This document shows positions 1 to 64,000 of a stretch of 64,000 nucleotides of DNA, in pieces. The stretch's first letter is position 1. Each line of letters starts with the position of its first letter. The position numbers were made by a program, and so were the translations under genes. Below the pieces are notes generated by a model. It did no database searches, was not told where the DNA came from, and saw only the letters and a list, made by a program, of their open reading frames with translations. This DNA comes from Lumbricus terrestris (taxonomy: Eukaryota > Annelida > Clitellata > Crassiclitellata > Lumbricidae): NCBI GenBank assembly GCA_949752735.1, contig OX457041.1, positions 21,790,117 through 21,854,116 of the forward strand, written 5' to 3'.

Positions 1-527
1 TTAAACGGTTTCTTTGTATCAACATGGAGCAGATGAAGAGACTGAACAGGAGGAAGGCAATGTGCGGACTTTGTGGATTTGGCTACAGCCAGACAAGGAG
101 CTGGGAAGCATTTTGTAGGCAGATAATCTGTGCGATAATGTTCAGAAAACAACCGTCAAGTCGAGTTGACGCTATAGGCCTATAGTAGGCTATACGACGT
201 CTGCTGCTGAAGCCTAAACTTTCTCAGTAACTTGATGACTCTGCGGATATACATCGCATGTCAGATTGAAAGATTTCCATTTAACTAGAATCACTTCTGA
301 GAAAGACTTGTTTGACATTTCACTTGAATTATTTATGAGAAAGACTTATTTTAATCACTTAATTATGACGATGCAAAGACGCGTTTAAAATTATCAATCC
401 AATAAACGAATATTAACCTAGCAAATTAGATTTCTAGAAAAATGCTGACTTGAGAGTAAAGAAAAAAATTCAATGTTAGTGAGCAGAGTAGGCCTATAGA
501 CCTGTAGACCTATATTACTAATTAACC

Positions 528-670
528 AGGGTGAGATTTGTCGGTGGTTGGGGTTTCAACACCGTGTTTCTTAGAGCCTCATAATAAGGTCTGTTTTCAC
601 ACTCCAATTCCATGGGAAAAAAAGTCCAACTCCCTACCCCCCAGTAATTTTTCTACAATTGTCACACTGC
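528..670 (+). repeat. Dispersed repeat, copy A
   Basis: The stretch from about CAGGGTGAGA through the C-run to TTCTCACACTG-like sequence recurs in the same orientation at 19664-19815. Shared blocks include GGGTTTCAAC, TTTCTTAG, CACNCCAATTCCA and TTTTTCNACAATT. It is a diverged interspersed repeat of unknown class. Confidence 0.6.
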
Positions 671-840
671 CAAAACAGCCTAGAGTAGTTGAAGAAAAGG
701 CATAGATCTATGTTGAATTGACGAAAACACTGTTTCCTCACAAATCCTGATTCCTCTTCTCCCCTTTAATTTCCTAACAGCTTCAGTTCTAAGCACCATG
801 CACCTTAGCCGCTTGACCTTTCTAGATATGACTGGTAAAT

Positions 841-899
841 CAATCTCACCCACGCCAATCAGGTAGGCCTGATTGCAGTGATTGGTGTGGGTGAGATTG
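841..899. repeat. Short inverted repeat (hairpin)
   Basis: Arms of 21 bases at 841-861 and 879-899 are complementary except for one G-T type mismatch. They surround a 17-base loop. No flanking gene explains it. Confidence 0.75.
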
Positions 900-1997
900 T
901 TATGCTTTGACTAAATGACTGTGAAGTCGCTGGTTCCTGCGATATAGCTTTTTGAGCGCTGTAGAGTTTCAAGATTACGACAACGATTAAGATTACAGAC
1001 AAATGAAGAAACCATGTGTCAACGGTAGTTCACAGATGGCTAACGAGCATGGCTCCAAAGACATGTTATAGACAAGGTGGTAAAGATAGGGCCAAGTATG
1101 CAAAGTTCTATGGTATATATATATGCCGTCGCTTAAACAACTGGCGATGAGGTAAATTTCTGAATGCAGAAATACGGAGTTGAACTTTGGACAGACAGAA
1201 GCTACACAGAGGCCAAGAACAGATTCAGATAATTATAGTCTTAAAACAATTACTTTAGACGGTGGATAAGTATGCTTTTATCGATGTATACATCCAAAGG
1301 CTGTTTATTTGAATAGGCTGTGCGATTGAAGGTTCTTTTGCTGTATCTCGCACAGACGATTTCAGCAATTTATGAATAGTGGCATCCGATTCTGGCGCGA
1401 TATAATATATACGATAGGCTATATATCTGATATATATTGTTTAAGCAGCGGCATATACCATAGAACTTTGCATACTTAGCCCTACGTATATATGCATATT
1501 TATTGCATGAGGCAGAGAGGCAGATAGGCACACGGACGTAATGCAATAAACCAGCCACTATGACACAACGGTGGCTGTTGTTACTAGTCATTAGTCTAAG
1601 GGACAAACTTAGGTCAGCGGGCAATGTTTCTCCTCCACGTGATGTATGCTTCGTGGCTGATTCGGACAGAAGCCGTGCAGTGGACATATTATTATTACGG
1701 TCAGATGGACCAGGCGCTCGTTTGTAAAACGAAAATCAGGTCATCCGATAGAATTGGATTCCAACAAAAAGTCGACAAAACAGATGAGAGACACGCGGCA
1801 AAAGAGACAGAAGGTTACGAAGAGATAGCCTACATCTTCTAAGAGAAGCGTATACTTCGGATGACGTATACGTATCGTCGAGGATTAAAAGGACAAAAAG
1901 TGAGGCAGTATGTAGGTATACTGTTCTGAATAGACCTACATGTATGTGTCTTTTCGTATAAATATTATTGGCATAAATACATGCCTATATATAATGG

Positions 1998-2034
1998 TGT
2001 GCGTGTGTGTGTGCGTGTGCGTGCGCGTGCGCGT
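1998..2034. repeat. GT/GC microsatellite
   Basis: Alternating GTGTGCGTGTGC-type dinucleotides run uninterrupted through this stretch. This is purine-pyrimidine alternation of the kind that can adopt Z-DNA. Confidence 0.85.
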
Positions 2035-2261
2035 AATACACAACGCTTGTTTATTTGAGTAGGTCATAAAGTCAAAAAATGAAGCAGAGAGGATAGCCTA
2101 CAGATAAAAGTCAGATAATAATAACAGTGACAAATAGTAGGACTTTCACAGAGAGGCAGGCAGATGCATGTGGCACATCTGACGGCCAGGCAAAGAGGAA
2201 GCGAAAAACAGACAGACAAAGTGCAGATAGAGAGTCAAAGAGGATAATAGATCGATGACTT

Positions 2262-2371
2262 TACAGACAGACATACAGACAGGCAGATAGACAGACAGGC
2301 AGACAGACAGACAGACAGACGGACAGACAGCCAGACAGACAGATAGGCGGGCAGACAGAGAAAGACAGATA
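2262..2371. repeat. CAGA-type microsatellite
   Basis: Imperfect CAGA/CAGG tetranucleotide array. Frames reading Ser-Val-Cys-Leu repeats across it are artefacts of the array. Confidence 0.85.
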
Positions 2372-2610
2372 GCGGTATCCGAATGCAGTACATAAAATGG
2401 ATTAATGGGCAGTTTTGTGCCCATCCGCATGCATGATAGCGAAAATCATTGATCGGATCACCGGAGAATTTTCTCCATAAGAATGGTAAAATTTTCCATA
2501 AGAATAGCAAAATTCGCCTCTTTCCTCTGAAACGTAGAATCGACTTTTATAAGACTCTCACCATCAATTGAGAATCTCGGCCATGGTACAGTTCCCTATA
2601 TACAGCACAA

Positions 2611-2646
2611 AGGCAGACAGACAGGCAGACAGACAGACAGACAGAT
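2611..2646. repeat. CAGA microsatellite
   Basis: Short CAGA array, a second tract near the one at 2262-2371. Confidence 0.85.
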
Positions 2647-2852
2647 CTGACAAGTACTCAGGCAATCGGATCCAGTGGCTAACAGGGTCCACTCTCTGTC
2701 CCTTTTTCGCTCACTCAACCTTGGACACCCATGGCACACCATTACACACCCATGACAACCGGTTTATACCCCATCATTTCAGCCAAGACAGCCCATGTTA
2801 TGACATACCCCAAACCGAAGTGGGCAGCAGTATTAGCGTATACACTTATATA

Positions 2853-4067
2853 CACCGTGATTCAAAAAAAAGTAAGCCAAAATGTTTTTCAAATATCTCC
2901 AATGCCTGATGACATATCACGCTAAAAATTTCCAAATATTTAGAGAACTGGACTAAGAATATGATTCCAAAATTTCATGAGATAAAGTTGAACGGATAAA
3001 AAGATATGAGTCTTCCAACTTCATATGCCGAAATTTCAGTTTACAAGCAAATTTCTGTTAGATTCAATAGAATGTAAGTCTAACTGTTTTTCTTATATCC
3101 CTAATACCCGATAACTAATCATACCAAAATTCTCCAGATATGCAGAGAATTGAATAACAATATGATTCCAACAGTTTGGTTTGATTATTTAATTAAATAA
3201 GATGCTCAAGATGTCCTCCTCCTGCCTGCACACAAGCCTGGAGGCGCTGGCACCATTGTGCAACAGCATCATCGATTATCCTCTGGTCCAGGCCATCTCA
3301 CACTTCCATCAAGCGCTGCTTCAGATCGTTTATATCATGGATTGTTGTCTACTCGGTCTTGCATCAAGTGCCACACTTCATAGTCAACAGGATTCAAATC
3401 TGGGCTGTTCGGAGGCCATAATGTGAGAGAAATTAAGTCTGGCGCCTCTCTTGTTAGCATTTCAATGGTTTCCTGGGCTCCTGTGGGCTGGGACACTGTC
3501 CTGTTGAACAAAGCAGCCTTCTGGGGCTAGATTTCTGATTACAGGTAGAAGATGTTGTGACAGCAGAACGTCGCGATAATATGCTCCATTAATTTTTACT
3601 CCAGGGTCACTGAAGACCAAAATTGGGAACTGTCAAGCGTTGAAACCACAAAGAACACCATAACAGACTTGCTGAAAACTGAAGTTTCGGGAGATGAAGT
3701 TGAAATATTCATATCTTTCTATCCGTTCAAACTAATGACGCGATATTTTGGAATCCTATTCTTGGTTCAATTGTCTAAATAGTGGGGAAATTTTATTATG
3801 AGTAATCATCAGGCATAGGAGAGATTAGATAAACAGTTCGACTTACATTTGATTGAATCTCACAGAAAATTGCTTGTAAACTGAAATTTCGGTATATGAA
3901 GTTTAAAGATTCATAACTTTTTATCCATTCAACCATATCGCATGAAATTTTGAAATAATATTCTTGGTCCAATTCTCTAAATATTTGGAAAATTTTAGCG
4001 TGATATGTCATCAGGCATTGGAGATATATGAAAAACAATTTGGCTTACTTTTTTTTGAATCACGGTG
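2853..4067 (-). mobile_element. Tc1/mariner-type relic with long inverted repeats
   Basis: The ends read CACCGTGATTCAAAAAAAAG and its reverse complement, each flanked by TA (2851-2852 and 4068-4069), the target duplication expected for Tc1/mariner elements. The inverted repeats are unusually long, roughly 300 bp, and diverged. Each contains two related units of about 200 bp marked by CCTGATGA and ATTTAGAGAATTG-like words. The centre retains a broken transposase on the minus strand. The element is dead but its boundaries are clear. Confidence 0.8.
3190..3690 (-). pseudogene. Tc1/mariner transposase C-terminal remnant
   Basis: Reading the minus strand from about 3690 down to 3190 gives, with frame breaks, a stretch containing W-P-P-N-S-P-D-L-N-P-V-D-Y. 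This is the block around the second catalytic Asp in Tc1-like DDE transposases. It is followed by a typical tail rich in L-x-Q-R and W-C-Q-R-L. The N-terminal DNA-binding half and the first catalytic Asp are not recognisable. The remnant sits between the two long inverted repeats of the element at 2853-4067. No open frame longer than about 70 codons survives, so no active protein is expected. Confidence 0.75.
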
Positions 4068-4705
4068 TATATCGTAATTTATGTAGCACCCCATCAAGGT
4101 ACCAACTCAGAGGAGCTCAATATATATCAGCACCTCGTCTGTTGGCCTAAGCCAAAGGAACCCATGTCAGTCGCCATTGCAGGACCTTAAAACGTCTGCT
4201 ATTACCGACGGAAAAGAGAAAAAGCATTTCGCTTGATTCCAAGAAATGTCTCTTATATTGGACACATAAAGACGATTTATTCAGAAAATGAAAGCGGGCG
4301 TAAATCGCGCCTCGTTGCAGAGCACAGCAGCAAGCAATTCGAACAGATCCGCAAAGGAGAATATAAGACACATAATATTCCGCGTATATAGACCTATGCA
4401 CACTACAACCAACCGCTATTGTATACGCAATATGTCACAACATATGAGTAGGCCCATATGCTATCGGTATAATAAACCGGCGAGTAACACTGAACGCGTC
4501 AACTACAGGATCATATGGGGACGGGCGTGTTCAGTGTACAGTGTACACGGTATGGCATATATTATCATGCTGATGCCTGATGGATTAGAAATTAATGAAG
4601 AAATAGCACGGCTTTGTTTTAACACAAACCTCTGGTCGTATATACAATACATGTATATACCTTACTCAACAGAAGACCATTCATCTCTTCACTTTACTTT
4701 TCATT

Positions 4706-5280
4706 GATCAGTTTGCTTATCTTGCTCCTTCTCTGCATAAATCCTTCATATCGTTTAAACCTCAATCTACCAAAATATAAAATCGATTAGTTCAAGTTAC
4801 CGTGCTATGTCTCAGAATATATATAATTATATATATATATATATATCATTTTTCCCTACATAACTTGAATCACCCTAATATATAGGCCTATATATACATA
4901 TATAACTCGTTTCGTGCTTTTCAACCTTACCTTAGCATATATCACAGTTCGTTTTTCTTACTTTATCTCAGCATAAATCGCTCCATATTTTTACCACAAT
5001 TTAACATCAATTAGTTCAAGGAAATACCTCTCTCTGTCTCAACATAAATCGTATGCTACTTACTTTTTCTACCTCACCTTAACATAGATCAGTTCATTTT
5101 TTCTTGCTCCTTCTGAGCATTATAAATCCTCTTCATTTTTGCCTCAATTTAACACCGATTAGTTCAGGCTATCTTGCTCTGTCTCGACATAAAATCGTTT
5201 CATGCTTTTTCTATATACCTTGCCTTAGCATATAGATCAGTTAATAATTTTATCTTGCTTTATCCTAAGATAAATCATTG
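4706..5280. repeat. Degenerate tandem repeat
   Basis: The phrases CGATTAGTTCA, CTTGCTC(T/C), TTAGCATA, GATCAGTT and CATAAATC recur in the same order several times. They form a diverged array whose larger period is roughly 190 bp, with sub-units of about 45-95 bp. A TA-rich tract (4820-4850) interrupts it. Confidence 0.6.
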
Positions 5281-5609
5281 CCTCGTCTTATCTTGCGTTG
5301 CTGCTGCGTTGCGATCTCATTCGGGCAAATGATGGCAAAATAATTATTGCAGAGGAGGAGAGCCATTTCAATGACGTCAATTATTGTGCTCTCATGATAT
5401 AAATCGCGCAGACGATACGCTGGTTGCAGACGATATAGCTGCGCACAGTCAACCATCTAGCAACTGGCCAGATGGACAGAAATATAGACAGAGGGACATA
5501 CAGACAGACTGATAGATAGACAGACAGACAGAGGGACATACAGACGGTTCAGCGGGCAGTCGGCAGACGTCATGCGCAGACGGAAAATGAAGAAATTGGT
5601 ATGGCCTCT

Positions 5610-5640
5610 GATATATATATATTTATAATATATTATATAC

Positions 5641-5671
<31 letters not shown>
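5610..5671. repeat. TA microsatellite
   Basis: Nearly pure (TA)n with a short interruption at about 5622-5645. Confidence 0.85.
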
Positions 5672-6810
5672 CTTGCTGTTCTCATAGAGGCCTCGTGGTG
5701 GAAAAGACTTTGAACTATCTATAGTGACTGCAGTCAACGAATACCTGCTTGACAATAGTTTATTATGCAGAGATAATCAACTTAGAATTGTGTGACGTTT
5801 GTTTGTAACAATTAGTTTTTTTCGCGACTGCAGCAGTGTAATTCATCGGTCATGTACAATTGTACACTGTGCGTTGTGTGTGTGGTATAGGTCTATTTCT
5901 GTTTGACTGGATTTATGAGCTTCGAAAGCAGGGCCACTGTGATGATTATATCATTTCATCGTGTGGTTTGCTTTATAGCCTATACGCTTTTGTTGGAATA
6001 TTATTTCACCTGTAAATTTTTTTATACAGTGAGTTTGCATGGTTTATCATTTTTGTGATCTTCGAAAACAAGACCATGGCTATGTCATTTCGCCTTTGGT
6101 AGGCCTACATGTATATTTCATTCACTTATTACCAGTGCTTAAAGTGTAAAAAAAAGAAGTGCCAGGACGCTGTATTGTATACGGAGACTTAACTGGTCGT
6201 CAGTGGCGGCGCCAGGATTTTAGGTTGGGGGGGCTGAAGCCCTAAGCCGTTCCTCCCTCCCAAAGGTACATAAGAAATGTTTTCTTAAAGAGTGCTCATA
6301 TTGCAAGCGCCGAAGGCACTATAAGCTGCGAGTGCCGAAGGCACGAAGCCCATGCCGACTAGGGGGTCTGAGGGAGAACGCATTTTTAGCTGTGTCGACC
6401 TCAACTGGAGCCCTTTTTCGGCCCTTGTTTGCCAGCTATTTTATGAACGATAAAGTCATGAAAACTTCAAGAATAAGTCGTTTTTCAGAGTCGAAAGCTA
6501 CCAGGATAACAATAAAAGTCAAAGTTTTATTGTAGAAGATAAAGGTGTTGTCTTTACCGTAATCACAACAGTTAAAAGTTTAGGCCAATAACAAGTTTTT
6601 AAGTTTGCCGTTCTATGGGCACCGTATAGGAAACTCAAGGAGCATGTCGTATTTAGGGGGTTTTACGGGCTCAGTCCACCCAAAATGTGTGATTTCCTCA
6701 TTTTCATAACAAATTCTATGAAGGCTTAACTTATACTTATTGTATTTTGCGACCATTGCTTAGTGTTGAGCCACTGAACAGAGGGAGGAGTTTTGGTGGA
6801 GGGGATCAGA

Positions 6811-6980
6811 GCTTAAAGTGTGGCTGGACGGTCATGGACGGCGTCCATGCACTTATTTTAAAATCTGAGCGCCGTCTAGCCACTTATTGGCCAGCAATGA
6901 CTAGAAAGGTAAGGGGCGTCCAGGCACTTCTTTTGGAAAGATAAGGGGCATCCAGGCACTTCTTTTCCCACACTTTCAGC
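6811..6980 (+). repeat. Dispersed palindromic repeat, GGACG family
   Basis: Starts GCTTAAAGTGTGGC and ends CCCACACTTTCAGC, with internal GGACGGTCATGGACGGCGTC and CCAGGCACTT words. Related copies lie at 18619-18770 and 60786-60920, and a fragment near 6136-6175. The ends are inverted copies of each other (AAAGTGTGG and CCACACTTT), as in a MITE. Confidence 0.6.
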
Positions 6981-7600
6981 ACTGGAGGGGATAGCACCTC
7001 CCCACATATTGAAATGTTTTTGAATTTCCACGCTGCAATGGTAGCATTTTAGACTGTCATTATGACGAAAATGCTCATCATTTCAGTGCTGATAGTCGTG
7101 GTTTTCGACTTCAAAAGTGTCTCCTGCAGAGTCCTGCTATTGTTTAAATCTGTCAAATTTCTTGACTGCAAAATCCCTCATAATTTCGCTGCTGAAAGAT
7201 ATGGTTTCAGAGTTCAAGAAATGTTTTCTCCCCATTGTTCAAATTTGACGAATTTCCACATTGCAATAATAGCATTTTAGGTTGTCATTTTAACTAAACG
7301 GCTCATCACTTCAGTGCCGATCAGTGGCTTAGCAATAGGTGGTGCAGCTTGTGCAGTGCACAAGGGCCCAGGCTGTTGAGGGGCCCCGCGGTCCGAGTCA
7401 TGACAATCGTCAATTATTTGACCATTGCCACCATGCATGCGGTGATGTGTCTTGGGCTTGACCTCCTCAGGTCATCATCTGACACCGAAACAGACCAAAC
7501 ATAAATCTGACTCTGATACAGGCTAGCACCGGCGGTTAACCCTAATCCCTCACTTTACTGAACCTATGTGCAACGCCCTTTCCTTCGGCGTCAGCTGGGT

Positions 7601-7632
7601 CCGGCCACGACCCTCAAAGGGTCGTGGTCCGG
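7601..7632. repeat. GC-rich hairpin
   Basis: CCGGCCACGACCCT is followed after three bases by its near-perfect reverse complement, then by a T-rich run. It could form a strong RNA or cruciform hairpin. Confidence 0.7.
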
Positions 7633-7811
7633 CGCTCCACACCTCGTTTTACAATTTTTTTTGTTTTTTTTTGTTTTTGTTTTTATTATTTTTTATTATT
7701 ATAGGTTTACGACCAGTTACAGTGCGCCAGTGACCCTCCTGCTTTGCTATTGGACTTACGGAGTTTTACCTCACGCCAGCGGTCCAGCAGGGAACCAGTT
7801 AATTATTATTT

Positions 7812-7841
7812 CACTTTGATCTTAGCCAAAAGGCCGAGAAG
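7812..7841 (-). ncRNA. U2 snRNA 5'-end-like fragment
   Basis: The minus strand reads CTTCTCGGCCTTTTGGCTAA followed by GATCAAAGTG. This is the highly conserved start of U2 small nuclear RNA, which base-pairs with U6. The similarity stops after about 30 bases. The branch-site recognition region, the Sm site and the 3' stem-loops are not seen, so this is not a functional U2 gene. It is either a truncated pseudogene or the head of an snRNA-derived short retroelement; neighbouring sequence does not decide between these. Confidence 0.7.
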
Positions 7842-8211
7842 TGCTAATTGCTCTGGGGGCTGCTAGAGTTTATATAGGATAGATGCCCCCATTAAAAAGG
7901 TGTTTAGCGTGACCATAAACTTGCACAGTGTATTGCAAAGTTATACGCCTGCCAAAAACTTTGACTTTTGATTGAGCACGTACAATGCAATTTTTTCTAA
8001 TTAATTCTGTGCATCTGAGGAGCATAATTATGAGAAACACATTACCTATTAAACAGAAAACCAAATAGTCCCTATCTAAACAGTGTTAAAATTTGCGTCC
8101 GTTGAAACGCCATTTACTTCCAGCGGCAAAATATGTAGACGCCGTTGCTACGCAACAATAATGATAATCAGATTCAAGGCAATAGATATATTGCACGTAA
8201 TTGAGTTGAAC

Positions 8212-10597
8212 TGTAACGCCCGCCCCTATCGGCATCCCCGGAGTCGCCACTTCCGGATCCTCGCCTGATGGGACCGCGTGCTGCTGTGGACAAGCTCTAG
8301 AGATAGAGGGAGGACAGGAGGAAGTGACTTCTGGGTTCGAATCCCAACCCAGGAAAGGCGGCCAGTCTTTTCGACTACCGTACTCCCTATATGAAATTGG
8401 CGGCCTACTAGCCAATCTATCACTTCTTCGCAATATACCAGGTTGCGTGAAATCTTTAGGCCTAGCACCCAAAGTTTCCTCCAGGCCGATGGTCGAGTGG
8501 TATGGCGCGTCCGCAGTGGTAATAGCGGTGAGGTAACCAGGGTTCAAATCCACAGCAGGCTTGGGTACCGGCGACGCCTCTAGCCTTTCCAATCGTGATA
8601 CCACTTCCGTCAGCGCTTCCCTGACGTTATCTCTTACAGCCGAGATCTCTTCTCTTACATTTGATTGTACTGAGGAAATAGCATCGCTAACATTTGATTG
8701 CACTGCCAGGACATTAAACTCCACCGTGGCAATCGCCTCTTGCGTCTCTCTGGCATTCAGTTGCAAAGACGACTGTATAGAAGTCATAGCATCATGAGTT
8801 GACTTAGCATGCACTTGCATAGCCTCTTTTGAAGACTTAGCGTTAGTCTGTATTGCCTCATGAGTAGACTTAGCATTAGTCTGAATTGCCTCGAGCAATA
8901 TCTCCATAGAAGAAGGGGGCCTAGAAGGCTGAGCAGGAGTGACTGGCCTAGACTCCTCCATAGCGCTATAGAAATGACTTCTATCTTTATAGCTCACAAT
9001 CAATCAAGTATTCATTCAACGTCAGTTGCATTCAATGCCATCAATGATCAAAGTCAGAAGTTTAATTAATATTTCTTATTATTCACAATCACTTGAATCT
9101 TCAATTGACATCAATTATGTTCAAAGCAATCAAACATAAAAGTCAGTAAGTTCAATTATCAGTTCCTATCCTTTGTAAAGACATTCAATGAAAATCAAAT
9201 GCAACAATTCAATGCAAACACCTATCAACCGGAGTATGCCTAAATTAAATCCCGATTGACTCTCAAGTCCCACAGCCAATTTCAGTTCAGCCCAAAATAT
9301 CTTAATAACCGATCGTATTAATTCCCCAATAAAGCGTACCTTATGTCCGAAGACAAGGGACAAATCCGATCGTGTGCGAAGAACAGCGACGAAGACGATA
9401 TCCAAGATGCGACGAAACACACAGAAAGGCGTCGAGTTTGAAACGCCCGAAAAGATCAGCTAAATCCGATGCTGATTTCTCGCAATGAACATCAATTTCG
9501 GCTATGTATCCAAGCCGTTTGAGAAAGACGCCCTTAGGCAAATAATACGAACAAACGCTTCGCAACACAATTCCGAAGAACGAGAACAGAGCGCTGACGA
9601 TTCGAAGCCCACGATAAATCACTCCATGTGACAGGGCGAAGAGAGGCCTTGACCGATTAATCCAGGAGTAGATCCAATGCGAAAGCGAAGGCAAAACTCG
9701 CAACAACGCAGATGTATTTCTCGCAACAAACAAACTCTTTTATTTAATCGACTCCATGTCGAGAGAGAATGAATCGCCGACAGAATCCGTGTATGCGCAA
9801 CTAGTGCAAGCAGGCGCTTATCCTGGCCATGCTTCACCAACTTGATCGAGCCTAAAACTACCAACCGCCGCAATACATCCGACCGCCCTGAGATCCTGTG
9901 CGCAACTGAGCCTCTCAGCGTCGCGCTGCTCTTTTATTACTGCCTGACAAGGAGAGCGTCCCCCTTTCTGCGCATGACCAGCAAGCGAGCCGCGCGCGCA
10001 AACCCAGCAGCAACGCAGCTGTTTCAAGGCGGCAAGAATCAGCTGCCACGTGCGTCCTCTCCTGTGTATCTCCGCGTCTGTCTGTAGCTCACTGTCTTTC
10101 TCCTTCAATCTCTCCTTCTGAAAAGCGCCATCTGCCGCTGATCACGTAGGCATCAAATGCACCAGTTCAACCTTGAGAAAACACACGTACACAGACCCAC
10201 ACGCCAACGGTGTTTCCTTCTCAATCCGTGTCCCTGCCTGTGCTTGTCTGGCTGGCTGTATTCCTCGCTCACTCTGATCATCAGACCACCTCAGAGAGCG
10301 TGCGAAAGTTTAATTACCCTCATCGACTGCAAGCGGCGCGGCCTTTGAAGACAGCGACCGACGATCGCTGAGAGCGTGTGAAAGTATACCAATTAATGAA
10401 ACAGCAACGACTGCTGCCTACGTCAGCGGTCGCTGTGACCCGTGTCAAGCGCAAATCAACATTAAAATATAGGTCACACAAGGCAGCTCAAAAATACAGA
10501 AATAAAACAAATATATCAGATCCCTGAAACCCCATAATCGATCAAAAATTAAATAAAATAATATTAGCGACCCGTAGCGTAGTTATACGTCGCTACA
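8212..10597 (-). repeat. 3' LTR of the Gag-only element
   Basis: 2386 bp, matching 15689-18074 base for base wherever compared, apart from position 5. It contains a copy of the first ~263 codons of gag, which runs on into flanking DNA and is not a separate gene. Confidence 0.9.
8483..8557 (+). repeat. tRNA-like segment inside the LTR
   Basis: TGGTCGAGTGG (8490-8500) fits an RNA polymerase III A box and GGGTTCAAATCC (8540-8551) a B box, at tRNA-like spacing. The stems pair poorly, so it is a tRNA-derived or SINE-like piece, not a tRNA gene. A second B-box-like word, GGGTTCGAATCCC, is at 8333-8345. Both lie antisense to the gag coding sequence. Confidence 0.5.
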
Positions 10598-10615
10598 CTA
10601 TTCTCGGCCCTCCCT
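10598..10615 (-). promoter_or_regulatory. Candidate polypurine tract
   Basis: The minus strand reads AGGGAGGGCCGAGAATAG directly before the 3' LTR. This is the place and composition expected of the plus-strand primer. Confidence 0.55.
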
Positions 10616-10616
10616 G

Positions 10617-10656
10617 ATTTCAGGATCCTTTTAATTGGAAAAATGGATCCTGAAAT
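10617..10656. repeat. 12-bp perfect hairpin near the 3' LTR
   Basis: ATTTCAGGATCC (10617-10628) and GGATCCTGAAAT (10645-10656) are exact reverse complements around a 16-base loop. It lies about 20 bp from the polypurine tract. Confidence 0.8.
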
Positions 10657-13297
10657 GCTAGTAAGGCCATACTCCAATTTTTACATCAAGGATTCAAATG
10701 CAAGAATTAAAAATATATGCAATGAACAGTCATCAACGTAAGCATCAGAAAGTTCACATTTTAGCGTTAAATGTCAGTTCAAGCGAAAGAAACATTTATT
10801 ATTATTATAATTATATAGCTCCATCGCTAATAGTTCAGTAAAGCTCAAAAGCAATTCTATATATAGGTCTCCTTAAGTTTAGTTAAGCACAAAGTCCTCC
10901 ACGGCAAGCATTGACTTAAGAACCCACGGGACAAGCCACAAAAACCACTAGACCTTCGTTACCTTTACAACAGGTCATCTGATTAATAGGCCACCCATGG
11001 CCTTTACCATCGAGACTTCTTTAGGCATTTCACTGTAGGCAAACGTCTACATTTAAAGACTCATCTAAGCAGTTAAACCTAAGTCTCTAATCCCATTAAC
11101 AACGGTGCTATCATAGCAAATTACCTGAGACTACACACACAGCTAAAGTCTCTGCATAGCTAATAATTATTATAACTATCCGTAGGCTCCCATCAAAGTT
11201 TACCGTAAAAGACTAAGCCTAACTTCAACCTAATAAGCCGCTCTCCTCATAGTATTTTTCAGTAGGCCTACTTATTTATTAAAAATGCAACCGATTATGC
11301 ACAGAATTAAAATAGGCCATTTAAACATAGGCTAACGTAACATATTATTGCAATTAACGTTACAAAACAGTCACACGGTGTAATCGTCTTTCACGATACA
11401 GCGTAACCGCAAAACTCATAGGCCTAAAAAGATTATCATGATTTTAATATGAGATCTTAGTCTAAAGCGCAAATCAACAGTAAGGCCACTTTAGTCTACT
11501 ATAAATCCTTATGCATCATTGCATAGCATCAAGGCCTATTATCTTTCCTTCATTCTATCAGTGATGCAGCGGAGACTAACGGGACCACCCACGCGCCTGG
11601 GAAACAACGATTGCTAATTAATCGCCGCTCTTTGATGCGTCGACTCCTGTGTCTCTATTCCCCCCCCACGCAGTGCATCTACAGCGTGCGTCTGGCTGTG
11701 AGAATTAGGCAATTGAACATCATCTCTATACATGTGGGCCCATGTGCATCGTACGACAGAGGTCGCGTTGTCTCTGCACAAAGTGAAAATAATCCTAATT
11801 AAGCTCTTCTAAAAAATTAGGATAAAATCTATGCATTAAAACTGTATATTACAGTCCTATGCAACAAATCAAATATAAGGTTATATTTCCGCTGATTTCC
11901 TTACGTTCAAGCAATCAATAATCTGGCCATCCAAGGTGACATTATATGCTCTGATAAATCAGGGCCAAGGACGAGCGCGATCGCCTTTATTGTGTCGCCG
12001 TCGTTCTCCCCCTCTCTCTACAATTGCAGCTGTAGAAGTCGTGGGACCGACCGGCAGTTATACTAACCCGGCCCACAATTAGTCCATGCACAGCAAATTA
12101 GGCCTCAGAACTAGGTCAATCAACAAAACTTAGCAAAACCTTTTAAAGCTAGAATTATCGATAAACCTTACATGGCACGTTTTGCCTATAGCTCAAATAG
12201 GAAATTGAACGGCCAGCCTTTTTCATTATACACAAAAAGGATCCTAATTATTTTATGCCTAGTCCTAATAAATATTATTAGGCAACCAGTTTAATCATAG
12301 TCTACACTGCAAAATTATAAGACCAAATTATGCATCGCTACTATTAAAATTAGGCCTCAAACAGCAACGCTGATGCAGACAGTACACGGGCTAATCATTA
12401 AAGTAGGCCTAAATATATTTATATCCTGCGTCTATCAACTGCAATCTAAATAATTCGTACTGCAACCAAAACATGTAGGCCTATGCAGGACTATTAATCA
12501 AAGAGCAGCTATGTATATTAATTTCACCGCTGTTAAACTCAAAACCTCGGTAATGCATTAAGGCGCTGAAGGACAATAAGGGACTATTATAGAACATTTA
12601 TAGAGCGCCTCACTAAAGTTAATTAATAAGCATCCATACAATTATTATTATATATATATATGCGTTGACAATAGTTACGCATATAAGAACTCTATACACG
12701 GAACTTAGAAGCCTTAAAATTTAGCTGTGCAAATCCTTTAAAATTATTTTTTTTAATTAATCATGTTATAGATGAAGCGGAATATAGGCCTAATGCAAAT
12801 TTCGCCTCCGAGCATCATCTCAGAGTCACCTCGTAGGCCTACAATTTTAACTCAGCCTCAAGAAAGGTATACAGTTAAGTTCACATAATCACGATCAGCA
12901 GTCTTAATTAAAATATGCAACCTTAGTCAATCTATCTTCAGGTCAAATTAATATTTATATAGCGCAATGCAAGAGCAGGGACAGTTCACATTCTGTCTAT
13001 AGCAAGGCAATAATAAAATCGTCCATCGCTTCAAGGCAAATGCAATACAATACTAATCTATATCACCATTGCGAACATTATTCTTAATCAGACAGTCGGC
13101 AATGCAATATTAATATTATGCAATACACATATGAATGCACAACATACGATGCAAGAATACAGTTATTTACACAGTAGCACACACATGTAAAGCCTTCCAC
13201 ATGTAAAATAAACGTATTCATCACAATCAAAATAAAACATGGTTACAGATGCTTCTGCATTCATAATGGCCGCAAATTAAGCGGTCATTCAGCAAAG

Positions 13298-16200
13298 TTA
13301 CCCAGCCGACGTCAAGTTCTCAGGCGGACGAAGTCCGGTCGGTTCTCCCAGCATCCTCCAGATCCGGTCCTCAGGGGGTCCATTGCGAAGCGGACAGCTC
13401 CTCAAAAGGTGCGAACTGTCGTCACAGTAGAAACAGCGTCGTTCCTCTCTTGGTGAGTTCCGACCACTGTCTCGCCTCCTCGACGATGATGGCGACCTCC
13501 GCGACCGACGCTCCTGGTTCTGCCCGTTCCGCTGGTCCCTGCTCGGCGCTGGAGCGGACCGAACAGCGAACACACGACCAACGCTGGGGTTGTCGTGGTT
13601 ATCGCCCACAGGTTGTCCAAGGTTGTCGCTAGGTGGAGCCTGCTGCTGTTGTCGAAGAGGACAGAAGCGCGCTATGTGGTCCGTCGCAGAACACTCGAAG
13701 CATCGGCGCGCGGAAGGTCCTGCTTCCGTTTCTGTTTCCACATATGGCCGAAGTCTGCACGCCGAGCTCAAATGACCGAGCCGATGACACAGGAAACATC
13801 GCGGAGTTCCCCGTCCATAACTTCCATTGTTATTCGACCATTCATTTCTTGTTGACCCGTTCTGACCTCTCCACGGCCCGCGATTGTTGTCTCTGTATTG
13901 TGGCGCCGAAACGGATTGTCGCTCCTTCTCTAGTCGCTCCACTTGTCTCCTCATTTGCTCCATCCGCCGTTCCAGATCCTTTACTTTCGACTCTTCTTCC
14001 TGTTCTTTAATTGCGTTGACACGGCCGTGTCGTCGGTCTTGTTGCTCATGGCCACCGTCTTCTGCTTTCTGGTAGCCGTCCAATCGCATCGCTACCTTGT
14101 AGGCTTCGTCGAGGGATTTCGGTTCTCGCTCTCGGATTTTCAGAGCAAGCGTTCTATCTCTCAGGGCATCCAAGAATGCCCGAACAGCAATTGCTTCGCT
14201 GTGAGCCGTCGAGGAACCCGGATAGGCTCGCGTGGAGAGACGTCGGATGTCGTCCACCAGGACGCCCATGTCCTCGTCGACTTTCTGTTTCCTGGTGCTT
14301 AGCTGCATTTGGAACAGGGCTTGTTGTTCAGCGTTGCCGTATCGTTCACGAAGTCGCTGGACCAAAGCCGTCCAAGTGTCCAGGCTATCTGCGTTCGACT
14401 CGCTCAGCAAATGAGTCGCCGGTTCAACCAATGAGACTACTAATTGGTTCAATCTCTCCTCGTCCGTCCATCTGTTATTCCTGGCGCACACGGAGAATTT
14501 TCGTAAGAATGTTTCAACGTCCGTCTTTCCGCTAAAAGACCCGAGTTTCAGGAATTGTGTTGGCTTGGTAGACGAAGGCGACGACTGTTTGGCCTCGCCC
14601 TCTTTAGCTGTCGTCGACGCGGTCGGTTCTGCTTCCTTGATTGTTCCCTTTGAACCGATCGACGGTAACTCCCAGTCGCCGGTCGTTTGCGTTGCGACGG
14701 TGGTCGTCGGGACAACTTTAATAGGGCCGACTGAAGCGTTGGTAGACGTCCGTGCTCTCGTTTCACCAACCGCAGACGTCGCTTTATCATCGCCCGTCGT
14801 TTCATTCTTCTCCAGAGGTGTCGACTTCGTTACCGTCTGACATCGCGGTAATTCGGCGTCACGGCTAAATCCGAAGTTCTGCGCACCCAGGCATGAACTC
14901 ATCCTCGCCGATTCCACGACCGTTGGCCACCGAGGAAAGACGGCGTCGCTTGGTCGAAGCGGGTCGGGACAGCGAGGCGGGTCGACCCAAACCCGGTTGT
15001 CGCTACTACCGTAGAAAGCGTTCGGAGCGTAGGTCGGAGCATACCTCCACGGCATGTTTGAATGGTCGGGACGAGCGTATGGTTGCATCCAGTCGACCGT
15101 TGCCATCGCCGCTGGTCCAGGAGGAAGGTCGGGTCGAGCGTAATCTCGACCAACCATGGTCGACGTTGCACGGCCGTCGAGGACATAATCAGTCACGGAC
15201 TGGTAGGTCGGCATTACCGGCGCTGGTTGTGGAATGTCGGCCCGACTCGGTGCTATTTCCACTCTTTGTTGATCGACCTTTGCGAGCGACGCTTGAATTC
15301 TCCATTGTGGATCCGGTCGAGGATACTCGACGAGAGGAAGGGACAAAGAGGCCAAAGGGACTGGGTTGACCTTATCACCCCCCTCCCATGACAATTTATT
15401 AGCGATCGGTTTATTCACTTCAAAATTTCTAAACTCCGGTTGCCGTGCTGCATGCATTCTGTTATCAATTATTTTAACAGTTTTAGGTCTAGATTCCATT
15501 ATCTTGCTGATTTCAATGTCTACACTACCATCATCAGACATTATATCCACAATATCCGCAAATTCCCTTTCCTTCCTTCTTTCAAAAGAAATTGCCATTT
15601 CGCCTGTTCTAGCATAATCAGTTTCCTCTTCTAACCTATCATCGCCAAAATCTCTAGAACTAATTTGACCCCACTGGCTGGGACCAATTGTAGCGCCCGC
15701 CCCTATCGGCATCCCCGGAGTCGCCACTTCCGGATCCTCGCCTGATGGGACCGCGTGCTGCTGTGGACAAGCTCTAGAGATAGAGGGAGGACAGGAGGAA
15801 GTGACTTCTGGGTTCGAATCCCAACCCAGGAAAGGCGGCCAGTCTTTTCGACTACCGTACTCCCTATATGAAATTGGCGGCCTACTAGCCAATCTATCAC
15901 TTCTTCGCAATATACCAGGTTGCGTGAAATCTTTAGGCCTAGCACCCAAAGTTTCCTCCAGGCCGATGGTCGAGTGGTATGGCGCGTCCGCAGTGGTAAT
16001 AGCGGTGAGGTAACCAGGGTTCAAATCCACAGCAGGCTTGGGTACCGGCGACGCCTCTAGCCTTTCCAATCGTGATACCACTTCCGTCAGCGCTTCCCTG
16101 ACGTTATCTCTTACAGCCGAGATCTCTTCTCTTACATTTGATTGTACTGAGGAAATAGCATCGCTAACATTTGATTGCACTGCCAGGACATTAAACTCCA

Positions 16201-16438
16201 CCGTGGCAATCGCCTCTTGCGTCTCTCTGGCATTCAGTTGCAAAGACGACTGTATAGAAGTCATAGCATCATGAGTTGACTTAGCATGCACTTGCATAGC
16301 CTCTTTTGAAGACTTAGCGTTAGTCTGTATTGCCTCATGAGTAGACTTAGCATTAGTCTGAATTGCCTCGAGCAATATCTCCATAGAAGAAGGGGGCCTA
16401 GAAGGCTGAGCAGGAGTGACTGGCCTAGACTCCTCCAT
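13298..16438 (-). CDS. gag: Gag polyprotein of the Gag-only LTR element
   Basis: About 1046 residues from the ATG at 16438; the frame is open a further 14 codons upstream without an ATG. Numbering below is from the start of the open frame. Residues about 40-145 are Ala/Gln/Asn-rich heptad-like repeats (EAIQTNAKSTH type), probably a coiled coil. A retrotransposon Gag/capsid domain lies at about 640-810 (FLKLGSFSGKTDVETFLRKF onward), followed by a charged helix. Three CCHC zinc knuckles follow near 895, 925 and 1016, the first reading CFLCHRLGHLSSAC. The expected role is particle assembly and binding of the element's RNA. Codons up to about 263 lie inside the 5' LTR, and the frame runs through the primer site. 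Residues about 150-175 and 214-226 are translated from antisense tRNA-like sequence. No pol follows. Confidence 0.85.
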   Translation of the reverse strand: MEESRPVTPAQPSRPPSSMEILLEAIQTNAKSTHEAIQTNAKSSKEAMQVHAKSTHDAMTSIQSSLQLNARETQEAIATVEFNVLAVQSNVSDAISSVQSNVREEISAVRDNVREALTEVVSRLERLEASPVPKPAVDLNPGYLTAITTADAPYHSTIGLEETLGARPKDFTQPGILRRSDRLASRPPISYREYGSRKDWPPFLGWDSNPEVTSSCPPSISRACPQQHAVPSGEDPEVATPGMPIGAGATIGPSQWGQISSRDFGDDRLEEETDYARTGEMAISFERRKEREFADIVDIMSDDGSVDIEISKIMESRPKTVKIIDNRMHAARQPEFRNFEVNKPIANKLSWEGGDKVNPVPLASLSLPLVEYPRPDPQWRIQASLAKVDQQRVEIAPSRADIPQPAPVMPTYQSVTDYVLDGRATSTMVGRDYARPDLPPGPAAMATVDWMQPYARPDHSNMPWRYAPTYAPNAFYGSSDNRVWVDPPRCPDPLRPSDAVFPRWPTVVESARMSSCLGAQNFGFSRDAELPRCQTVTKSTPLEKNETTGDDKATSAVGETRARTSTNASVGPIKVVPTTTVATQTTGDWELPSIGSKGTIKEAEPTASTTAKEGEAKQSSPSSTKPTQFLKLGSFSGKTDVETFLRKFSVCARNNRWTDEERLNQLVVSLVEPATHLLSESNADSLDTWTALVQRLRERYGNAEQQALFQMQLSTRKQKVDEDMGVLVDDIRRLSTRAYPGSSTAHSEAIAVRAFLDALRDRTLALKIREREPKSLDEAYKVAMRLDGYQKAEDGGHEQQDRRHGRVNAIKEQEEESKVKDLERRMEQMRRQVERLEKERQSVSAPQYRDNNRGPWRGQNGSTRNEWSNNNGSYGRGTPRCFLCHRLGHLSSACRLRPYVETETEAGPSARRCFECSATDHIARFCPLRQQQQAPPSDNLGQPVGDNHDNPSVGRVFAVRSAPAPSRDQRNGQNQERRSRRSPSSSRRRDSGRNSPREERRCFYCDDSSHLLRSCPLRNGPPEDRIWRMLGEPTGLRPPENLTSAG
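15669..15687 (-). promoter_or_regulatory. Candidate primer-binding site
   Basis: One base beyond the 5' LTR the minus strand reads TTGGTCCCAGCCAGTGGGG. The TGG start fits the CCA end of a tRNA. The tRNA is not assigned. The gag frame reads straight through this site. Confidence 0.55.
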
Positions 16439-18074
16439 AGCGCTATAGAAATGACTTCTATCTTTATAGCTCACAATCAATCAAGTATTCATTCAACGTC
16501 AGTTGCATTCAATGCCATCAATGATCAAAGTCAGAAGTTTAATTAATATTTCTTATTATTCACAATCACTTGAATCTTCAATTGACATCAATTATGTTCA
16601 AAGCAATCAAACATAAAAGTCAGTAAGTTCAATTATCAGTTCCTATCCTTTGTAAAGACATTCAATGAAAATCAAATGCAACAATTCAATGCAAACACCT
16701 ATCAACCGGAGTATGCCTAAATTAAATCCCGATTGACTCTCAAGTCCCACAGCCAATTTCAGTTCAGCCCAAAATATCTTAATAACCGATCGTATTAATT
16801 CCCCAATAAAGCGTACCTTATGTCCGAAGACAAGGGACAAATCCGATCGTGTGCGAAGAACAGCGACGAAGACGATATCCAAGATGCGACGAAACACACA
16901 GAAAGGCGTCGAGTTTGAAACGCCCGAAAAGATCAGCTAAATCCGATGCTGATTTCTCGCAATGAACATCAATTTCGGCTATGTATCCAAGCCGTTTGAG
17001 AAAGACGCCCTTAGGCAAATAATACGAACAAACGCTTCGCAACACAATTCCGAAGAACGAGAACAGAGCGCTGACGATTCGAAGCCCACGATAAATCACT
17101 CCATGTGACAGGGCGAAGAGAGGCCTTGACCGATTAATCCAGGAGTAGATCCAATGCGAAAGCGAAGGCAAAACTCGCAACAACGCAGATGTATTTCTCG
17201 CAACAAACAAACTCTTTTATTTAATCGACTCCATGTCGAGAGAGAATGAATCGCCGACAGAATCCGTGTATGCGCAACTAGTGCAAGCAGGCGCTTATCC
17301 TGGCCATGCTTCACCAACTTGATCGAGCCTAAAACTACCAACCGCCGCAATACATCCGACCGCCCTGAGATCCTGTGCGCAACTGAGCCTCTCAGCGTCG
17401 CGCTGCTCTTTTATTACTGCCTGACAAGGAGAGCGTCCCCCTTTCTGCGCATGACCAGCAAGCGAGCCGCGCGCGCAAACCCAGCAGCAACGCAGCTGTT
17501 TCAAGGCGGCAAGAATCAGCTGCCACGTGCGTCCTCTCCTGTGTATCTCCGCGTCTGTCTGTAGCTCACTGTCTTTCTCCTTCAATCTCTCCTTCTGAAA
17601 AGCGCCATCTGCCGCTGATCACGTAGGCATCAAATGCACCAGTTCAACCTTGAGAAAACACACGTACACAGACCCACACGCCAACGGTGTTTCCTTCTCA
17701 ATCCGTGTCCCTGCCTGTGCTTGTCTGGCTGGCTGTATTCCTCGCTCACTCTGATCATCAGACCACCTCAGAGAGCGTGCGAAAGTTTAATTACCCTCAT
17801 CGACTGCAAGCGGCGCGGCCTTTGAAGACAGCGACCGACGATCGCTGAGAGCGTGTGAAAGTATACCAATTAATGAAACAGCAACGACTGCTGCCTACGT
17901 CAGCGGTCGCTGTGACCCGTGTCAAGCGCAAATCAACATTAAAATATAGGTCACACAAGGCAGCTCAAAAATACAGAAATAAAACAAATATATCAGATCC
18001 CTGAAACCCCATAATCGATCAAAAATTAAATAAAATAATATTAGCGACCCGTAGCGTAGTTATACGTCGCTACA
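15689..18074 (-). repeat. 5' LTR of the Gag-only element
   Basis: 2386 bp, TG...CA ends. About 1636 bp precede the gag ATG, and the rest of the LTR is coding for Gag, which is unusual. The tRNA-like segment recurs here at 15960-16034. Confidence 0.9.
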
Positions 18075-18078
18075 GAAC

Positions 18079-18845
18079 GTCTTTATTTAGGCTTAGGCCT
18101 AGTCTATAGCATACAATCCCCTCACGCAGTCACCTCTCTCGTACATTCATTCATTCATTAGATGCATTTATATAGCGCCTCTTCAAGAAGGCCACTCAGA
18201 GGCGCTCCCAACCTCAGCGAGGCCATCAAGATGAAAGAGTAAAGCCTGAGATTGATTTTTAGAAAGAGAACGGAGTGTCAGAGGAAGACCATTCCAGGTT
18301 GAGGGTAGGCCTACACCGTGCCGATAGTCGTGGTTTATGGCTTCAAAAGTGTCTCTTGGGGTGTTTAAATTTTTGTTCAATCTTCAAACTGTAATGGTAA
18401 AAGTTTCTCATAATATCAATGATGAAAGACACAGTTTACGAGTTCAATAAAATGAATAAATGTCCTCTCCACGTTGTTTGCATGTTTGAATTTCCTCACT
18501 GCAATGATGGCATTTTAAGACGTCATCTTAATAAAAAAAAATCGTTCATTATGGATAAACAATGGATAGCACTCTAGAAATCTAAAATAATATCTGAAAT
18601 ATTTGTGAAATATTTGGGCATCCGTCCGTAACTGCATGGACGCCGTCCACGCAGTCATGGACGACCGTCCTGGCAGTGCTGGCCAAATAAGTGATAGGAC
18701 GGCGTCCCACCTAGAAAATAAGTGCCAGGACGCCGTCCATGACCGTCCTGGCACACTTTAAGCCCTGCTTATTACTTAACTTAGGTTTAGGCGTTGAAAG
18801 TAGGCTACGCCTTTGGAATATTATTTCAACTGTAAGCTTTTAGAC
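18079..18845. other. Intergenic DNA with repeat fragments
   Basis: No gene. The stretch includes a TTATATAGCGCCTCTTCAAG-type dispersed element (about 18165-18310, related to 22640-22740) and a GGACG-family repeat (18619-18770). Confidence 0.5.
18619..18770 (-). repeat. Dispersed palindromic repeat, GGACG family
   Basis: Multiple GGACGCCGTCCA(C/T) and GACCGTCCTGGCA words, ending CACACTTTAAG. Related to 6811-6980 and 60786-60920. Confidence 0.6.
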
Positions 18846-19178
18846 CAGTGGTTCCCAATCTTTTTTAACCTTAGGGCCACTTTTTCTAAGTTGGAGGACA
18901 CGAGGGCCAATTTTTCATAGTTGAAGGAATTTGGGGCCACAAGGCTAAAATTTAATTAGCTCAAAGCATATGAAATTGTTATTATTGAATCAAAATAGAA
19001 TGTTTATGTTATGTATAGACGTCAAAATAAAATAATTTGTAATAGAAAACAATTGTGTTCTATCCGGTCCAAATTGTCCATTTTTTCACATATTTTTGTT
19101 AATTCTTGAGAGATGAGGGCCATTTTTTAGACCTAGAAAACCACTTTTGGCCCGCGGACCATGCGTTGGGAACCACTG
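18846..19178. mobile_element. Non-autonomous hAT element (MITE)
   Basis: Terminal inverted repeats CAGTGGTTCCCAA and TTGGGAACCACTG bound 333 bp. Both sides carry the exact 8-bp duplication TTTTAGAC (18838-18845 and 19179-19186). These are diagnostic of the hAT superfamily. There is no coding capacity. Confidence 0.92.
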
Positions 19179-19356
19179 TTTTAGACTGTGCGCTTGGTTC
19201 ATTTTTTAGTTATAGGCCTAAGTTTCGAAAACAAGACCGTTGAAACTTTAAACCTCATTTCGTTAGAATCTGTTGCGACTGCATGGAGATATGCATGGCG
19301 TACAGACAGAGCATAGTTTCGGTCTGCCAGACTTGACTGGAACAATATGAATATTG

Positions 19357-19440
19357 CTGGTCTCTTTATCGAATTGGCAAAGCGGACACACTTGGATGGA
19401 AACTACAGAGAGCAGGAGGTTTGCGGGATCGAGCCGGAAA
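19357..19440 (+). repeat. Possible tRNA-derived SINE fragment
   Basis: TTGGCAAAGCGGA resembles an A box and GCGGGATCGAGCC a B box about 50 bases later. No tail or target duplication was identified. Confidence 0.3.
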
Positions 19441-19663
19441 TACTATATCCGCAATTTCCGGGCTGCTTAGGAATCGTCGGCCTTAAACCGTCGTCTTTTC
19501 ACACTTCATAAAATGCGCAGGCCACCTCATCTGTGGAGGAAAGGAATTCATTCCTGGGGAATTTCCCTCCCCACAGATACATCTAGATTAAATAGGCCAA
19601 CTGCCCCTACGTGCCTAGACATGATTCTGGGCATGGCAGGGCAGGTGAGGTCAGGTCATTTAC

Positions 19664-19815
19664 AGGGTGAGAATTGCCGGGGGTTTGGGGGGTTTCAACC
19701 CCCCAGTCTTTCTTAGTGCCCGATAGTAAACTCTGTTTTTCACACCCCAATTCCAAGTTATCATAGGCCAACCCCCCCCCCCCGTTATTTTTCCACAATT
19801 CTCACACTGGTCATT
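19664..19815 (+). repeat. Dispersed repeat, copy B
   Basis: Diverged direct copy of 528-670, with a 14-base C run replacing the shorter run of copy A. Confidence 0.6.
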
Positions 19816-20740
19816 TAATGCCACCATTGCTTGAAGAATATACTGCAACCAAGATCAGGGCCAACAGTGATAGCGTTACCTATGTACAATTTCAGCAGGT
19901 CAAGGTCAAGGTTAAGGTCAAGGTCGCAAGCAGAAGGTCGAAGAAATTAAACGTGTAGAAAATATTAAGAATTCCGTGGAATTTACGGCAGGTCATGATA
20001 ATGAGGAGGGTCAATAGTAAAACAGGCAGCATGCATGTCAAATGCCTGCCGCGACATATAATGTGGGAGCGTCGCCGTTGAGCGCTCAAACAGCCTGCCG
20101 AGTAGTGTTGTTTTCGTTAACGAAAACGAAAACGAAAAGGGTAATTAACGAAAATGAAACGTTTTCGTTAACGAAAACGAAAACTAAAACTAAAACACGC
20201 TGACAACGAAAACTAAAACTATAACGAAATATGCAGCAATCAAAACTAAAAGTAAACGAAAATTGATCAAACGAAAACTAAAACGATTATGGCCAAACGA
20301 AAACTAAATAATTTGCTCGTAATTTCACTTTGCTTTCCTTATTTGTGTGTATTGTGCAAATGGCGTATTTTAGTATTGTGAGGAAGGAGATTACTCACAA
20401 GTGGGTCGTTTTACCTGTATACCCGGGATCATAATTATGGCTCTAAACCTGTCCAAACCGGTTTGGGGATTAGGGGCTATTAATATGCAAATCAGAGTAA
20501 TGCAGGACAGTGATTGTCTGAGGAAGCCTTGCAGAGCCGACAGGCAGGGTGACCAGTGGAGTTACGTAAGATTTGATTGGCCAGTGAATAGGGAGAAACA
20601 ATGGTGAGGTACGTGAGAGTGAACAAAGGCTGTCCGCTGGCAAGGAAGACTCTGTCTTGATGTGGCTGGCTATGAAAAGTATAGTCGTCTCTGGTGTAGA
20701 TAAGAGCCTACTCAGCCTATATGATTGCCTGAGGATCCTG

Positions 20741-20812
20741 TGTGGCCAAGTGGGTTGTAGCCCGCTCGCCGCGCCGGCGGAGCGGGTTCGATTCCCCGGT
20801 CGGATCTTTATA
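20741..20812 (+). repeat. tRNA-derived SINE-like segment
   Basis: A box TGGCCAAGTGG (20743-20753) and B box GGGTTCGATTCCC (20784-20796). GATCC near the 5' end could pair with GGATC near 20810. The T stem pairs only three bases and the middle arm is unusually GC-rich, so a working tRNA is unlikely. Confidence 0.5.
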
Positions 20813-21223
20813 TACTGCGGGTGGCTCGGTCGCAATATAAACGTGGAGTCGACGCTGATCATCTTTGAAATGAAAGAGTAGTTAAACCCCAACATTTCAT
20901 ATGATTGCCCTTCGAGAGAGAAACCAAGAGAAGTCCCTGGCCAGGATCTGATATATGATATATATCCAGGGTGAAATTTATTAGTCTAGGAGAATTTCTG
21001 TAGCAATATATTTTGACGCCAAACAAGGAAACGGACCACTTTGTTTGACCCGAGGTAAGAGTAAGTCTTAGAGTTTACAATCATAAAATATTCTCATTGA
21101 TATGCTTTGCCTGTGACCTTTATTTAGTTGTGTAAAATCCTGCTAGAACTGCGTGAATAGTCGCAAAATATCATATTATTCTCATTCATTCACTTCACAT
21201 TACAATATTCCATTTTGGGATGT

Positions 21224-21447
21224 TTAGTTCTTTGCATTCATACAAGGCTGTTTTTAAGGAATTTTTAGAACTGCACAGCTCCTTCTTTTCCCTCCCATCC
21301 TCCATGGTACATTACTTCCAATCGGAGGACAACGACCATTTTTTGCTAGTTTTAGCAGTACAGAAGTGCTTCTACAACTGCACAAATCCATTTAGAACTG
21401 CACATTTTGTGTACAACTGCATGTTAAAAAAAGCCCTGCATTCATAT
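21224..21447 (+). repeat. Dispersed repeat, inverted pair member 1
   Basis: The stretch from GGCTGTTTTTAAGGAATTTT to TTAAAAAAAGCCCTG recurs in inverted orientation at 24999-25184. Repeated TAGAACTGCAC words run through it. This copy lies inside the hAT element. Confidence 0.7.
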
Positions 21448-22825
21448 ATCCAGACTAGTGTTATCAAACGTTCTAGCGCATGATAGACTGAGTGGTCTTT
21501 GGGATGATAGCGGGCATCTACCCTGCATCCTACATTGTACCTGTTCTTCACGCCAGTGATGCTATCATTATTCTATGGACTCCACATGCATAGCAGAAAC
21601 AATAATTCCCTCGGCCTTTACCTGGGATATCAAAGAGTGATAAAAACTGATAAGTGCACGGATAGGTAAAACTATATAAAAACTGTAACTGGAAGAAGCA
21701 AAATTATTTGAGAACTTGAAGTAGAAGTAAAATTGCTTCAGGCAGAAGTGAATAAGAACCAGAAGTGATATTATTTGAGAACTAGAAGTGGAAGTAAAAT
21801 CACGTCAACAGAAGTGAATAAGAACTAGAAGTAGAATTAATATAAACTAAAATATCACTGAGGGACACTATAATTATTTACATGTATGATCAGGGTTGAT
21901 ACGTAATTTTGACCTTCCTGTGGTGAGCAACTCCATATATCGTTGTCATAAAATTTTGTATTAATTCCAAAAAAGTTATGAACTGTAATGCTGAGGTATT
22001 TATCAATTGGGCAGCAAATGACATTTCACATAATGATCACGTTTTATGTTCAGCACATCTTCGTATTGATTTGTATCAATATAGTTTATTCAAGAAACGA
22101 AACGATATTCACTGCTAACGATTGTGTAGCCCCAGATTATTAAAACAAAACTTATATTGGCATACTAAAACTAAAACTAAAATTGGCATACGAAAACTAA
22201 AACTAAAACTAAAATTGATCCATAAAAACGAAAACGAAAACTAAAACTAATATTCAGCAACAATTAAAACTAAAACTAAAACTAAAATTAAGACTAACAA
22301 TCAAAACTAAAACTAAAACTAAAATTGGGGCAATATTAAAACAACACTACTGCCGAGGAAGGTATAGCTCGTTGAACGTTCATGAAACGACATAATAGTT
22401 CACTGGCATATTATGAACATCAGCCTTTGCTATAGTTGCTAATCACCAACAGAGGATTGTGCTCGATGTGTGTTTCTTTGGAGGCGCATCACCAACACGA
22501 TGCATTGCCGTTCGGTCCACATTCGCCCAGAGTTGATGACCTTCACCATTCGTTCGTCCGCATTATCCCAGAAACACTGCGCCCATCCCAATTAGAATTG
22601 CTAACGGTCCTGCTGATGAGCTGGTGCATGAGCACTTGTTATATCGCCCCTTCAAGAAATATATAATAATATAGCCTATGTCTACTCAGAGGCGATCCCA
22701 ACTATAGCGCGGACACTGAATTAAAGTTTCAGGCCGAAGCGTATGAGTAATAATAGCGAGTGAAAGACTTGCTGCAAGGTTCCTATATACGTATACTTTG
22801 TGTCTGGTAAAGTTTTGCTTGCTAC

Positions 22826-22972
22826 AGGGTCTGGTTCTTTGGGAACCTGGTTCTTTGGGAACCTTTTTCTTTGGGAACCTGGTTCTTTGGAAACCTGGTT
22901 CTTTGGGAACCTGGTTCTTTGGAAACCTGGTTCTTTGAAAACCTGGTTCTTTGGGAACCTGGTTCCTAGCCT
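22826..22972. repeat. 16-bp minisatellite with internal palindrome
   Basis: About nine copies of GGTTCTTTGGGAACCT, with minor variants. Each unit contains GGTTC and GAACC as inverted halves, so each copy could fold. Confidence 0.85.
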
Positions 22973-23074
22973 CCTAGGGAACCTATAGCTCCAAAGGAGC
23001 AGGTCGGTACTCACACTATAGCTTGCAGCTACGCCCCGCCGAGATAACCTCTCAGATAAAGGCATGCTCACTCA

Positions 23075-23375
23075 CAGGGGCGCGCGCGGATACAGAAATT
23101 TTCGAAGGGGGGCAAAATTTGTGGTTCTTGAGTCTGCCGAAAAATCTGATGACTGCCCGTCAGAAAAGCTAATGACTTTCCTTTTTAGTCATACGCTACT
23201 TTTCTTCTCTGTTTCCTCTCTATCACCTTTTCCTGCTGCATCATTGAACCGATAGGGGGGGGGGGGGATTAATGGGAAACCACGTCCATTTTGCCCGCCA
23301 GAATAGCTGGTGAAAATTAACAAAATTTCTCAATTGGGTCATGACCGGATTTGCCCCCCTCTGGATCCGCCCCTG
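23075..23375. mobile_element. Probable MITE with CAGGGGCG ends
   Basis: The left end CAGGGGCG...GGAT.CAG...GGGGGGCAAA matches the reverse complement of the right end TTTGCCCCCCTCTGGATCCG followed by CCCCTG. About 300 bp with no coding. Flanks (CTCACTCA and CTCAACTC) are similar but do not give a clean duplication. Confidence 0.6.
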
Positions 23376-24998
23376 CTCAACTCAACTCTTAGAAATATAA
23401 GCATTAAGCACTCGACTAACAACATAGTGGTGGAACTTATCCAAAGTCCTTTGACTTTGACCGCTGCAGGGAAGAAGGGTCAACAAGATGGATGACTGCA
23501 TACTTTGCATAGTCTTGTAGGATGATAAATAATACCGCATGAATGATGGATACCGGAAGCCTTACTCGCTGGGTCTGAAAGGTCAGACAGTTGTAAATGT
23601 GGTTGTCGGAGGAAGGAGCTAGGAAGTAACGTGACAAGCGTAATAATTATGTCATCCTATAAGATTGGACAGAGAGTGGCCGCAGACAGGACAGCCCATT
23701 ATTCAGACAACTGTGATTGATGTATACTAGTGGGGCTCGGTTGTGTATATATACGGGTATGTTTGATGCCTTGGAGCCGGAAGGTTGCGGATTTGAATTC
23801 GTCTCAAGACGCCGCGTATATATGGACCATGAGCGGGTTTGAATTCATCTCAAGACGCTGCGTAGCCTATATAGGGACCATGAGCAAGTACATCACTCGC
23901 AATTGCTGATGCGCTTCGGTGTAAAACTCCAATTCAGTGTCTGCGCTGTAGTCGGGAGCGCCTCCGAGTAGGAATCTTGAAGGAGCGCTATAACGACTTA
24001 TTCCCTCGCTTCACACTGCAATCTTTTCTAGCCTCCCACTCGTCCAACTCTACTACTCCTGCCTCTACTTCTCCCTTCCCCAAATCCCTGCCACTTTAAC
24101 AGAAAATATCACTCTTCCTAAACTTTCTTAGATCCTATACACATCTCATTCCTAAAAGACTGCACCTCTGTCCTCGTTCATGTAATCACCAAAATCATCA
24201 ACATCGCGCTCTCCACTTATTTAGATCAATGCGATATGTCGTTCCTATTGAAAGAGAATTCAGAAGGAAAATTCCCAGCATTATACCGTGTACGTTGCAG
24301 TTAATTGCTTCAGCGTTCCTTAGTTTCATGGATATTGTGGAACCGTGCAGTCAGCTGTATAGCACGGAAGCGGTGAGCTACAAATATTCGAGGCTCGGGA
24401 CTGAACAGACCATTAATTTATTCCGAATAACAGTACAGAGCTTTTCAAAACCATTCCGAATGATTCTAACCGCAATTTTTAGACCGAGTGCAATGCGCTG
24501 ATGGACCCTGGCATTGTCCGGGAGAGAGAGAAACAGACCATAATTTGCAATCTCGATGTTCATCGCTCAAATTTCATGGCATGCATTAATTTTTATCCTT
24601 TATAAACAGGACACCACCATTTATAGCCTATATTGCCACAGGTAAAGTTGCTTATTAGCTTCAACCCTGTAATCCAGGCTATCCAGCAAGACACGTGCGA
24701 CGCGGAGGCACCTACAAAAGCAGACACACGACTGTTCAGTGTTCACATACAAACATACACATCATTACGTTAGGCACGAGTCTTAACACGGTGGTCAAAG
24801 AGTCTACGAGTTTCTTCGTTGTGTTTTTATCTGCGAGATGAGATGGAATTCAATTCTGGATGTTCTGTGAAGTTGAAATTCGTCGTTGAACCACAACAAA
24901 CACACGAATTCACTGAGCTGTTTGTGCAGAACTATAATTGCATTGTCGGGACAATGTCGCAAGTAGCCTACCTGTTACGCGTGGATGCACAAACTGAC

Positions 24999-25184
24999 TC
25001 AGGGCTTTTTTAACGTGAAGTTGTACACAAAATGTGCAGTTCTAAATGGATTTGTGCTGCTGTGCAAGCACTTCTGTGCAGTTAAAACTAGCAATAAAGG
25101 TCCCATTGGAAGTAATCTACCATAGAAGATGGGAAAGGAAAGAAGGAGTTGTGCAGTTCTAAAAATTCCTTAAAAACAGACCTC
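24999..25184 (-). repeat. Dispersed repeat, inverted pair member 2
   Basis: Reverse-complement copy of 21224-21447, shorter by about 40 bases. Confidence 0.7.
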
Positions 25185-25465
25185 AACTGACTTCTGCAGA
25201 CCGCAAGTGCTTTTTTGTCATCCGCAAACTAAGGGGGGTTCTGGCTGCCTTGAAGCTGGATGCCACGCGCCAGTAGAGCTGCTTATTGCGTGCAGGTGGG
25301 CACAAATGATCACAGAATGCATGCAGTCAGACGGCTAATAAATAGCAATTTACACTGCGACGAGGATTAATGATTGTAAACAAATGAGCTTAGAGCGGAT
25401 ACCTCTTTGTAAGCACGAAGAGCTGCAACACATGCGGCTATAGAAAGATGGAGACAAAGAGAACA

Positions 25466-25472
25466 TTGTCCT

Positions 25473-25505
<33 letters not shown>

Positions 25506-25508
25506 GTG
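25466..25508. repeat. TCTG microsatellite
   Basis: (TCTG)n array of about ten units. Confidence 0.85.
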
Positions 25509-26047
25509 CCTGTCTGCTTCTCTGTCGCTAATTATTGCGCGTGTTTTTCTTCAAGGACTGATGCGTAGAGACAGACAGATATGTAAACAGAACGAGAGAG
25601 ACAAACAGAGAAAGCGACGACAAAGATGGAGATATAAGAAACCATTGAGAGACAGTCATTATCCTACACATACAAGAATAGACATAGAGGCAGAGACAGA
25701 GACACAGACAGACAGGCAGAGAGATACAGAGGCAGAGAGCAGATGGAAAAGACATAGGCCTATATGCATGTGTGTGTGTCCGTATGTCCGTGTGTGTGTC
25801 CAAAGCCAGAATCTATTGATCTCGATGCTGATCCGCATATTGCGCTGTTATTAGCCTATACGCTGTTTAATCTTAGATACGTACAGCGAATCATGAGTTT
25901 CTACTAATATGGAATCGCTGCGTTTGCTTAGCATTTCACAGATGACCTCATATAACTTATCTAATTATATATCTGAATGAAATGGCACACAAGAGTTTAC
26001 TGCTGCCAGACTCCTTCGTGTTGCGCTGCAGAGCCAAAGGTCATATC

Positions 26048-26385
26048 AGTAGTGACGCGTGTGCCGATTCTGGAGCACCAGACTGGTTCCCTGCTCTTCA
26101 TGTGCCTTCTACGCTGGTCCCCTGATCTCGGGCGTGCCCACCCTGCCTTCCGGGGGTCGCCGGGGGTCGCCGGGGGTCGCCCCAGAACCACTAGAACACC
26201 ACAAGGACACCTAGACTGGCTCCCTACTTCAGCAGAGGACGCTGGTTCCCTGCTCTGGCTCCCTATCCCGACACCAGAAGGTCTGCAGCTCTGATGCTTA
26301 GTATCTATGCTCTAACCCTAGATTGTGGATAGGAAGTGCAATTAAAACCTAATCTGAGCTACAACCAAACACAGGAACTCTAATT
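26048..26385 (+). repeat. Dispersed repeat, outer inverted pair member 1
   Basis: The stretch from AGTAGTGACGCGTGTGCCG to about CTCTAATTT matches 58588-58907 in inverted orientation at high identity. Here a 10-bp unit (GTCGCCGGGG) at 26153-26185 occurs three times, against once in the other copy. Confidence 0.8.
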
Positions 26386-27703
26386 TGATTAGCCGCTTTG
26401 ATCTAGATCACAGATATGAATCATACCTAACCTAATATTTTGTTTAAGAGCATACATTTTAAGGATTTATCACATGAGATATGTGATGCGTATTCACACA
26501 AACCTTCCAACATCTGTTTTACCAGCTTGAAAAGTGATGAACAACGGCACGAGCAATCTGGATCGCCTGAATATAAGGCGCGCACGACTGTGTAAAAACG
26601 GGGGTTCAAGACCCTCAGAAGAATTATTCTTTATTTTATAGATTTATTTAATCTTCTGAATTTGATACGCTGAAAAATTTGACAGGATATTTAAAACATG
26701 CAATTTACAACCGAAAGCGCATCCAATAACATAACTTTACATATATTTTTCATACATTTGTCGAATTCGCTGATCTAATGGATGTGAACATAGAACCTTC
26801 CAAACCGCGGCTCGCTAGATGGCTCCAGAAACTGGGTATGTACCACAAACGCAACAGAATCATAGGACCCCAAGCGATCAAACGCAGCATTATGCCGACC
26901 TCTGGTGAATACCTCAGAATCAGGCATACAGAGTCTATTTGGGCTCAACCCAACATCATACATAGGCATCAAACTGATTTGGATTCCGAGCGTCACACAG
27001 ATTAATATGATGATATGGACTCTGTCACAGCAAACAGAACCCGATGGAGGCTACCAACAGCATCCAACCCGCTTATCGCGCAAGATTTACACACACCACA
27101 CAACACAGAGATTCTGCAAGCTCCCACTAAGAGTCCCACCGCTTGATATGTGATTTATTATGAGCCTTCATGACAATGATGATCGCATCACCCAAAAACG
27201 CTCGGATAGATATGTAGAGTATGATTATAATATATACAAGATTAATATACTATATGTATAGAAACACACAAGGTGGGGATATTAATAAAAATCGCCTCTT
27301 AGCGTTTAGATCGATCTATTCTAGTATGATGACCGCGACGTGGCGGCGCCAGGCGACTGGATAGGGAACCTTGTCAATACGCACATTTCGTACGCCTTGA
27401 CAATGCTTAAGAATCTACGCACAAGCGAACATTTATATCGCTCGCAGCATACATAGAACCGCACTGTAGAAGCAAGGCCATTTTTTAGCTGAATACAACG
27501 AACAACATTTTAAGCGGATTGAATCACAACACCGGCATGCAGACCCGACAATAAAGAACATACATTTTCAACGCACACCCGCAATATATTGCGATTGTAT
27601 GCTTACTGATTTTAAGAACTTGAGGAAAATTGTTAGGCAGGTGGTAAATTATAGATTGTTATTTAAATAAATTATAAGACTATGCCGCGAGATAGCGGAT
27701 ATC

Positions 27704-28108
27704 AGTAGATAGATTAAGACTATTCTAGGACATTTGACCACAATCATGGTTAAACTTTTCCAAACCATCCATAACCATGGTTCAAAAATATAACCACCCA
27801 ATAACCATGCTTCAAAAATATAACCACCCACAACCACGGTTCAAAAATATAACCACCCATAACCACGGTTCAAAAATATCCCGACCCATAACCATGGTTA
27901 AACTTTTACCAACACACAAATTTATTTTTTTTCCTGGTGTATATAAAATAACAAAAAAAAAATTTTCTTGATCCGGCATGCACCACCCCAAACCATGGTT
28001 CAACTTCTACCAACCACCCCAAACCATGGTTCAACTTCTGCCAACCACCCCAGCACGCGCCTATGACTCATCATGCGGGGAATTCCCAGTAGTTTCGATG
28101 ATGAGTCA
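27704..28108 (+). repeat. Polinton left terminal inverted repeat
   Basis: 405 bp, inverted match to 44274-44678. The outer part is a tandem array of about 31-bp units centred on AACCATGGTT or AACCACGGTT, followed by an A/T run, two GGTTCAACTTCT units, and the AP-1/kappaB-like module. Confidence 0.95.
28064..28108. promoter_or_regulatory. AP-1 / kappaB / AP-1-like module, left end
   Basis: TGACTCA (28064-28070) and TGAGTCA (28102-28108) match the AP-1 site. Between them GGGAATTCCC (28078-28087) is a palindromic Rel/NF-kappaB-type site. In this copy the AP-1 arms extend to 14-bp inverted repeats (CTATGACTCATCAT). At this end the module lies just past the integrase stop codon. Confidence 0.5.
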
Positions 28109-28116
28109 TAGGGCGG

Positions 28117-29031
28117 CTACATGACCACTAAGTCTTCATTATCTATCCACGAATTAAAAGACTCTGGATATCCAACCCACTTCACGAGTGATTTCTTCCC
28201 ACGTTTCCTGATAATCTTTTCTATTCTAAATATTTCTTGAGTCGTTTTCTGTAGCTCCTCTTCATAAAAACTACCTTGTATTTCCTCACCATTAGAATCA
28301 GTAATCTTATAAGTTGGTGGAACCGTGTATTGAATCTGGGATACTGTAAATACCTCCTCAGTCCATCGGGGTGTATATCCTTTCTCAAAAATATTCTTCT
28401 TCTTAGTTATTCTGACCTTATCACCGATTGAAAACTTTGGCGTAATAGGCTCCGAAATCTCTTTACCGTATAAATTCATAAATACAGCCTTTTCATTCAC
28501 TTTCATACTAGCCTTGGTGGGAGTCATTTTAATGGAAGAATGCCGTGTATTATTATAATTGATAACCATTTCATCTAATATATCGATATATCTTCTCGTT
28601 GAATTAGCTGTAAAGTACTTGAACATTTTATCTTTCATAGTCCTATTCCATCTCTCAACAACGCAAGATTTTTCCTCATTCTCAGTAGAGTACAAATCAA
28701 CCAAATTCTTGACATCCTTGTTATAAAATTCTTTCCCTTTATCAACCCATAATTTCACAGGCTTTCGTCCACCCTCGAGTATCTTCATAAAACCGGCAGC
28801 TGTAGATTTCCCACTCTTATCTTTCAATGACACAATCCAACCGTATTTAGAAAACACATCTATAACGGTTAGCAGGTATTTTACACCATCATTATCTTTA
28901 GCAAACGACTGCATATCTACTAGATCAGCCGCCCATATCTCATCTATCCCATTAACAATCACCTTCCTCTTCCTAAAATGTCTAACAACTGGTTTATGCA
29001 ACTCATCAGCTAATTGATCAGTCCATTTCAC
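28117..29031 (-). CDS. Polinton integrase with chromodomain
   Basis: Retroviral-type DDE integrase that would insert the element's DNA into host chromosomes. In the 304-residue frame counted from 29031 the catalytic residues are D36 (WAADLVDM), D97 (WVDKGKEF) and E126 (VVERWNRTMK). An integrase C-terminal beta-barrel region spans about 190-260. A chromodomain at 266-303 ends LVKWVGYPE..NSWIDNEDL and could steer insertion to modified histones. The N-terminal zinc-binding region of full-length relatives is missing. The first in-frame ATG is residue 40, after the first catalytic Asp; the frame is open upstream to 29067 without an ATG. It overlaps the end of the phospholipase-like gene in the -1 frame, at a slippery sequence. 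Expression may therefore need frameshifting, splicing or a non-ATG start. Confidence 0.9.
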   Translation of the reverse strand: MKWTDQLADELHKPVVRHFRKRKVIVNGIDEIWAADLVDMQSFAKDNDGVKYLLTVIDVFSKYGWIVSLKDKSGKSTAAGFMKILEGGRKPVKLWVDKGKEFYNKDVKNLVDLYSTENEEKSCVVERWNRTMKDKMFKYFTANSTRRYIDILDEMVINYNNTRHSSIKMTPTKASMKVNEKAVFMNLYGKEISEPITPKFSIGDKVRITKKKNIFEKGYTPRWTEEVFTVSQIQYTVPPTYKITDSNGEEIQGSFYEEELQKTTQEIFRIEKIIRKRGKKSLVKWVGYPESFNSWIDNEDLVVM

Positions 29032-29558
29032 TTCAGAGCTTTTTTTAAACCTAACCCAAGACTCGCTTTAGTAGATAATATAGGCTTGACAATAGCCCTC
29101 TCTACACGCTCCCGGATAGTAGGATTAGAAATATTATTCAAATCATTAATCATCGCCCTATCCGCAATATTCCTAGAAGCTGTATCGGTGTGTTGATTGT
29201 AAGCTAGATCGTGGATATATGCTGCGTTATCTACTCGATTAATAGGCCTGCTCCAATCTTTAGGAGTCTCGTTCGGATTCAGTCTCTTGTCTAGCCTTGT
29301 ACCTGGACCTGTAAAATGGTGGCCTGGCAAATGCATCTCACCGGGAAACTTAGCCCAAGGTAGCTTAATGTTACTAGTAGCTGCGTTCAACGAACTAACC
29401 AGATCTCCACCTTGCACAACGGTAGACGCCTTTACGAATTGTGTTTTAGTTTTCCCGCATACAACGCAAACGCCTCGAAGCATCGATCTCCCATTATTCG
29501 CTACGGCGTTCTGCACATCTCTCGTTTCAGTCTGTTTTTTACACTTTACGCAATACAT
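29028..29558 (-). CDS. DUF5679-like zinc ribbon + parvovirus-type phospholipase A2 domain
   Basis: 176 residues. C3, C6, C31 and C34 form a small zinc-ribbon-like N-terminus resembling DUF5679, which is common in viral proteins. The central domain has the signature of the phospholipase A2 in parvovirus VP1. A calcium-loop GPG lies at 84-86 (HFTGPGTRLDKRLN). The catalytic His-Asp pair is H116-D117 within DNAAYIHDLAY. Related domains occur in many invertebrate Polintons. The family role is membrane breaching during entry; activity here is inferred. The gene is divergent from the ATPase gene across 25 bp. Its last codons contain TTTAAAA at 29049-29043, where a -1 slip would enter the integrase frame. 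Confidence 0.85.
   Translation of the reverse strand: MYCVKCKKQTETRDVQNAVANNGRSMLRGVCVVCGKTKTQFVKASTVVQGGDLVSSLNAATSNIKLPWAKFPGEMHLPGHHFTGPGTRLDKRLNPNETPKDWSRPINRVDNAAYIHDLAYNQHTDTASRNIADRAMINDLNNISNPTIRERVERAIVKPILSTKASLGLGLKKALK
29043..29049 (-). promoter_or_regulatory. Candidate -1 ribosomal frameshift heptamer
   Basis: In the upstream frame the codons read GGT TTA AAA AAA GCT, giving T-TTA-AAA, which fits X-XXY-YYZ exactly. A -1 slip continues directly into the open integrase frame. I did not find an obvious downstream stem or pseudoknot by eye. Confidence 0.5.
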
Positions 29559-29583
29559 CTCGCTTTTTTAATATATAAATAAA
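29559..29583. promoter_or_regulatory. Divergent 25-bp intergenic promoter region
   Basis: CTCGCTTTTTTAATATATAA and the following five bases separate two divergent start codons. The TATATAAATAAA block is the only promoter-like sequence and must serve both genes or lie within their leaders. Confidence 0.5.
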
Positions 29584-30369
29584 ATGGAAATCAAAGATCT
29601 GAGTTGGGAATCTGAGCTATCGAAAAGATTTAATAATCCTTTGCTACCTAAAAGTATACGGGGGCTGATAATCGGAAAGTCAGGCTGTGGCAAAACGACG
29701 CTTCTTCTGAATCTATTACTCAGGTCAGGCTGGTTGGACTATAATAACCTCCAGGTATTCGGTAAATCTCTGTTTCAACCTGAATATCGTATTATTAAAA
29801 AAGCCTTCGAAGAAAAATTACCAAAAGAATCGATCGTTGGATTATTCGAGCTTCAAGAGGAAATCATGAAACTAAACGCGCCGCCAGCCCTCGTTATGGA
29901 AGAAATGGCCAAAGAATCAAAAGCCAAATCCGATATAATTGCCAAGTTCTTTGAAAAAGCCGATGATGTGCCAGACCCGAGTGCCTTAAGTAGCGAAAAG
30001 AAGAATCTGATGATTTTTGATGATTTACAATTGGAAAAACAAAACAAATGTGAAATGTATTATATTCGGGGGAGGCATAGTAATGTGGACTGTTTTTACC
30101 TAGCACAGAATTATTTCAAACTACCACGACAAACGATCAGAGAGAATGCAAACTTTATTTGCCTGTTCAAGCAGGACTCGAAAACCCGTAACCATATTTA
30201 CAGCGACCATGTTAGTACAGACATGCATAAAGACGAATTTAGAAAACTATGCAAAACGGTGTGGGATCAACCGCACGGATTCCTTGTTATTGATCTAACT
30301 AGTAAAAATAATGATGGTAAATATCGCTGCGGTTTCGACCTATTTTATGAAATCGAAAATCCTCTGTAG
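29584..30369 (+). CDS. A32/FtsK-type genome-packaging ATPase
   Basis: 261 residues. The P-loop is GKSGCGKTT at 31-39 and Walker B is LMIFDD at 142-147. A conserved block follows, FYLAQNYFKLPRQTIRENAN (about 171-190), typical of the A32-like packaging ATPases of Polintons, virophages and large DNA viruses. It would drive the element's DNA into a preformed capsid. Length is normal for the family. The start follows the element-wide AATAAAATG motif. It is the first gene of a rightward block of nine genes that is mostly structural. No lesion is seen. Confidence 0.93.
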   Translation: MEIKDLSWESELSKRFNNPLLPKSIRGLIIGKSGCGKTTLLLNLLLRSGWLDYNNLQVFGKSLFQPEYRIIKKAFEEKLPKESIVGLFELQEEIMKLNAPPALVMEEMAKESKAKSDIIAKFFEKADDVPDPSALSSEKKNLMIFDDLQLEKQNKCEMYYIRGRHSNVDCFYLAQNYFKLPRQTIRENANFICLFKQDSKTRNHIYSDHVSTDMHKDEFRKLCKTVWDQPHGFLVIDLTSKNNDGKYRCGFDLFYEIENPL

Positions 30370-30397
30370 TAAAAAATTATTCTTGACCTAATAACAA

Positions 30398-31192
30398 ATG
30401 GAATCATCGCTTCTCAAACAGATAGCTGATAATACGGAAAAGACAGCTCGTAACACAGAACCAAAAAAGTCATTTTACATTTTCCTGAGCGAAAAGAGCT
30501 CACGAATCAGAACAGATTTTAATCCATCAATTGAACTGGACACAAATAAAAACTATGAAATGGCTCTTCTAAATCTTGAAACGTACTATTCTTTTCCAAA
30601 TATCGACGCGACAAACAACAACTTCACATATTCACCAGATGATGACACAGACTGGATTACCATAAAAGTCCCTGAAGGATGCTATGAAATAACTGAAATC
30701 AACGAATGCATACAGAGAATAATGAAGAGGAGAGGACATTACGATGAGATAAATTCAGAGTACTGTATCTCAATACAACCAAACACCAATACGTTGAAGT
30801 CTGTATTAAATATAGCACCAGGCTATCGGGTTAACTTTGACCTCAAGAATTCAATCGGATCAGTTCTAGGTTTTGAAAGATTACTCTATCGGAGCGGCTA
30901 TAACGAATCGCAGAACTTGGTAAATATAATGAGTATTAGCACTTTGCGAGTGACTAACGACATTATCGGGTCTTCGTACACCAACGGAACGACAGAAAAC
31001 GTGATACATTCTTTTTTCCCAAACGTAGGGCCGGGTTACAAGATTTTCGAAGTGCCACACAATTTAATATATCTTCCCATTACGCTATCTTCGATTTCAA
31101 CGATGACGACAGCGCTCACAGACCAAAATGGGAAACAGGTAAATCTTAGAGGAGAAGACTTGACGATTCGTTTTCACATCAGAGAAGTTTGA
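30398..31192 (+). CDS. Putative minor capsid (penton) protein
   Basis: 264 residues with a short N-terminal helix (MESSLLKQIADNTEKTARNT), then a beta-rich body. It contains the conserved block SFYIFLSEKSSRIRTDFNP, YEMALLNLETYYSFPNI and WITIKVPEGCYEI that recurs in invertebrate Polintons next to the ATPase. Single jelly-roll pentons occupy the vertices of such capsids, and position and fold-like composition fit. I base the call on the family block and gene order, not on a structural match. It lies 28 bp after the ATPase gene. Confidence 0.65.
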   Translation: MESSLLKQIADNTEKTARNTEPKKSFYIFLSEKSSRIRTDFNPSIELDTNKNYEMALLNLETYYSFPNIDATNNNFTYSPDDDTDWITIKVPEGCYEITEINECIQRIMKRRGHYDEINSEYCISIQPNTNTLKSVLNIAPGYRVNFDLKNSIGSVLGFERLLYRSGYNESQNLVNIMSISTLRVTNDIIGSSYTNGTTENVIHSFFPNVGPGYKIFEVPHNLIYLPITLSSISTMTTALTDQNGKQVNLRGEDLTIRFHIREV

Positions 31193-31214
31193 AAGTTTTT
31201 TGTTAATTTATAAA

Positions 31215-31829
31215 ATGAGTCGCTACACATGCTTTAAAGTTAATATTTCGGAAGCGCAACAAGACAAAATTAAAAAATCTCTCCAAGCGGGAACTGGTGT
31301 GAGTATCAAACTAAGCCATAGCGATATAAACGGAGAGCATGCTTTGGCTTTCACGCAAGCACAGGTCAATAAATTAGCTAAAGCGTATGAAAAAGGAACA
31401 GGTGTGATCATCAAAATGAGTAAAACGCAATTGGAGAACAATAAGAAAGTCCAAGGGGGATTTATAGGTGCTATACTTCCGTTTCTAGCAACAGCGGGTA
31501 AATTCCTTGTGTCTAAATTACTACCTAGTTTAGCGATGGGGGCTATGACCGGCGTAGGTTCCGCGACCGCGTCGAAGATTGTTGATTCAATCAGCGGATC
31601 TGGTGTAAAGTACCTAAAGAAAATCTATGCGAAGAAAGGTGATTTGACGTGTAAGATAAAATCAGTCGGGTCTGGTTTGTACTTATCCCCATGGTCAAAA
31701 GGCGCCTCGATAACAGGATCCGGGTTGTACATGAAAACAGGGTCGGGGTATGTGCCTATAGGTAGAGGACTTTTGTTTGGACCAAATTCCCCGTTTCAAA
31801 ATATTCCGATACTCGGCATGATATTGTAA
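31215..31829 (+). CDS. Putative virion core/membrane-active protein (pX/pVI-like)
   Basis: 204 residues from the ATG at 31215; the preceding TTATAAA sits directly on it. The N-terminal half has two related units, each ending GTGV(S/I)IK(L/M)S. A glycine-rich hydrophobic segment follows (GGFIGAILPFLATAGKFLV), then SKLLPSLAMGAMTGVGSATA. The tail is Gly/Ser-rich and basic. Such GG-plus-amphipathic proteins sit beside capsid genes in Polintons and adintoviruses and are compared with adenovirus pX or pVI. The exact role is uncertain: DNA condensation or membrane disruption during entry. Confidence 0.6.
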   Translation: MSRYTCFKVNISEAQQDKIKKSLQAGTGVSIKLSHSDINGEHALAFTQAQVNKLAKAYEKGTGVIIKMSKTQLENNKKVQGGFIGAILPFLATAGKFLVSKLLPSLAMGAMTGVGSATASKIVDSISGSGVKYLKKIYAKKGDLTCKIKSVGSGLYLSPWSKGASITGSGLYMKTGSGYVPIGRGLLFGPNSPFQNIPILGMIL

Positions 31830-31867
31830 ATTATCTGTTATAAAAAAATATCATGTAAATAAAACGA

Positions 31868-32524
31868 ATGGAAAACGAAGGCATCAAAATAACACAATCA
31901 CTCTATCCGAAGCTTCCATCAGCACCGGAAGGAGAAATACATATCGTCACAGGGTCGGCGCAAACGTACCGGCTCCAAAAGATTGGTGAAATTAAGAAAG
32001 AAATCGAGCAAGAACGCGACAAAAGAGCGGCGTTGAGTAAAAAGTACCATAGAAGTGTAAGCGTAATCGGTGCAGTAGGTGGCGTCCTCTCAGCGGTCAC
32101 GATGGGACTCGGAGTTTCAGGAATCGGAGTATTATCCACTATAATCGCAGCACCCATTGCTATGGCTTTGGAAGGAGCGGCATTAGGTGTGGGGCTGTTA
32201 AGTATAATCGGTATCTACATCAGTAAAAAGCTTGCGTTGAAGGCTGAGAAGCATGAAAAAATCAAAACGCTAGCCGACGCGAAACTCAACACGATCAGCG
32301 ACCATATTTCAAAAGCTCTCATGGATGATAACATTTCAGACCAGGAATATTCCCTGATTCTGAGCGAGATTGAAAAATTCAACGGCATGAAAGAAGAAAT
32401 TAGGAGTAATATCAAAGTTGCGATCGACGCGATGGACGAGGTGACGAAACAATCACTCATCGATCGTGGAAAAGATGAAGCCCGGCAGTACTTTCAATCT
32501 ATGTTTGAGAAAAAAAAAGACTAA
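31868..32524 (+). CDS. Polinton membrane protein with helical tail
   Basis: 218 residues. A charged N-terminal helix (about 38-62) leads into a long Gly/Ala-rich hydrophobic region (64-118), enough for two membrane passes. A soluble helical tail follows (125-200; EKIKTLADAKLNTISDHISK onward). Similar hydrophobic-plus-helix proteins are frequent in invertebrate Polintons, but I know no established function. The tail, from about residue 112, has been copied twice downstream in the chimeric genes at 32706 and 33171. Confidence 0.7.
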   Translation: MENEGIKITQSLYPKLPSAPEGEIHIVTGSAQTYRLQKIGEIKKEIEQERDKRAALSKKYHRSVSVIGAVGGVLSAVTMGLGVSGIGVLSTIIAAPIAMALEGAALGVGLLSIIGIYISKKLALKAEKHEKIKTLADAKLNTISDHISKALMDDNISDQEYSLILSEIEKFNGMKEEIRSNIKVAIDAMDEVTKQSLIDRGKDEARQYFQSMFEKKKD

Positions 32525-32529
32525 CGCAA

Positions 32530-32640
32530 ACATACGTGAAAACATGTAGACGTATGTTGTTACGTCTGGAAATACGTCTAACATTCACAAACATACGTGA
32601 AAACATGTAGACGTATGTCGTTACGTCTGGAAATACGTCC
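32530..32640. repeat. Intergenic hairpin repeats
   Basis: ACATACGT and ACGTATGT form 8-bp arms around a 12-base loop at 32530-32557 and 32591-32618, each followed by (G/T)TTACGTCTGGAAATACGTC. A third copy (33110-33137) overlaps the stop codon of the first chimeric gene. A partial copy lies near 33565. Confidence 0.85.
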
Positions 32641-32705
32641 AACTTATGTTTTGAAACATGTCGAAAAAACACGTCTGAAAACATTATATTTTTCTTTTAC
32701 TTAAA

Positions 32706-33119
32706 ATGTCGTTTCTAAAAAACACCGACCCCGCGAAAAGAGACCTTATCGTTGCTGAATATCTGAAAACCAAGAAGAATTTTCAACAAAACTTTTTATC
32801 GGAGAGATTGGGAGATTCGGGACTGCAAAGTATAATCGCCAGTTACATCTGTAAAAAGCTGATGATGAATGAAAAGATCAAAACGCTAGCTGACGTGAAA
32901 CTCAACACGATCTGCGACTATATTGAAAAAGCTCTCATGGATGATAACATTTCAGATGAGGAATATTCGTTGATGCTGAGCGAGATTGAAAAATTCAATA
33001 ACAAGAAAGAAGAGATTAGAAGTAAAATTAAAGTCGTGATGGATGTGGTGAACGAGGTGACGAAGAAGTCAGGTAGAAAAACAAAAAACGAATCTATCAA
33101 AAAGACAAAACATACGTGA
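32706..33119 (+). CDS. Chimeric paralogue 1 (DUF8207-protein head + membrane-protein tail)
   Basis: 137 residues. Residues 1-41 (MSFLKNTDPAKRDLIVAEYL onward) copy the N-terminus of the protein at 33607. From residue 42 the sequence matches the membrane protein at 31868 from its residue 112 (SIIASYICKKL against SIIGIYISKKL) through the helical tail. The hydrophobic region is lost. The frame is intact and starts at the usual TTAAAATG, so it may be expressed. A tandem duplication followed by internal deletion explains it. The function is unknown; it could bridge partners of the two parent proteins. Confidence 0.75.
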   Translation: MSFLKNTDPAKRDLIVAEYLKTKKNFQQNFLSERLGDSGLQSIIASYICKKLMMNEKIKTLADVKLNTICDYIEKALMDDNISDEEYSLMLSEIEKFNNKKEEIRSKIKVVMDVVNEVTKKSGRKTKNESIKKTKHT

Positions 33120-33170
33120 AAACATGTAGACGTATGTTGTTACGTCTGAAAATATTTTTTTCTACTTAAA

Positions 33171-33548
33171 ATGTCGTTTCAAAAAATAACCGATCCCGCG
33201 AAAAGAGCCGATTTCGTTGTAGAAAATCTGAAAATAATCGATGAACATAATAAACAAATTTTATGGGGTTTAATAGGTGATTCGGAGATGGGAAGTTTAA
33301 TCGACAGCTATAAAAATCAGATGATGAAAGCTGAGAAGCACGAAGAAATCAAAACGCAAGCTGTCGCGAAACTCAACACGATCAGCGACCATATTACAAA
33401 AGCTCTCCTGGATGATATCATTTCGGTTGAGGAATATTATCTGATTCTAAGCGATATTAAAGAAATTTGGGGCAATAAGATTACAACCATAGCGGAATCG
33501 TTACGCAATCAAGTAATAAGTCAGGAGGTACTTGCAATCTATGTTTGA
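33171..33548 (+). CDS. Chimeric paralogue 2 (more diverged)
   Basis: 125 residues with the same architecture as the gene at 32706. The head MSFQKITDPAKR comes from the protein at 33607. At the same junction a tail begins (MMKAEKHEEIKTQAVAKLNT) that resembles the membrane protein. Both halves are more diverged, and the C-terminus (after about residue 100) is different. It lies 51 bp after chimera 1 behind another hairpin repeat and starts at TTAAAATG. No function is known; it may be decaying or diversifying. Confidence 0.7.
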   Translation: MSFQKITDPAKRADFVVENLKIIDEHNKQILWGLIGDSEMGSLIDSYKNQMMKAEKHEEIKTQAVAKLNTISDHITKALLDDIISVEEYYLILSDIKEIWGNKITTIAESLRNQVISQEVLAIYV

Positions 33549-33606
33549 GAAAAATAACGAATCTGTCTGGAAATACGTCTGAAAACATTATATTCCTAAT
33601 TTTAAA

Positions 33607-34506
33607 ATGTCGTTTTATAAAATAACCGACCCAGCGAAAAGAGACCTTATCGTTGCTGAATATCTGAAAACAAAGAAGAATATTCAACAAAACTTTTTAT
33701 CGGAGAAATTAGGAGATTCGGGGCTTCAGCAAGATTTAACCAAGTTCTTCAAACCTATCGTTGATTCCCAATCCGCAATTTCCAAAGAGCAAAATGTCTT
33801 ATTGTCCGCGATCAACCAAAATTCGGTAGCTACTTCAAATGCGCTACAAGCACTTCCTTCGTTACAGGGCCTTCAATTTCCTCAGCATCCGGCGATAGAA
33901 GCGAGTAGCGACGATCCAACCAAGGATATCAAAACCCTGTATTTTGGAGATATGGCGACTAAGTACCTTAATCAATACTTCTCCGATAAAAAAATCACCG
34001 ACACAACGTTCGGAATAAAAAGCAAAAATGACCAACGCTACATCGGCGACACTCTGATTTCGATAGAAGGAGACGACGTGACGGTTGGAAATAAGACTTA
34101 CACAGGAACACCGGGGCTTTGGGAGTTGTTGACGATGAAACAGCCGGACGCCGCGATATACGATGATAATGACATAGCTGATTACGCTGAAATTCTGTAC
34201 GCGACGAATGCTATAGCACAGGAAAAAAATCCTAACAGACCTAGATCATCTTCAGGTGCCAAATACAAACAAATTGTTGGACCGATATGGGAAAATAGGC
34301 CCCGCAGTACAGTAGGTAAAGGTGTCGACGTAATCGTCATCTCCGAAGACCCAAATGTATTAGTGAAACGGCTAGATTTATTAGTTAACGGCTTCAACGT
34401 GGGTAACACCGGAGTAAGAAACGAGCTCGTATCGATATGCGACGCGCTACTTCGACAAGGAGTGATGAACAAGGATACTTACAAAAATTTAATGTCGATA
34501 TTATAA
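33607..34506 (+). CDS. DUF8207-like Polinton protein
   Basis: 299 residues. The helical N-terminus (1-75) is the source of the heads of the two chimeric genes. A C-terminal globular domain (about 125-240) contains TTFGIKSKN, YIGDTLISIEGDDVTVGNKT, YTGTPGLWELLTMKQPD and ILYATNAIAQEKNPN. As I recall it, this is the pattern of the DUF8207 family seen in many invertebrate mobile elements; a profile search would decide. The function is not established, and its place between capsid genes suggests a virion component. The stop codon TAA is separated from the next ATG by one base. Confidence 0.7.
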   Translation: MSFYKITDPAKRDLIVAEYLKTKKNIQQNFLSEKLGDSGLQQDLTKFFKPIVDSQSAISKEQNVLLSAINQNSVATSNALQALPSLQGLQFPQHPAIEASSDDPTKDIKTLYFGDMATKYLNQYFSDKKITDTTFGIKSKNDQRYIGDTLISIEGDDVTVGNKTYTGTPGLWELLTMKQPDAAIYDDNDIADYAEILYATNAIAQEKNPNRPRSSSGAKYKQIVGPIWENRPRSTVGKGVDVIVISEDPNVLVKRLDLLVNGFNVGNTGVRNELVSICDALLRQGVMNKDTYKNLMSIL

Positions 34507-34507
34507 A

Positions 34508-34927
34508 ATGATGATCAATAATAGAATGAGTTACAGGAGGCGATACGTTATCGGTGGATCTGGTATAGTTGATGCTATTTCAGGATTTTTCAAAAGACTA
34601 ATCACATCGAATGCCGCCAACCAGCTAGCAGCGAGAGCTCTTAGTGCTAGCAAAGACGTGGCGATAGAAATTGGGAAAAAGGCTATCGATGTTGGGAAAA
34701 CAGCTGCAACCGACGCTGGTAAACGATTAGTGGAGAAAACAGCGGTAAAACTGTTGGCTGCTCCAAAGAAACAGGTTACGCAGGAAACTCGAGATATTCT
34801 TGCTCGACTTAGTAGCATCGGAGCGAATCCGGAGAGCGCTAATATTAATAATCTGATGATGGGGAATGGTATATTGATCCAAGATTTAGTGCGTAAGCGA
34901 AACGGTGCAGGAATGAAGGTCGTGTAA
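34508..34927 (+). CDS. Small basic amphipathic virion protein (pVI-like candidate)
   Basis: 139 residues from 34508; Met codons at 34511 and 34526 are alternatives. An Arg/Tyr-rich start (MSYRRRYVIGGSG) is followed by one long Ala/Lys-rich amphipathic helix (about 20-95; KDVAIEIGKKAIDVGKTAAT). It ends in a basic tail. Proteins of this shape next to the major capsid gene in Polintons are compared with adenovirus core or pVI proteins. A GG near the N-terminus (IGG-SG) could be a protease site for the element's adenain-like protease; that is inference. Confidence 0.6.
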   Translation: MMINNRMSYRRRYVIGGSGIVDAISGFFKRLITSNAANQLAARALSASKDVAIEIGKKAIDVGKTAATDAGKRLVEKTAVKLLAAPKKQVTQETRDILARLSSIGANPESANINNLMMGNGILIQDLVRKRNGAGMKVV

Positions 34928-34951
34928 AAAAAAATATTATTCTACAATAAA

Positions 34952-36244
34952 ATGATGTCTGATATTCTAAGATTTACCGATGAACCTCTGATTGATGTGT
35001 CTATCGAGAGCTACGAATGGCAACAGTATAACCCGATATCGGGATCGCAAATAAACACCCCGTCGAATATTACAATTATCATCGAAAGTCAAAGTATTTA
35101 CTGCCATCCAGCGGAATCTTATCTATTATTCGAGGGTAGATTGACGAAGGCGGACAACCTCAACACCGCGTACGCTAATGACGATGCTGTAACCCTTACG
35201 AATAATGGACTTATGCATCTATTCCAACAAATTTCGTACAGAATGTCGAACCAAGAAATTGAAACGATATCTAACCCAGGCCAGGCAACGACGATGTTCG
35301 GTTTACTCAAATACCCAAATGATTTTCAACTGGCACAAGGGTTAAATCAGCTGTGGTACAAGGACAGTGGCAGGACGGCTGTTATCGCGGATAACCAAGG
35401 TTTCAGCATTCGACAGTCATATCTAATTCAAAAACCGGGGGTAAAAGGCACGTTTAGCTTTATCGTTCCGTTGAAACATATTTTTGGATTTTGCGAAGAT
35501 TACAACAAGGTTGTTTATGGTGTGAGACATGAGCTAATTCTTTCTCGTAAAGGCGACGATGACGCAATTTTTAGACACGCTGATGCGGATGCTGGGAAAG
35601 TCGTACTTGATAAAATCTCGTGGTTTATGCCTCATGTTATACCATCTCTTATGGAGGACCACCAATTGAACAAAACGATCGCATCGAAAGCAACGTTCCT
35701 AGTTGGATTCAGGGCTCGTCAATGCGATGTTACAGTCGTCCATCATTCGACTAGTTTTGAATGGAAACTTGGCGTCAAGTCATCTCCTGAACAACCTAGG
35801 TACGTCATAATTGGATTTCAAACCAATCGAGATGGTAACCAGGAACGTAACCCATCGATTTTCGATCATTGCAATCTGACTAACATGTACGTGACGATGA
35901 ATACAACCCGATACCCAGCCTTCGACTACTACCTATCATTCCCGAATCAGCAATTCTCGCGAGCGTACAGAGCAGCGGCTACGTTTAGCGAAAAATTCTA
36001 CGGAATGGACGAAAAGTTAACGCAAAGCAATATCACACCGGTAGATTTCAAAGAGCTGTACCCGATTATGGTGTTTGATATGAGCAGGCAACCCGAGCGT
36101 CTGAAGTCCTCGGCAGTCGATATCCAGATCAGAGGTACTTTTAGTGTGGCGCCTCCTGTTGGGACGAAAGCGTACGCGGTGGTGATTTATGACAAGTTAT
36201 TCAATTTTCAATCGGATGGTGACAAAATAGGTAAGATCTACTAA
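34952..36244 (+). CDS. Major capsid protein, double jelly-roll
   Basis: 430 residues, beta-rich throughout. It carries the hallmarks of the Polinton/adintovirus hexon: an N-terminal SYEWQQYNPISGSQINTPS block, a central FSFIVPLKHIFGFCEDYNKV block, RYVIIGFQTNRDGNQ..NPSIFDH in the second barrel, and AYAVVIYDKLFNF at the C-terminus. Length fits the double jelly-roll family. Trimers would form the capsid facets. It is the last rightward gene, and the fibre block converges on it 36 bp downstream. No lesion is seen, which is notable because capsid genes are often lost from old Polintons. Confidence 0.88.
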   Translation: MMSDILRFTDEPLIDVSIESYEWQQYNPISGSQINTPSNITIIIESQSIYCHPAESYLLFEGRLTKADNLNTAYANDDAVTLTNNGLMHLFQQISYRMSNQEIETISNPGQATTMFGLLKYPNDFQLAQGLNQLWYKDSGRTAVIADNQGFSIRQSYLIQKPGVKGTFSFIVPLKHIFGFCEDYNKVVYGVRHELILSRKGDDDAIFRHADADAGKVVLDKISWFMPHVIPSLMEDHQLNKTIASKATFLVGFRARQCDVTVVHHSTSFEWKLGVKSSPEQPRYVIIGFQTNRDGNQERNPSIFDHCNLTNMYVTMNTTRYPAFDYYLSFPNQQFSRAYRAAATFSEKFYGMDEKLTQSNITPVDFKELYPIMVFDMSRQPERLKSSAVDIQIRGTFSVAPPVGTKAYAVVIYDKLFNFQSDGDKIGKIY

Positions 36245-36280
36245 ATTGTGTAAATTCAAAACTAAATGTGGTTTCGAATT

Positions 36281-36907
36281 TTAAGGTCGTAAGTACGCCG
36301 CTGAAAAATCCCTGCCTAATATGACTACAGAGGCGTTCGCTTCAGCAAATATCTCGAGGTAGTCGGTATTTGTTAAGTAAACTACGGTATTGCCCGTTGC
36401 GTTAATATACAATCCAATAACACCTCCGCCACCAGCAATCTGCATGTACGATGTTCCATTTTTGTAAAGGAAAACGTTACCGTAATTTTTTGTAATATCG
36501 TCCTGAAATTCAACATAAGCGGAAACGATGTAATATCCAGCTTTCTGGGGGAAGAAACGGTTCGAACTGGTGATGAAACAATTATCAGTATCAAATCTTG
36601 TTGTATTAAAATTTACTTTTGTGTGAATTATACCAGGAATACCTTGAAATTTAGGATCGGAATTGTAAGCACTAAACGCTGGACCAAATGCAGTTGAATG
36701 TATGTAATTCTTTGTAGCCGCGTCTTGAAGATCGGAAGGATCTGCCACATTAATCAGCTTCTTGGAACCCAAGTCGATATTTTCCACCGCTGCGTTCGCT
36801 CCATCTCGTCTTAGAAAAGTATTGTTGATTTGAGGATATGTGACACCACCCGCTTCTACCCGTGATGCCGATCCACCATCCATTTGTCCAAAAATGTTAA
36901 CAGGCAT
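36281..36907 (-). CDS. Putative fibre protein 1 (C1q-like head)
   Basis: 208 residues. A conserved N-terminal peptide, MPVNIFGQM, is followed by NTFLRRDGANAAVENIDLGS, a tail-fibre-like repeat. The head is a C-terminal beta-sandwich of about 130 residues with the C1q/TNF-like pattern: GPAFSAYNS near its start, FFPQKAGYYIVSAYVEF in the middle and DFSAAYLRP at the end. Such trimeric heads recognise receptors in many viruses and phages; that role here is inference. It has a short linker and no second repeat, unlike its two neighbours. It starts at AATAAAATG. Confidence 0.65.
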   Translation of the reverse strand: MPVNIFGQMDGGSASRVEAGGVTYPQINNTFLRRDGANAAVENIDLGSKKLINVADPSDLQDAATKNYIHSTAFGPAFSAYNSDPKFQGIPGIIHTKVNFNTTRFDTDNCFITSSNRFFPQKAGYYIVSAYVEFQDDITKNYGNVFLYKNGTSYMQIAGGGGVIGLYINATGNTVVYLTNTDYLEIFAEANASVVILGRDFSAAYLRP

Positions 36908-36955
36908 TTTATTATACGATGATATTTTTACACTTTCCCATCGATTTGGTAGAAT

Positions 36956-37705
36956 TTAGGGTCGTAAGTACGCAGCTGAAAAGTCAAAGACCTCAATGTT
37001 TGCGTCTACGTCTGTCATAGCAATTAGCTCGAGGTAGTCGGTGTTATTTAATCGAACTAGGCAAGTACCCGATACATTATTATTCGCCACAGCCGTACCT
37101 CCACCGCCGTAATCACCACCACCACCGGGCAACCTCATGTAGAACATCCCATTTTTGACTATGGAAACCATGCCAGCAGTTCTTGCACTATCACGGCGAA
37201 ATTCCACAAACACCGAAACCATATAAAATCCGGCTTTCTGAGGAAAGAATCGTTTCGAATTGATGAAACAATTATCCGGGTCGAATCTTTCTCTCGTGAA
37301 AATTAGTGTCGTGGCGGTGCCAGCGGGGATGGCCTGGGAACTGGAGCCGTGAGCACTAAACGCTGGACCAAAGTTGGTCTTTGTGAGTCTAGATACTACC
37401 GAAGCAATTTGTTCGTCGACATATTTTTTATTAGTCAAATGATTATCGTTGGATGGAATGCCAGGGTGATTCGTTATCAAATCCACACCTTGTCCGTAAC
37501 TTAGAGCCTCATCCATTCCGCAATCCGGATTATTCGTTATAGGTAGGCCTATGATGCAGTAGCCATTCATATTTAGTTCTCCAGTAGCCGGATTCGTTCC
37601 ATCTCGTCTTAGAAAAGTATTGCCGGCTGTGGAAAATGTGGTACCACCCGCTGCTACCTGTGGTGTTGATTTAACACCCATTCTTCCAAATATATCGATA
37701 GGCAT
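36956..37705 (-). CDS. Putative fibre protein 2 (C1q-like head)
   Basis: 249 residues, the longest of the triplet. It has the same N-terminal peptide (MPIDIFGRM) and the phrase FLRRDGTNPATGELNMNGYC. A second shaft-like segment follows (GMDEALSYGQ..DLITNHPGIPSNDNHLTNKKYVDEQ). The C-terminal C1q-like head (about 118-249) includes GPAFSAHGSS, RFFPQKAGFYMVSVFVEFRR and DFSAAYLRP. A glycine-rich loop (LPGGGGDYGGGG) differs from the other two heads, as expected if loops determine receptor choice. It is 48 bp from fibre 1. Confidence 0.65.
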   Translation of the reverse strand: MPIDIFGRMGVKSTPQVAAGGTTFSTAGNTFLRRDGTNPATGELNMNGYCIIGLPITNNPDCGMDEALSYGQGVDLITNHPGIPSNDNHLTNKKYVDEQIASVVSRLTKTNFGPAFSAHGSSSQAIPAGTATTLIFTRERFDPDNCFINSKRFFPQKAGFYMVSVFVEFRRDSARTAGMVSIVKNGMFYMRLPGGGGDYGGGGTAVANNNVSGTCLVRLNNTDYLELIAMTDVDANIEVFDFSAAYLRP

Positions 37706-37733
37706 TTTATAATGAGATTATTTTTTTCAGTCG

Positions 37734-38375
37734 CTATGGTCGTAAAAATGCGATGGAAAAGTCTCTCGCCATTATGTTTGTTTTGATGGTTGAATAAACA
37801 CCTATCTCGAGATAATCGGTTTCGGTTAGAAAAACTAAGGTACTACCTGTTGCCACCAAATCCCCTCCACCTGAAATTTGCATGTACACCCCGTCATTTT
37901 TATACAGGTAGAAGAAACTACCGGCAATAATACCGGGGTCTCGGTTAACAAAATCTACATACATCGAAACGATATAACAACCGGCTTTACCAGGGGTGAA
38001 ACGAGTCAGCCTCGTACTATTCACACCACCTCTTTTGAATCTTACTATATCGAAAGAAACTCTTGTGAAAGTACTAGCGTCTATGCTTTGCGTAGCTGAA
38101 GAGTAAGCGCTAATCGTGGGCCCTATTGCATCGATGTATTTCGTTATTAAATCCATAACCTGTCCTCGACTTAGAGCCTCATCCATTCCCGCTTCCAGAG
38201 TATTCGTTGTGGGTAGACCTTTTATCACGCAGCCATTCATATCTAGATCTCCAGTAACAGGGTTTGCTCCATCTCGTCTTAGAAAAGTACTGTTTGCCTG
38301 AGTTGTTGTGACGCCGTCCGATATTACTCGTGGCGCTGATTCGCTAACCATTTGTCCAAATATGTTTACAGGCAT
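37734..38375 (-). CDS. Putative fibre protein 3 (C1q-like head)
   Basis: 213 residues. MPVNIFGQM is identical to fibre 1. The shaft phrase FLRRDGANPVTGDLDMNGCV and GMDEALSRGQ match fibre 2. The head is the most diverged (RFTPGKAGCYIVSMYVDF; ending DFSIAFLRP). Retention of both ends with a diverged middle argues for one anchoring partner at the N-terminus, plausibly the penton, and selection for different surfaces. It lies next to the protease gene, with 4 bp between their coding ends. Confidence 0.65.
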   Translation of the reverse strand: MPVNIFGQMVSESAPRVISDGVTTTQANSTFLRRDGANPVTGDLDMNGCVIKGLPTTNTLEAGMDEALSRGQVMDLITKYIDAIGPTISAYSSATQSIDASTFTRVSFDIVRFKRGGVNSTRLTRFTPGKAGCYIVSMYVDFVNRDPGIIAGSFFYLYKNDGVYMQISGGGDLVATGSTLVFLTETDYLEIGVYSTIKTNIMARDFSIAFLRP

Positions 38376-38379
38376 TTTA

Positions 38380-38814
38380 TTAGTATAAATTATTTATAAC
38401 GTCTTGAAATTTACAACCGTCTGACACAGTCTTTTTTAGGACGTAAAGGCATAAATGACCGCAAAAGACTTCACCATCTGGTTGAATTCGTTCACTGTTG
38501 TAGTAGATGGGGCTATGTAAATACTTGACGAGTTCTGTGGGTGGTGGTAGGCCGTAACTATCGAAATATATTTTATCCTTGCCCTTCTTTAAAAACGAGC
38601 ACCAGTGGGTCCCTCTTCCTTGCGAGTCGTCCAAGTTTAGTATCCCACACTCATTTCGTCTAGGTTTTTTCGGTAGTTCATCTCGTAAGAAGACGCCACG
38701 GAAGTTTTTTATGTTTAGTTTTTTCACGGCTTCGATCAGCTGTATGTTCGAGAGAGGGACATTTGGTAATACAACACCTTCAACGTTTATTTCTTTGTTT
38801 GTTTCAAAGCTCAT
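38380..38814 (-). CDS. Adenain-like (ULP1/C5) maturation cysteine protease
   Basis: 144 residues. The catalytic set of the adenovirus-type protease is visible: H70 (RGTHWCSF), D85 (IYFDSYG), Q111 (RIQPDGEVFCGHLC) and nucleophile C118 in the same segment. Length matches Polinton proteases, which are shorter than adenovirus enzymes. It would process capsid and core precursors. Its start overlaps the stop of the next gene (38804) by 11 bp, and the start context is AATAAAAATG. Confidence 0.9.
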   Translation of the reverse strand: MSFETNKEINVEGVVLPNVPLSNIQLIEAVKKLNIKNFRGVFLRDELPKKPRRNECGILNLDDSQGRGTHWCSFLKKGKDKIYFDSYGLPPPTELVKYLHSPIYYNSERIQPDGEVFCGHLCLYVLKKTVSDGCKFQDVINNLY

Positions 38815-39613
38815 TTTTATTTGTTTCTTCTAAATATTTTATAAAATCATACGCTTTTTCCACCCGATCTATTTTGTTCGCTTTTTGCATATTTTTTTCC
38901 AATAGTACTGGGCAAATATTCATCCAATTCACAGCTTTATGAAGTTCTTTTTCATCGAACGATGATATTGGTGAAACAAAATCGAGATTCCAAACCGAGC
39001 CGTGATTGTCCATATTCATACCCTCTTCAAATTGGAACTCGATCCATTTCGTAAATGTTTTAAGACCGATACCGAGTTTACTTTTGAGACACTCTGGGAT
39101 TTCCATTTCACATTTTGGATCTGTCATTTTATCACGCCGTTGAGCTTCTATGCGGATGAGATAATAATTATGTCTACAATTTTTGCATACATTAGCATAT
39201 CCGTCTTTTTGGAATCGATTTTTATCGTATTCAGATATGTTCTTCTCTATTTTGCAGCCGCTACAAACTTTTCTTTCCTTCGTTTCTCTGTTCTCTAGCA
39301 TTGCATATTTATATGCACGCTCCTTTGCTTTGGTATTATGGCACGTTTTGCAGCTCGTATAAATTCCGTTCCTTTTTGTTTTATCTTTATGAAATTCGTT
39401 AAAACTTTTTTCAATCTTACAGCAGCAGCAAACTTTTTTGTTTTTTGTTTCCCCCACTTCAAGCTCTGAGTATTTTTGTCTAAGTTCCTTCGTTTTGATA
39501 ATGACACACTTTTTACAAGAAGCAAAATAGCCGCTCTTATTACGTTTGTTTTTGTAAAATTCAGTTAAGCTTTTCTCCATTTTGCAATTGTTGCATAATT
39601 TTAAGTCTGCCAT
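38804..39613 (-). CDS. Zinc-ribbon/HNH protein with lost catalytic residues
   Basis: 269 residues. Three similar four-Cys zinc ribbons (about 7-36, 62-91 and 117-146; C-x2-C...C-x2-C with EKS..EF..NK..KSGY-type cores) precede a diverged HNH domain. The paralogue at 39615 has W-H-L-D-H-V, but here the segment is W-N-L-D-F-V (N209, F212). Both metal/catalytic His residues are gone, although the surrounding fold (SPISSF, NWMNICPVL, KNMQKANKID) is kept. It is probably catalytically dead but still DNA-binding. It could be a regulator or a decaying copy; the intact 269-codon frame favours the former. Confidence 0.75.
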   Translation of the reverse strand: MADLKLCNNCKMEKSLTEFYKNKRNKSGYFASCKKCVIIKTKELRQKYSELEVGETKNKKVCCCCKIEKSFNEFHKDKTKRNGIYTSCKTCHNTKAKERAYKYAMLENRETKERKVCSGCKIEKNISEYDKNRFQKDGYANVCKNCRHNYYLIRIEAQRRDKMTDPKCEMEIPECLKSKLGIGLKTFTKWIEFQFEEGMNMDNHGSVWNLDFVSPISSFDEKELHKAVNWMNICPVLLEKNMQKANKIDRVEKAYDFIKYLEETNKNEL

Positions 39614-39614
39614 T

Positions 39615-40334
39615 TTATATTAGGATATTTTTTTTCTTTAGATCTAAGTCGTTTAAATGTTTCAGAAAGTAATCCGCTTTTACTTGTTGCATTACATATA
39701 ACCAGGGATCTATTTTGTTTGATTTTTGCATATTTTTAAGTGGGAGTAAGGGACGTATATTCAACCAATTCATAGCTTTTTGAAGTTCTTCTTCATCTAG
39801 CAAGTTGAACGATGATAAGGGTAGAACATGGTCGAGGTGCCAAAATGAGCCGTAATTCTCCATTGTCATCCCTTCATCTAATTGGAATTCGATCCACTTG
39901 GTAAATGTTTCAAAGTCGGTGCCTATAATTTGCATAGTAGTTTGCGACATCGATTTACCTCTTAATGATGCGCTTAGACTACTCCGTAAATTTACACCTA
40001 GATTAAATTCGGGATCATTTGCCCTTCGAGCTTTAAAATACGCTTGATTATATTTATATTTACAATTCTTACATTCGCTATCTACTCCATCTTTGCGAGA
40101 TTTATTTTTGACATATTCTGTTATATCCTTGTCTTCCTTGCAACGACAGCAAATTTTTTTATCTTTTGTTTCCCTAGTCTCCAGTCTCGAGTATTTTTGA
40201 TTACGTTCTCTCGCTTCGAAATTTTTACATATTTTGCAGCTATAATGATACCCGCTCTTATTACATTTATTTTTATGAAATTCATCGACACTTTTTTCTA
40301 TTTTGCACTTAGCGCATACTTTTGCAAGATCCAT
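39615..40334 (-). CDS. Zinc-ribbon HNH endonuclease
   Basis: 239 residues. Two four-Cys zinc ribbons (7-36 and 62-91) are followed by an HNH domain with H166-L-D168-H169 (FWHLDHVLPLSSF) and the Asn-bearing C-terminal part (NWLNIRPLLPLKNMQKSNK; N192, N201). The pattern is that of free-standing HNH nucleases of phages and large DNA viruses. Possible roles are genome processing, homing-like spread, or cleavage of rival or host DNA; none is shown. It ends one base before the start of its degenerate paralogue. Confidence 0.8.
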   Translation of the reverse strand: MDLAKVCAKCKIEKSVDEFHKNKCNKSGYHYSCKICKNFEARERNQKYSRLETRETKDKKICCRCKEDKDITEYVKNKSRKDGVDSECKNCKYKYNQAYFKARRANDPEFNLGVNLRSSLSASLRGKSMSQTTMQIIGTDFETFTKWIEFQLDEGMTMENYGSFWHLDHVLPLSSFNLLDEEELQKAMNWLNIRPLLPLKNMQKSNKIDPWLYVMQQVKADYFLKHLNDLDLKKKNILI

Positions 40335-40356
40335 TTTTTTATTAGAATATTTATTC

Positions 40357-43300
40357 TTAAGTAGATTTCAACAAATAGTGTCCATAGGCTAGGGTATGGA
40401 TCCCGTCTTGTTGAATGACTCTTTTATCGTCGTCGGCAGACAGTGCTATCTTGTTTACCTCTTCTGTATAGATTTCGTGAAGATGGGATCGGATAACATT
40501 CATGCGTCTCGACTGCTCTCTTCTCGTGAACAGACATTCTTTGTAATCGTTGTGGGTTATGGTTTTCTTAACAACGCTCTTCTTCACACCTTTACATTTC
40601 ATATGGTTCACGCCGGCCATCTTATACGAATACAACTTGGATCTAAGTCCCACAAATTCTTCTATTTGTTTACCTGAAGCTTCGTCCTTGAACAAACCGA
40701 TCACTTTCTTGTTCACTCCGGTTTCAATTCCGGATGGGTGGTCCTTTGGATAGTCTGACGTATCAAACATGCTTCGAACATCGGGGGCTATATCAGCGTA
40801 AAAATCAACGGTCTTAATTTCATAGGCTAACGAATCAGTATCTGTAAAAAGCAACTGTGCCCTATCTCCATACTTGTCCTTGATGTAATTATAATGAAAA
40901 GAATACATCAAAGTTTTACTCAAGTCTAGGATACACATACCGAGATATATCGGCTTGTTATAGATCAACGAAGTCTTCTTCATGTGAATAGCAATTAAAT
41001 TTTGATCAAAAATAGTCCGACTGCCGTAACTCGTTTTAGCCGCTAGTTTTATGGCTTGCTTCTCGCTTGAAACCAGTTTAATATCTACGCGAGACTCTAT
41101 ATTTTCGCAAGTTTTACCAAACACACTGTTGTTCATAAGTTTGAAAAAGTCTTTCTCAAAATCGTTGGTTGCTTTGGTCCTCAGGTTAGTATTTAGGTCG
41201 ATATATTTTTTCAACCAGGTGCTTTCTTCAAATTTAATTCCTCGATGAATTTTGGTAATCTTCAGACCTAGGCTTTCATACTGCTTCAAATTTTCGTAAT
41301 GGGTTATGTACTTTACTTTGTCATTCAGATTTGGGATGAGTTTAGGAACCGTTGAAGATTCAGGAGTGATATTCTCAGGGGCAAGAGGGTAGTCGTTATG
41401 TAGGTCGTGTAAATCTCTATGATATTCCAAGTCCACCTCCAATATACACGGTATCGATCTCCAGTCGTTTAGCTCATCATCAGTCATCCACTGAAACCCG
41501 TGAGTTGGAAGATTCTTACACATTGCCCACCCATACAAGTTGTTAGCGTCCAAATAGGTTATAAATGTTGAAGGTTTGCTATCGTCAAACGTTTGCAAGT
41601 ACTTATTGTTTGCTTGTCCATAACGATGTGAAATTGTGCTAACACCACCTCTTATCCCATGCTTAACCATTAGTATCATATCGTAGTCGCTTAATAATTC
41701 CAACTTTACTCCAGTCAACTTTAATGAGGCATCCCATGCTAGTCCAGGAGAAGTGTAATACCAGGCGGGATCCAGGTTGTAGTTCTTCATACAAACGTCT
41801 CTAAAGTTTTCAAAGACATCAGCTAGTAAGAGAACATCTGACACATTATATAAATCGTGATATTCTCTGAATGTTTTGAAACCGAATTCTTTCCATACCT
41901 CCTGTGCATGGTTGTAGTCTTCGTCACTGATGCCCGAGTCGTTTAGTTTTGAATAGAATGCTGACTTTAGCGGTAGTTCTGTTTCATTCAATTGATCGAT
42001 GGAACTAACGTGGTCGTATGGATAAACCCCTTTTCTTAGCAAGAGATCTAGTCGATTACCGGAGTAGTACTTGCTTACATTTTTACACTGGTCTTTACTT
42101 AGATTCTTCGATAAAGCGTCGAGACCCGCTGGCATGAATCTAAAACTATCGATGAAACGTAATTCTCGTTTGACCTTTTTCTCTTTCCCTTCTTTGTTAA
42201 TAAACTTATCGACTACGATCTCTCTGCTAAATGAGATATACTTTTCTTCGTTGCAGGGTATGCATTTAATCTGTTCATTATTACCACCCCGTAATTTCTT
42301 CACGAATAGATGGCTATCGTAGCCGGTTAGATTATGGAATACTACTGGGAAAAACTTGGGGACTTTATACTTTAGATTACAAATCTTATGAGCTGCGCCT
42401 CTGAATTTACCAGTAAGATGACAGTGGTCCCTTACTCGCATGTTATTGTCACTATCATCATCAACAAAGAACTCGCCCCCGCATATATGACAAACAGTAG
42501 CCGAGTCGTATAGCTTCTTGTCGTCCTTTCCAAATATCATTTTCTCTGGGAACTTAAATCGATTATAAATATCTTTTATATCCACTATAAGACTATCAAT
42601 AAATATCTGCGCTACATCATCGTCTTCGCTCTTCGCTGTGAATGTTACAGGAGCTTGCGAATATAGGTCTTCATCGAAACATTTTATGTAGTAACAAAAC
42701 GAGCTAGGAGTATGTTTCTGGTATTTATTGGTGTAAGACGTGCTGGGATCGGGTTGGCATGTATCGATCGGTTTAATGAAGGATTCGAAATCCGCATAGA
42801 TAATAAAAGGTACTCTCATTTTTCGATAATAATTTTTAAAACTCAACATAGTTCCTGGACCTGGGAGTTCTATTCGTTGGGCGTCATGTTGCGAACAGTA
42901 CTCGATGTGTTTTTTAAGCGAGTCTTTCGTTCTGTAACCGATTAAACATCTTCTACAATAGTGCATCGAATTTACAGATTTTTCTGTTCGCGCCGCCATC
43001 AATCTATTAAAGTTCTTGATCCAACAGTAATGCTTCTTTTCATCGTCGGAAATAAGCAGTAGATCTATACAGGTATCGCTTTCATGCTTCGATATGTATA
43101 ATGGGTATACGCTCTTTTCAAAGCCGAATACGCTAACGCTAATGTTATTACTACGCTCAAACTTATTTATAATATTAGCATCAGCAGCAACTGGGAACAC
43201 GATACCGCTCCAATCGAGTTTCTCAGATTGTTCTATCAGGTCTTTAGTGATTCTTTCAGGGTGTTCATCAACTGGATTCAACGCTCTAGTAATACACCAT

Positions 43301-44181
43301 TTGAAACATTCGTCGTCGTTGTTTTTCGGATTAATAATGGCCTTTTTATTTGCTAAATACTCGGGAAGCTGAATATACGAACTACCTTTCAATGGCTTGT
43401 ATACTACTGTATCGATATCCAAGTGCGAAACGGCCTTGAATCGCCAATTGCTACCCCGCATCTGATAACTAGCCATGCTCTCCTTAATTTTATCCACTGC
43501 GTTGGTATATATTTCCTTCACATCGGTTGCCTCTAAAATAATATCAGTCTTTGATTTGAAATTAGGCTCGGCCGTTGCTATTTCACCGGATTTTATGTCT
43601 ACTTTCTCCATTACACACATGAGATTGAGTTGAACTTTTACCCCTCGATTTTTCGCTAGCAGCCTAACTACCTGCGATCGTACAGCCTTGAGAAAAGATT
43701 CAACATCAACCCTGTTGTTGCCCTCGATCGTGTATCTTTTTGTAAACCCTTTGATAGCCGTCGCTGTCTCTCGAAGTTTGAACCTATGAACGGGTGGTTT
43801 TATTTGGGGAGGTAACTGACTAATCTCACTAGTCAACCAATCCGAAAAAGTAGCTTTATTTTTCCCCACAAATTTCCAAATAGTAGACACGTGTGCTGTA
43901 AGTTCCTCTTTTCCTAATCTTGAGTATCCTCGTGTGCCTCTCTTTTTCGCAATTTCTCGCAATTCTCGTACCGTGCCTCTCTGTTTCGTAATTTCTGGTA
44001 ATTCTCGTACCGTGCGGGGAGTACGCGTTGGAGCCTTGATGTCTGGTGCCCTAGCACCTAGTTGATCTCCCCGCGTTATGAGTGCTATGAGTTCCGGTTT
44101 TGGTAGCCTCGAGTATCCTTTTTGTCCTCTTTGTTTTGGAATTTGTCGCAATTCTTTCAGATTATACGCTGTGTAGTCCAT
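40357..44181 (-). CDS. polB: Protein-primed family B DNA polymerase
   Basis: 1274 residues from the ATG at 44181, which has the element's ATAAAATG context; an in-frame ATG at 44226 would add 15. Positions below count from 44226. The N-terminus has SAP-like repeats (LKELRQIPKQRGQKGYSRL near 23-41; VRELREIAKKRGTRGYSRLG near 86-105). A C2H2-like finger lies at about 424-444. The exonuclease motifs are YADFES (D479, E481), HNLTGYD (631-637) and YNVSDVLLLAD (793-803). Polymerase motif A is YLDANNLYGWAM (D893), motif B KLMNNSVFGK (1029-1038) and motif C FTDTDS (1127-1132). An endonuclease VII-like zinc block (CHICG...DHCHLTGKFRG) sits between ExoI and ExoII. It would copy the linear genome from a protein primer. 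Confidence 0.95.
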   Translation of the reverse strand: MDYTAYNLKELRQIPKQRGQKGYSRLPKPELIALITRGDQLGARAPDIKAPTRTPRTVRELPEITKQRGTVRELREIAKKRGTRGYSRLGKEELTAHVSTIWKFVGKNKATFSDWLTSEISQLPPQIKPPVHRFKLRETATAIKGFTKRYTIEGNNRVDVESFLKAVRSQVVRLLAKNRGVKVQLNLMCVMEKVDIKSGEIATAEPNFKSKTDIILEATDVKEIYTNAVDKIKESMASYQMRGSNWRFKAVSHLDIDTVVYKPLKGSSYIQLPEYLANKKAIINPKNNDDECFKWCITRALNPVDEHPERITKDLIEQSEKLDWSGIVFPVAADANIINKFERSNNISVSVFGFEKSVYPLYISKHESDTCIDLLLISDDEKKHYCWIKNFNRLMAARTEKSVNSMHYCRRCLIGYRTKDSLKKHIEYCSQHDAQRIELPGPGTMLSFKNYYRKMRVPFIIYADFESFIKPIDTCQPDPSTSYTNKYQKHTPSSFCYYIKCFDEDLYSQAPVTFTAKSEDDDVAQIFIDSLIVDIKDIYNRFKFPEKMIFGKDDKKLYDSATVCHICGGEFFVDDDSDNNMRVRDHCHLTGKFRGAAHKICNLKYKVPKFFPVVFHNLTGYDSHLFVKKLRGGNNEQIKCIPCNEEKYISFSREIVVDKFINKEGKEKKVKRELRFIDSFRFMPAGLDALSKNLSKDQCKNVSKYYSGNRLDLLLRKGVYPYDHVSSIDQLNETELPLKSAFYSKLNDSGISDEDYNHAQEVWKEFGFKTFREYHDLYNVSDVLLLADVFENFRDVCMKNYNLDPAWYYTSPGLAWDASLKLTGVKLELLSDYDMILMVKHGIRGGVSTISHRYGQANNKYLQTFDDSKPSTFITYLDANNLYGWAMCKNLPTHGFQWMTDDELNDWRSIPCILEVDLEYHRDLHDLHNDYPLAPENITPESSTVPKLIPNLNDKVKYITHYENLKQYESLGLKITKIHRGIKFEESTWLKKYIDLNTNLRTKATNDFEKDFFKLMNNSVFGKTCENIESRVDIKLVSSEKQAIKLAAKTSYGSRTIFDQNLIAIHMKKTSLIYNKPIYLGMCILDLSKTLMYSFHYNYIKDKYGDRAQLLFTDTDSLAYEIKTVDFYADIAPDVRSMFDTSDYPKDHPSGIETGVNKKVIGLFKDEASGKQIEEFVGLRSKLYSYKMAGVNHMKCKGVKKSVVKKTITHNDYKECLFTRREQSRRMNVIRSHLHEIYTEEVNKIALSADDDKRVIQQDGIHTLAYGHYLLKST

Positions 44182-44273
44182 TTTATATTGGGATTTTTTG
44201 TCTTTAAGTCGAGATGCATATTCCATTTCTCAGTTATTTTATATACACAAGAGAAAAAAATATTTTGATCGAG

Positions 44274-44318
44274 TGACTCATCATCGAAACTACTGGGAAT
44301 TCCCCGCATGATGAGTCA
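44274..44318. promoter_or_regulatory. AP-1 / kappaB / AP-1-like module, right end
   Basis: TGACTCA (44274-44280), GGGAATTCCC (44295-44304) and TGAGTCA (44312-44318). This copy lies 93 bp upstream of the polymerase ATG, so it is well placed to act as its upstream control region. Confidence 0.5.
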
Positions 44319-44678
44319 TAGGCGCGTGCTGGGGTGGTTGGCAGAAGTTGAACCATGGTTTGGGGTGGTTGGTAGAAGTTGAACCATGGTTTGGGGTGGT
44401 GCATGCCGGATCAAGAAAAATTTTTTTTTGTTATTTTATATACACCAGGAAAAAAAATAAATTTGTGTGTTGGTAAAAGTTTAACCATGGTTATGGGTCG
44501 GGATATTTTTGAACCGTGGTTATGGGTGGTTATATTTTTGAACCGTGGTTGTGGGTGGTTATATTTTTGAAGCATGGTTATTGGGTGGTTATATTTTTGA
44601 ACCATGGTTATGGATGGTTTGGAAAAGTTTAACCATGATTGTGGTCAAATGTCCTAGAATAGTCTTAATCTATCTACT
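44274..44678 (-). repeat. Polinton right terminal inverted repeat
   Basis: 405 bp. Compared with the left end, the only difference noticed is one base in the A/T run (nine A then five T here when reversed, against ten A then four T). Confidence 0.95.
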
Positions 44679-44684
44679 GATATC

Positions 44685-45120
44685 TGGTCGAAATTATTAA
44701 ACGCATGCAACCGAATCAATCAATGAGAAAAAATTCGCTGGGAATCATTCGGACGGAGTTTGGTAGCAGAGGCACAAAGGAATATTATTTAAAACATCCA
44801 AGCTGGGGCATGTAGGGCTGCGGAACAGAAAACTTGGCACGGCGTTTGCACAAATCAGATAACTTAGTCATCCGACTACATTCCTACTAGACTTGTTTAT
44901 TATTGCTTGGTGTGTCTCTAAGATAGCCCCAGCGGTAATTCCGAAATCCCCAGATACAGACATGTATCGGCCGCATCGTGGGAATTCCCAACGTCATCGA
45001 GAATGTCAGCATCTTTTATTTATCATGGCGAAAGATTACAGTTGGTTGTGAAATCGCCTAAAGTCGATTGCACCACAGATGTGAAACAGCCAAACATGTC
45101 CAGACGAGCCCAGCTGGAAA
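44685..45120. other. Intergenic DNA between Polinton and second polymerase gene
   Basis: No gene, RNA or repeat recognised. Confidence 0.4.
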
Positions 45121-45125
45121 GGCTT

Positions 45126-45131
45126 TATAAA
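45126..45131 (+). promoter_or_regulatory. Candidate TATA box of the second polymerase gene
   Basis: TATAAA 68 bp upstream of the ATG at 45199, which leaves room for a leader of about 40 bases. Confidence 0.45.
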
Positions 45132-45198
45132 CACGCGAAATCCAACGGGTAAATTCAGAATCGCTGGAGCATCCGACGAAGCAGCATCATCAGAAGAC

Positions 45199-45262
45199 AT
45201 GGCAACCAACATCTCGTTCTACGAAGGAGACACAGACATCCGCACACAGGATGAAACACAGA
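45199..45262 (+). pseudogene. Likely first coding exon of the second polB
   Basis: ATG followed by 21 codons (MATNISFYEGD start), ending at A|GTGAGT, a consensus 5' splice site. It is in the right phase to join the zinc-finger exon at 46983. Downstream in the same frame the unspliced sequence soon terminates. Support is splice-site and phase logic only; there is no similarity evidence for this short exon. Confidence 0.5.
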
Positions 45263-46370
45263 GTGAGTTATTATATGAATTCAAGCAATCTGGCAGCGGT
45301 AAAAGGGGCATTAGTATTCTAGCCTAGATAAATAAAGGACATTAGAATAATTCTATCGAATATGGATTGGCGATAGTTTGTGTAAGACGCTTGGGCGATT
45401 CCAAATACGGACTGCTAGAAGTCACTTTCGGGTTTGCCGGAAATTTTCAGAACGCTGCAGTTTAGTTTTTTCTGGCTCTTTTTCGCCGATAAAAACAAAG
45501 CAACTAAACTCTTCACACAGCAGCTGTAATAGCTTGGTGTGCATATCTTATAATCTGAGTCATATACTTTGTATTTATGTGTCATAAACACAGACTAGGC
45601 CTACAAGCTTCTAAAACGCCGACCGAAATCCAAGTCGAAATATCAGATTATTAATACGCATTGAGTCAAAAAGGACAGATCAAAAGATCGTAGACCTACC
45701 AAATAGGATTGATCGCGAATTACAAACATAGGATAGGCCTGCCGATAATATTATTATAATTATAGTTAAATATATTCTGAGCAGATATATAATTGCAGAT
45801 ATCTGATCTTGTAGATCCGATCAAGAGATCTGCGGAGAACACAACAACAAATTCACCCACAAAACGTTACAGTAAGCTCTGACTTGATTTAATAGGCCTA
45901 TTGATATATTTTTTATTTAAATTATGTATGTAAATCTATATCTCAAGCATATATTATTCATAATGATATTAGAAGGCCATGTGTAGCTTTCCACAAGATC
46001 CTGTTGCGCGGCATGCGATTAATATATATTTACCAACACATACCTGTCAAAAATATTTGGTGGCGCCCTCACCATATATCCAAGAGTTGGTCTGGCGCTG
46101 GTAGGAAGCAGCGAGCGTTTGAGTAGACTTGCTGTGACAAAATTGCGGCGTTACGTGCGACGACCAGATGTGAAGCAATAATAATCATATGACATAATAT
46201 ATATGTATCCGTCAGTAGTGTACACATGCTACTGCTGAAACAGGGGGGGGCGGTCTCCAATGACGTCATCAGATCCTAGAACCTAGGCGGCCAGCAGCCG
46301 AATTATTGGATCCAAATTGAAAAACCAACAAGCGCACACTTATAAAATGTATGGCTACACACTAAAAATA

Positions 46371-46980
46371 TTTTAACTCATGATTAAAAATTTTAAATTC
46401 GAGTTTAAGATTTTTAAATTTCCAACTTTAATGTAATCTCAAACGCAATTTTAATTTCCTCTTTAAGTCGGACTTAAATCTGACTTACAAATTAAGTTTA
46501 ATTTAATCACAAACACAATTAATTTTATAATTCAATCTTATGTTTGTAATCTGAAAACTTTAGGTTTACTAAAGTCTTAATTTTAAAATCTTTAAATTTT
46601 AATTCAAGTTTGCAATTCTTAAATTCAATTTTTAATTTATTCTCAGCCACAAATTAAATTTTTCTTTAATGTAATTTTAAATTTCTCTTTATTTTAATTT
46701 TATATTTTATAATCCATCGTAAATTTTTTAATCTTAAATTTTTTAAAACTGCTTTGTATTTCAAATTGAGCGCAAATTTAATCTCAGCGACGAGTTTAAT
46801 TTTTCTTTGATTCAATTTATAATCTGAAAACTAAGTCAAGTTTTAATTCTAAAACTTTGTATTTTAAATCAAGTTTACAATTTTAATTTATTCTCAAATA
46901 CAAGATTAATTTTTCTTTGTTTCAAATTATAATCTGAAAGGTAATTCAAGGATTAATTTTAAATCTTTTTGTGTCGTTTA
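46371..46980. repeat. AT-rich degenerate tandem repeat (within likely intron)
   Basis: Built of TTTAAATT / AATTTT words with recurring phrases TAATCTGAAA(A/G), TTATTCTCA and TTTTTCTTTG at spacings of roughly 100-150 bp. It ends at the acceptor of the zinc-finger exon. Confidence 0.6.
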
Positions 46981-46982
46981 AG

Positions 46983-47301
46983 AAACGGACAGCTATTGCC
47001 GCTACTGTTCCGCGTACAAGAAGGCGAAGTTGGATGATGCGGGTTTGTGCGAAATTTGCGCAAAACGAAGAATCTGCAGCAGATGCAAACTGCGACGACA
47101 GGCGCATTTTTTCACTGGTGATTCACCATGGTGCAACTCGTGCGCAAATCCATCAGCCAAACAAGTTCGGGCATCAGTGAACAGTGTCTTCGACGAGGAA
47201 CAGCTGCCGTCGGATCCAGCCGGCGCTGATGTGAGATTGCTCATTGGCGCACTTGAGGGTAACATTTCAAACAGCTTGGAGGAACATTTAATTGGAAAAG
47301 G
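46983..47301 (+). pseudogene. Second polB, zinc-finger exon
   Basis: The open segment between a pyrimidine-rich TTTAAG| acceptor and a |GTGAGC donor encodes about 105 residues. Paired cysteines (YCRYC, GLCEIC, RICSRC, PWCNSC) form a zinc-ribbon or RING-like module. This module precedes the polymerase in some Polinton-type polB genes but is absent from the polymerase at 40357. The frame continues in phase into the exon at 47428. It belongs to a broken gene: see the stop at 57594 and the insertion at 48552. Confidence 0.7.
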
Positions 47302-47427
47302 GTGAGCTTCTTTTGTTTTTCTTATTTTAAAATTTTAAATATTAGAAATCTAAATGTTGATATCGCGTATTCATAACATTAAATATTTGTGGCGTATGTT
47401 TGGAGATTTGCTGTCTTGTTATTTTAG
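47302..47427 (+). other. Likely intron of the second polB
   Basis: 126 bp with GTGAGC at the start and a T-rich TTATTTTAG at the end. Removing it joins the two flanking frames in phase. T-rich content and stops in the coding frame support splicing. Confidence 0.65.
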
Positions 47428-48551
47428 CCCGGTCAAATGGTACCTCACGTCGGAGTTCAAGTTCCAGCGCGAAAATCCCGATGGTGGTACGAGAACGACT
47501 ACTACATACTTCAAGTCCGACCCAGCAATTCTGCTAAATCCCACGAACCTACATTCCCAATTGGAAGATGCGATTACGCGAATCGACACGTTGTCAGACA
47601 GATTTACGAACGAGGGAAGTGGGTGGACCATTGACCAAGTCGGCAACATAGTATTGCACACAGCCGAATACGACCCCATCGGCGGCTCGTCCTATATACA
47701 GAGTCCAAAGTGGCTATCCAATAAGAAGGCCACCATCAATATTCAGAATAAAGACAATATGTGTTTCTTATACAGCGTTCTCGCACACGCATATCCAGTG
47801 AAGCAAGATGCAGAACGAGTATCTAAATACGAACAATACTTGGGGGAATTAAGTTATGAGGGTCTAGCATTTCCCATCGAGATTGGGCAGATTCCAATAT
47901 TCGAAACGAATAATCCCGATTTTGCGATCAACGTAATATGTATAAATTCCGACGAGGACCACACATTCGTGCCGTTATATGCATCACAACACCGCGACCG
48001 CAAACATGTGGTCAATATGTTATTACTGAGTGAAGGCGAGCGGAGACATTATATCCTGATTCGAAATCTTTCCCGTCTTTTGTCCAACAGAAATTCACAT
48101 GGCCACCAAAACTTTCCATGTCCTTTCTGCCTCCACTGTTTCACGACCGACTCGTGTTTGCAGAAGCACATTCCAGAATGTAGCACGCATGGCGTTCAAA
48201 AGGTTCGATATCCATCTCCTGGTCATAACATTTTGAAATTTTCCAACATTCAAAATCAAATGCCTATGGGATTTGTGATATATGCGGATTTCGAGGCGTT
48301 CTTGGGGAAAGCCGATATTGACGCTGGCAAGTCCACCAAATTTTGCGACACGCACACGCCGAGCGGATTCTGCTGCTTGACGGTCTCTTCCTTCGCTCAG
48401 TACAATAACGAACATCCTCATGTATATAGCGGCAGCAATGTTGTCGATGCCTTCTTCACGCATTTAAAATCGGAGCAGGTTCGCATAAATATAATTCTGT
48501 CAAAAAATGAGCCGATGGCACCTCTTTCTCAATTGCAAATGTCAACATATG
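47428..48551 (+). pseudogene. Second polB, N-terminal polymerase part (interrupted)
   Basis: Encodes the N-terminal region typical of Polinton polymerases: KWYLTSEFKFQRENP, GSGWTIDQVG, GGSSYIQSPKWLSNKKATIN and DNMCFLYSVLAHAYP. A C2H2 finger follows (CPFCLHCF...H...C), then the ExoI motif YADFEAF near 48283-48303. It stops at 48551, where a complete LTR retrotransposon is inserted. Sequence homologous to the gene at 40357 resumes at 55904 in the same frame. It is a different lineage from the intact polymerase, judging by the low identity and the extra exon. Confidence 0.85.
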
Positions 48552-49591
48552 TGTCACTACCATCAAAAGCTAGGGTTTTAAATCTAGTTTTAATAGGGAA
48601 CTTTATGCTCAGAGGCCTTTGGGTGATCAATATTAGAATGAGCTAGGACCTAAAACAAATGTAGCTGAGATTCGTTTAAAGATTATATTATAATAAAACA
48701 ATATCAAACAGTAAAATACAATCAATAATCCTATCTACTTATTTGTGGCGTATTATCTAAGATATATTATAACTTGTTTCTTAACTTCCACGTTGGACTT
48801 CTCCAGCGTAGATGTAGAAGTTCTTCAGTTCGTATGGATTGGAATGAAGGTTCGAAGAGGAAGGAAGGTCACCTTCTTCTTGTTTGCCGTCGTTCCCAAT
48901 TCTCTTCTGTAGCTGCGTAGACGGAGAATGCTGTAGCTGGCACAGCACTCTGTAGTTTCGTCCGCCTCGTTGTTTCTCCACAAGCAACGGTAGCTTCTCG
49001 TCGCTTGCTCGTCTTGTTGTAGTTTCGCCCCTTTCTTCTGCCGTCGAACTCCAATCGCAATTGTAGTTCCGAATTCGATCTTCTCCGATGTCGATCGCAG
49101 TGCACTCGCAAGTGTCTCACCAAACTTCGCAAAGTTTCCGTACGACAAGCCCTGGTATCTCTATTCCCAAGGACTTATAGTCTCACCAGTGGGACAGGCC
49201 GACAACGTGTCGCCTTCCACACCCAATTCACCGTCAGATCTTCTGAATTACCGACAAGGAACGCCACAATCGTCAATGGCCGCCCTTGCTCAGAAATCTA
49301 CGTCTTCTTCCTTCGCCATCTTTTCGCTGTCTAACTTTTCGTCTGCCGTTGTTGCCGTCTGCTCAAGTTTGACGCTGCTTTCTGCCCTTCGTTGTGTTTC
49401 GATAATTGATGTAGCGCGTATTCAAGAATTGTTATAGCGCTATTATTATTATCTAACTTAATGCCACAAGTAATATTAATTATAATCTACAATACGCCAC
49501 ATATTGTCTAGCTTAATTCTTACCTATTTAATACTTATACAATGCATCATTTAATAGGTTTGTTTGATAAGAATAGCATTCTACCGCTACA
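48552..49591 (-). repeat. 3' LTR of the Gmr1-like element
   Basis: 1040 bp direct match to 54864-55903; the small frames in both copies translate identically. Confidence 0.95.
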
Positions 49592-49605
49592 ACTGCCCCT
49601 CCTTC
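49592..49605 (-). promoter_or_regulatory. Polypurine tract of the Gmr1-like element
   Basis: The minus strand reads TGAAGGAGGGGCAGT directly before the 3' LTR. Confidence 0.6.
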
Positions 49606-49748
49606 AAAAGACTGTTTACAGGCTTTAACAAACTAACCTACTTAACAAACTAACCTAGTAAACTAATTCACTTACTATACACGACATGACAATTAATACA
49701 CTTTACTCACTGGCTTACACTTCTTCATTTACTTTATCTCAACTTATA

Positions 49749-52700
49749 CTACACAATCCCTCTACTTAAATAGTCGGACATAACATTTTCGGACCCTTTA
49801 ATATATCTAATGTTAAAGGAATAATTTTGGAGTGCCAAACTCCATCTCATCACCCTTGCATTTTTCATTCGACCCTCTTTCATATATTGCAATCCGCAAT
49901 GGTCTGTCTCAATTGTAAATGTCTTTCCACAAAGATATCGGTCGAACCTGCTTATTCCCCACATGATTGCTAAGCACTCTCTCTCTTCCACAGAATATCT
50001 TCTCTCTCGCTCTAACAGCTTCCTGCTCGCATACGCTATGGGATGATTCGTCCCCTCGTACTGCTGCATTATCACACATCCGATTCCACTCCCACTTGCA
50101 TCAGTTTGTAGGATGAAATCCTTCTCTAAATTTGGAAGTCTCAGAATTGGTTCTTTCGCCAATTCGTTCTTCAACTTTGTAAAGCTAACCTCCAGCTCTT
50201 CATTCCATTCTACTATCCCAGGTGCTATCTTCTTCGTTAAGTCACTTAACGGTGCCATAATTTCCGCACAGTGTGGTATGAATTTCCGATAATAGTTTAT
50301 CGCTCCAAGGAAACTCCTGACTTGTTTCTTTGTCTTTGGACGTGGCATGTCTATTATTTTATCCACTGATTTCTCCTTTGGACTTATGTCATCCTTGTTC
50401 AACGTATGTCCCAAAAAGTCAATCTTTCCATATCCTATTGAACACTTCTTCGGCTTCAATGTCAAATTCGCTTGTCTCACTCTTTCGAAAAATATCTCCA
50501 ATGTCTTCAAATGTTCTCTCCATCCTTTATTATGTGCTAGAATGTCGTCGACATAACTTTGAAGATTTTCTGTTCCTTGAAGAATCTTCCTGATTAAACG
50601 GTTGTAACTTGACGCACTATTGATCAATCCAAAAGGCATCACATTGAACTTGTATATCCCGTTGGCACATACAAATGTAGTGTAGTCTTTCGATTCTGGA
50701 CTCATAGGGATCTGCCAATAACCCTTGCAGAAATCGAACTTGCTGTAGATTTTACTACCACTCAACTTATTAAAAATATCCTCATTTGTCATCATAGGCT
50801 CAGGATCAAATATTGTAAGTTTGTTTAGCTGTTTGTAATTACAACACAGTCTATTGCTTCCGTCTGATTTCTTGACAACCACCAGCGGTGCTGCATAAGC
50901 TGCCTCTGATCTTTCTATCACCTTATTGTCTAACATCGTCTGGATCTCCTTATCTATTTCTTTTTGCAAATGGTATGGTGTTGGATAAGCTCTTTGTCTT
51001 ACTGGCTCTTCACTCGTCAAATGTATTTCATGCTTCACTAAGTCTGTTCTCCCAGGCTTGTCTGTGAAAATGTCTTCATATTTCTTCAGTAGTTTCCTCA
51101 TTTCTCCTTTTTGTTCTTCATCCAAATCAGGATTTATATCTACATCTTCATAGGTCTCTGTTTGTTCACTTACATATAAATCCAATATTTCTTCTTCTTC
51201 ATCTTCACCCACTTTTCCGTCATATACTACTGCTGAAATGTACGCTACAGTCTCGGCATCTTCTCTTTCGTGATATTTCTTTAATATATTAATGTGATAT
51301 GTCTTTATCTTTCCTTTCTCGATTTCAACTCTGTAATCATAGTCTCCAATCTTCTCTTTCACAACATATGGCCCTTGCCACTTTACTAACATCTTGTTCT
51401 TACAACTAGGCAATAGTAACAACACCTTATCACCTATTTCCAACTTCCGGTATCTCGCTTTCCTGTCATAATACTTCTTGTTTTTAGCGTTCGCTTTGTG
51501 TATCGCTTTCTGCGCCATATCACAAGTCTCCTCAATCCTTTCTCTCAAATCCTGCATATACGTATATACGTCTTTCACTTCTTCTTCCACTGTCTCATTG
51601 GTCCATAACTCCTTCAGGATCTGCACTGGTCCTCTACACGATCTACCAAATATTAGTTCGAATGGTGTGAAACCGTGACTCTCATGTACTGTGTCTCTCA
51701 ACGCAAACAGTAATGGAGCTATATAACGATCCCATTCTTTCGCTTGTTCACCAATCAACTTCCTCAACGTCGCTTTGATGGTTCCATTAAGTCTTTCTAC
51801 ACATCCATTGCCCATTGCATGGTATGGACTCGTCATGGTGTGTTTTATCAATAGCATCTTATTTACTTCAGCCATGAGTTCAGAAGTGAACTGGCTTCCA
51901 CGATCAGTATGGATCTTCTGAGGCACTCCCATACGACAATAAAATCCGAACAAAGCTTCTGCAACTTCCTCAGTACTAATTCCTTTCAATGGAATAGCTT
52001 CCGGATACCTTGTACTCAAATCTATGATGGTCAATATGTATCGATAACCCCTTGCAGACATAGGGTTAACTTCTCCGATTATGTCTATGCATATGTGTTT
52101 GAATGGTACATCTAATACAGGTAGATGACCCATAGGCGCCTTGTGGTTCACCTTCTTGTCAACTGACTTTTGACAAATATCACAACTCAACACATATCTC
52201 CGTATATCTTGTCCTATTCCAGGCCAATAGAATTCATTTAGAATTTTATCATGTGTTTTCCTCATTCCTAAATGAGCCGACAACAATGAATTATGTGCTA
52301 CTGCTAACACTTTATCCCTCAATGGTTTAGGTACCATTAGTTGCCATTTCACCTCATCCTTCTGTACTTCTTTGTATCTTTTATACAACAATCCCTTCTT
52401 TTTCACATATGGTTTATCTTCTATGTTGTCTTCGTTACCATCCCATTCAATTGCTCTTTCCATTTGTTTCGACATAGTTTCATCTTGACTCTGCAACTCC
52501 TGTATCTCTTTTACTGACACATTCAAGTTCGGCATCTCCGCCACTTTCAATGGTTTGTATTTTGCTACCTTTTTAGCTTCTGCCCTAGTCTCCACAACTG
52601 CTACTGTCATTAATTTTTCATCTTGATTCCTCATCACATCGTCAGAAAATCTTACTGTTTTCTTTGCACCAATAGGTCTTTCTTCATGTTCTGTTTTTCT

Positions 52701-54533
52701 AATCAATATTCCTTTGTTTTCCACTTCAGTACATTTCTCAATTATTTCTTTTGGCTCATGATTTGTCACACTCTCAGTTCTTTCATCCTTAACCATGTAC
52801 TTCAATCCTTTGATTTTCCCAATTATTACTGGCTTTATTGGCTGTTCCATCACCATCGCTTGTACTTCACCATTAAAATGTTCACTCTCGATATACACCT
52901 TAGCCAATGGGAAACATCTTAAACTCCCATCAACTAATACACAATGTGTTTCTTCTACAGTCAACGCTTCTTCATTTATCAAAGAACGTTTTACAATACA
53001 ACAACTTGCGCCTGTGTCGTATAAGCATCCCACTGTGTTTCCATTAACTGTCACCTGGTATTCACTCTTATCTTCAAGGCTAATACATCCATCATTGTCT
53101 TTTATCACCATTGCACTAGCTGCCATGTACATTGGTGGTATTTTATTATGTTCACCCTGTTTCATCTGTTGTTCTCCTCTTGTAACTTCAACCACTCTCT
53201 GTATTTCACTTTCTGGCTTAACCAAGTGTGCTCGACTTTCGAATATTTGTACTGCTGCTGCAGTGTGTTTAAATGTACCCCTGTTTTTCTTTGGGCATTG
53301 ATATGCCTTATGGTTCTGTTCTCCACAGAAAAAACAAGTAATCTTATGTCCAGTTGCAATTTCTCTTTCTCTACTGAACCCTCGGTTTTGATGTACACCC
53401 TGATTTATCTTCACATCACTTCTACTCCTGTTCAAATAGTACCCAGACTGTTCCTTGGGTCTGTGTTCAAACGGTCTACCGTTCAACCTGTCACCATGGA
53501 ATTTCACGTCTGATTTTGCAGACTGCTCGCTGTATTTGTAACCGTGTGCTTCAATGTGTGATTCCGCACAAACCAACATGTCCTTCAAACTCATTTTACC
53601 TTTCTCTTTTATAAACATACGAAGTTCAGTACTGCATGTCAGGTAAAACTGGTCTTTCAACAAGAGATCTTCCACTCCTTCATAAGTTCTCTCAAATCCC
53701 GCTTGTGCTAACCACTGTTGCATATACCTTCTCAATCTATGCACAAAACTAGAAGGTGTCTCTCCTGATTCCATTTTACTGGTTTTGAACTTGTTTCGAT
53801 AACCACCTTCAGTCAGTTGAAATCTCTTCAACAGCTGAGTCTTCAAACACTCATAATCTTGCACTTCATCTGCAGACAACCTTTGGTATACTTCCAGTGC
53901 TCTGCCTTCCAAATGTCTAGCTAACGTCAGCGACCAAACTTCTTTTTTAACTTCGTACGCAACACAGGTTCTCTCGAATCTCAACAAGTAGGCATCTAAA
54001 CAATCCTTTGACTCGTTGAATATAGGGAATTTGATATTTCTAATTCCTTTATTGTTTTCTCGGTGATCTCCCTGTTGTTGACCATCACCGATCCTCATGT
54101 AGTCACTCTCGTGCTCTCGGTTTTGTTCCCCTCTCGAATCAATTTCACGCATTCTCACCTGTGCTTCAAGTCTCTTTATCTCTAACTGGTGTTCGCGCTG
54201 TTCTCTGGCTTCTGTTGCCAAGCGACTTTCTCTCGCTTCTGTCTCAGCTGCTTCTGCCTCAGCTTTTCTCATTGCTGCTGCTGCTTCAGCTTCCATCTCT
54301 GCTTTTCTCGTAGCAGCTTCTGTTTCAGCTTTCCTCGTTACTGCTTCTATCTCAAGTCTCTTGACTTCTGCTGCTGTTTCAGCTAATTTCATCTCTTTGG
54401 CGATCTCTCTCTCAGTCGCTCTATCTTGCCTCCACTCTGCCTGTCTTTCTTTGACAAAGGCACGTGTCTCGTCCCCTTCCATGTTCATCCGTTTGGCAAT
54501 TTCTAACCAAGCTTCAAAATCACTGACAGACAT
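49749..54533 (-). CDS. gag-pol: Gag-Pol polyprotein, Gmr1-type domain order
   Basis: 1594 residues in one frame, without the usual gag/pol frameshift or stop. In order: a coiled coil rich in A/E/K (30-135); a Gag domain (about 165-330); a CCHC knuckle CFFCGEQNHKAYQC (400-413); a protease with DTG at 506-508; an integrase with HHCC (747-787), D817, D876, E913 and KWQGPYVV (about 1051-1058); a reverse transcriptase (about 1165-1350) with SKFDF and YVDD (1327-1330); and RNase H from about 1470 (TDASGSGIG, D1477). All catalytic motifs are present, so the element may be active. Integrase ahead of reverse transcriptase with Ty3-like sequences defines the group. No env is present. Confidence 0.95.
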   Translation of the reverse strand: MSVSDFEAWLEIAKRMNMEGDETRAFVKERQAEWRQDRATEREIAKEMKLAETAAEVKRLEIEAVTRKAETEAATRKAEMEAEAAAAMRKAEAEAAETEARESRLATEAREQREHQLEIKRLEAQVRMREIDSRGEQNREHESDYMRIGDGQQQGDHRENNKGIRNIKFPIFNESKDCLDAYLLRFERTCVAYEVKKEVWSLTLARHLEGRALEVYQRLSADEVQDYECLKTQLLKRFQLTEGGYRNKFKTSKMESGETPSSFVHRLRRYMQQWLAQAGFERTYEGVEDLLLKDQFYLTCSTELRMFIKEKGKMSLKDMLVCAESHIEAHGYKYSEQSAKSDVKFHGDRLNGRPFEHRPKEQSGYYLNRSRSDVKINQGVHQNRGFSREREIATGHKITCFFCGEQNHKAYQCPKKNRGTFKHTAAAVQIFESRAHLVKPESEIQRVVEVTRGEQQMKQGEHNKIPPMYMAASAMVIKDNDGCISLEDKSEYQVTVNGNTVGCLYDTGASCCIVKRSLINEEALTVEETHCVLVDGSLRCFPLAKVYIESEHFNGEVQAMVMEQPIKPVIIGKIKGLKYMVKDERTESVTNHEPKEIIEKCTEVENKGILIRKTEHEERPIGAKKTVRFSDDVMRNQDEKLMTVAVVETRAEAKKVAKYKPLKVAEMPNLNVSVKEIQELQSQDETMSKQMERAIEWDGNEDNIEDKPYVKKKGLLYKRYKEVQKDEVKWQLMVPKPLRDKVLAVAHNSLLSAHLGMRKTHDKILNEFYWPGIGQDIRRYVLSCDICQKSVDKKVNHKAPMGHLPVLDVPFKHICIDIIGEVNPMSARGYRYILTIIDLSTRYPEAIPLKGISTEEVAEALFGFYCRMGVPQKIHTDRGSQFTSELMAEVNKMLLIKHTMTSPYHAMGNGCVERLNGTIKATLRKLIGEQAKEWDRYIAPLLFALRDTVHESHGFTPFELIFGRSCRGPVQILKELWTNETVEEEVKDVYTYMQDLRERIEETCDMAQKAIHKANAKNKKYYDRKARYRKLEIGDKVLLLLPSCKNKMLVKWQGPYVVKEKIGDYDYRVEIEKGKIKTYHINILKKYHEREDAETVAYISAVVYDGKVGEDEEEEILDLYVSEQTETYEDVDINPDLDEEQKGEMRKLLKKYEDIFTDKPGRTDLVKHEIHLTSEEPVRQRAYPTPYHLQKEIDKEIQTMLDNKVIERSEAAYAAPLVVVKKSDGSNRLCCNYKQLNKLTIFDPEPMMTNEDIFNKLSGSKIYSKFDFCKGYWQIPMSPESKDYTTFVCANGIYKFNVMPFGLINSASSYNRLIRKILQGTENLQSYVDDILAHNKGWREHLKTLEIFFERVRQANLTLKPKKCSIGYGKIDFLGHTLNKDDISPKEKSVDKIIDMPRPKTKKQVRSFLGAINYYRKFIPHCAEIMAPLSDLTKKIAPGIVEWNEELEVSFTKLKNELAKEPILRLPNLEKDFILQTDASGSGIGCVIMQQYEGTNHPIAYASRKLLERERRYSVEERECLAIMWGISRFDRYLCGKTFTIETDHCGLQYMKEGRMKNARVMRWSLALQNYSFNIRYIKGSENVMSDYLSRGIV

Positions 54534-54840
54534 ACTTACTGTCTTACTTGCTGACTAGCAACTTATGACAAAATATTGGCAACTATGTGCGCTATTTAAA
54601 TTTCTAACAAATAGAAATTGTTCAATTCTGCCAAGTGTCAATTCAGTTCCACAACAACAACTAATAGTTCATACACCTACTGCAGTATCTTCAATCTACA
54701 ATTTCAGATTTAGTCTCTAACAATCTCCTAGCTATAATTGTTCAAAGTTTTTCTAATACTGTTCAAAAGACAGTTATCTTTACTGATTTAAATCTTTACT
54801 GACTTAAATCTTTACTGACTTAAATCTTTACTGACTTTTA

Positions 54841-54859
54841 TCCCGGGCATGGGCACCCA
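54841..54859 (-). promoter_or_regulatory. Candidate primer-binding site, Gmr1-like element
   Basis: Four bases beyond the 5' LTR the minus strand reads TGGGTGCCCATGCCCGGGA, beginning with the TGG expected opposite a tRNA CCA end. The tRNA is not assigned. Confidence 0.5.
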
Positions 54860-54863
54860 CTCT

Positions 54864-55903
54864 TGTCACTACCATCAAAAGCTAGGGTTTTAAATCTAGT
54901 TTTAATAGGGAACTTTATGCTCAGAGGCCTTTGGGTGATCAATATTAGAATGAGCTAGGACCTAAAACAAATGTAGCTGAGATTCGTTTAAAGATTATAT
55001 TATAATAAAACAATATCAAACAGTAAAATACAATCAATAATCCTATCTACTTATTTGTGGCGTATTATCTAAGATATATTATAACTTGTTTCTTAACTTC
55101 CACGTTGGACTTCTCCAGCGTAGATGTAGAAGTTCTTCAGTTCGTATGGATTGGAATGAAGGTTCGAAGAGGAAGGAAGGTCACCTTCTTCTTGTTTGCC
55201 GTCGTTCCCAATTCTCTTCTGTAGCTGCGTAGACGGAGAATGCTGTAGCTGGCACAGCACTCTGTAGTTTCGTCCGCCTCGTTGTTTCTCCACAAGCAAC
55301 GGTAGCTTCTCGTCGCTTGCTCGTCTTGTTGTAGTTTCGCCCCTTTCTTCTGCCGTCGAACTCCAATCGCAATTGTAGTTCCGAATTCGATCTTCTCCGA
55401 TGTCGATCGCAGTGCACTCGCAAGTGTCTCACCAAACTTCGCAAAGTTTCCGTACGACAAGCCCTGGTATCTCTATTCCCAAGGACTTATAGTCTCACCA
55501 GTGGGACAGGCCGACAACGTGTCGCCTTCCACACCCAATTCACCGTCAGATCTTCTGAATTACCGACAAGGAACGCCACAATCGTCAATGGCCGCCCTTG
55601 CTCAGAAATCTACGTCTTCTTCCTTCGCCATCTTTTCGCTGTCTAACTTTTCGTCTGCCGTTGTTGCCGTCTGCTCAAGTTTGACGCTGCTTTCTGCCCT
55701 TCGTTGTGTTTCGATAATTGATGTAGCGCGTATTCAAGAATTGTTATAGCGCTATTATTATTATCTAACTTAATGCCACAAGTAATATTAATTATAATCT
55801 ACAATACGCCACATATTGTCTAGCTTAATTCTTACCTATTTAATACTTATACAATGCATCATTTAATAGGTTTGTTTGATAAGAATAGCATTCTACCGCT
55901 ACA
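54864..55903 (-). repeat. 5' LTR of the Gmr1-like element
   Basis: 1040 bp, equal in length to the other LTR. It should hold the promoter; no TATA box stood out. Confidence 0.95.
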
Positions 55904-58103
55904 ATATGCATGTTGTACAAAGTGCCCCTCTTGCGCGGCCGATTTTACCGAGGAAAACAAAGTAAGGCATCATTGCCACGTAACCGGTCAATTCATTTCC
56001 GCGTTATGCAACAATTGTAACCTTCAATACAAGTACAAGAGGACGAAATACGGCCAGAATGAGTATAACTATATCATTCCGGTCGTGTTTCACAACCTCA
56101 GGGGATATGACTCGCATATCATCCTCAAACACCTCTCTCGTTTTTTCGCGCCGAAAGATGTCTTCGTTATCGCCACCAACATGGAGAAGTATATGGCGTT
56201 TGAAATCGACGGCCTTCGTTTCGTGGATTCTCTCCAATTTCTTAATTGTAGTCTCGACACTTTGGTGAGCAATTTGGCAAAAGGCGGAAATTCTAAATTC
56301 TGTCATATGCGTAGACTCCATCCGAACGATGATCAATTCAAATCGTTGCTTCGGAAAGGAGTTTATCCATATGAATACATGGATTGTGCAGAAAGAATGT
56401 ACGAGACTTGTTTACCCCCGCAGGAGCAGTTCTTCAGCCGACTCACCGACGAACATATCAGCGACGCCGATTATTCGCATGCTCGAGACATCTGGGCAAA
56501 ATTTGACATGCATTCGATGAGAGACTATCACGACCTGTATTTGGAAAGTGATGTAGTGCTTCTAGCCGATGTGTTTGAAGAATTTCGTAAGATGTCTTCG
56601 AATTTCTATCGGCTTGATCCTCTGCATTATTTTTCAAGTCCAGGTCTGAGTTTTGATGCATGTCTCAAGATGACCGATGTCTCGCTGGAATTGATCGTCG
56701 ATCCTGACCAGTTTCTCTTCATCGAGAAGGGCATGCGAGGCGGGGTAAGTATGATTACGAGCCGATATGCCAAGTCCAACAACCCATATCTCGCTCAAGG
56801 ATATGATGCCACAGCAGACTCAAGCTACATAATGTACTTGGACTGCAACAACCTATATGGCTATGCGATGAGCGAGCCGCTACCAACGGGGAAATTCCGA
56901 TTCTTGGATTCGAACGAACTCGAGAATTTCGATCTCAGTTCCAAATCCGATGATGATGCGAAGGGGTACATTCTCGAGGTGGATATGGAATATCCACCTC
57001 ATCTGCACAATCCACACAACGACTACCCACTGGCTCCTGAAAAGATGGCGATAACGAAAGACATGCTTTCTCCGTATGCGAATGAATTGGCCGGAAAGCT
57101 TGGAATAAAATTTTCTAATAAAATTCAGAAATTGGTGCCAAACTTAAATTCTAAATCAAATTACGTTCTCCACTACAGAAATTTGCAATTCTACGTGGCA
57201 ATGGGCCTTAAAATCACCAAAATTCATAAAATCTTTGAATTTGACCAATCTCGATGGTTGAAGCCATATATCGAATTTAACACCGCTAAGCGACAGGTGG
57301 CCGCTAATTCGTTTGAGAAGGACTTATTCAAGCTCATGAATAACTCTGTGTATGGTAAGACAATGCAGAACAATAGAAATCATTTGAATGTGAGGCTTGT
57401 GACGAACGAAAGGCAAGCGAAGCGATACATAGCTCGACCGACATTCCAGGAGTTCAACATCATAAATGAAGACCTTACCGCCATCAAAATGATAAAGTCT
57501 GATGTGATGTTGGACAAGCCTATATACGCAGGAATGTGTATTTTGGATATCTCCAAGCTGCATATGTATCGTTTTCACTACGAACATATACAGTAGTTGT
57601 ACGGTGAAAAAGCGAAACTATTATTCACGGATACAGACAGTTTGTGTTATCACATTCGGACCGCTGATGTGTATTTGGACATGCGACAAAATTTGTCCGA
57701 ATACGACACATCCGACTACCCCGCCGATCACTTTCTACATAACAAATCTAATGCGAAGGTGATCGGCAAATTCAAAGACGAGTCGAATGGGGATGCACCT
57801 TTGGAATTTGTGGGGCTGCGGTCCAAAATGTATAGTCTTTTGCTCCCCAAAGATTACGAAAAGAAGACTGCCAAAGGTGTAAAAAGGTCGTGCGTGTCCA
57901 AATACATACGGCACCGTGATTACGCAAACTGTCTGTTCGATGAAAAGCCGACGACAGCAAAATTCTATACAATTCGAAGCCTCAAACATCAATTACATAC
58001 TGCCGAAATTACTAAATCTGCTCTTTCGCCGTACGACGACAAGAGATATCTGATAAATAACCGAGATTCGCTTGCCTACGGCCACGTGTCGCTTAAATGC
58101 TAG
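55904..58103 (+). pseudogene. Second polB, C-terminal polymerase part (stop codon inside)
   Basis: It resumes after the retrotransposon with the endonuclease VII-like zinc block (CPSCAADF...HHCHVTGQF...CNNCNLQ). It then carries ExoII (FHNLRGYDSH), ExoIII (YLESDVVLLADVF), motif A (YLDCNNLYGYAM), motif B (KLMNNSVYGKT) and, after a single in-frame TAG at 57594-57596, motif C (LLFTDTDSLCYHI). It ends normally at 58103 (SLAYGHVSLKC). The stop lies between motifs B and C, so any product would be inactive. With the insertion there are two independent lesions, yet the rest is well preserved, implying recent death. No other Polinton genes accompany it. Confidence 0.88.
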
Positions 58104-58587
58104 GCTCTTCTATAGCATTTGTACTTCTAACAACCTGTCATGTATATAGCCCGCTTGATTTTATTATTTGGGCTCGCTTCAATGTTATCGTGATGGCCAG
58201 CGTGCCGCTTCCTGAATATCAGCTCGCCGACCTGGAGACAAAGATAATTATTATTCGCTTGTACATATGGACATAACTCCGCGATTAGTTGTTGATTCGG
58301 AATATTGTTTGCTGGACACGAAAACTGACTACGCATTGATTTGATATTTTATGATGTGCTTGCCTACTTGCTACTGTATAGAAATTAAAATATGATATCG
58401 CTGCTTCTGTGTTTGTTTTGTTTCTAATACAACATAAAACAATAGTTTGCATCCACATACTTGACATAAGATAGCTTAGCCCCACAAATAAAAACTTAAA
58501 TTCCAGAGCACAAATAACCTGCTGGATTCTAGATCCTGCGCACAATTCCTATCCACAATCTAGGGTTAGAGAGCAGTGTTGTTAAGC
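58104..58587. other. Intergenic DNA after second polB
   Basis: No gene recognised. A CCTATCCACAATCTAGGGTT phrase at about 58548 recurs at about 58639 in the adjoining repeat. Confidence 0.4.
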
Positions 58588-58907
58588 AAATTAGGGTTGC
58601 TGTGTTTGGTTGTAGCGCAGATTAGGTTTGAGTGGCACTTCCTATCCACAATCTAGGGTTAGAGCATAGATACTAAGCATCAGAGCTGCAGACCTTCTGG
58701 TGTCGGGATAGGGAGCCAGAGCAGGGAACCAGCGTCCTCTGCTGAAGTAGGGAGCCAGTCTAGGTGTCCTTGTGGTGTTCTAGTGGTTCTGGGGCGACCC
58801 CCGGAAGGCAGGGTGGGCACGCCCGAGATCAGGGGACCAGCGTAGAAGGCACATGAAGAGCAGGGAACCAGTCTGGTGCTCCAGAATCGGCACACGCGTC
58901 ACTACTC
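58588..58907 (-). repeat. Dispersed repeat, outer inverted pair member 2
   Basis: Inverted copy of 26048-26385, including AGGGAACCAG and GGCACACGCGTCACTACT; it has one GTCGCC-type unit where the other copy has three. Confidence 0.8.
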
Positions 58908-60785
58908 ATATCAACTTCGTCGCTCTATCTGGACTTCTCTCTGTCCTCTTCATCGTCCTGGCAATTAACCTATTTAACCCATTCACTGCAGACTTATACT
59001 ATAGCGCATTTTGTATGATATAGAAGTCGACGCCAATGTGACATTTATTGTGTGTTGTCAGGTTGAACGCCTATACAGTAACATTCAACATTCAATTCTG
59101 CTATAAACATTCTGCAACGACGTGTAGGCCTATAAACTTAAAAGTATCTTCCCATCCACTGGGGCAGTGGCGCCGACAGGGTTTCAGTTTGGGGGGGGGG
59201 GCTGAATTTGCGGAAGAAACATTTCCGTTTTCAGTCGCCAAAATTTCTGATGACCTATTTTTAGTCATTTGGTCGAAATCTTGGAAAATGGTCCTTTTTC
59301 ATATCCGCCAAACTGTCTGGCAAACCTCGTGCGTACCTTTACGGTTATTTGGGGGGGGGGGGCTAAAGGGGTTAATCGTGCAAATATTTAATTTTTACAT
59401 GGGGAAAATGGATCGACTTTTTAGGGGGCTTAGCCCCCAGGCCCCCCCCCCTAGCGCCGCTATTGCACTAGGGCAATGAGCACACGCAGCTAATTTTAAA
59501 TCGAAACTTATATTAAATATTCGTGAATGTCTCAGCTGGTTGTATACCAATTAGATATATTTAGATACCGTACACAGGTAAACCAAGATACGCAATAAAT
59601 TACTATGAGTGAGTATAGCCCTTATTTTTATAGTGCAGCAGAAGATCATTGGAGTATACAGCACTGATGAAAAATAATGCCTGGCAGACGGAACAAGGCG
59701 TGAATACTGAAACGATGTCTGCTATATAGGCGAGGGAACCAAAGTGGAACCGAAGGGGGACTGGGGGCGTCTGGTTCCCTGCTGCATGCGTCCGTGGATC
59801 TCGGCCTCATTATCGATCACTCACCGACTGACCTATCACGATGATCATCAGCATAATCACCGCAGTCCATCACTCGATGACGATAATCGGCGCCTCGTGA
59901 AGTCCTGCCCTCTTCCTCTATTCCAGGCCTCCACCGCCTCTCACTCTCTGGCTGCTCATAAATTCAACGGATAGCTTCCGATGGAGTGATCGCAGCATTT
60001 GCCTGACACACAAATCGGAAGCGGCCTCGTGCGCATGCGCAGTGGACCGGAAGGAAACGCAATAAACCACAGAGAGAGACAAAAATAGAGCGTGTTTATT
60101 CTGCCCGCATCGCAGTCCGCGGCTGCCATCCATTCGCGTCTGTAATTCATCATCGGAATCATCTACATTTTTATTATTATTACGATGCAGTTTAATGAAG
60201 CGAACACAGGTATGATGGATAATTAATTAATTAATTAAATTCCTAGTTCACAGAGGACTTGCTCAGTGCAGAGTCCTTCCCATGGAGGTCTGCACCACAT
60301 CGGGCAACGCATCTCCTCCACTCGTCCTTGTCCATCGCCAGTTCTCCCTATGACCTCGTATACCAACGACGACTTGTCGATGCTAATTCGATTGAAGCAC
60401 GCACACACGGACACATGCAAGCTCACAGTTACTGTAACCAAGCAACGGAAAATCGTCGTAACAACATATTGTGTGTGACATGGAATTTCTCTCTTCGTTC
60501 AGGCTATGAATCGACACTGTGGTGTTTCCCTTGATAAGACACCTGAGCCCATCAACTATGAAACTTCAATTAGGAGCATGCAGAAGGCTGCTTAATACTG
60601 CCAACGATTCACAATTCCAAACTGTACACAGCGACAATTTCTCTCTTTTCAATCCGCCGAAGGAAAACAATCACTGTCCCTTCTCTGTTGGTCAATAGCA
60701 GTGTCAACCTAACAGAAAGGTACTCGATATACTCACCGATTTATGCCTCAATGTAAGTATAATTCTCTCTCTGTGCTGCTGCGAC
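58908..60785. other. Intergenic DNA
   Basis: No gene recognised. A G-run element with partly inverted ends (GTGGCGCCGACAG and TAGCGCCGCTATTGC) spans about 59165-59470 and is probably a MITE of the same broad type as about 6200-6290. Short frames at 59744-60534 lack motifs. Confidence 0.45.
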
Positions 60786-60920
60786 AGTGCTTAAAATGTA
60801 TTAAAAAAGGGCCTGGACGCCCCTTACATTTCCAGGTGGCAGAACGGTGGTCACTTGTCAGGTTTCAAAATAAGTGCATGGACGACGTCCATGACCGTCC
60901 AGCCACACTTCAAGTCCTCC
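60786..60920 (+). repeat. Dispersed palindromic repeat, GGACG family
   Basis: The stretch from AGTGCTTAAAATGT to AGCCACACTTCAAG, with GGACGACGTCCATGACCGTC internally. Third copy of the family seen at 6811 and 18619. Confidence 0.6.
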
Positions 60921-60995
60921 GCTTGTGCACCGTCGTACAACTCCTTCTGTCTCTCGCGGCAACGCTCAGCAAATTCGCCAATTAGACGATGCAGA

Positions 60996-61077
60996 CAGGC
61001 AGCTCGACAACAGCCTAACCACAGGCAGAACTGACACGAGGCTCGACAACAGCCTAACCACAGGAAGAACTGACACG
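60996..61077. repeat. Two-copy tandem duplication (~39 bp)
   Basis: CTCGACAACAGCCTAACCAC followed by AGG(C/A)AGAACTGACACG occurs twice head to tail. Confidence 0.75.
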
Positions 61078-61099
61078 CACCGTATACATGGTAATTGTG

Positions 61100-63400
61100 C
61101 TAAAAACCGGGTCAGACATACTAATTATTTGTATGTGTCTATGACACTCACCTTTCGTTGCTACTCGTATAATTAGAGAACCGAATCGTTTCCGATGAGT
61201 CGTGATATGCCAAGCATCAATTTGTGATGTCTTCAAATGCCAAAAGGTGATCTAAATTTGCGTTCGTGACAAGCCATCCGGCCACTTTCCAGCAACGAAA
61301 ACCACGCAGAAATGGACTGTAATTTCTCATTTTGTTGGAGCATTTTTCCATGGAAAGCCAACCACCCGGCCGTCATGACCACTGTCCATTTGTCAATTTC
61401 CGAAGCAATTAAAACCTCCAATGTTTTTTCCGCCAAGGTATAATAATTACTCAAGTGACTAGGGGGCCTAAGTGCCACGATCTTTTAGGCAGCCAAATAA
61501 CAGAATTTCTTTCCGCGACGCTTTCCCTTGCTTTGCGTTTGTCCACATTGGGAGAGATTTTTGAATTGGCACCAAACAAAGAAACTCGGGGGCACATGCA
61601 GAGTCAAATTGCTTAAGGAACCGAACAAACATAAGGATAGAAATTCTCCAGTGCAAGAGTTGTAGACTTGTGAATGGTTTGGATGACAGCACTGTCTCAC
61701 TGGACAGTCGCGGCGTTTAAGAAGAAGATAATATATTATCATTGGGCTGTTGAGCGTTAGTAGTTTAATTTTGCAGTAACTGTTGTTCTAACACTGACTA
61801 GCCTACTTAAATACCTTGTTATGTTGTGTTGTTATTTTGTGCTCTCAGTGTTTTCTTGCTATCGATCTGTTGGTGGTTAATGGGTTAATAGAATTATAAT
61901 AGGGTCCTGACTCCTGAGCTCATTCTCAGCCAAACTTAGCCAGTTGAAAATGAATTTCTACTGCAAGAAATTTTCTGCTGTAAGAGCGCGCAACCAGTTT
62001 AATGATTCAAATAGATCTACACAAACTTAAGTTAGGCCTACTCGCCAATTATATTAGCTGATATTATCGTCTGTTACTTGGCGGGCGTTGTTTCTAACAC
62101 AATACGAAGACTCTCATTCAATGACTGACTTGTGTAAATGACTTTCGCAGGCGAGTCGCATGATCTGAATATAATGCAAAATTAAACGTTTCGTTGTTAT
62201 AATATCTGTTAGGATCATAGCTCTGCCAAACGCATCGGTTTCAAGTCGTTTCGATCACTGTAACAAGTTTCTGACTTTTCCAAAAAAAATTCGTGCTCAA
62301 GTTTTCGACAGTTCAGTACTCATTGACTAGATTTATATGTTACACAGTGCTACTATATAGACTGTGCTTATGGCAACGGCTGGAAGGATTTTTATATAGG
62401 CCTAAGCCTATGCATGGAAAAGCGAAACGATAATAATTTTTGACAATTGATAAGCATTGTGTGGTATAGGCCTACTGCAGCCGTGGGCATATGGGTAACG
62501 TTGTTAATATATCTTTTTAATAAATTAAATTATTATCAGTTGCATGATTTATCATAGTATTCAGTTAATTCGATATGTCATTGCTAACACACATGTCGTG
62601 AGATACTGCATATCAAGATATAACCAGTGAGTTGAAGGCATGTATTATATCAAGTGCGTTGTGTCGTGCGTTTAAGAACAGTGCCTCTGGAATTCAAAGC
62701 AAAACGAGCGTGTTTAGTTCTTCACATGGACGAGAGGTGAAAAATTTCTATTTCCGAAAGTAAGAAATCTACTTAAAGAGGGGCGCGTGTTGAAATGTGT
62801 GTAATTTATCATCTTAGTGTTAATTACGCAATCAACCGCTTTAGCCTTCACAGCATACGTCAGAACACTACAGGAGTCTGTAGTCGGTGATTGGAAGAGT
62901 CGAAGGTGTTTTCTTGATAAATCTTTTCAAGGCGACGACCATCTAGGCTATACACTTATAAGTATGAAGGTCATTATTCGAAAGAATCTCACCAGACGCT
63001 TTGATGGATGAAAAGCGTACGTGAGTAAAATTTGAGACGCTGAAATGGTGAATTGCCTCATATAGCCTATACAACTATAGGCCTACTATTATACATAGCG
63101 TTCGTTTTAAATGACTTGTTAGAGATCAGCGATTATATCTAAAAATTATAGTGGTCCCTACTGAAGTTTTGGATTTTTACTATAATATTGATCTGCTACT
63201 ACTACTACTAATAATAAATAACACTAACAATGATAAAAGATTAAAAGAAATTCCCAAACGCTGTGATGGATTAAATGCGTTAGCTTATGTTTGAGACACA
63301 TTTCAGGAGGGTAGTGAAAAATGGGACAATGCCTTATTTCTCGGAGATTCTTTTTAGTCCTAATATAGACTCTAACTTTTATAAATCCTGAGGAAGCATT
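61100..63400. other. Intergenic DNA, nothing recognised
   Basis: No gene, RNA or mobile element identified. Frames at 61233-61742 carry no known motif. Confidence 0.45.
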
Positions 63401-63416
63401 GATTACTCAGTCTCAG

Positions 63417-63500
63417 GTTAATAATAATAACAATTATAATAATGATACTAATACTAATTATACCACTACTACCAATAATAATAGCAATAACAATTATTGC
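63417..63500. repeat. Trinucleotide-rich AAT tract
   Basis: Irregular AAT/ACT triplets (AATAATAAC, ACTACTACC). The Ile-rich frame across it is an artefact. Confidence 0.7.
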
Positions 63501-63794
63501 TATTTTTATCACTATTATTACCATCGGCATAACAATAAAAAGAAAATGTGCTGCATATCCTAGCGGCTGAGACAAAGTGATGCATAAGCTTCTATAGCCT
63601 AATAATATCTCGTCGTCGACTTTAAAAACGTTGGCATGCATATTACATAGATCTAGTACATATATAAATATATATAAATATATATATATATGCCCCTTCG
63701 CGAAGGTCACACAGCGTCATATCGCAGACGACGTCCATTCAAATCGTCTGTTTCGACTCACTGCATCTGCCTCTCTCCCCCTCGTCCTGTCTCT

Positions 63795-63857
63795 CTGTCT
63801 CTATCTGTCTGTCTGTCTGTCTCTCTCTCGTCTGTTTTGCCTTAATGCATCTGCCTC

Positions 63858-63910
<53 letters not shown>

Positions 63911-63912
63911 GT
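63795..63912. repeat. TCTG microsatellite
   Basis: Two (TCTG)n runs, the longer at about 63858-63906, with a TCTC-rich spacer. Confidence 0.85.
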
Positions 63913-64000
63913 CTTTCTCTCTCTCGCACGTGATGCGATGTTTCAGTTCGAATTTTCCGGCGAATCAAGCAGACGTTATCCGTCGATATCGTATGCTACG

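Follow-up and report, generated by a model that had tools for sequence, protein, structure and literature searches.

A Polinton integrase in the earthworm Lumbricus terrestris is predicted to be made as a trans-frame fusion to a phospholipase A2-like protein

In a 64,000-nucleotide stretch of the Lumbricus terrestris genome (hereafter the window) we found a Polinton in which the integrase frame (INT) overlaps, in the -1 register, the end of a frame for a zinc-ribbon/phospholipase protein (PLA2). A trans-frame fusion of INT to PLA2 is a well-supported prediction, because of the register, the missing AUG, the selection on the INT N-terminus, the in-frame fusions among relatives and the retention of the site in short-branch copies. 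On balance we think that the fusion is made by ribosomal -1 frameshifting, the route that the sequence comparisons favour over the others. A preliminary description of this DNA had proposed that the integrase may be a slip-made minor fusion to the phospholipase; the fusion across frames is supported by the present analysis, while the ribosomal mechanism stands as the favoured route.

The element carrying the PLA2-INT cassette has the following extent in the window.

27704-44678 (no strand assigned): Polinton/Maverick, about 17.0 kb, with two terminal inverted repeats (TIRs) of about 405 nt
27704-28108 and 44274-44678: the TIRs, 100% complementary

Long TIRs, a 6-bp duplication, an rve integrase, a double jelly-roll (DJR) capsid protein (PF21738, E 6.7e-56) and an A32-type ATPase (PF04665, E 9e-9) identify it as a Polinton/Maverick. 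Its 411-nt arms, which include the target duplication, are 100% complementary, and the palindromic duplication GATATC lies at 27698-27703 and 44679-44684. A protein-primed DNA polymerase B was sought in the 1289-aa ORF, which has no PolB Pfam match at E 0.01 and whose translation contains a DTDS motif that we take to be polymerase-like; an adenain-like protease was sought in the 144-aa ORF at 38380-38814, which has no Pfam match.

At 36281-38375 on the minus strand lie three tandem related ORFs of 208-249 aa with MP[VI][ND]IFG.. and similar C-termini, perhaps duplicated fibre-like genes; the one of these tested had no Pfam match. At 31868-34506 on the plus strand, segments of the forms MSF.K.TDPAKR.. 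and KIKTLAD.KLNTI.. are common pairwise to four ORFs, a pattern that suggests tandem duplication and recombination within the Polinton. The polymerase region of a second Polinton looks split across 47354-48646 (plus), 49749-54533 (minus) and 55854-57596 (plus). The first part resembles, by eye and with no Pfam match, the N-terminal half of the first Polinton's polymerase, and the last is a DNA_pol_B_2 fragment; between them, on the opposite strand, is the 1594-aa ORF of an LTR retrotransposon, presumably Gmr1-like. Its polyprotein runs from SCAN-like and protease parts through integrase (residues 734-905) and reverse transcriptase (1220-1378) to RNase H, and the position of integrase ahead of reverse transcriptase is unusual for a Ty3-type element.

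The cassette itself is composed as follows.

29558-29028, minus strand: PLA2 ORF, 176 aa, DUF5679 zinc ribbon and Phospholip_A2_4
29067-28117, minus strand: INT frame, open for 316 codons between stops, with an rve core and a chromodomain at the C-terminus
29028-29067, minus strand: PLA2/INT overlap, 40 nt, -1 relation
29049-29043, minus strand: predicted slip site T TTA AAA, in phase with PLA2, unchanged in 40/40 similarity-picked copies
29046-29040, minus strand: A7 run, second heptamer A AAA AAA, in phase with PLA2
28926-28924, minus strand: first catalytic Asp codon of INT, 5' of the first in-frame ATG
28914-28912, minus strand: first in-frame ATG of INT, 3' of the first catalytic Asp

The PLA2 ORF matches PF18930 (E 2.7e-14) and PF08398 (E 6.4e-12), and its GPG loop and presumed catalytic HD..Y residues are invariant in 23 aligned sequences. 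The INT matches fall below their cut-offs, just so for rve (E 1.5e-7, 32.1 bits against 32.6) and also for Chromo (22.1 bits against 25.1); the presumed catalytic residues D48, D109 and E138 are invariant in 26 aligned sequences, and we take the Asp at 28926-28924 to be catalytic by the known DDE pattern. At the slip site the PLA2 frame reads GGT TTA AAA AAA GCT on the minus strand, and a slip at T TTA AAA or at A AAA AAA leads into the same INT frame. We thus confirmed what had been described of this copy, namely the T TTA AAA in PLA2 phase within the overlap, the entry into the INT frame by a -1 slip there, and the lack of an ATG before the first catalytic Asp. INT had also been said to lack the usual N-terminal part, and the rve match does start at open-frame residue 43, but relatives start likewise, directly after PLA2. 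Canonical in-phase heptamers number 23 in the 5198 codons of this Polinton's ORFs, and the chance of at least one in the overlap's 11 placements is about 4.8%; with a chance of this size the single copy is suggestive only, and the evidential weight falls on the relatives.

According to the explanation that we favour, the PLA2 gene would be translated from the AUG at 29558, and most ribosomes would stop at the TGA at 29030-29028 to give the 176-aa zinc-ribbon/PLA2 protein. A minority would shift by -1 on T TTA AAA A / A AAA AAA (29049-29040), with a few PLA2 codons still unread, and continue through INT; the DDE integrase would then exist only as the C-terminal portion of PLA2-INT. The ribosomal nature of the slip, its efficiency, the activity of the fusion as integrase and its possible packaging are points that we infer.

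We searched the genome (1.056 Gb, 331 contigs) with three queries: the DNA cassette (best 40 of 607 candidates scored), a fused relative (100 matches; best 91 of 4567 candidates scored) and subfamily C (best 40 of 630 candidates scored; 20 places added, 13 already in the set, 7 left out). The window and its copies make up 140 loci, 139 of them analysable, with L077 left out for lack of a PLA2 match; the top-scoring matches favour well-preserved copies, the natural fusion as query favours in-frame ones, and the copies are mutually related. In the similarity-picked set, the window and 39 copies that are 91-94% identical, both the exact sequence TTTAAAAAAA and INT at -1 were found in 40/40. The identical A7 in all of them rules out single-copy decay and also a sequencing error, which the preliminary description had raised as a possibility for the A-run.

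The 139 loci divide into 118 with INT at -1, 11 with it in-frame and 10 with it at +1. Relatives with well-separated frames had been named as contrary evidence; what we found are the in-frame-joined copies, a minority (11/139). An in-phase canonical heptamer lies within the overlap in 106 of the 118 -1 copies. The other 12 have none (for instance GGT TTT AAA AAA), and 7 come from outside subfamily C, of which 5 have two open ORFs; the heptamer-less but otherwise open copies are L057, L058, L061, L065 and L078 outside C, and L130 and L139 in C.

A-type linkers occur at 79 loci (73 at -1, 5 in-frame, 1 at +1), and 67 of the 73 -1 linkers begin with TTAAAAAAA, the remaining 6 with three or four T; the subfamily A heptamers are T TTA AAA / A AAA AAA, with an A7 run. 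Among the 31 B-type loci the linker is 50 nt instead of 23 nt in 28 and 51 or 53 nt in the other 3. All 28 with the 50-nt linker are at -1, with an overlap of 67 nt (61 nt in L066), and carry TCA AAA AAC GGC, in which the heptamer A AAA AAC, of the classical type, contains an A6 run; G GGT TTA is present too in 26/28. Both main linker lengths, 23 nt and 50 nt, are 2 modulo 3. Mean pairwise DNA identity is 0.905 for 66 A copies and 0.923 for 28 B copies, these groups being defined by the heptamer.

In subfamily C (L048, L054, L067-L071, L128-L147) the A-run varies from 6 to 11, and the 27 loci comprise 16 at -1, 8 at +1 and 3 in-frame, three of the C loci having yielded no linker; seven loci are 73-75% identical to the window proteins. 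With both ORFs open, meaning PLA2 of at least 165 codons and INT of at least 300, there are 7 at -1, 6 at +1 and 2 in-frame, one of them (L054) stop-cut. These both-open copies, with A-runs of 7 to 11 in three registers, form a natural length series.

The main rival to ribosomal -1 frameshifting is slippage in transcription, in which RNA polymerase II would add or drop A residues on the A-run and part of the mRNAs would encode PLA2-INT; we consider it a serious contender, though an unlikely one. An A-run is found inside the overlap in A (A7), B (A6) and C (6 to 11), and this explanation fits some copies as well as a ribosomal slip does and the mixed registers of C better, since both frames stay open there at runs of 7 to 11 in registers -1, +1 and 0, the pattern that frame rescue by slippage in any direction would produce. 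However, RNA polymerase II is expected to slip rarely on A6-A7, and B has runs of only A6, yet an ideal ribosomal heptamer. Transcriptional slippage is known for IS elements and Ebola virus, but the rate of about 2% given for a GAAAAAA site was with a viral polymerase (PMC5009743, in the excerpt available); IS1447 is described as slipping on A9 in transcription, seven A being enough (PMC6211511, excerpt).

Two further features of the cassette emerged from the 40 similarity-picked copies.

29028-28915, minus strand: INT codons from the overlap to the first ATG, dN/dS 0.033, no stop in 40 copies
29009-29051, minus strand: segment around the slip site, nearly invariant in 40 copies

In all 40 the INT frame is free of ATGs until 28914, and a Met before the first catalytic Asp is absent in 124 of the 126 out-of-frame loci with a recognisable Asp motif; the exceptions, L076 and L147, are both truncated ORFs, and two more loci have no Asp motif. 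Among the 40 copies dN/dS is 0.033 for INT 5' of its first ATG, 0.114 for the rest of INT and 0.097 for PLA2, which by this estimate places the codons 5' of the first ATG under strong purifying selection. Collectively, the missing AUG and this selection indicate that INT seems to be translated from upstream, with no AUG of its own.

Within 29009-29051, frequent variation is confined to 29031, and 29038 and 29016 each vary in a single copy. For the INT frame, synonymous diversity at 29067-29020 is about 0.008 against a mean of 0.116, part of which is due to double coding; further low-synonymous patches are present elsewhere in INT. All 40 copies share the slip codons GGT TTA AAA AAA, but synonymous change is also absent at 2/12 other GGT, 4/6 TTA and 16/23 AAA sites, and with so many other TTA and AAA sites unchanged, the conservation of the slip codons is unremarkable by itself and gives weak support. 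The invariance of the slip codons in 66/66 A and 28/28 B copies was set aside because these groups are defined by holding the heptamer.

The same region bears on another explanation, to which we give a low probability: INT would be made as a separate protein, by non-AUG initiation, by termination-reinitiation at the GTG/CTG that overlaps the stop of PLA2 (29031), or via an internal transcript. It would make the mixed registers of subfamily C immaterial, and a near-cognate codon is found at 29031 in 40/40 copies (27 GTG, 13 CTG), but an NTG there follows automatically from the overlapping TGA stop of PLA2, and some relatives (for instance P0132) have the end of PLA2 at another place. Moreover, eight ATGs, the PLA2 start included, lie 5' of 29031 in the cassette, and under separate synthesis the preference of A and B for -1 would go unexplained, as would the fused frames found in relatives.

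Alternatively, an ordinary fused gene might have been broken by the loss of one base in the A-run, as three in-frame copies in this genome with A8 at the A7 site (L050, L051, L052) would allow; we judge such decay very improbable. The -1 register is found in 118/139 copies, in 45/45 short-branch copies outside C and in B with another linker, and both frames have low dN/dS. In a tree of the 139 loci built with the junction left out, the register changes at least 18 times. Outside C, that is, excluding the group with less than 80% PLA2 identity, copies not at -1 sit on longer terminal branches (median 0.060 versus 0.024; Mann-Whitney p 4e-5); when copies are compared by heptamer instead of register, the p value of this test is 0.002. 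At a terminal-branch cut-off of 0.02, chosen by us, -1 and heptamer together are found in 45/45 copies below it and in 49/66 others (Fisher p 7e-5), so that 17/66 longer-branch copies have lost register or heptamer, a contrast that may be sharpened by the well-preserved top matches and the fused query. In subfamily C the branch-length difference is non-significant (p 0.16).

Next, we compared the junction with proteins from other genomes and metagenomes. With the PLA2 part of a fused relative as query, 56 of 99 proteins, two from Mya arenaria among the 56, carry both PF08398 and PF00665 in precomputed annotation, many of these being distant (29-60% identity in the PLA2 part). In 27 junctions picked by regular expression the order is PLA2, short linker, INT, which is the order expected from the slip; typically the C-terminal G-x-G motif of PLA2 leads through a short linker to W[TS][DN].LAEELHKP or an equivalent. 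P0028, P0245 and P0255 (Mya arenaria) have the same domains, order and junction as the window cassette but differ in being one open frame, for which a slip is unnecessary. The Lumbricus genome itself holds six single-open-frame copies of 474-519 codons (L048-L053), of which L053 looks damaged in its N-terminal part. None of the nearest INT relatives of the window, P0001-P0022, is predicted with a PLA2 part. Other arrangements are a zinc ribbon joined directly to INT with no PLA2 (P0107), PLA2 joined to another integrase type (P0247, P0259) and a PLA2-INT protein with no usual linker (P0054, NCBI Hydra vulgaris LOC136074287).

Of 118 metagenomic PLA2 tails, 108 were uninformative; those reaching at least 3 residues into INT are 3 at -1 and 7 at +1, and at a threshold of at least 4 residues 3 and 5, against shuffled expectations of 0.2 and 0.1. 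Scans of viral_contigs and genome_contigs confirmed no relatives. The -1 register and the heptamer are kept in A and B, but not in C nor in some metagenomic relatives; given the mixed registers of C and these tails, we abandoned the idea of a -1 register throughout the wider family.

A downstream RNA pseudoknot, which the preliminary description had suggested looking for, was not borne out. Folding downstream of the site gave no stimulator in the window copy (z 0.33) or in samples of 12 A and 12 B copies (z -1.8 to 0.27), and Rfam gave no match. The best pseudoknot candidate (29037-29029/28980-28972 with 29014-29007/28931-28924) was dropped as 16/434 control positions score as well; a stem-1 pair is broken in 13/40 copies without compensation and one stem-2 pair is kept in only 16/40. 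Such a structure is not needed by all functional -1 sites. Splicing of the PLA2 and INT frames, by which the integrase might gain an N-terminus and as which the linker gap of the Hydra protein could be read (its annotation may have introduced an artificial intron to get past a frameshift), is the least credible explanation, because a simple scan of the window copy finds no acceptor-like site in 29305-28862, with only weak donors near the junction, and most fused proteins compared keep the linker.

For the ribosomal slip that we favour, the two different canonical heptamers of A and B, both in the right phase, speak in its favour; the lack of a convincing downstream structure, the heptamer-less open copies and the +1 register in C and in 7/10 informative tails speak against it. 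Slippage on the A-run, in transcription or in translation, could unite the heptamer-less copies and the +1 registers.

The arrangement has counterparts in other mobile elements. The catalytic part of IS3 OrfB is an rve-like DDE domain, and its slip site is A-rich. In IS3-family OrfA/OrfB pairs, IS1447 included, an upstream ORF and a catalytic ORF likewise overlap partly, often at -1, and are joined by slippage, with both transcriptional and ribosomal routes in use among IS elements (excerpts of PMC5009743 and PMC6211511). However, IS3 OrfAB is bacterial and its upstream part DNA-binding, whereas here that part is a zinc ribbon with PLA2, and no stimulatory structure was found; the cassette works like OrfAB but is no IS3 member, its element having the architecture of a Polinton. 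In the gag-pol of retroviruses and retrotransposons, a canonical X XXY YYZ site yields an integrase-bearing minor fusion to a bulk-made protein; unlike these, the present element is a dsDNA element with no reverse transcriptase or gag, and no pseudoknot was found. Within the same virus assemblage, -1 frameshifts with slippery sequences predicted by KnotInFrame have been suggested for adintovirus Penton and Hexon-Adenain, which are other genes and lead neither into integrase nor from PLA2 (PMC11071296, as far as the available text goes). We found no report of a PLA2-integrase frameshift in the literature searched, which included few subscription journals.

PLA2 domains of parvovirus capsids act in entry. 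A Maverick PLA2 protein has been termed capsid-like (PMC5803895, excerpt), and the related virophage Mavirus may integrate via an integrase packaged in its particle (PMC6723459, excerpt). The preliminary description had called the phospholipase virion-associated and had suggested that the fusion would carry the integrase into new cells, both of which may be so. We tentatively hypothesize, as a possibility rather than a probability, that frameshifting sets the dose of an integrase attached to a particle-borne, parvovirus-like PLA2, such that a few integrases per particle would be tethered to a membrane-breaching enzyme; that the DUF5679 ribbon would be the missing N-terminal domain of INT, as P0107 suggests; and that the A-run, through mutations in its length, might switch the two genes between being split, slipped and fused.

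Polintons occupy a central place among eukaryotic DNA viruses and transposons. If the fusion is real, it would be the first known trans-frame integrase in Polintons, within a searched literature of few subscription journals and partly available texts, and it would account for the predicted integrases of this clade that start at odd internal codons. The solution of IS3 OrfAB and gag-pol would then be present in a dsDNA element as well, and the fusion would provide a concrete test of whether the Polinton integrase travels in the particle.
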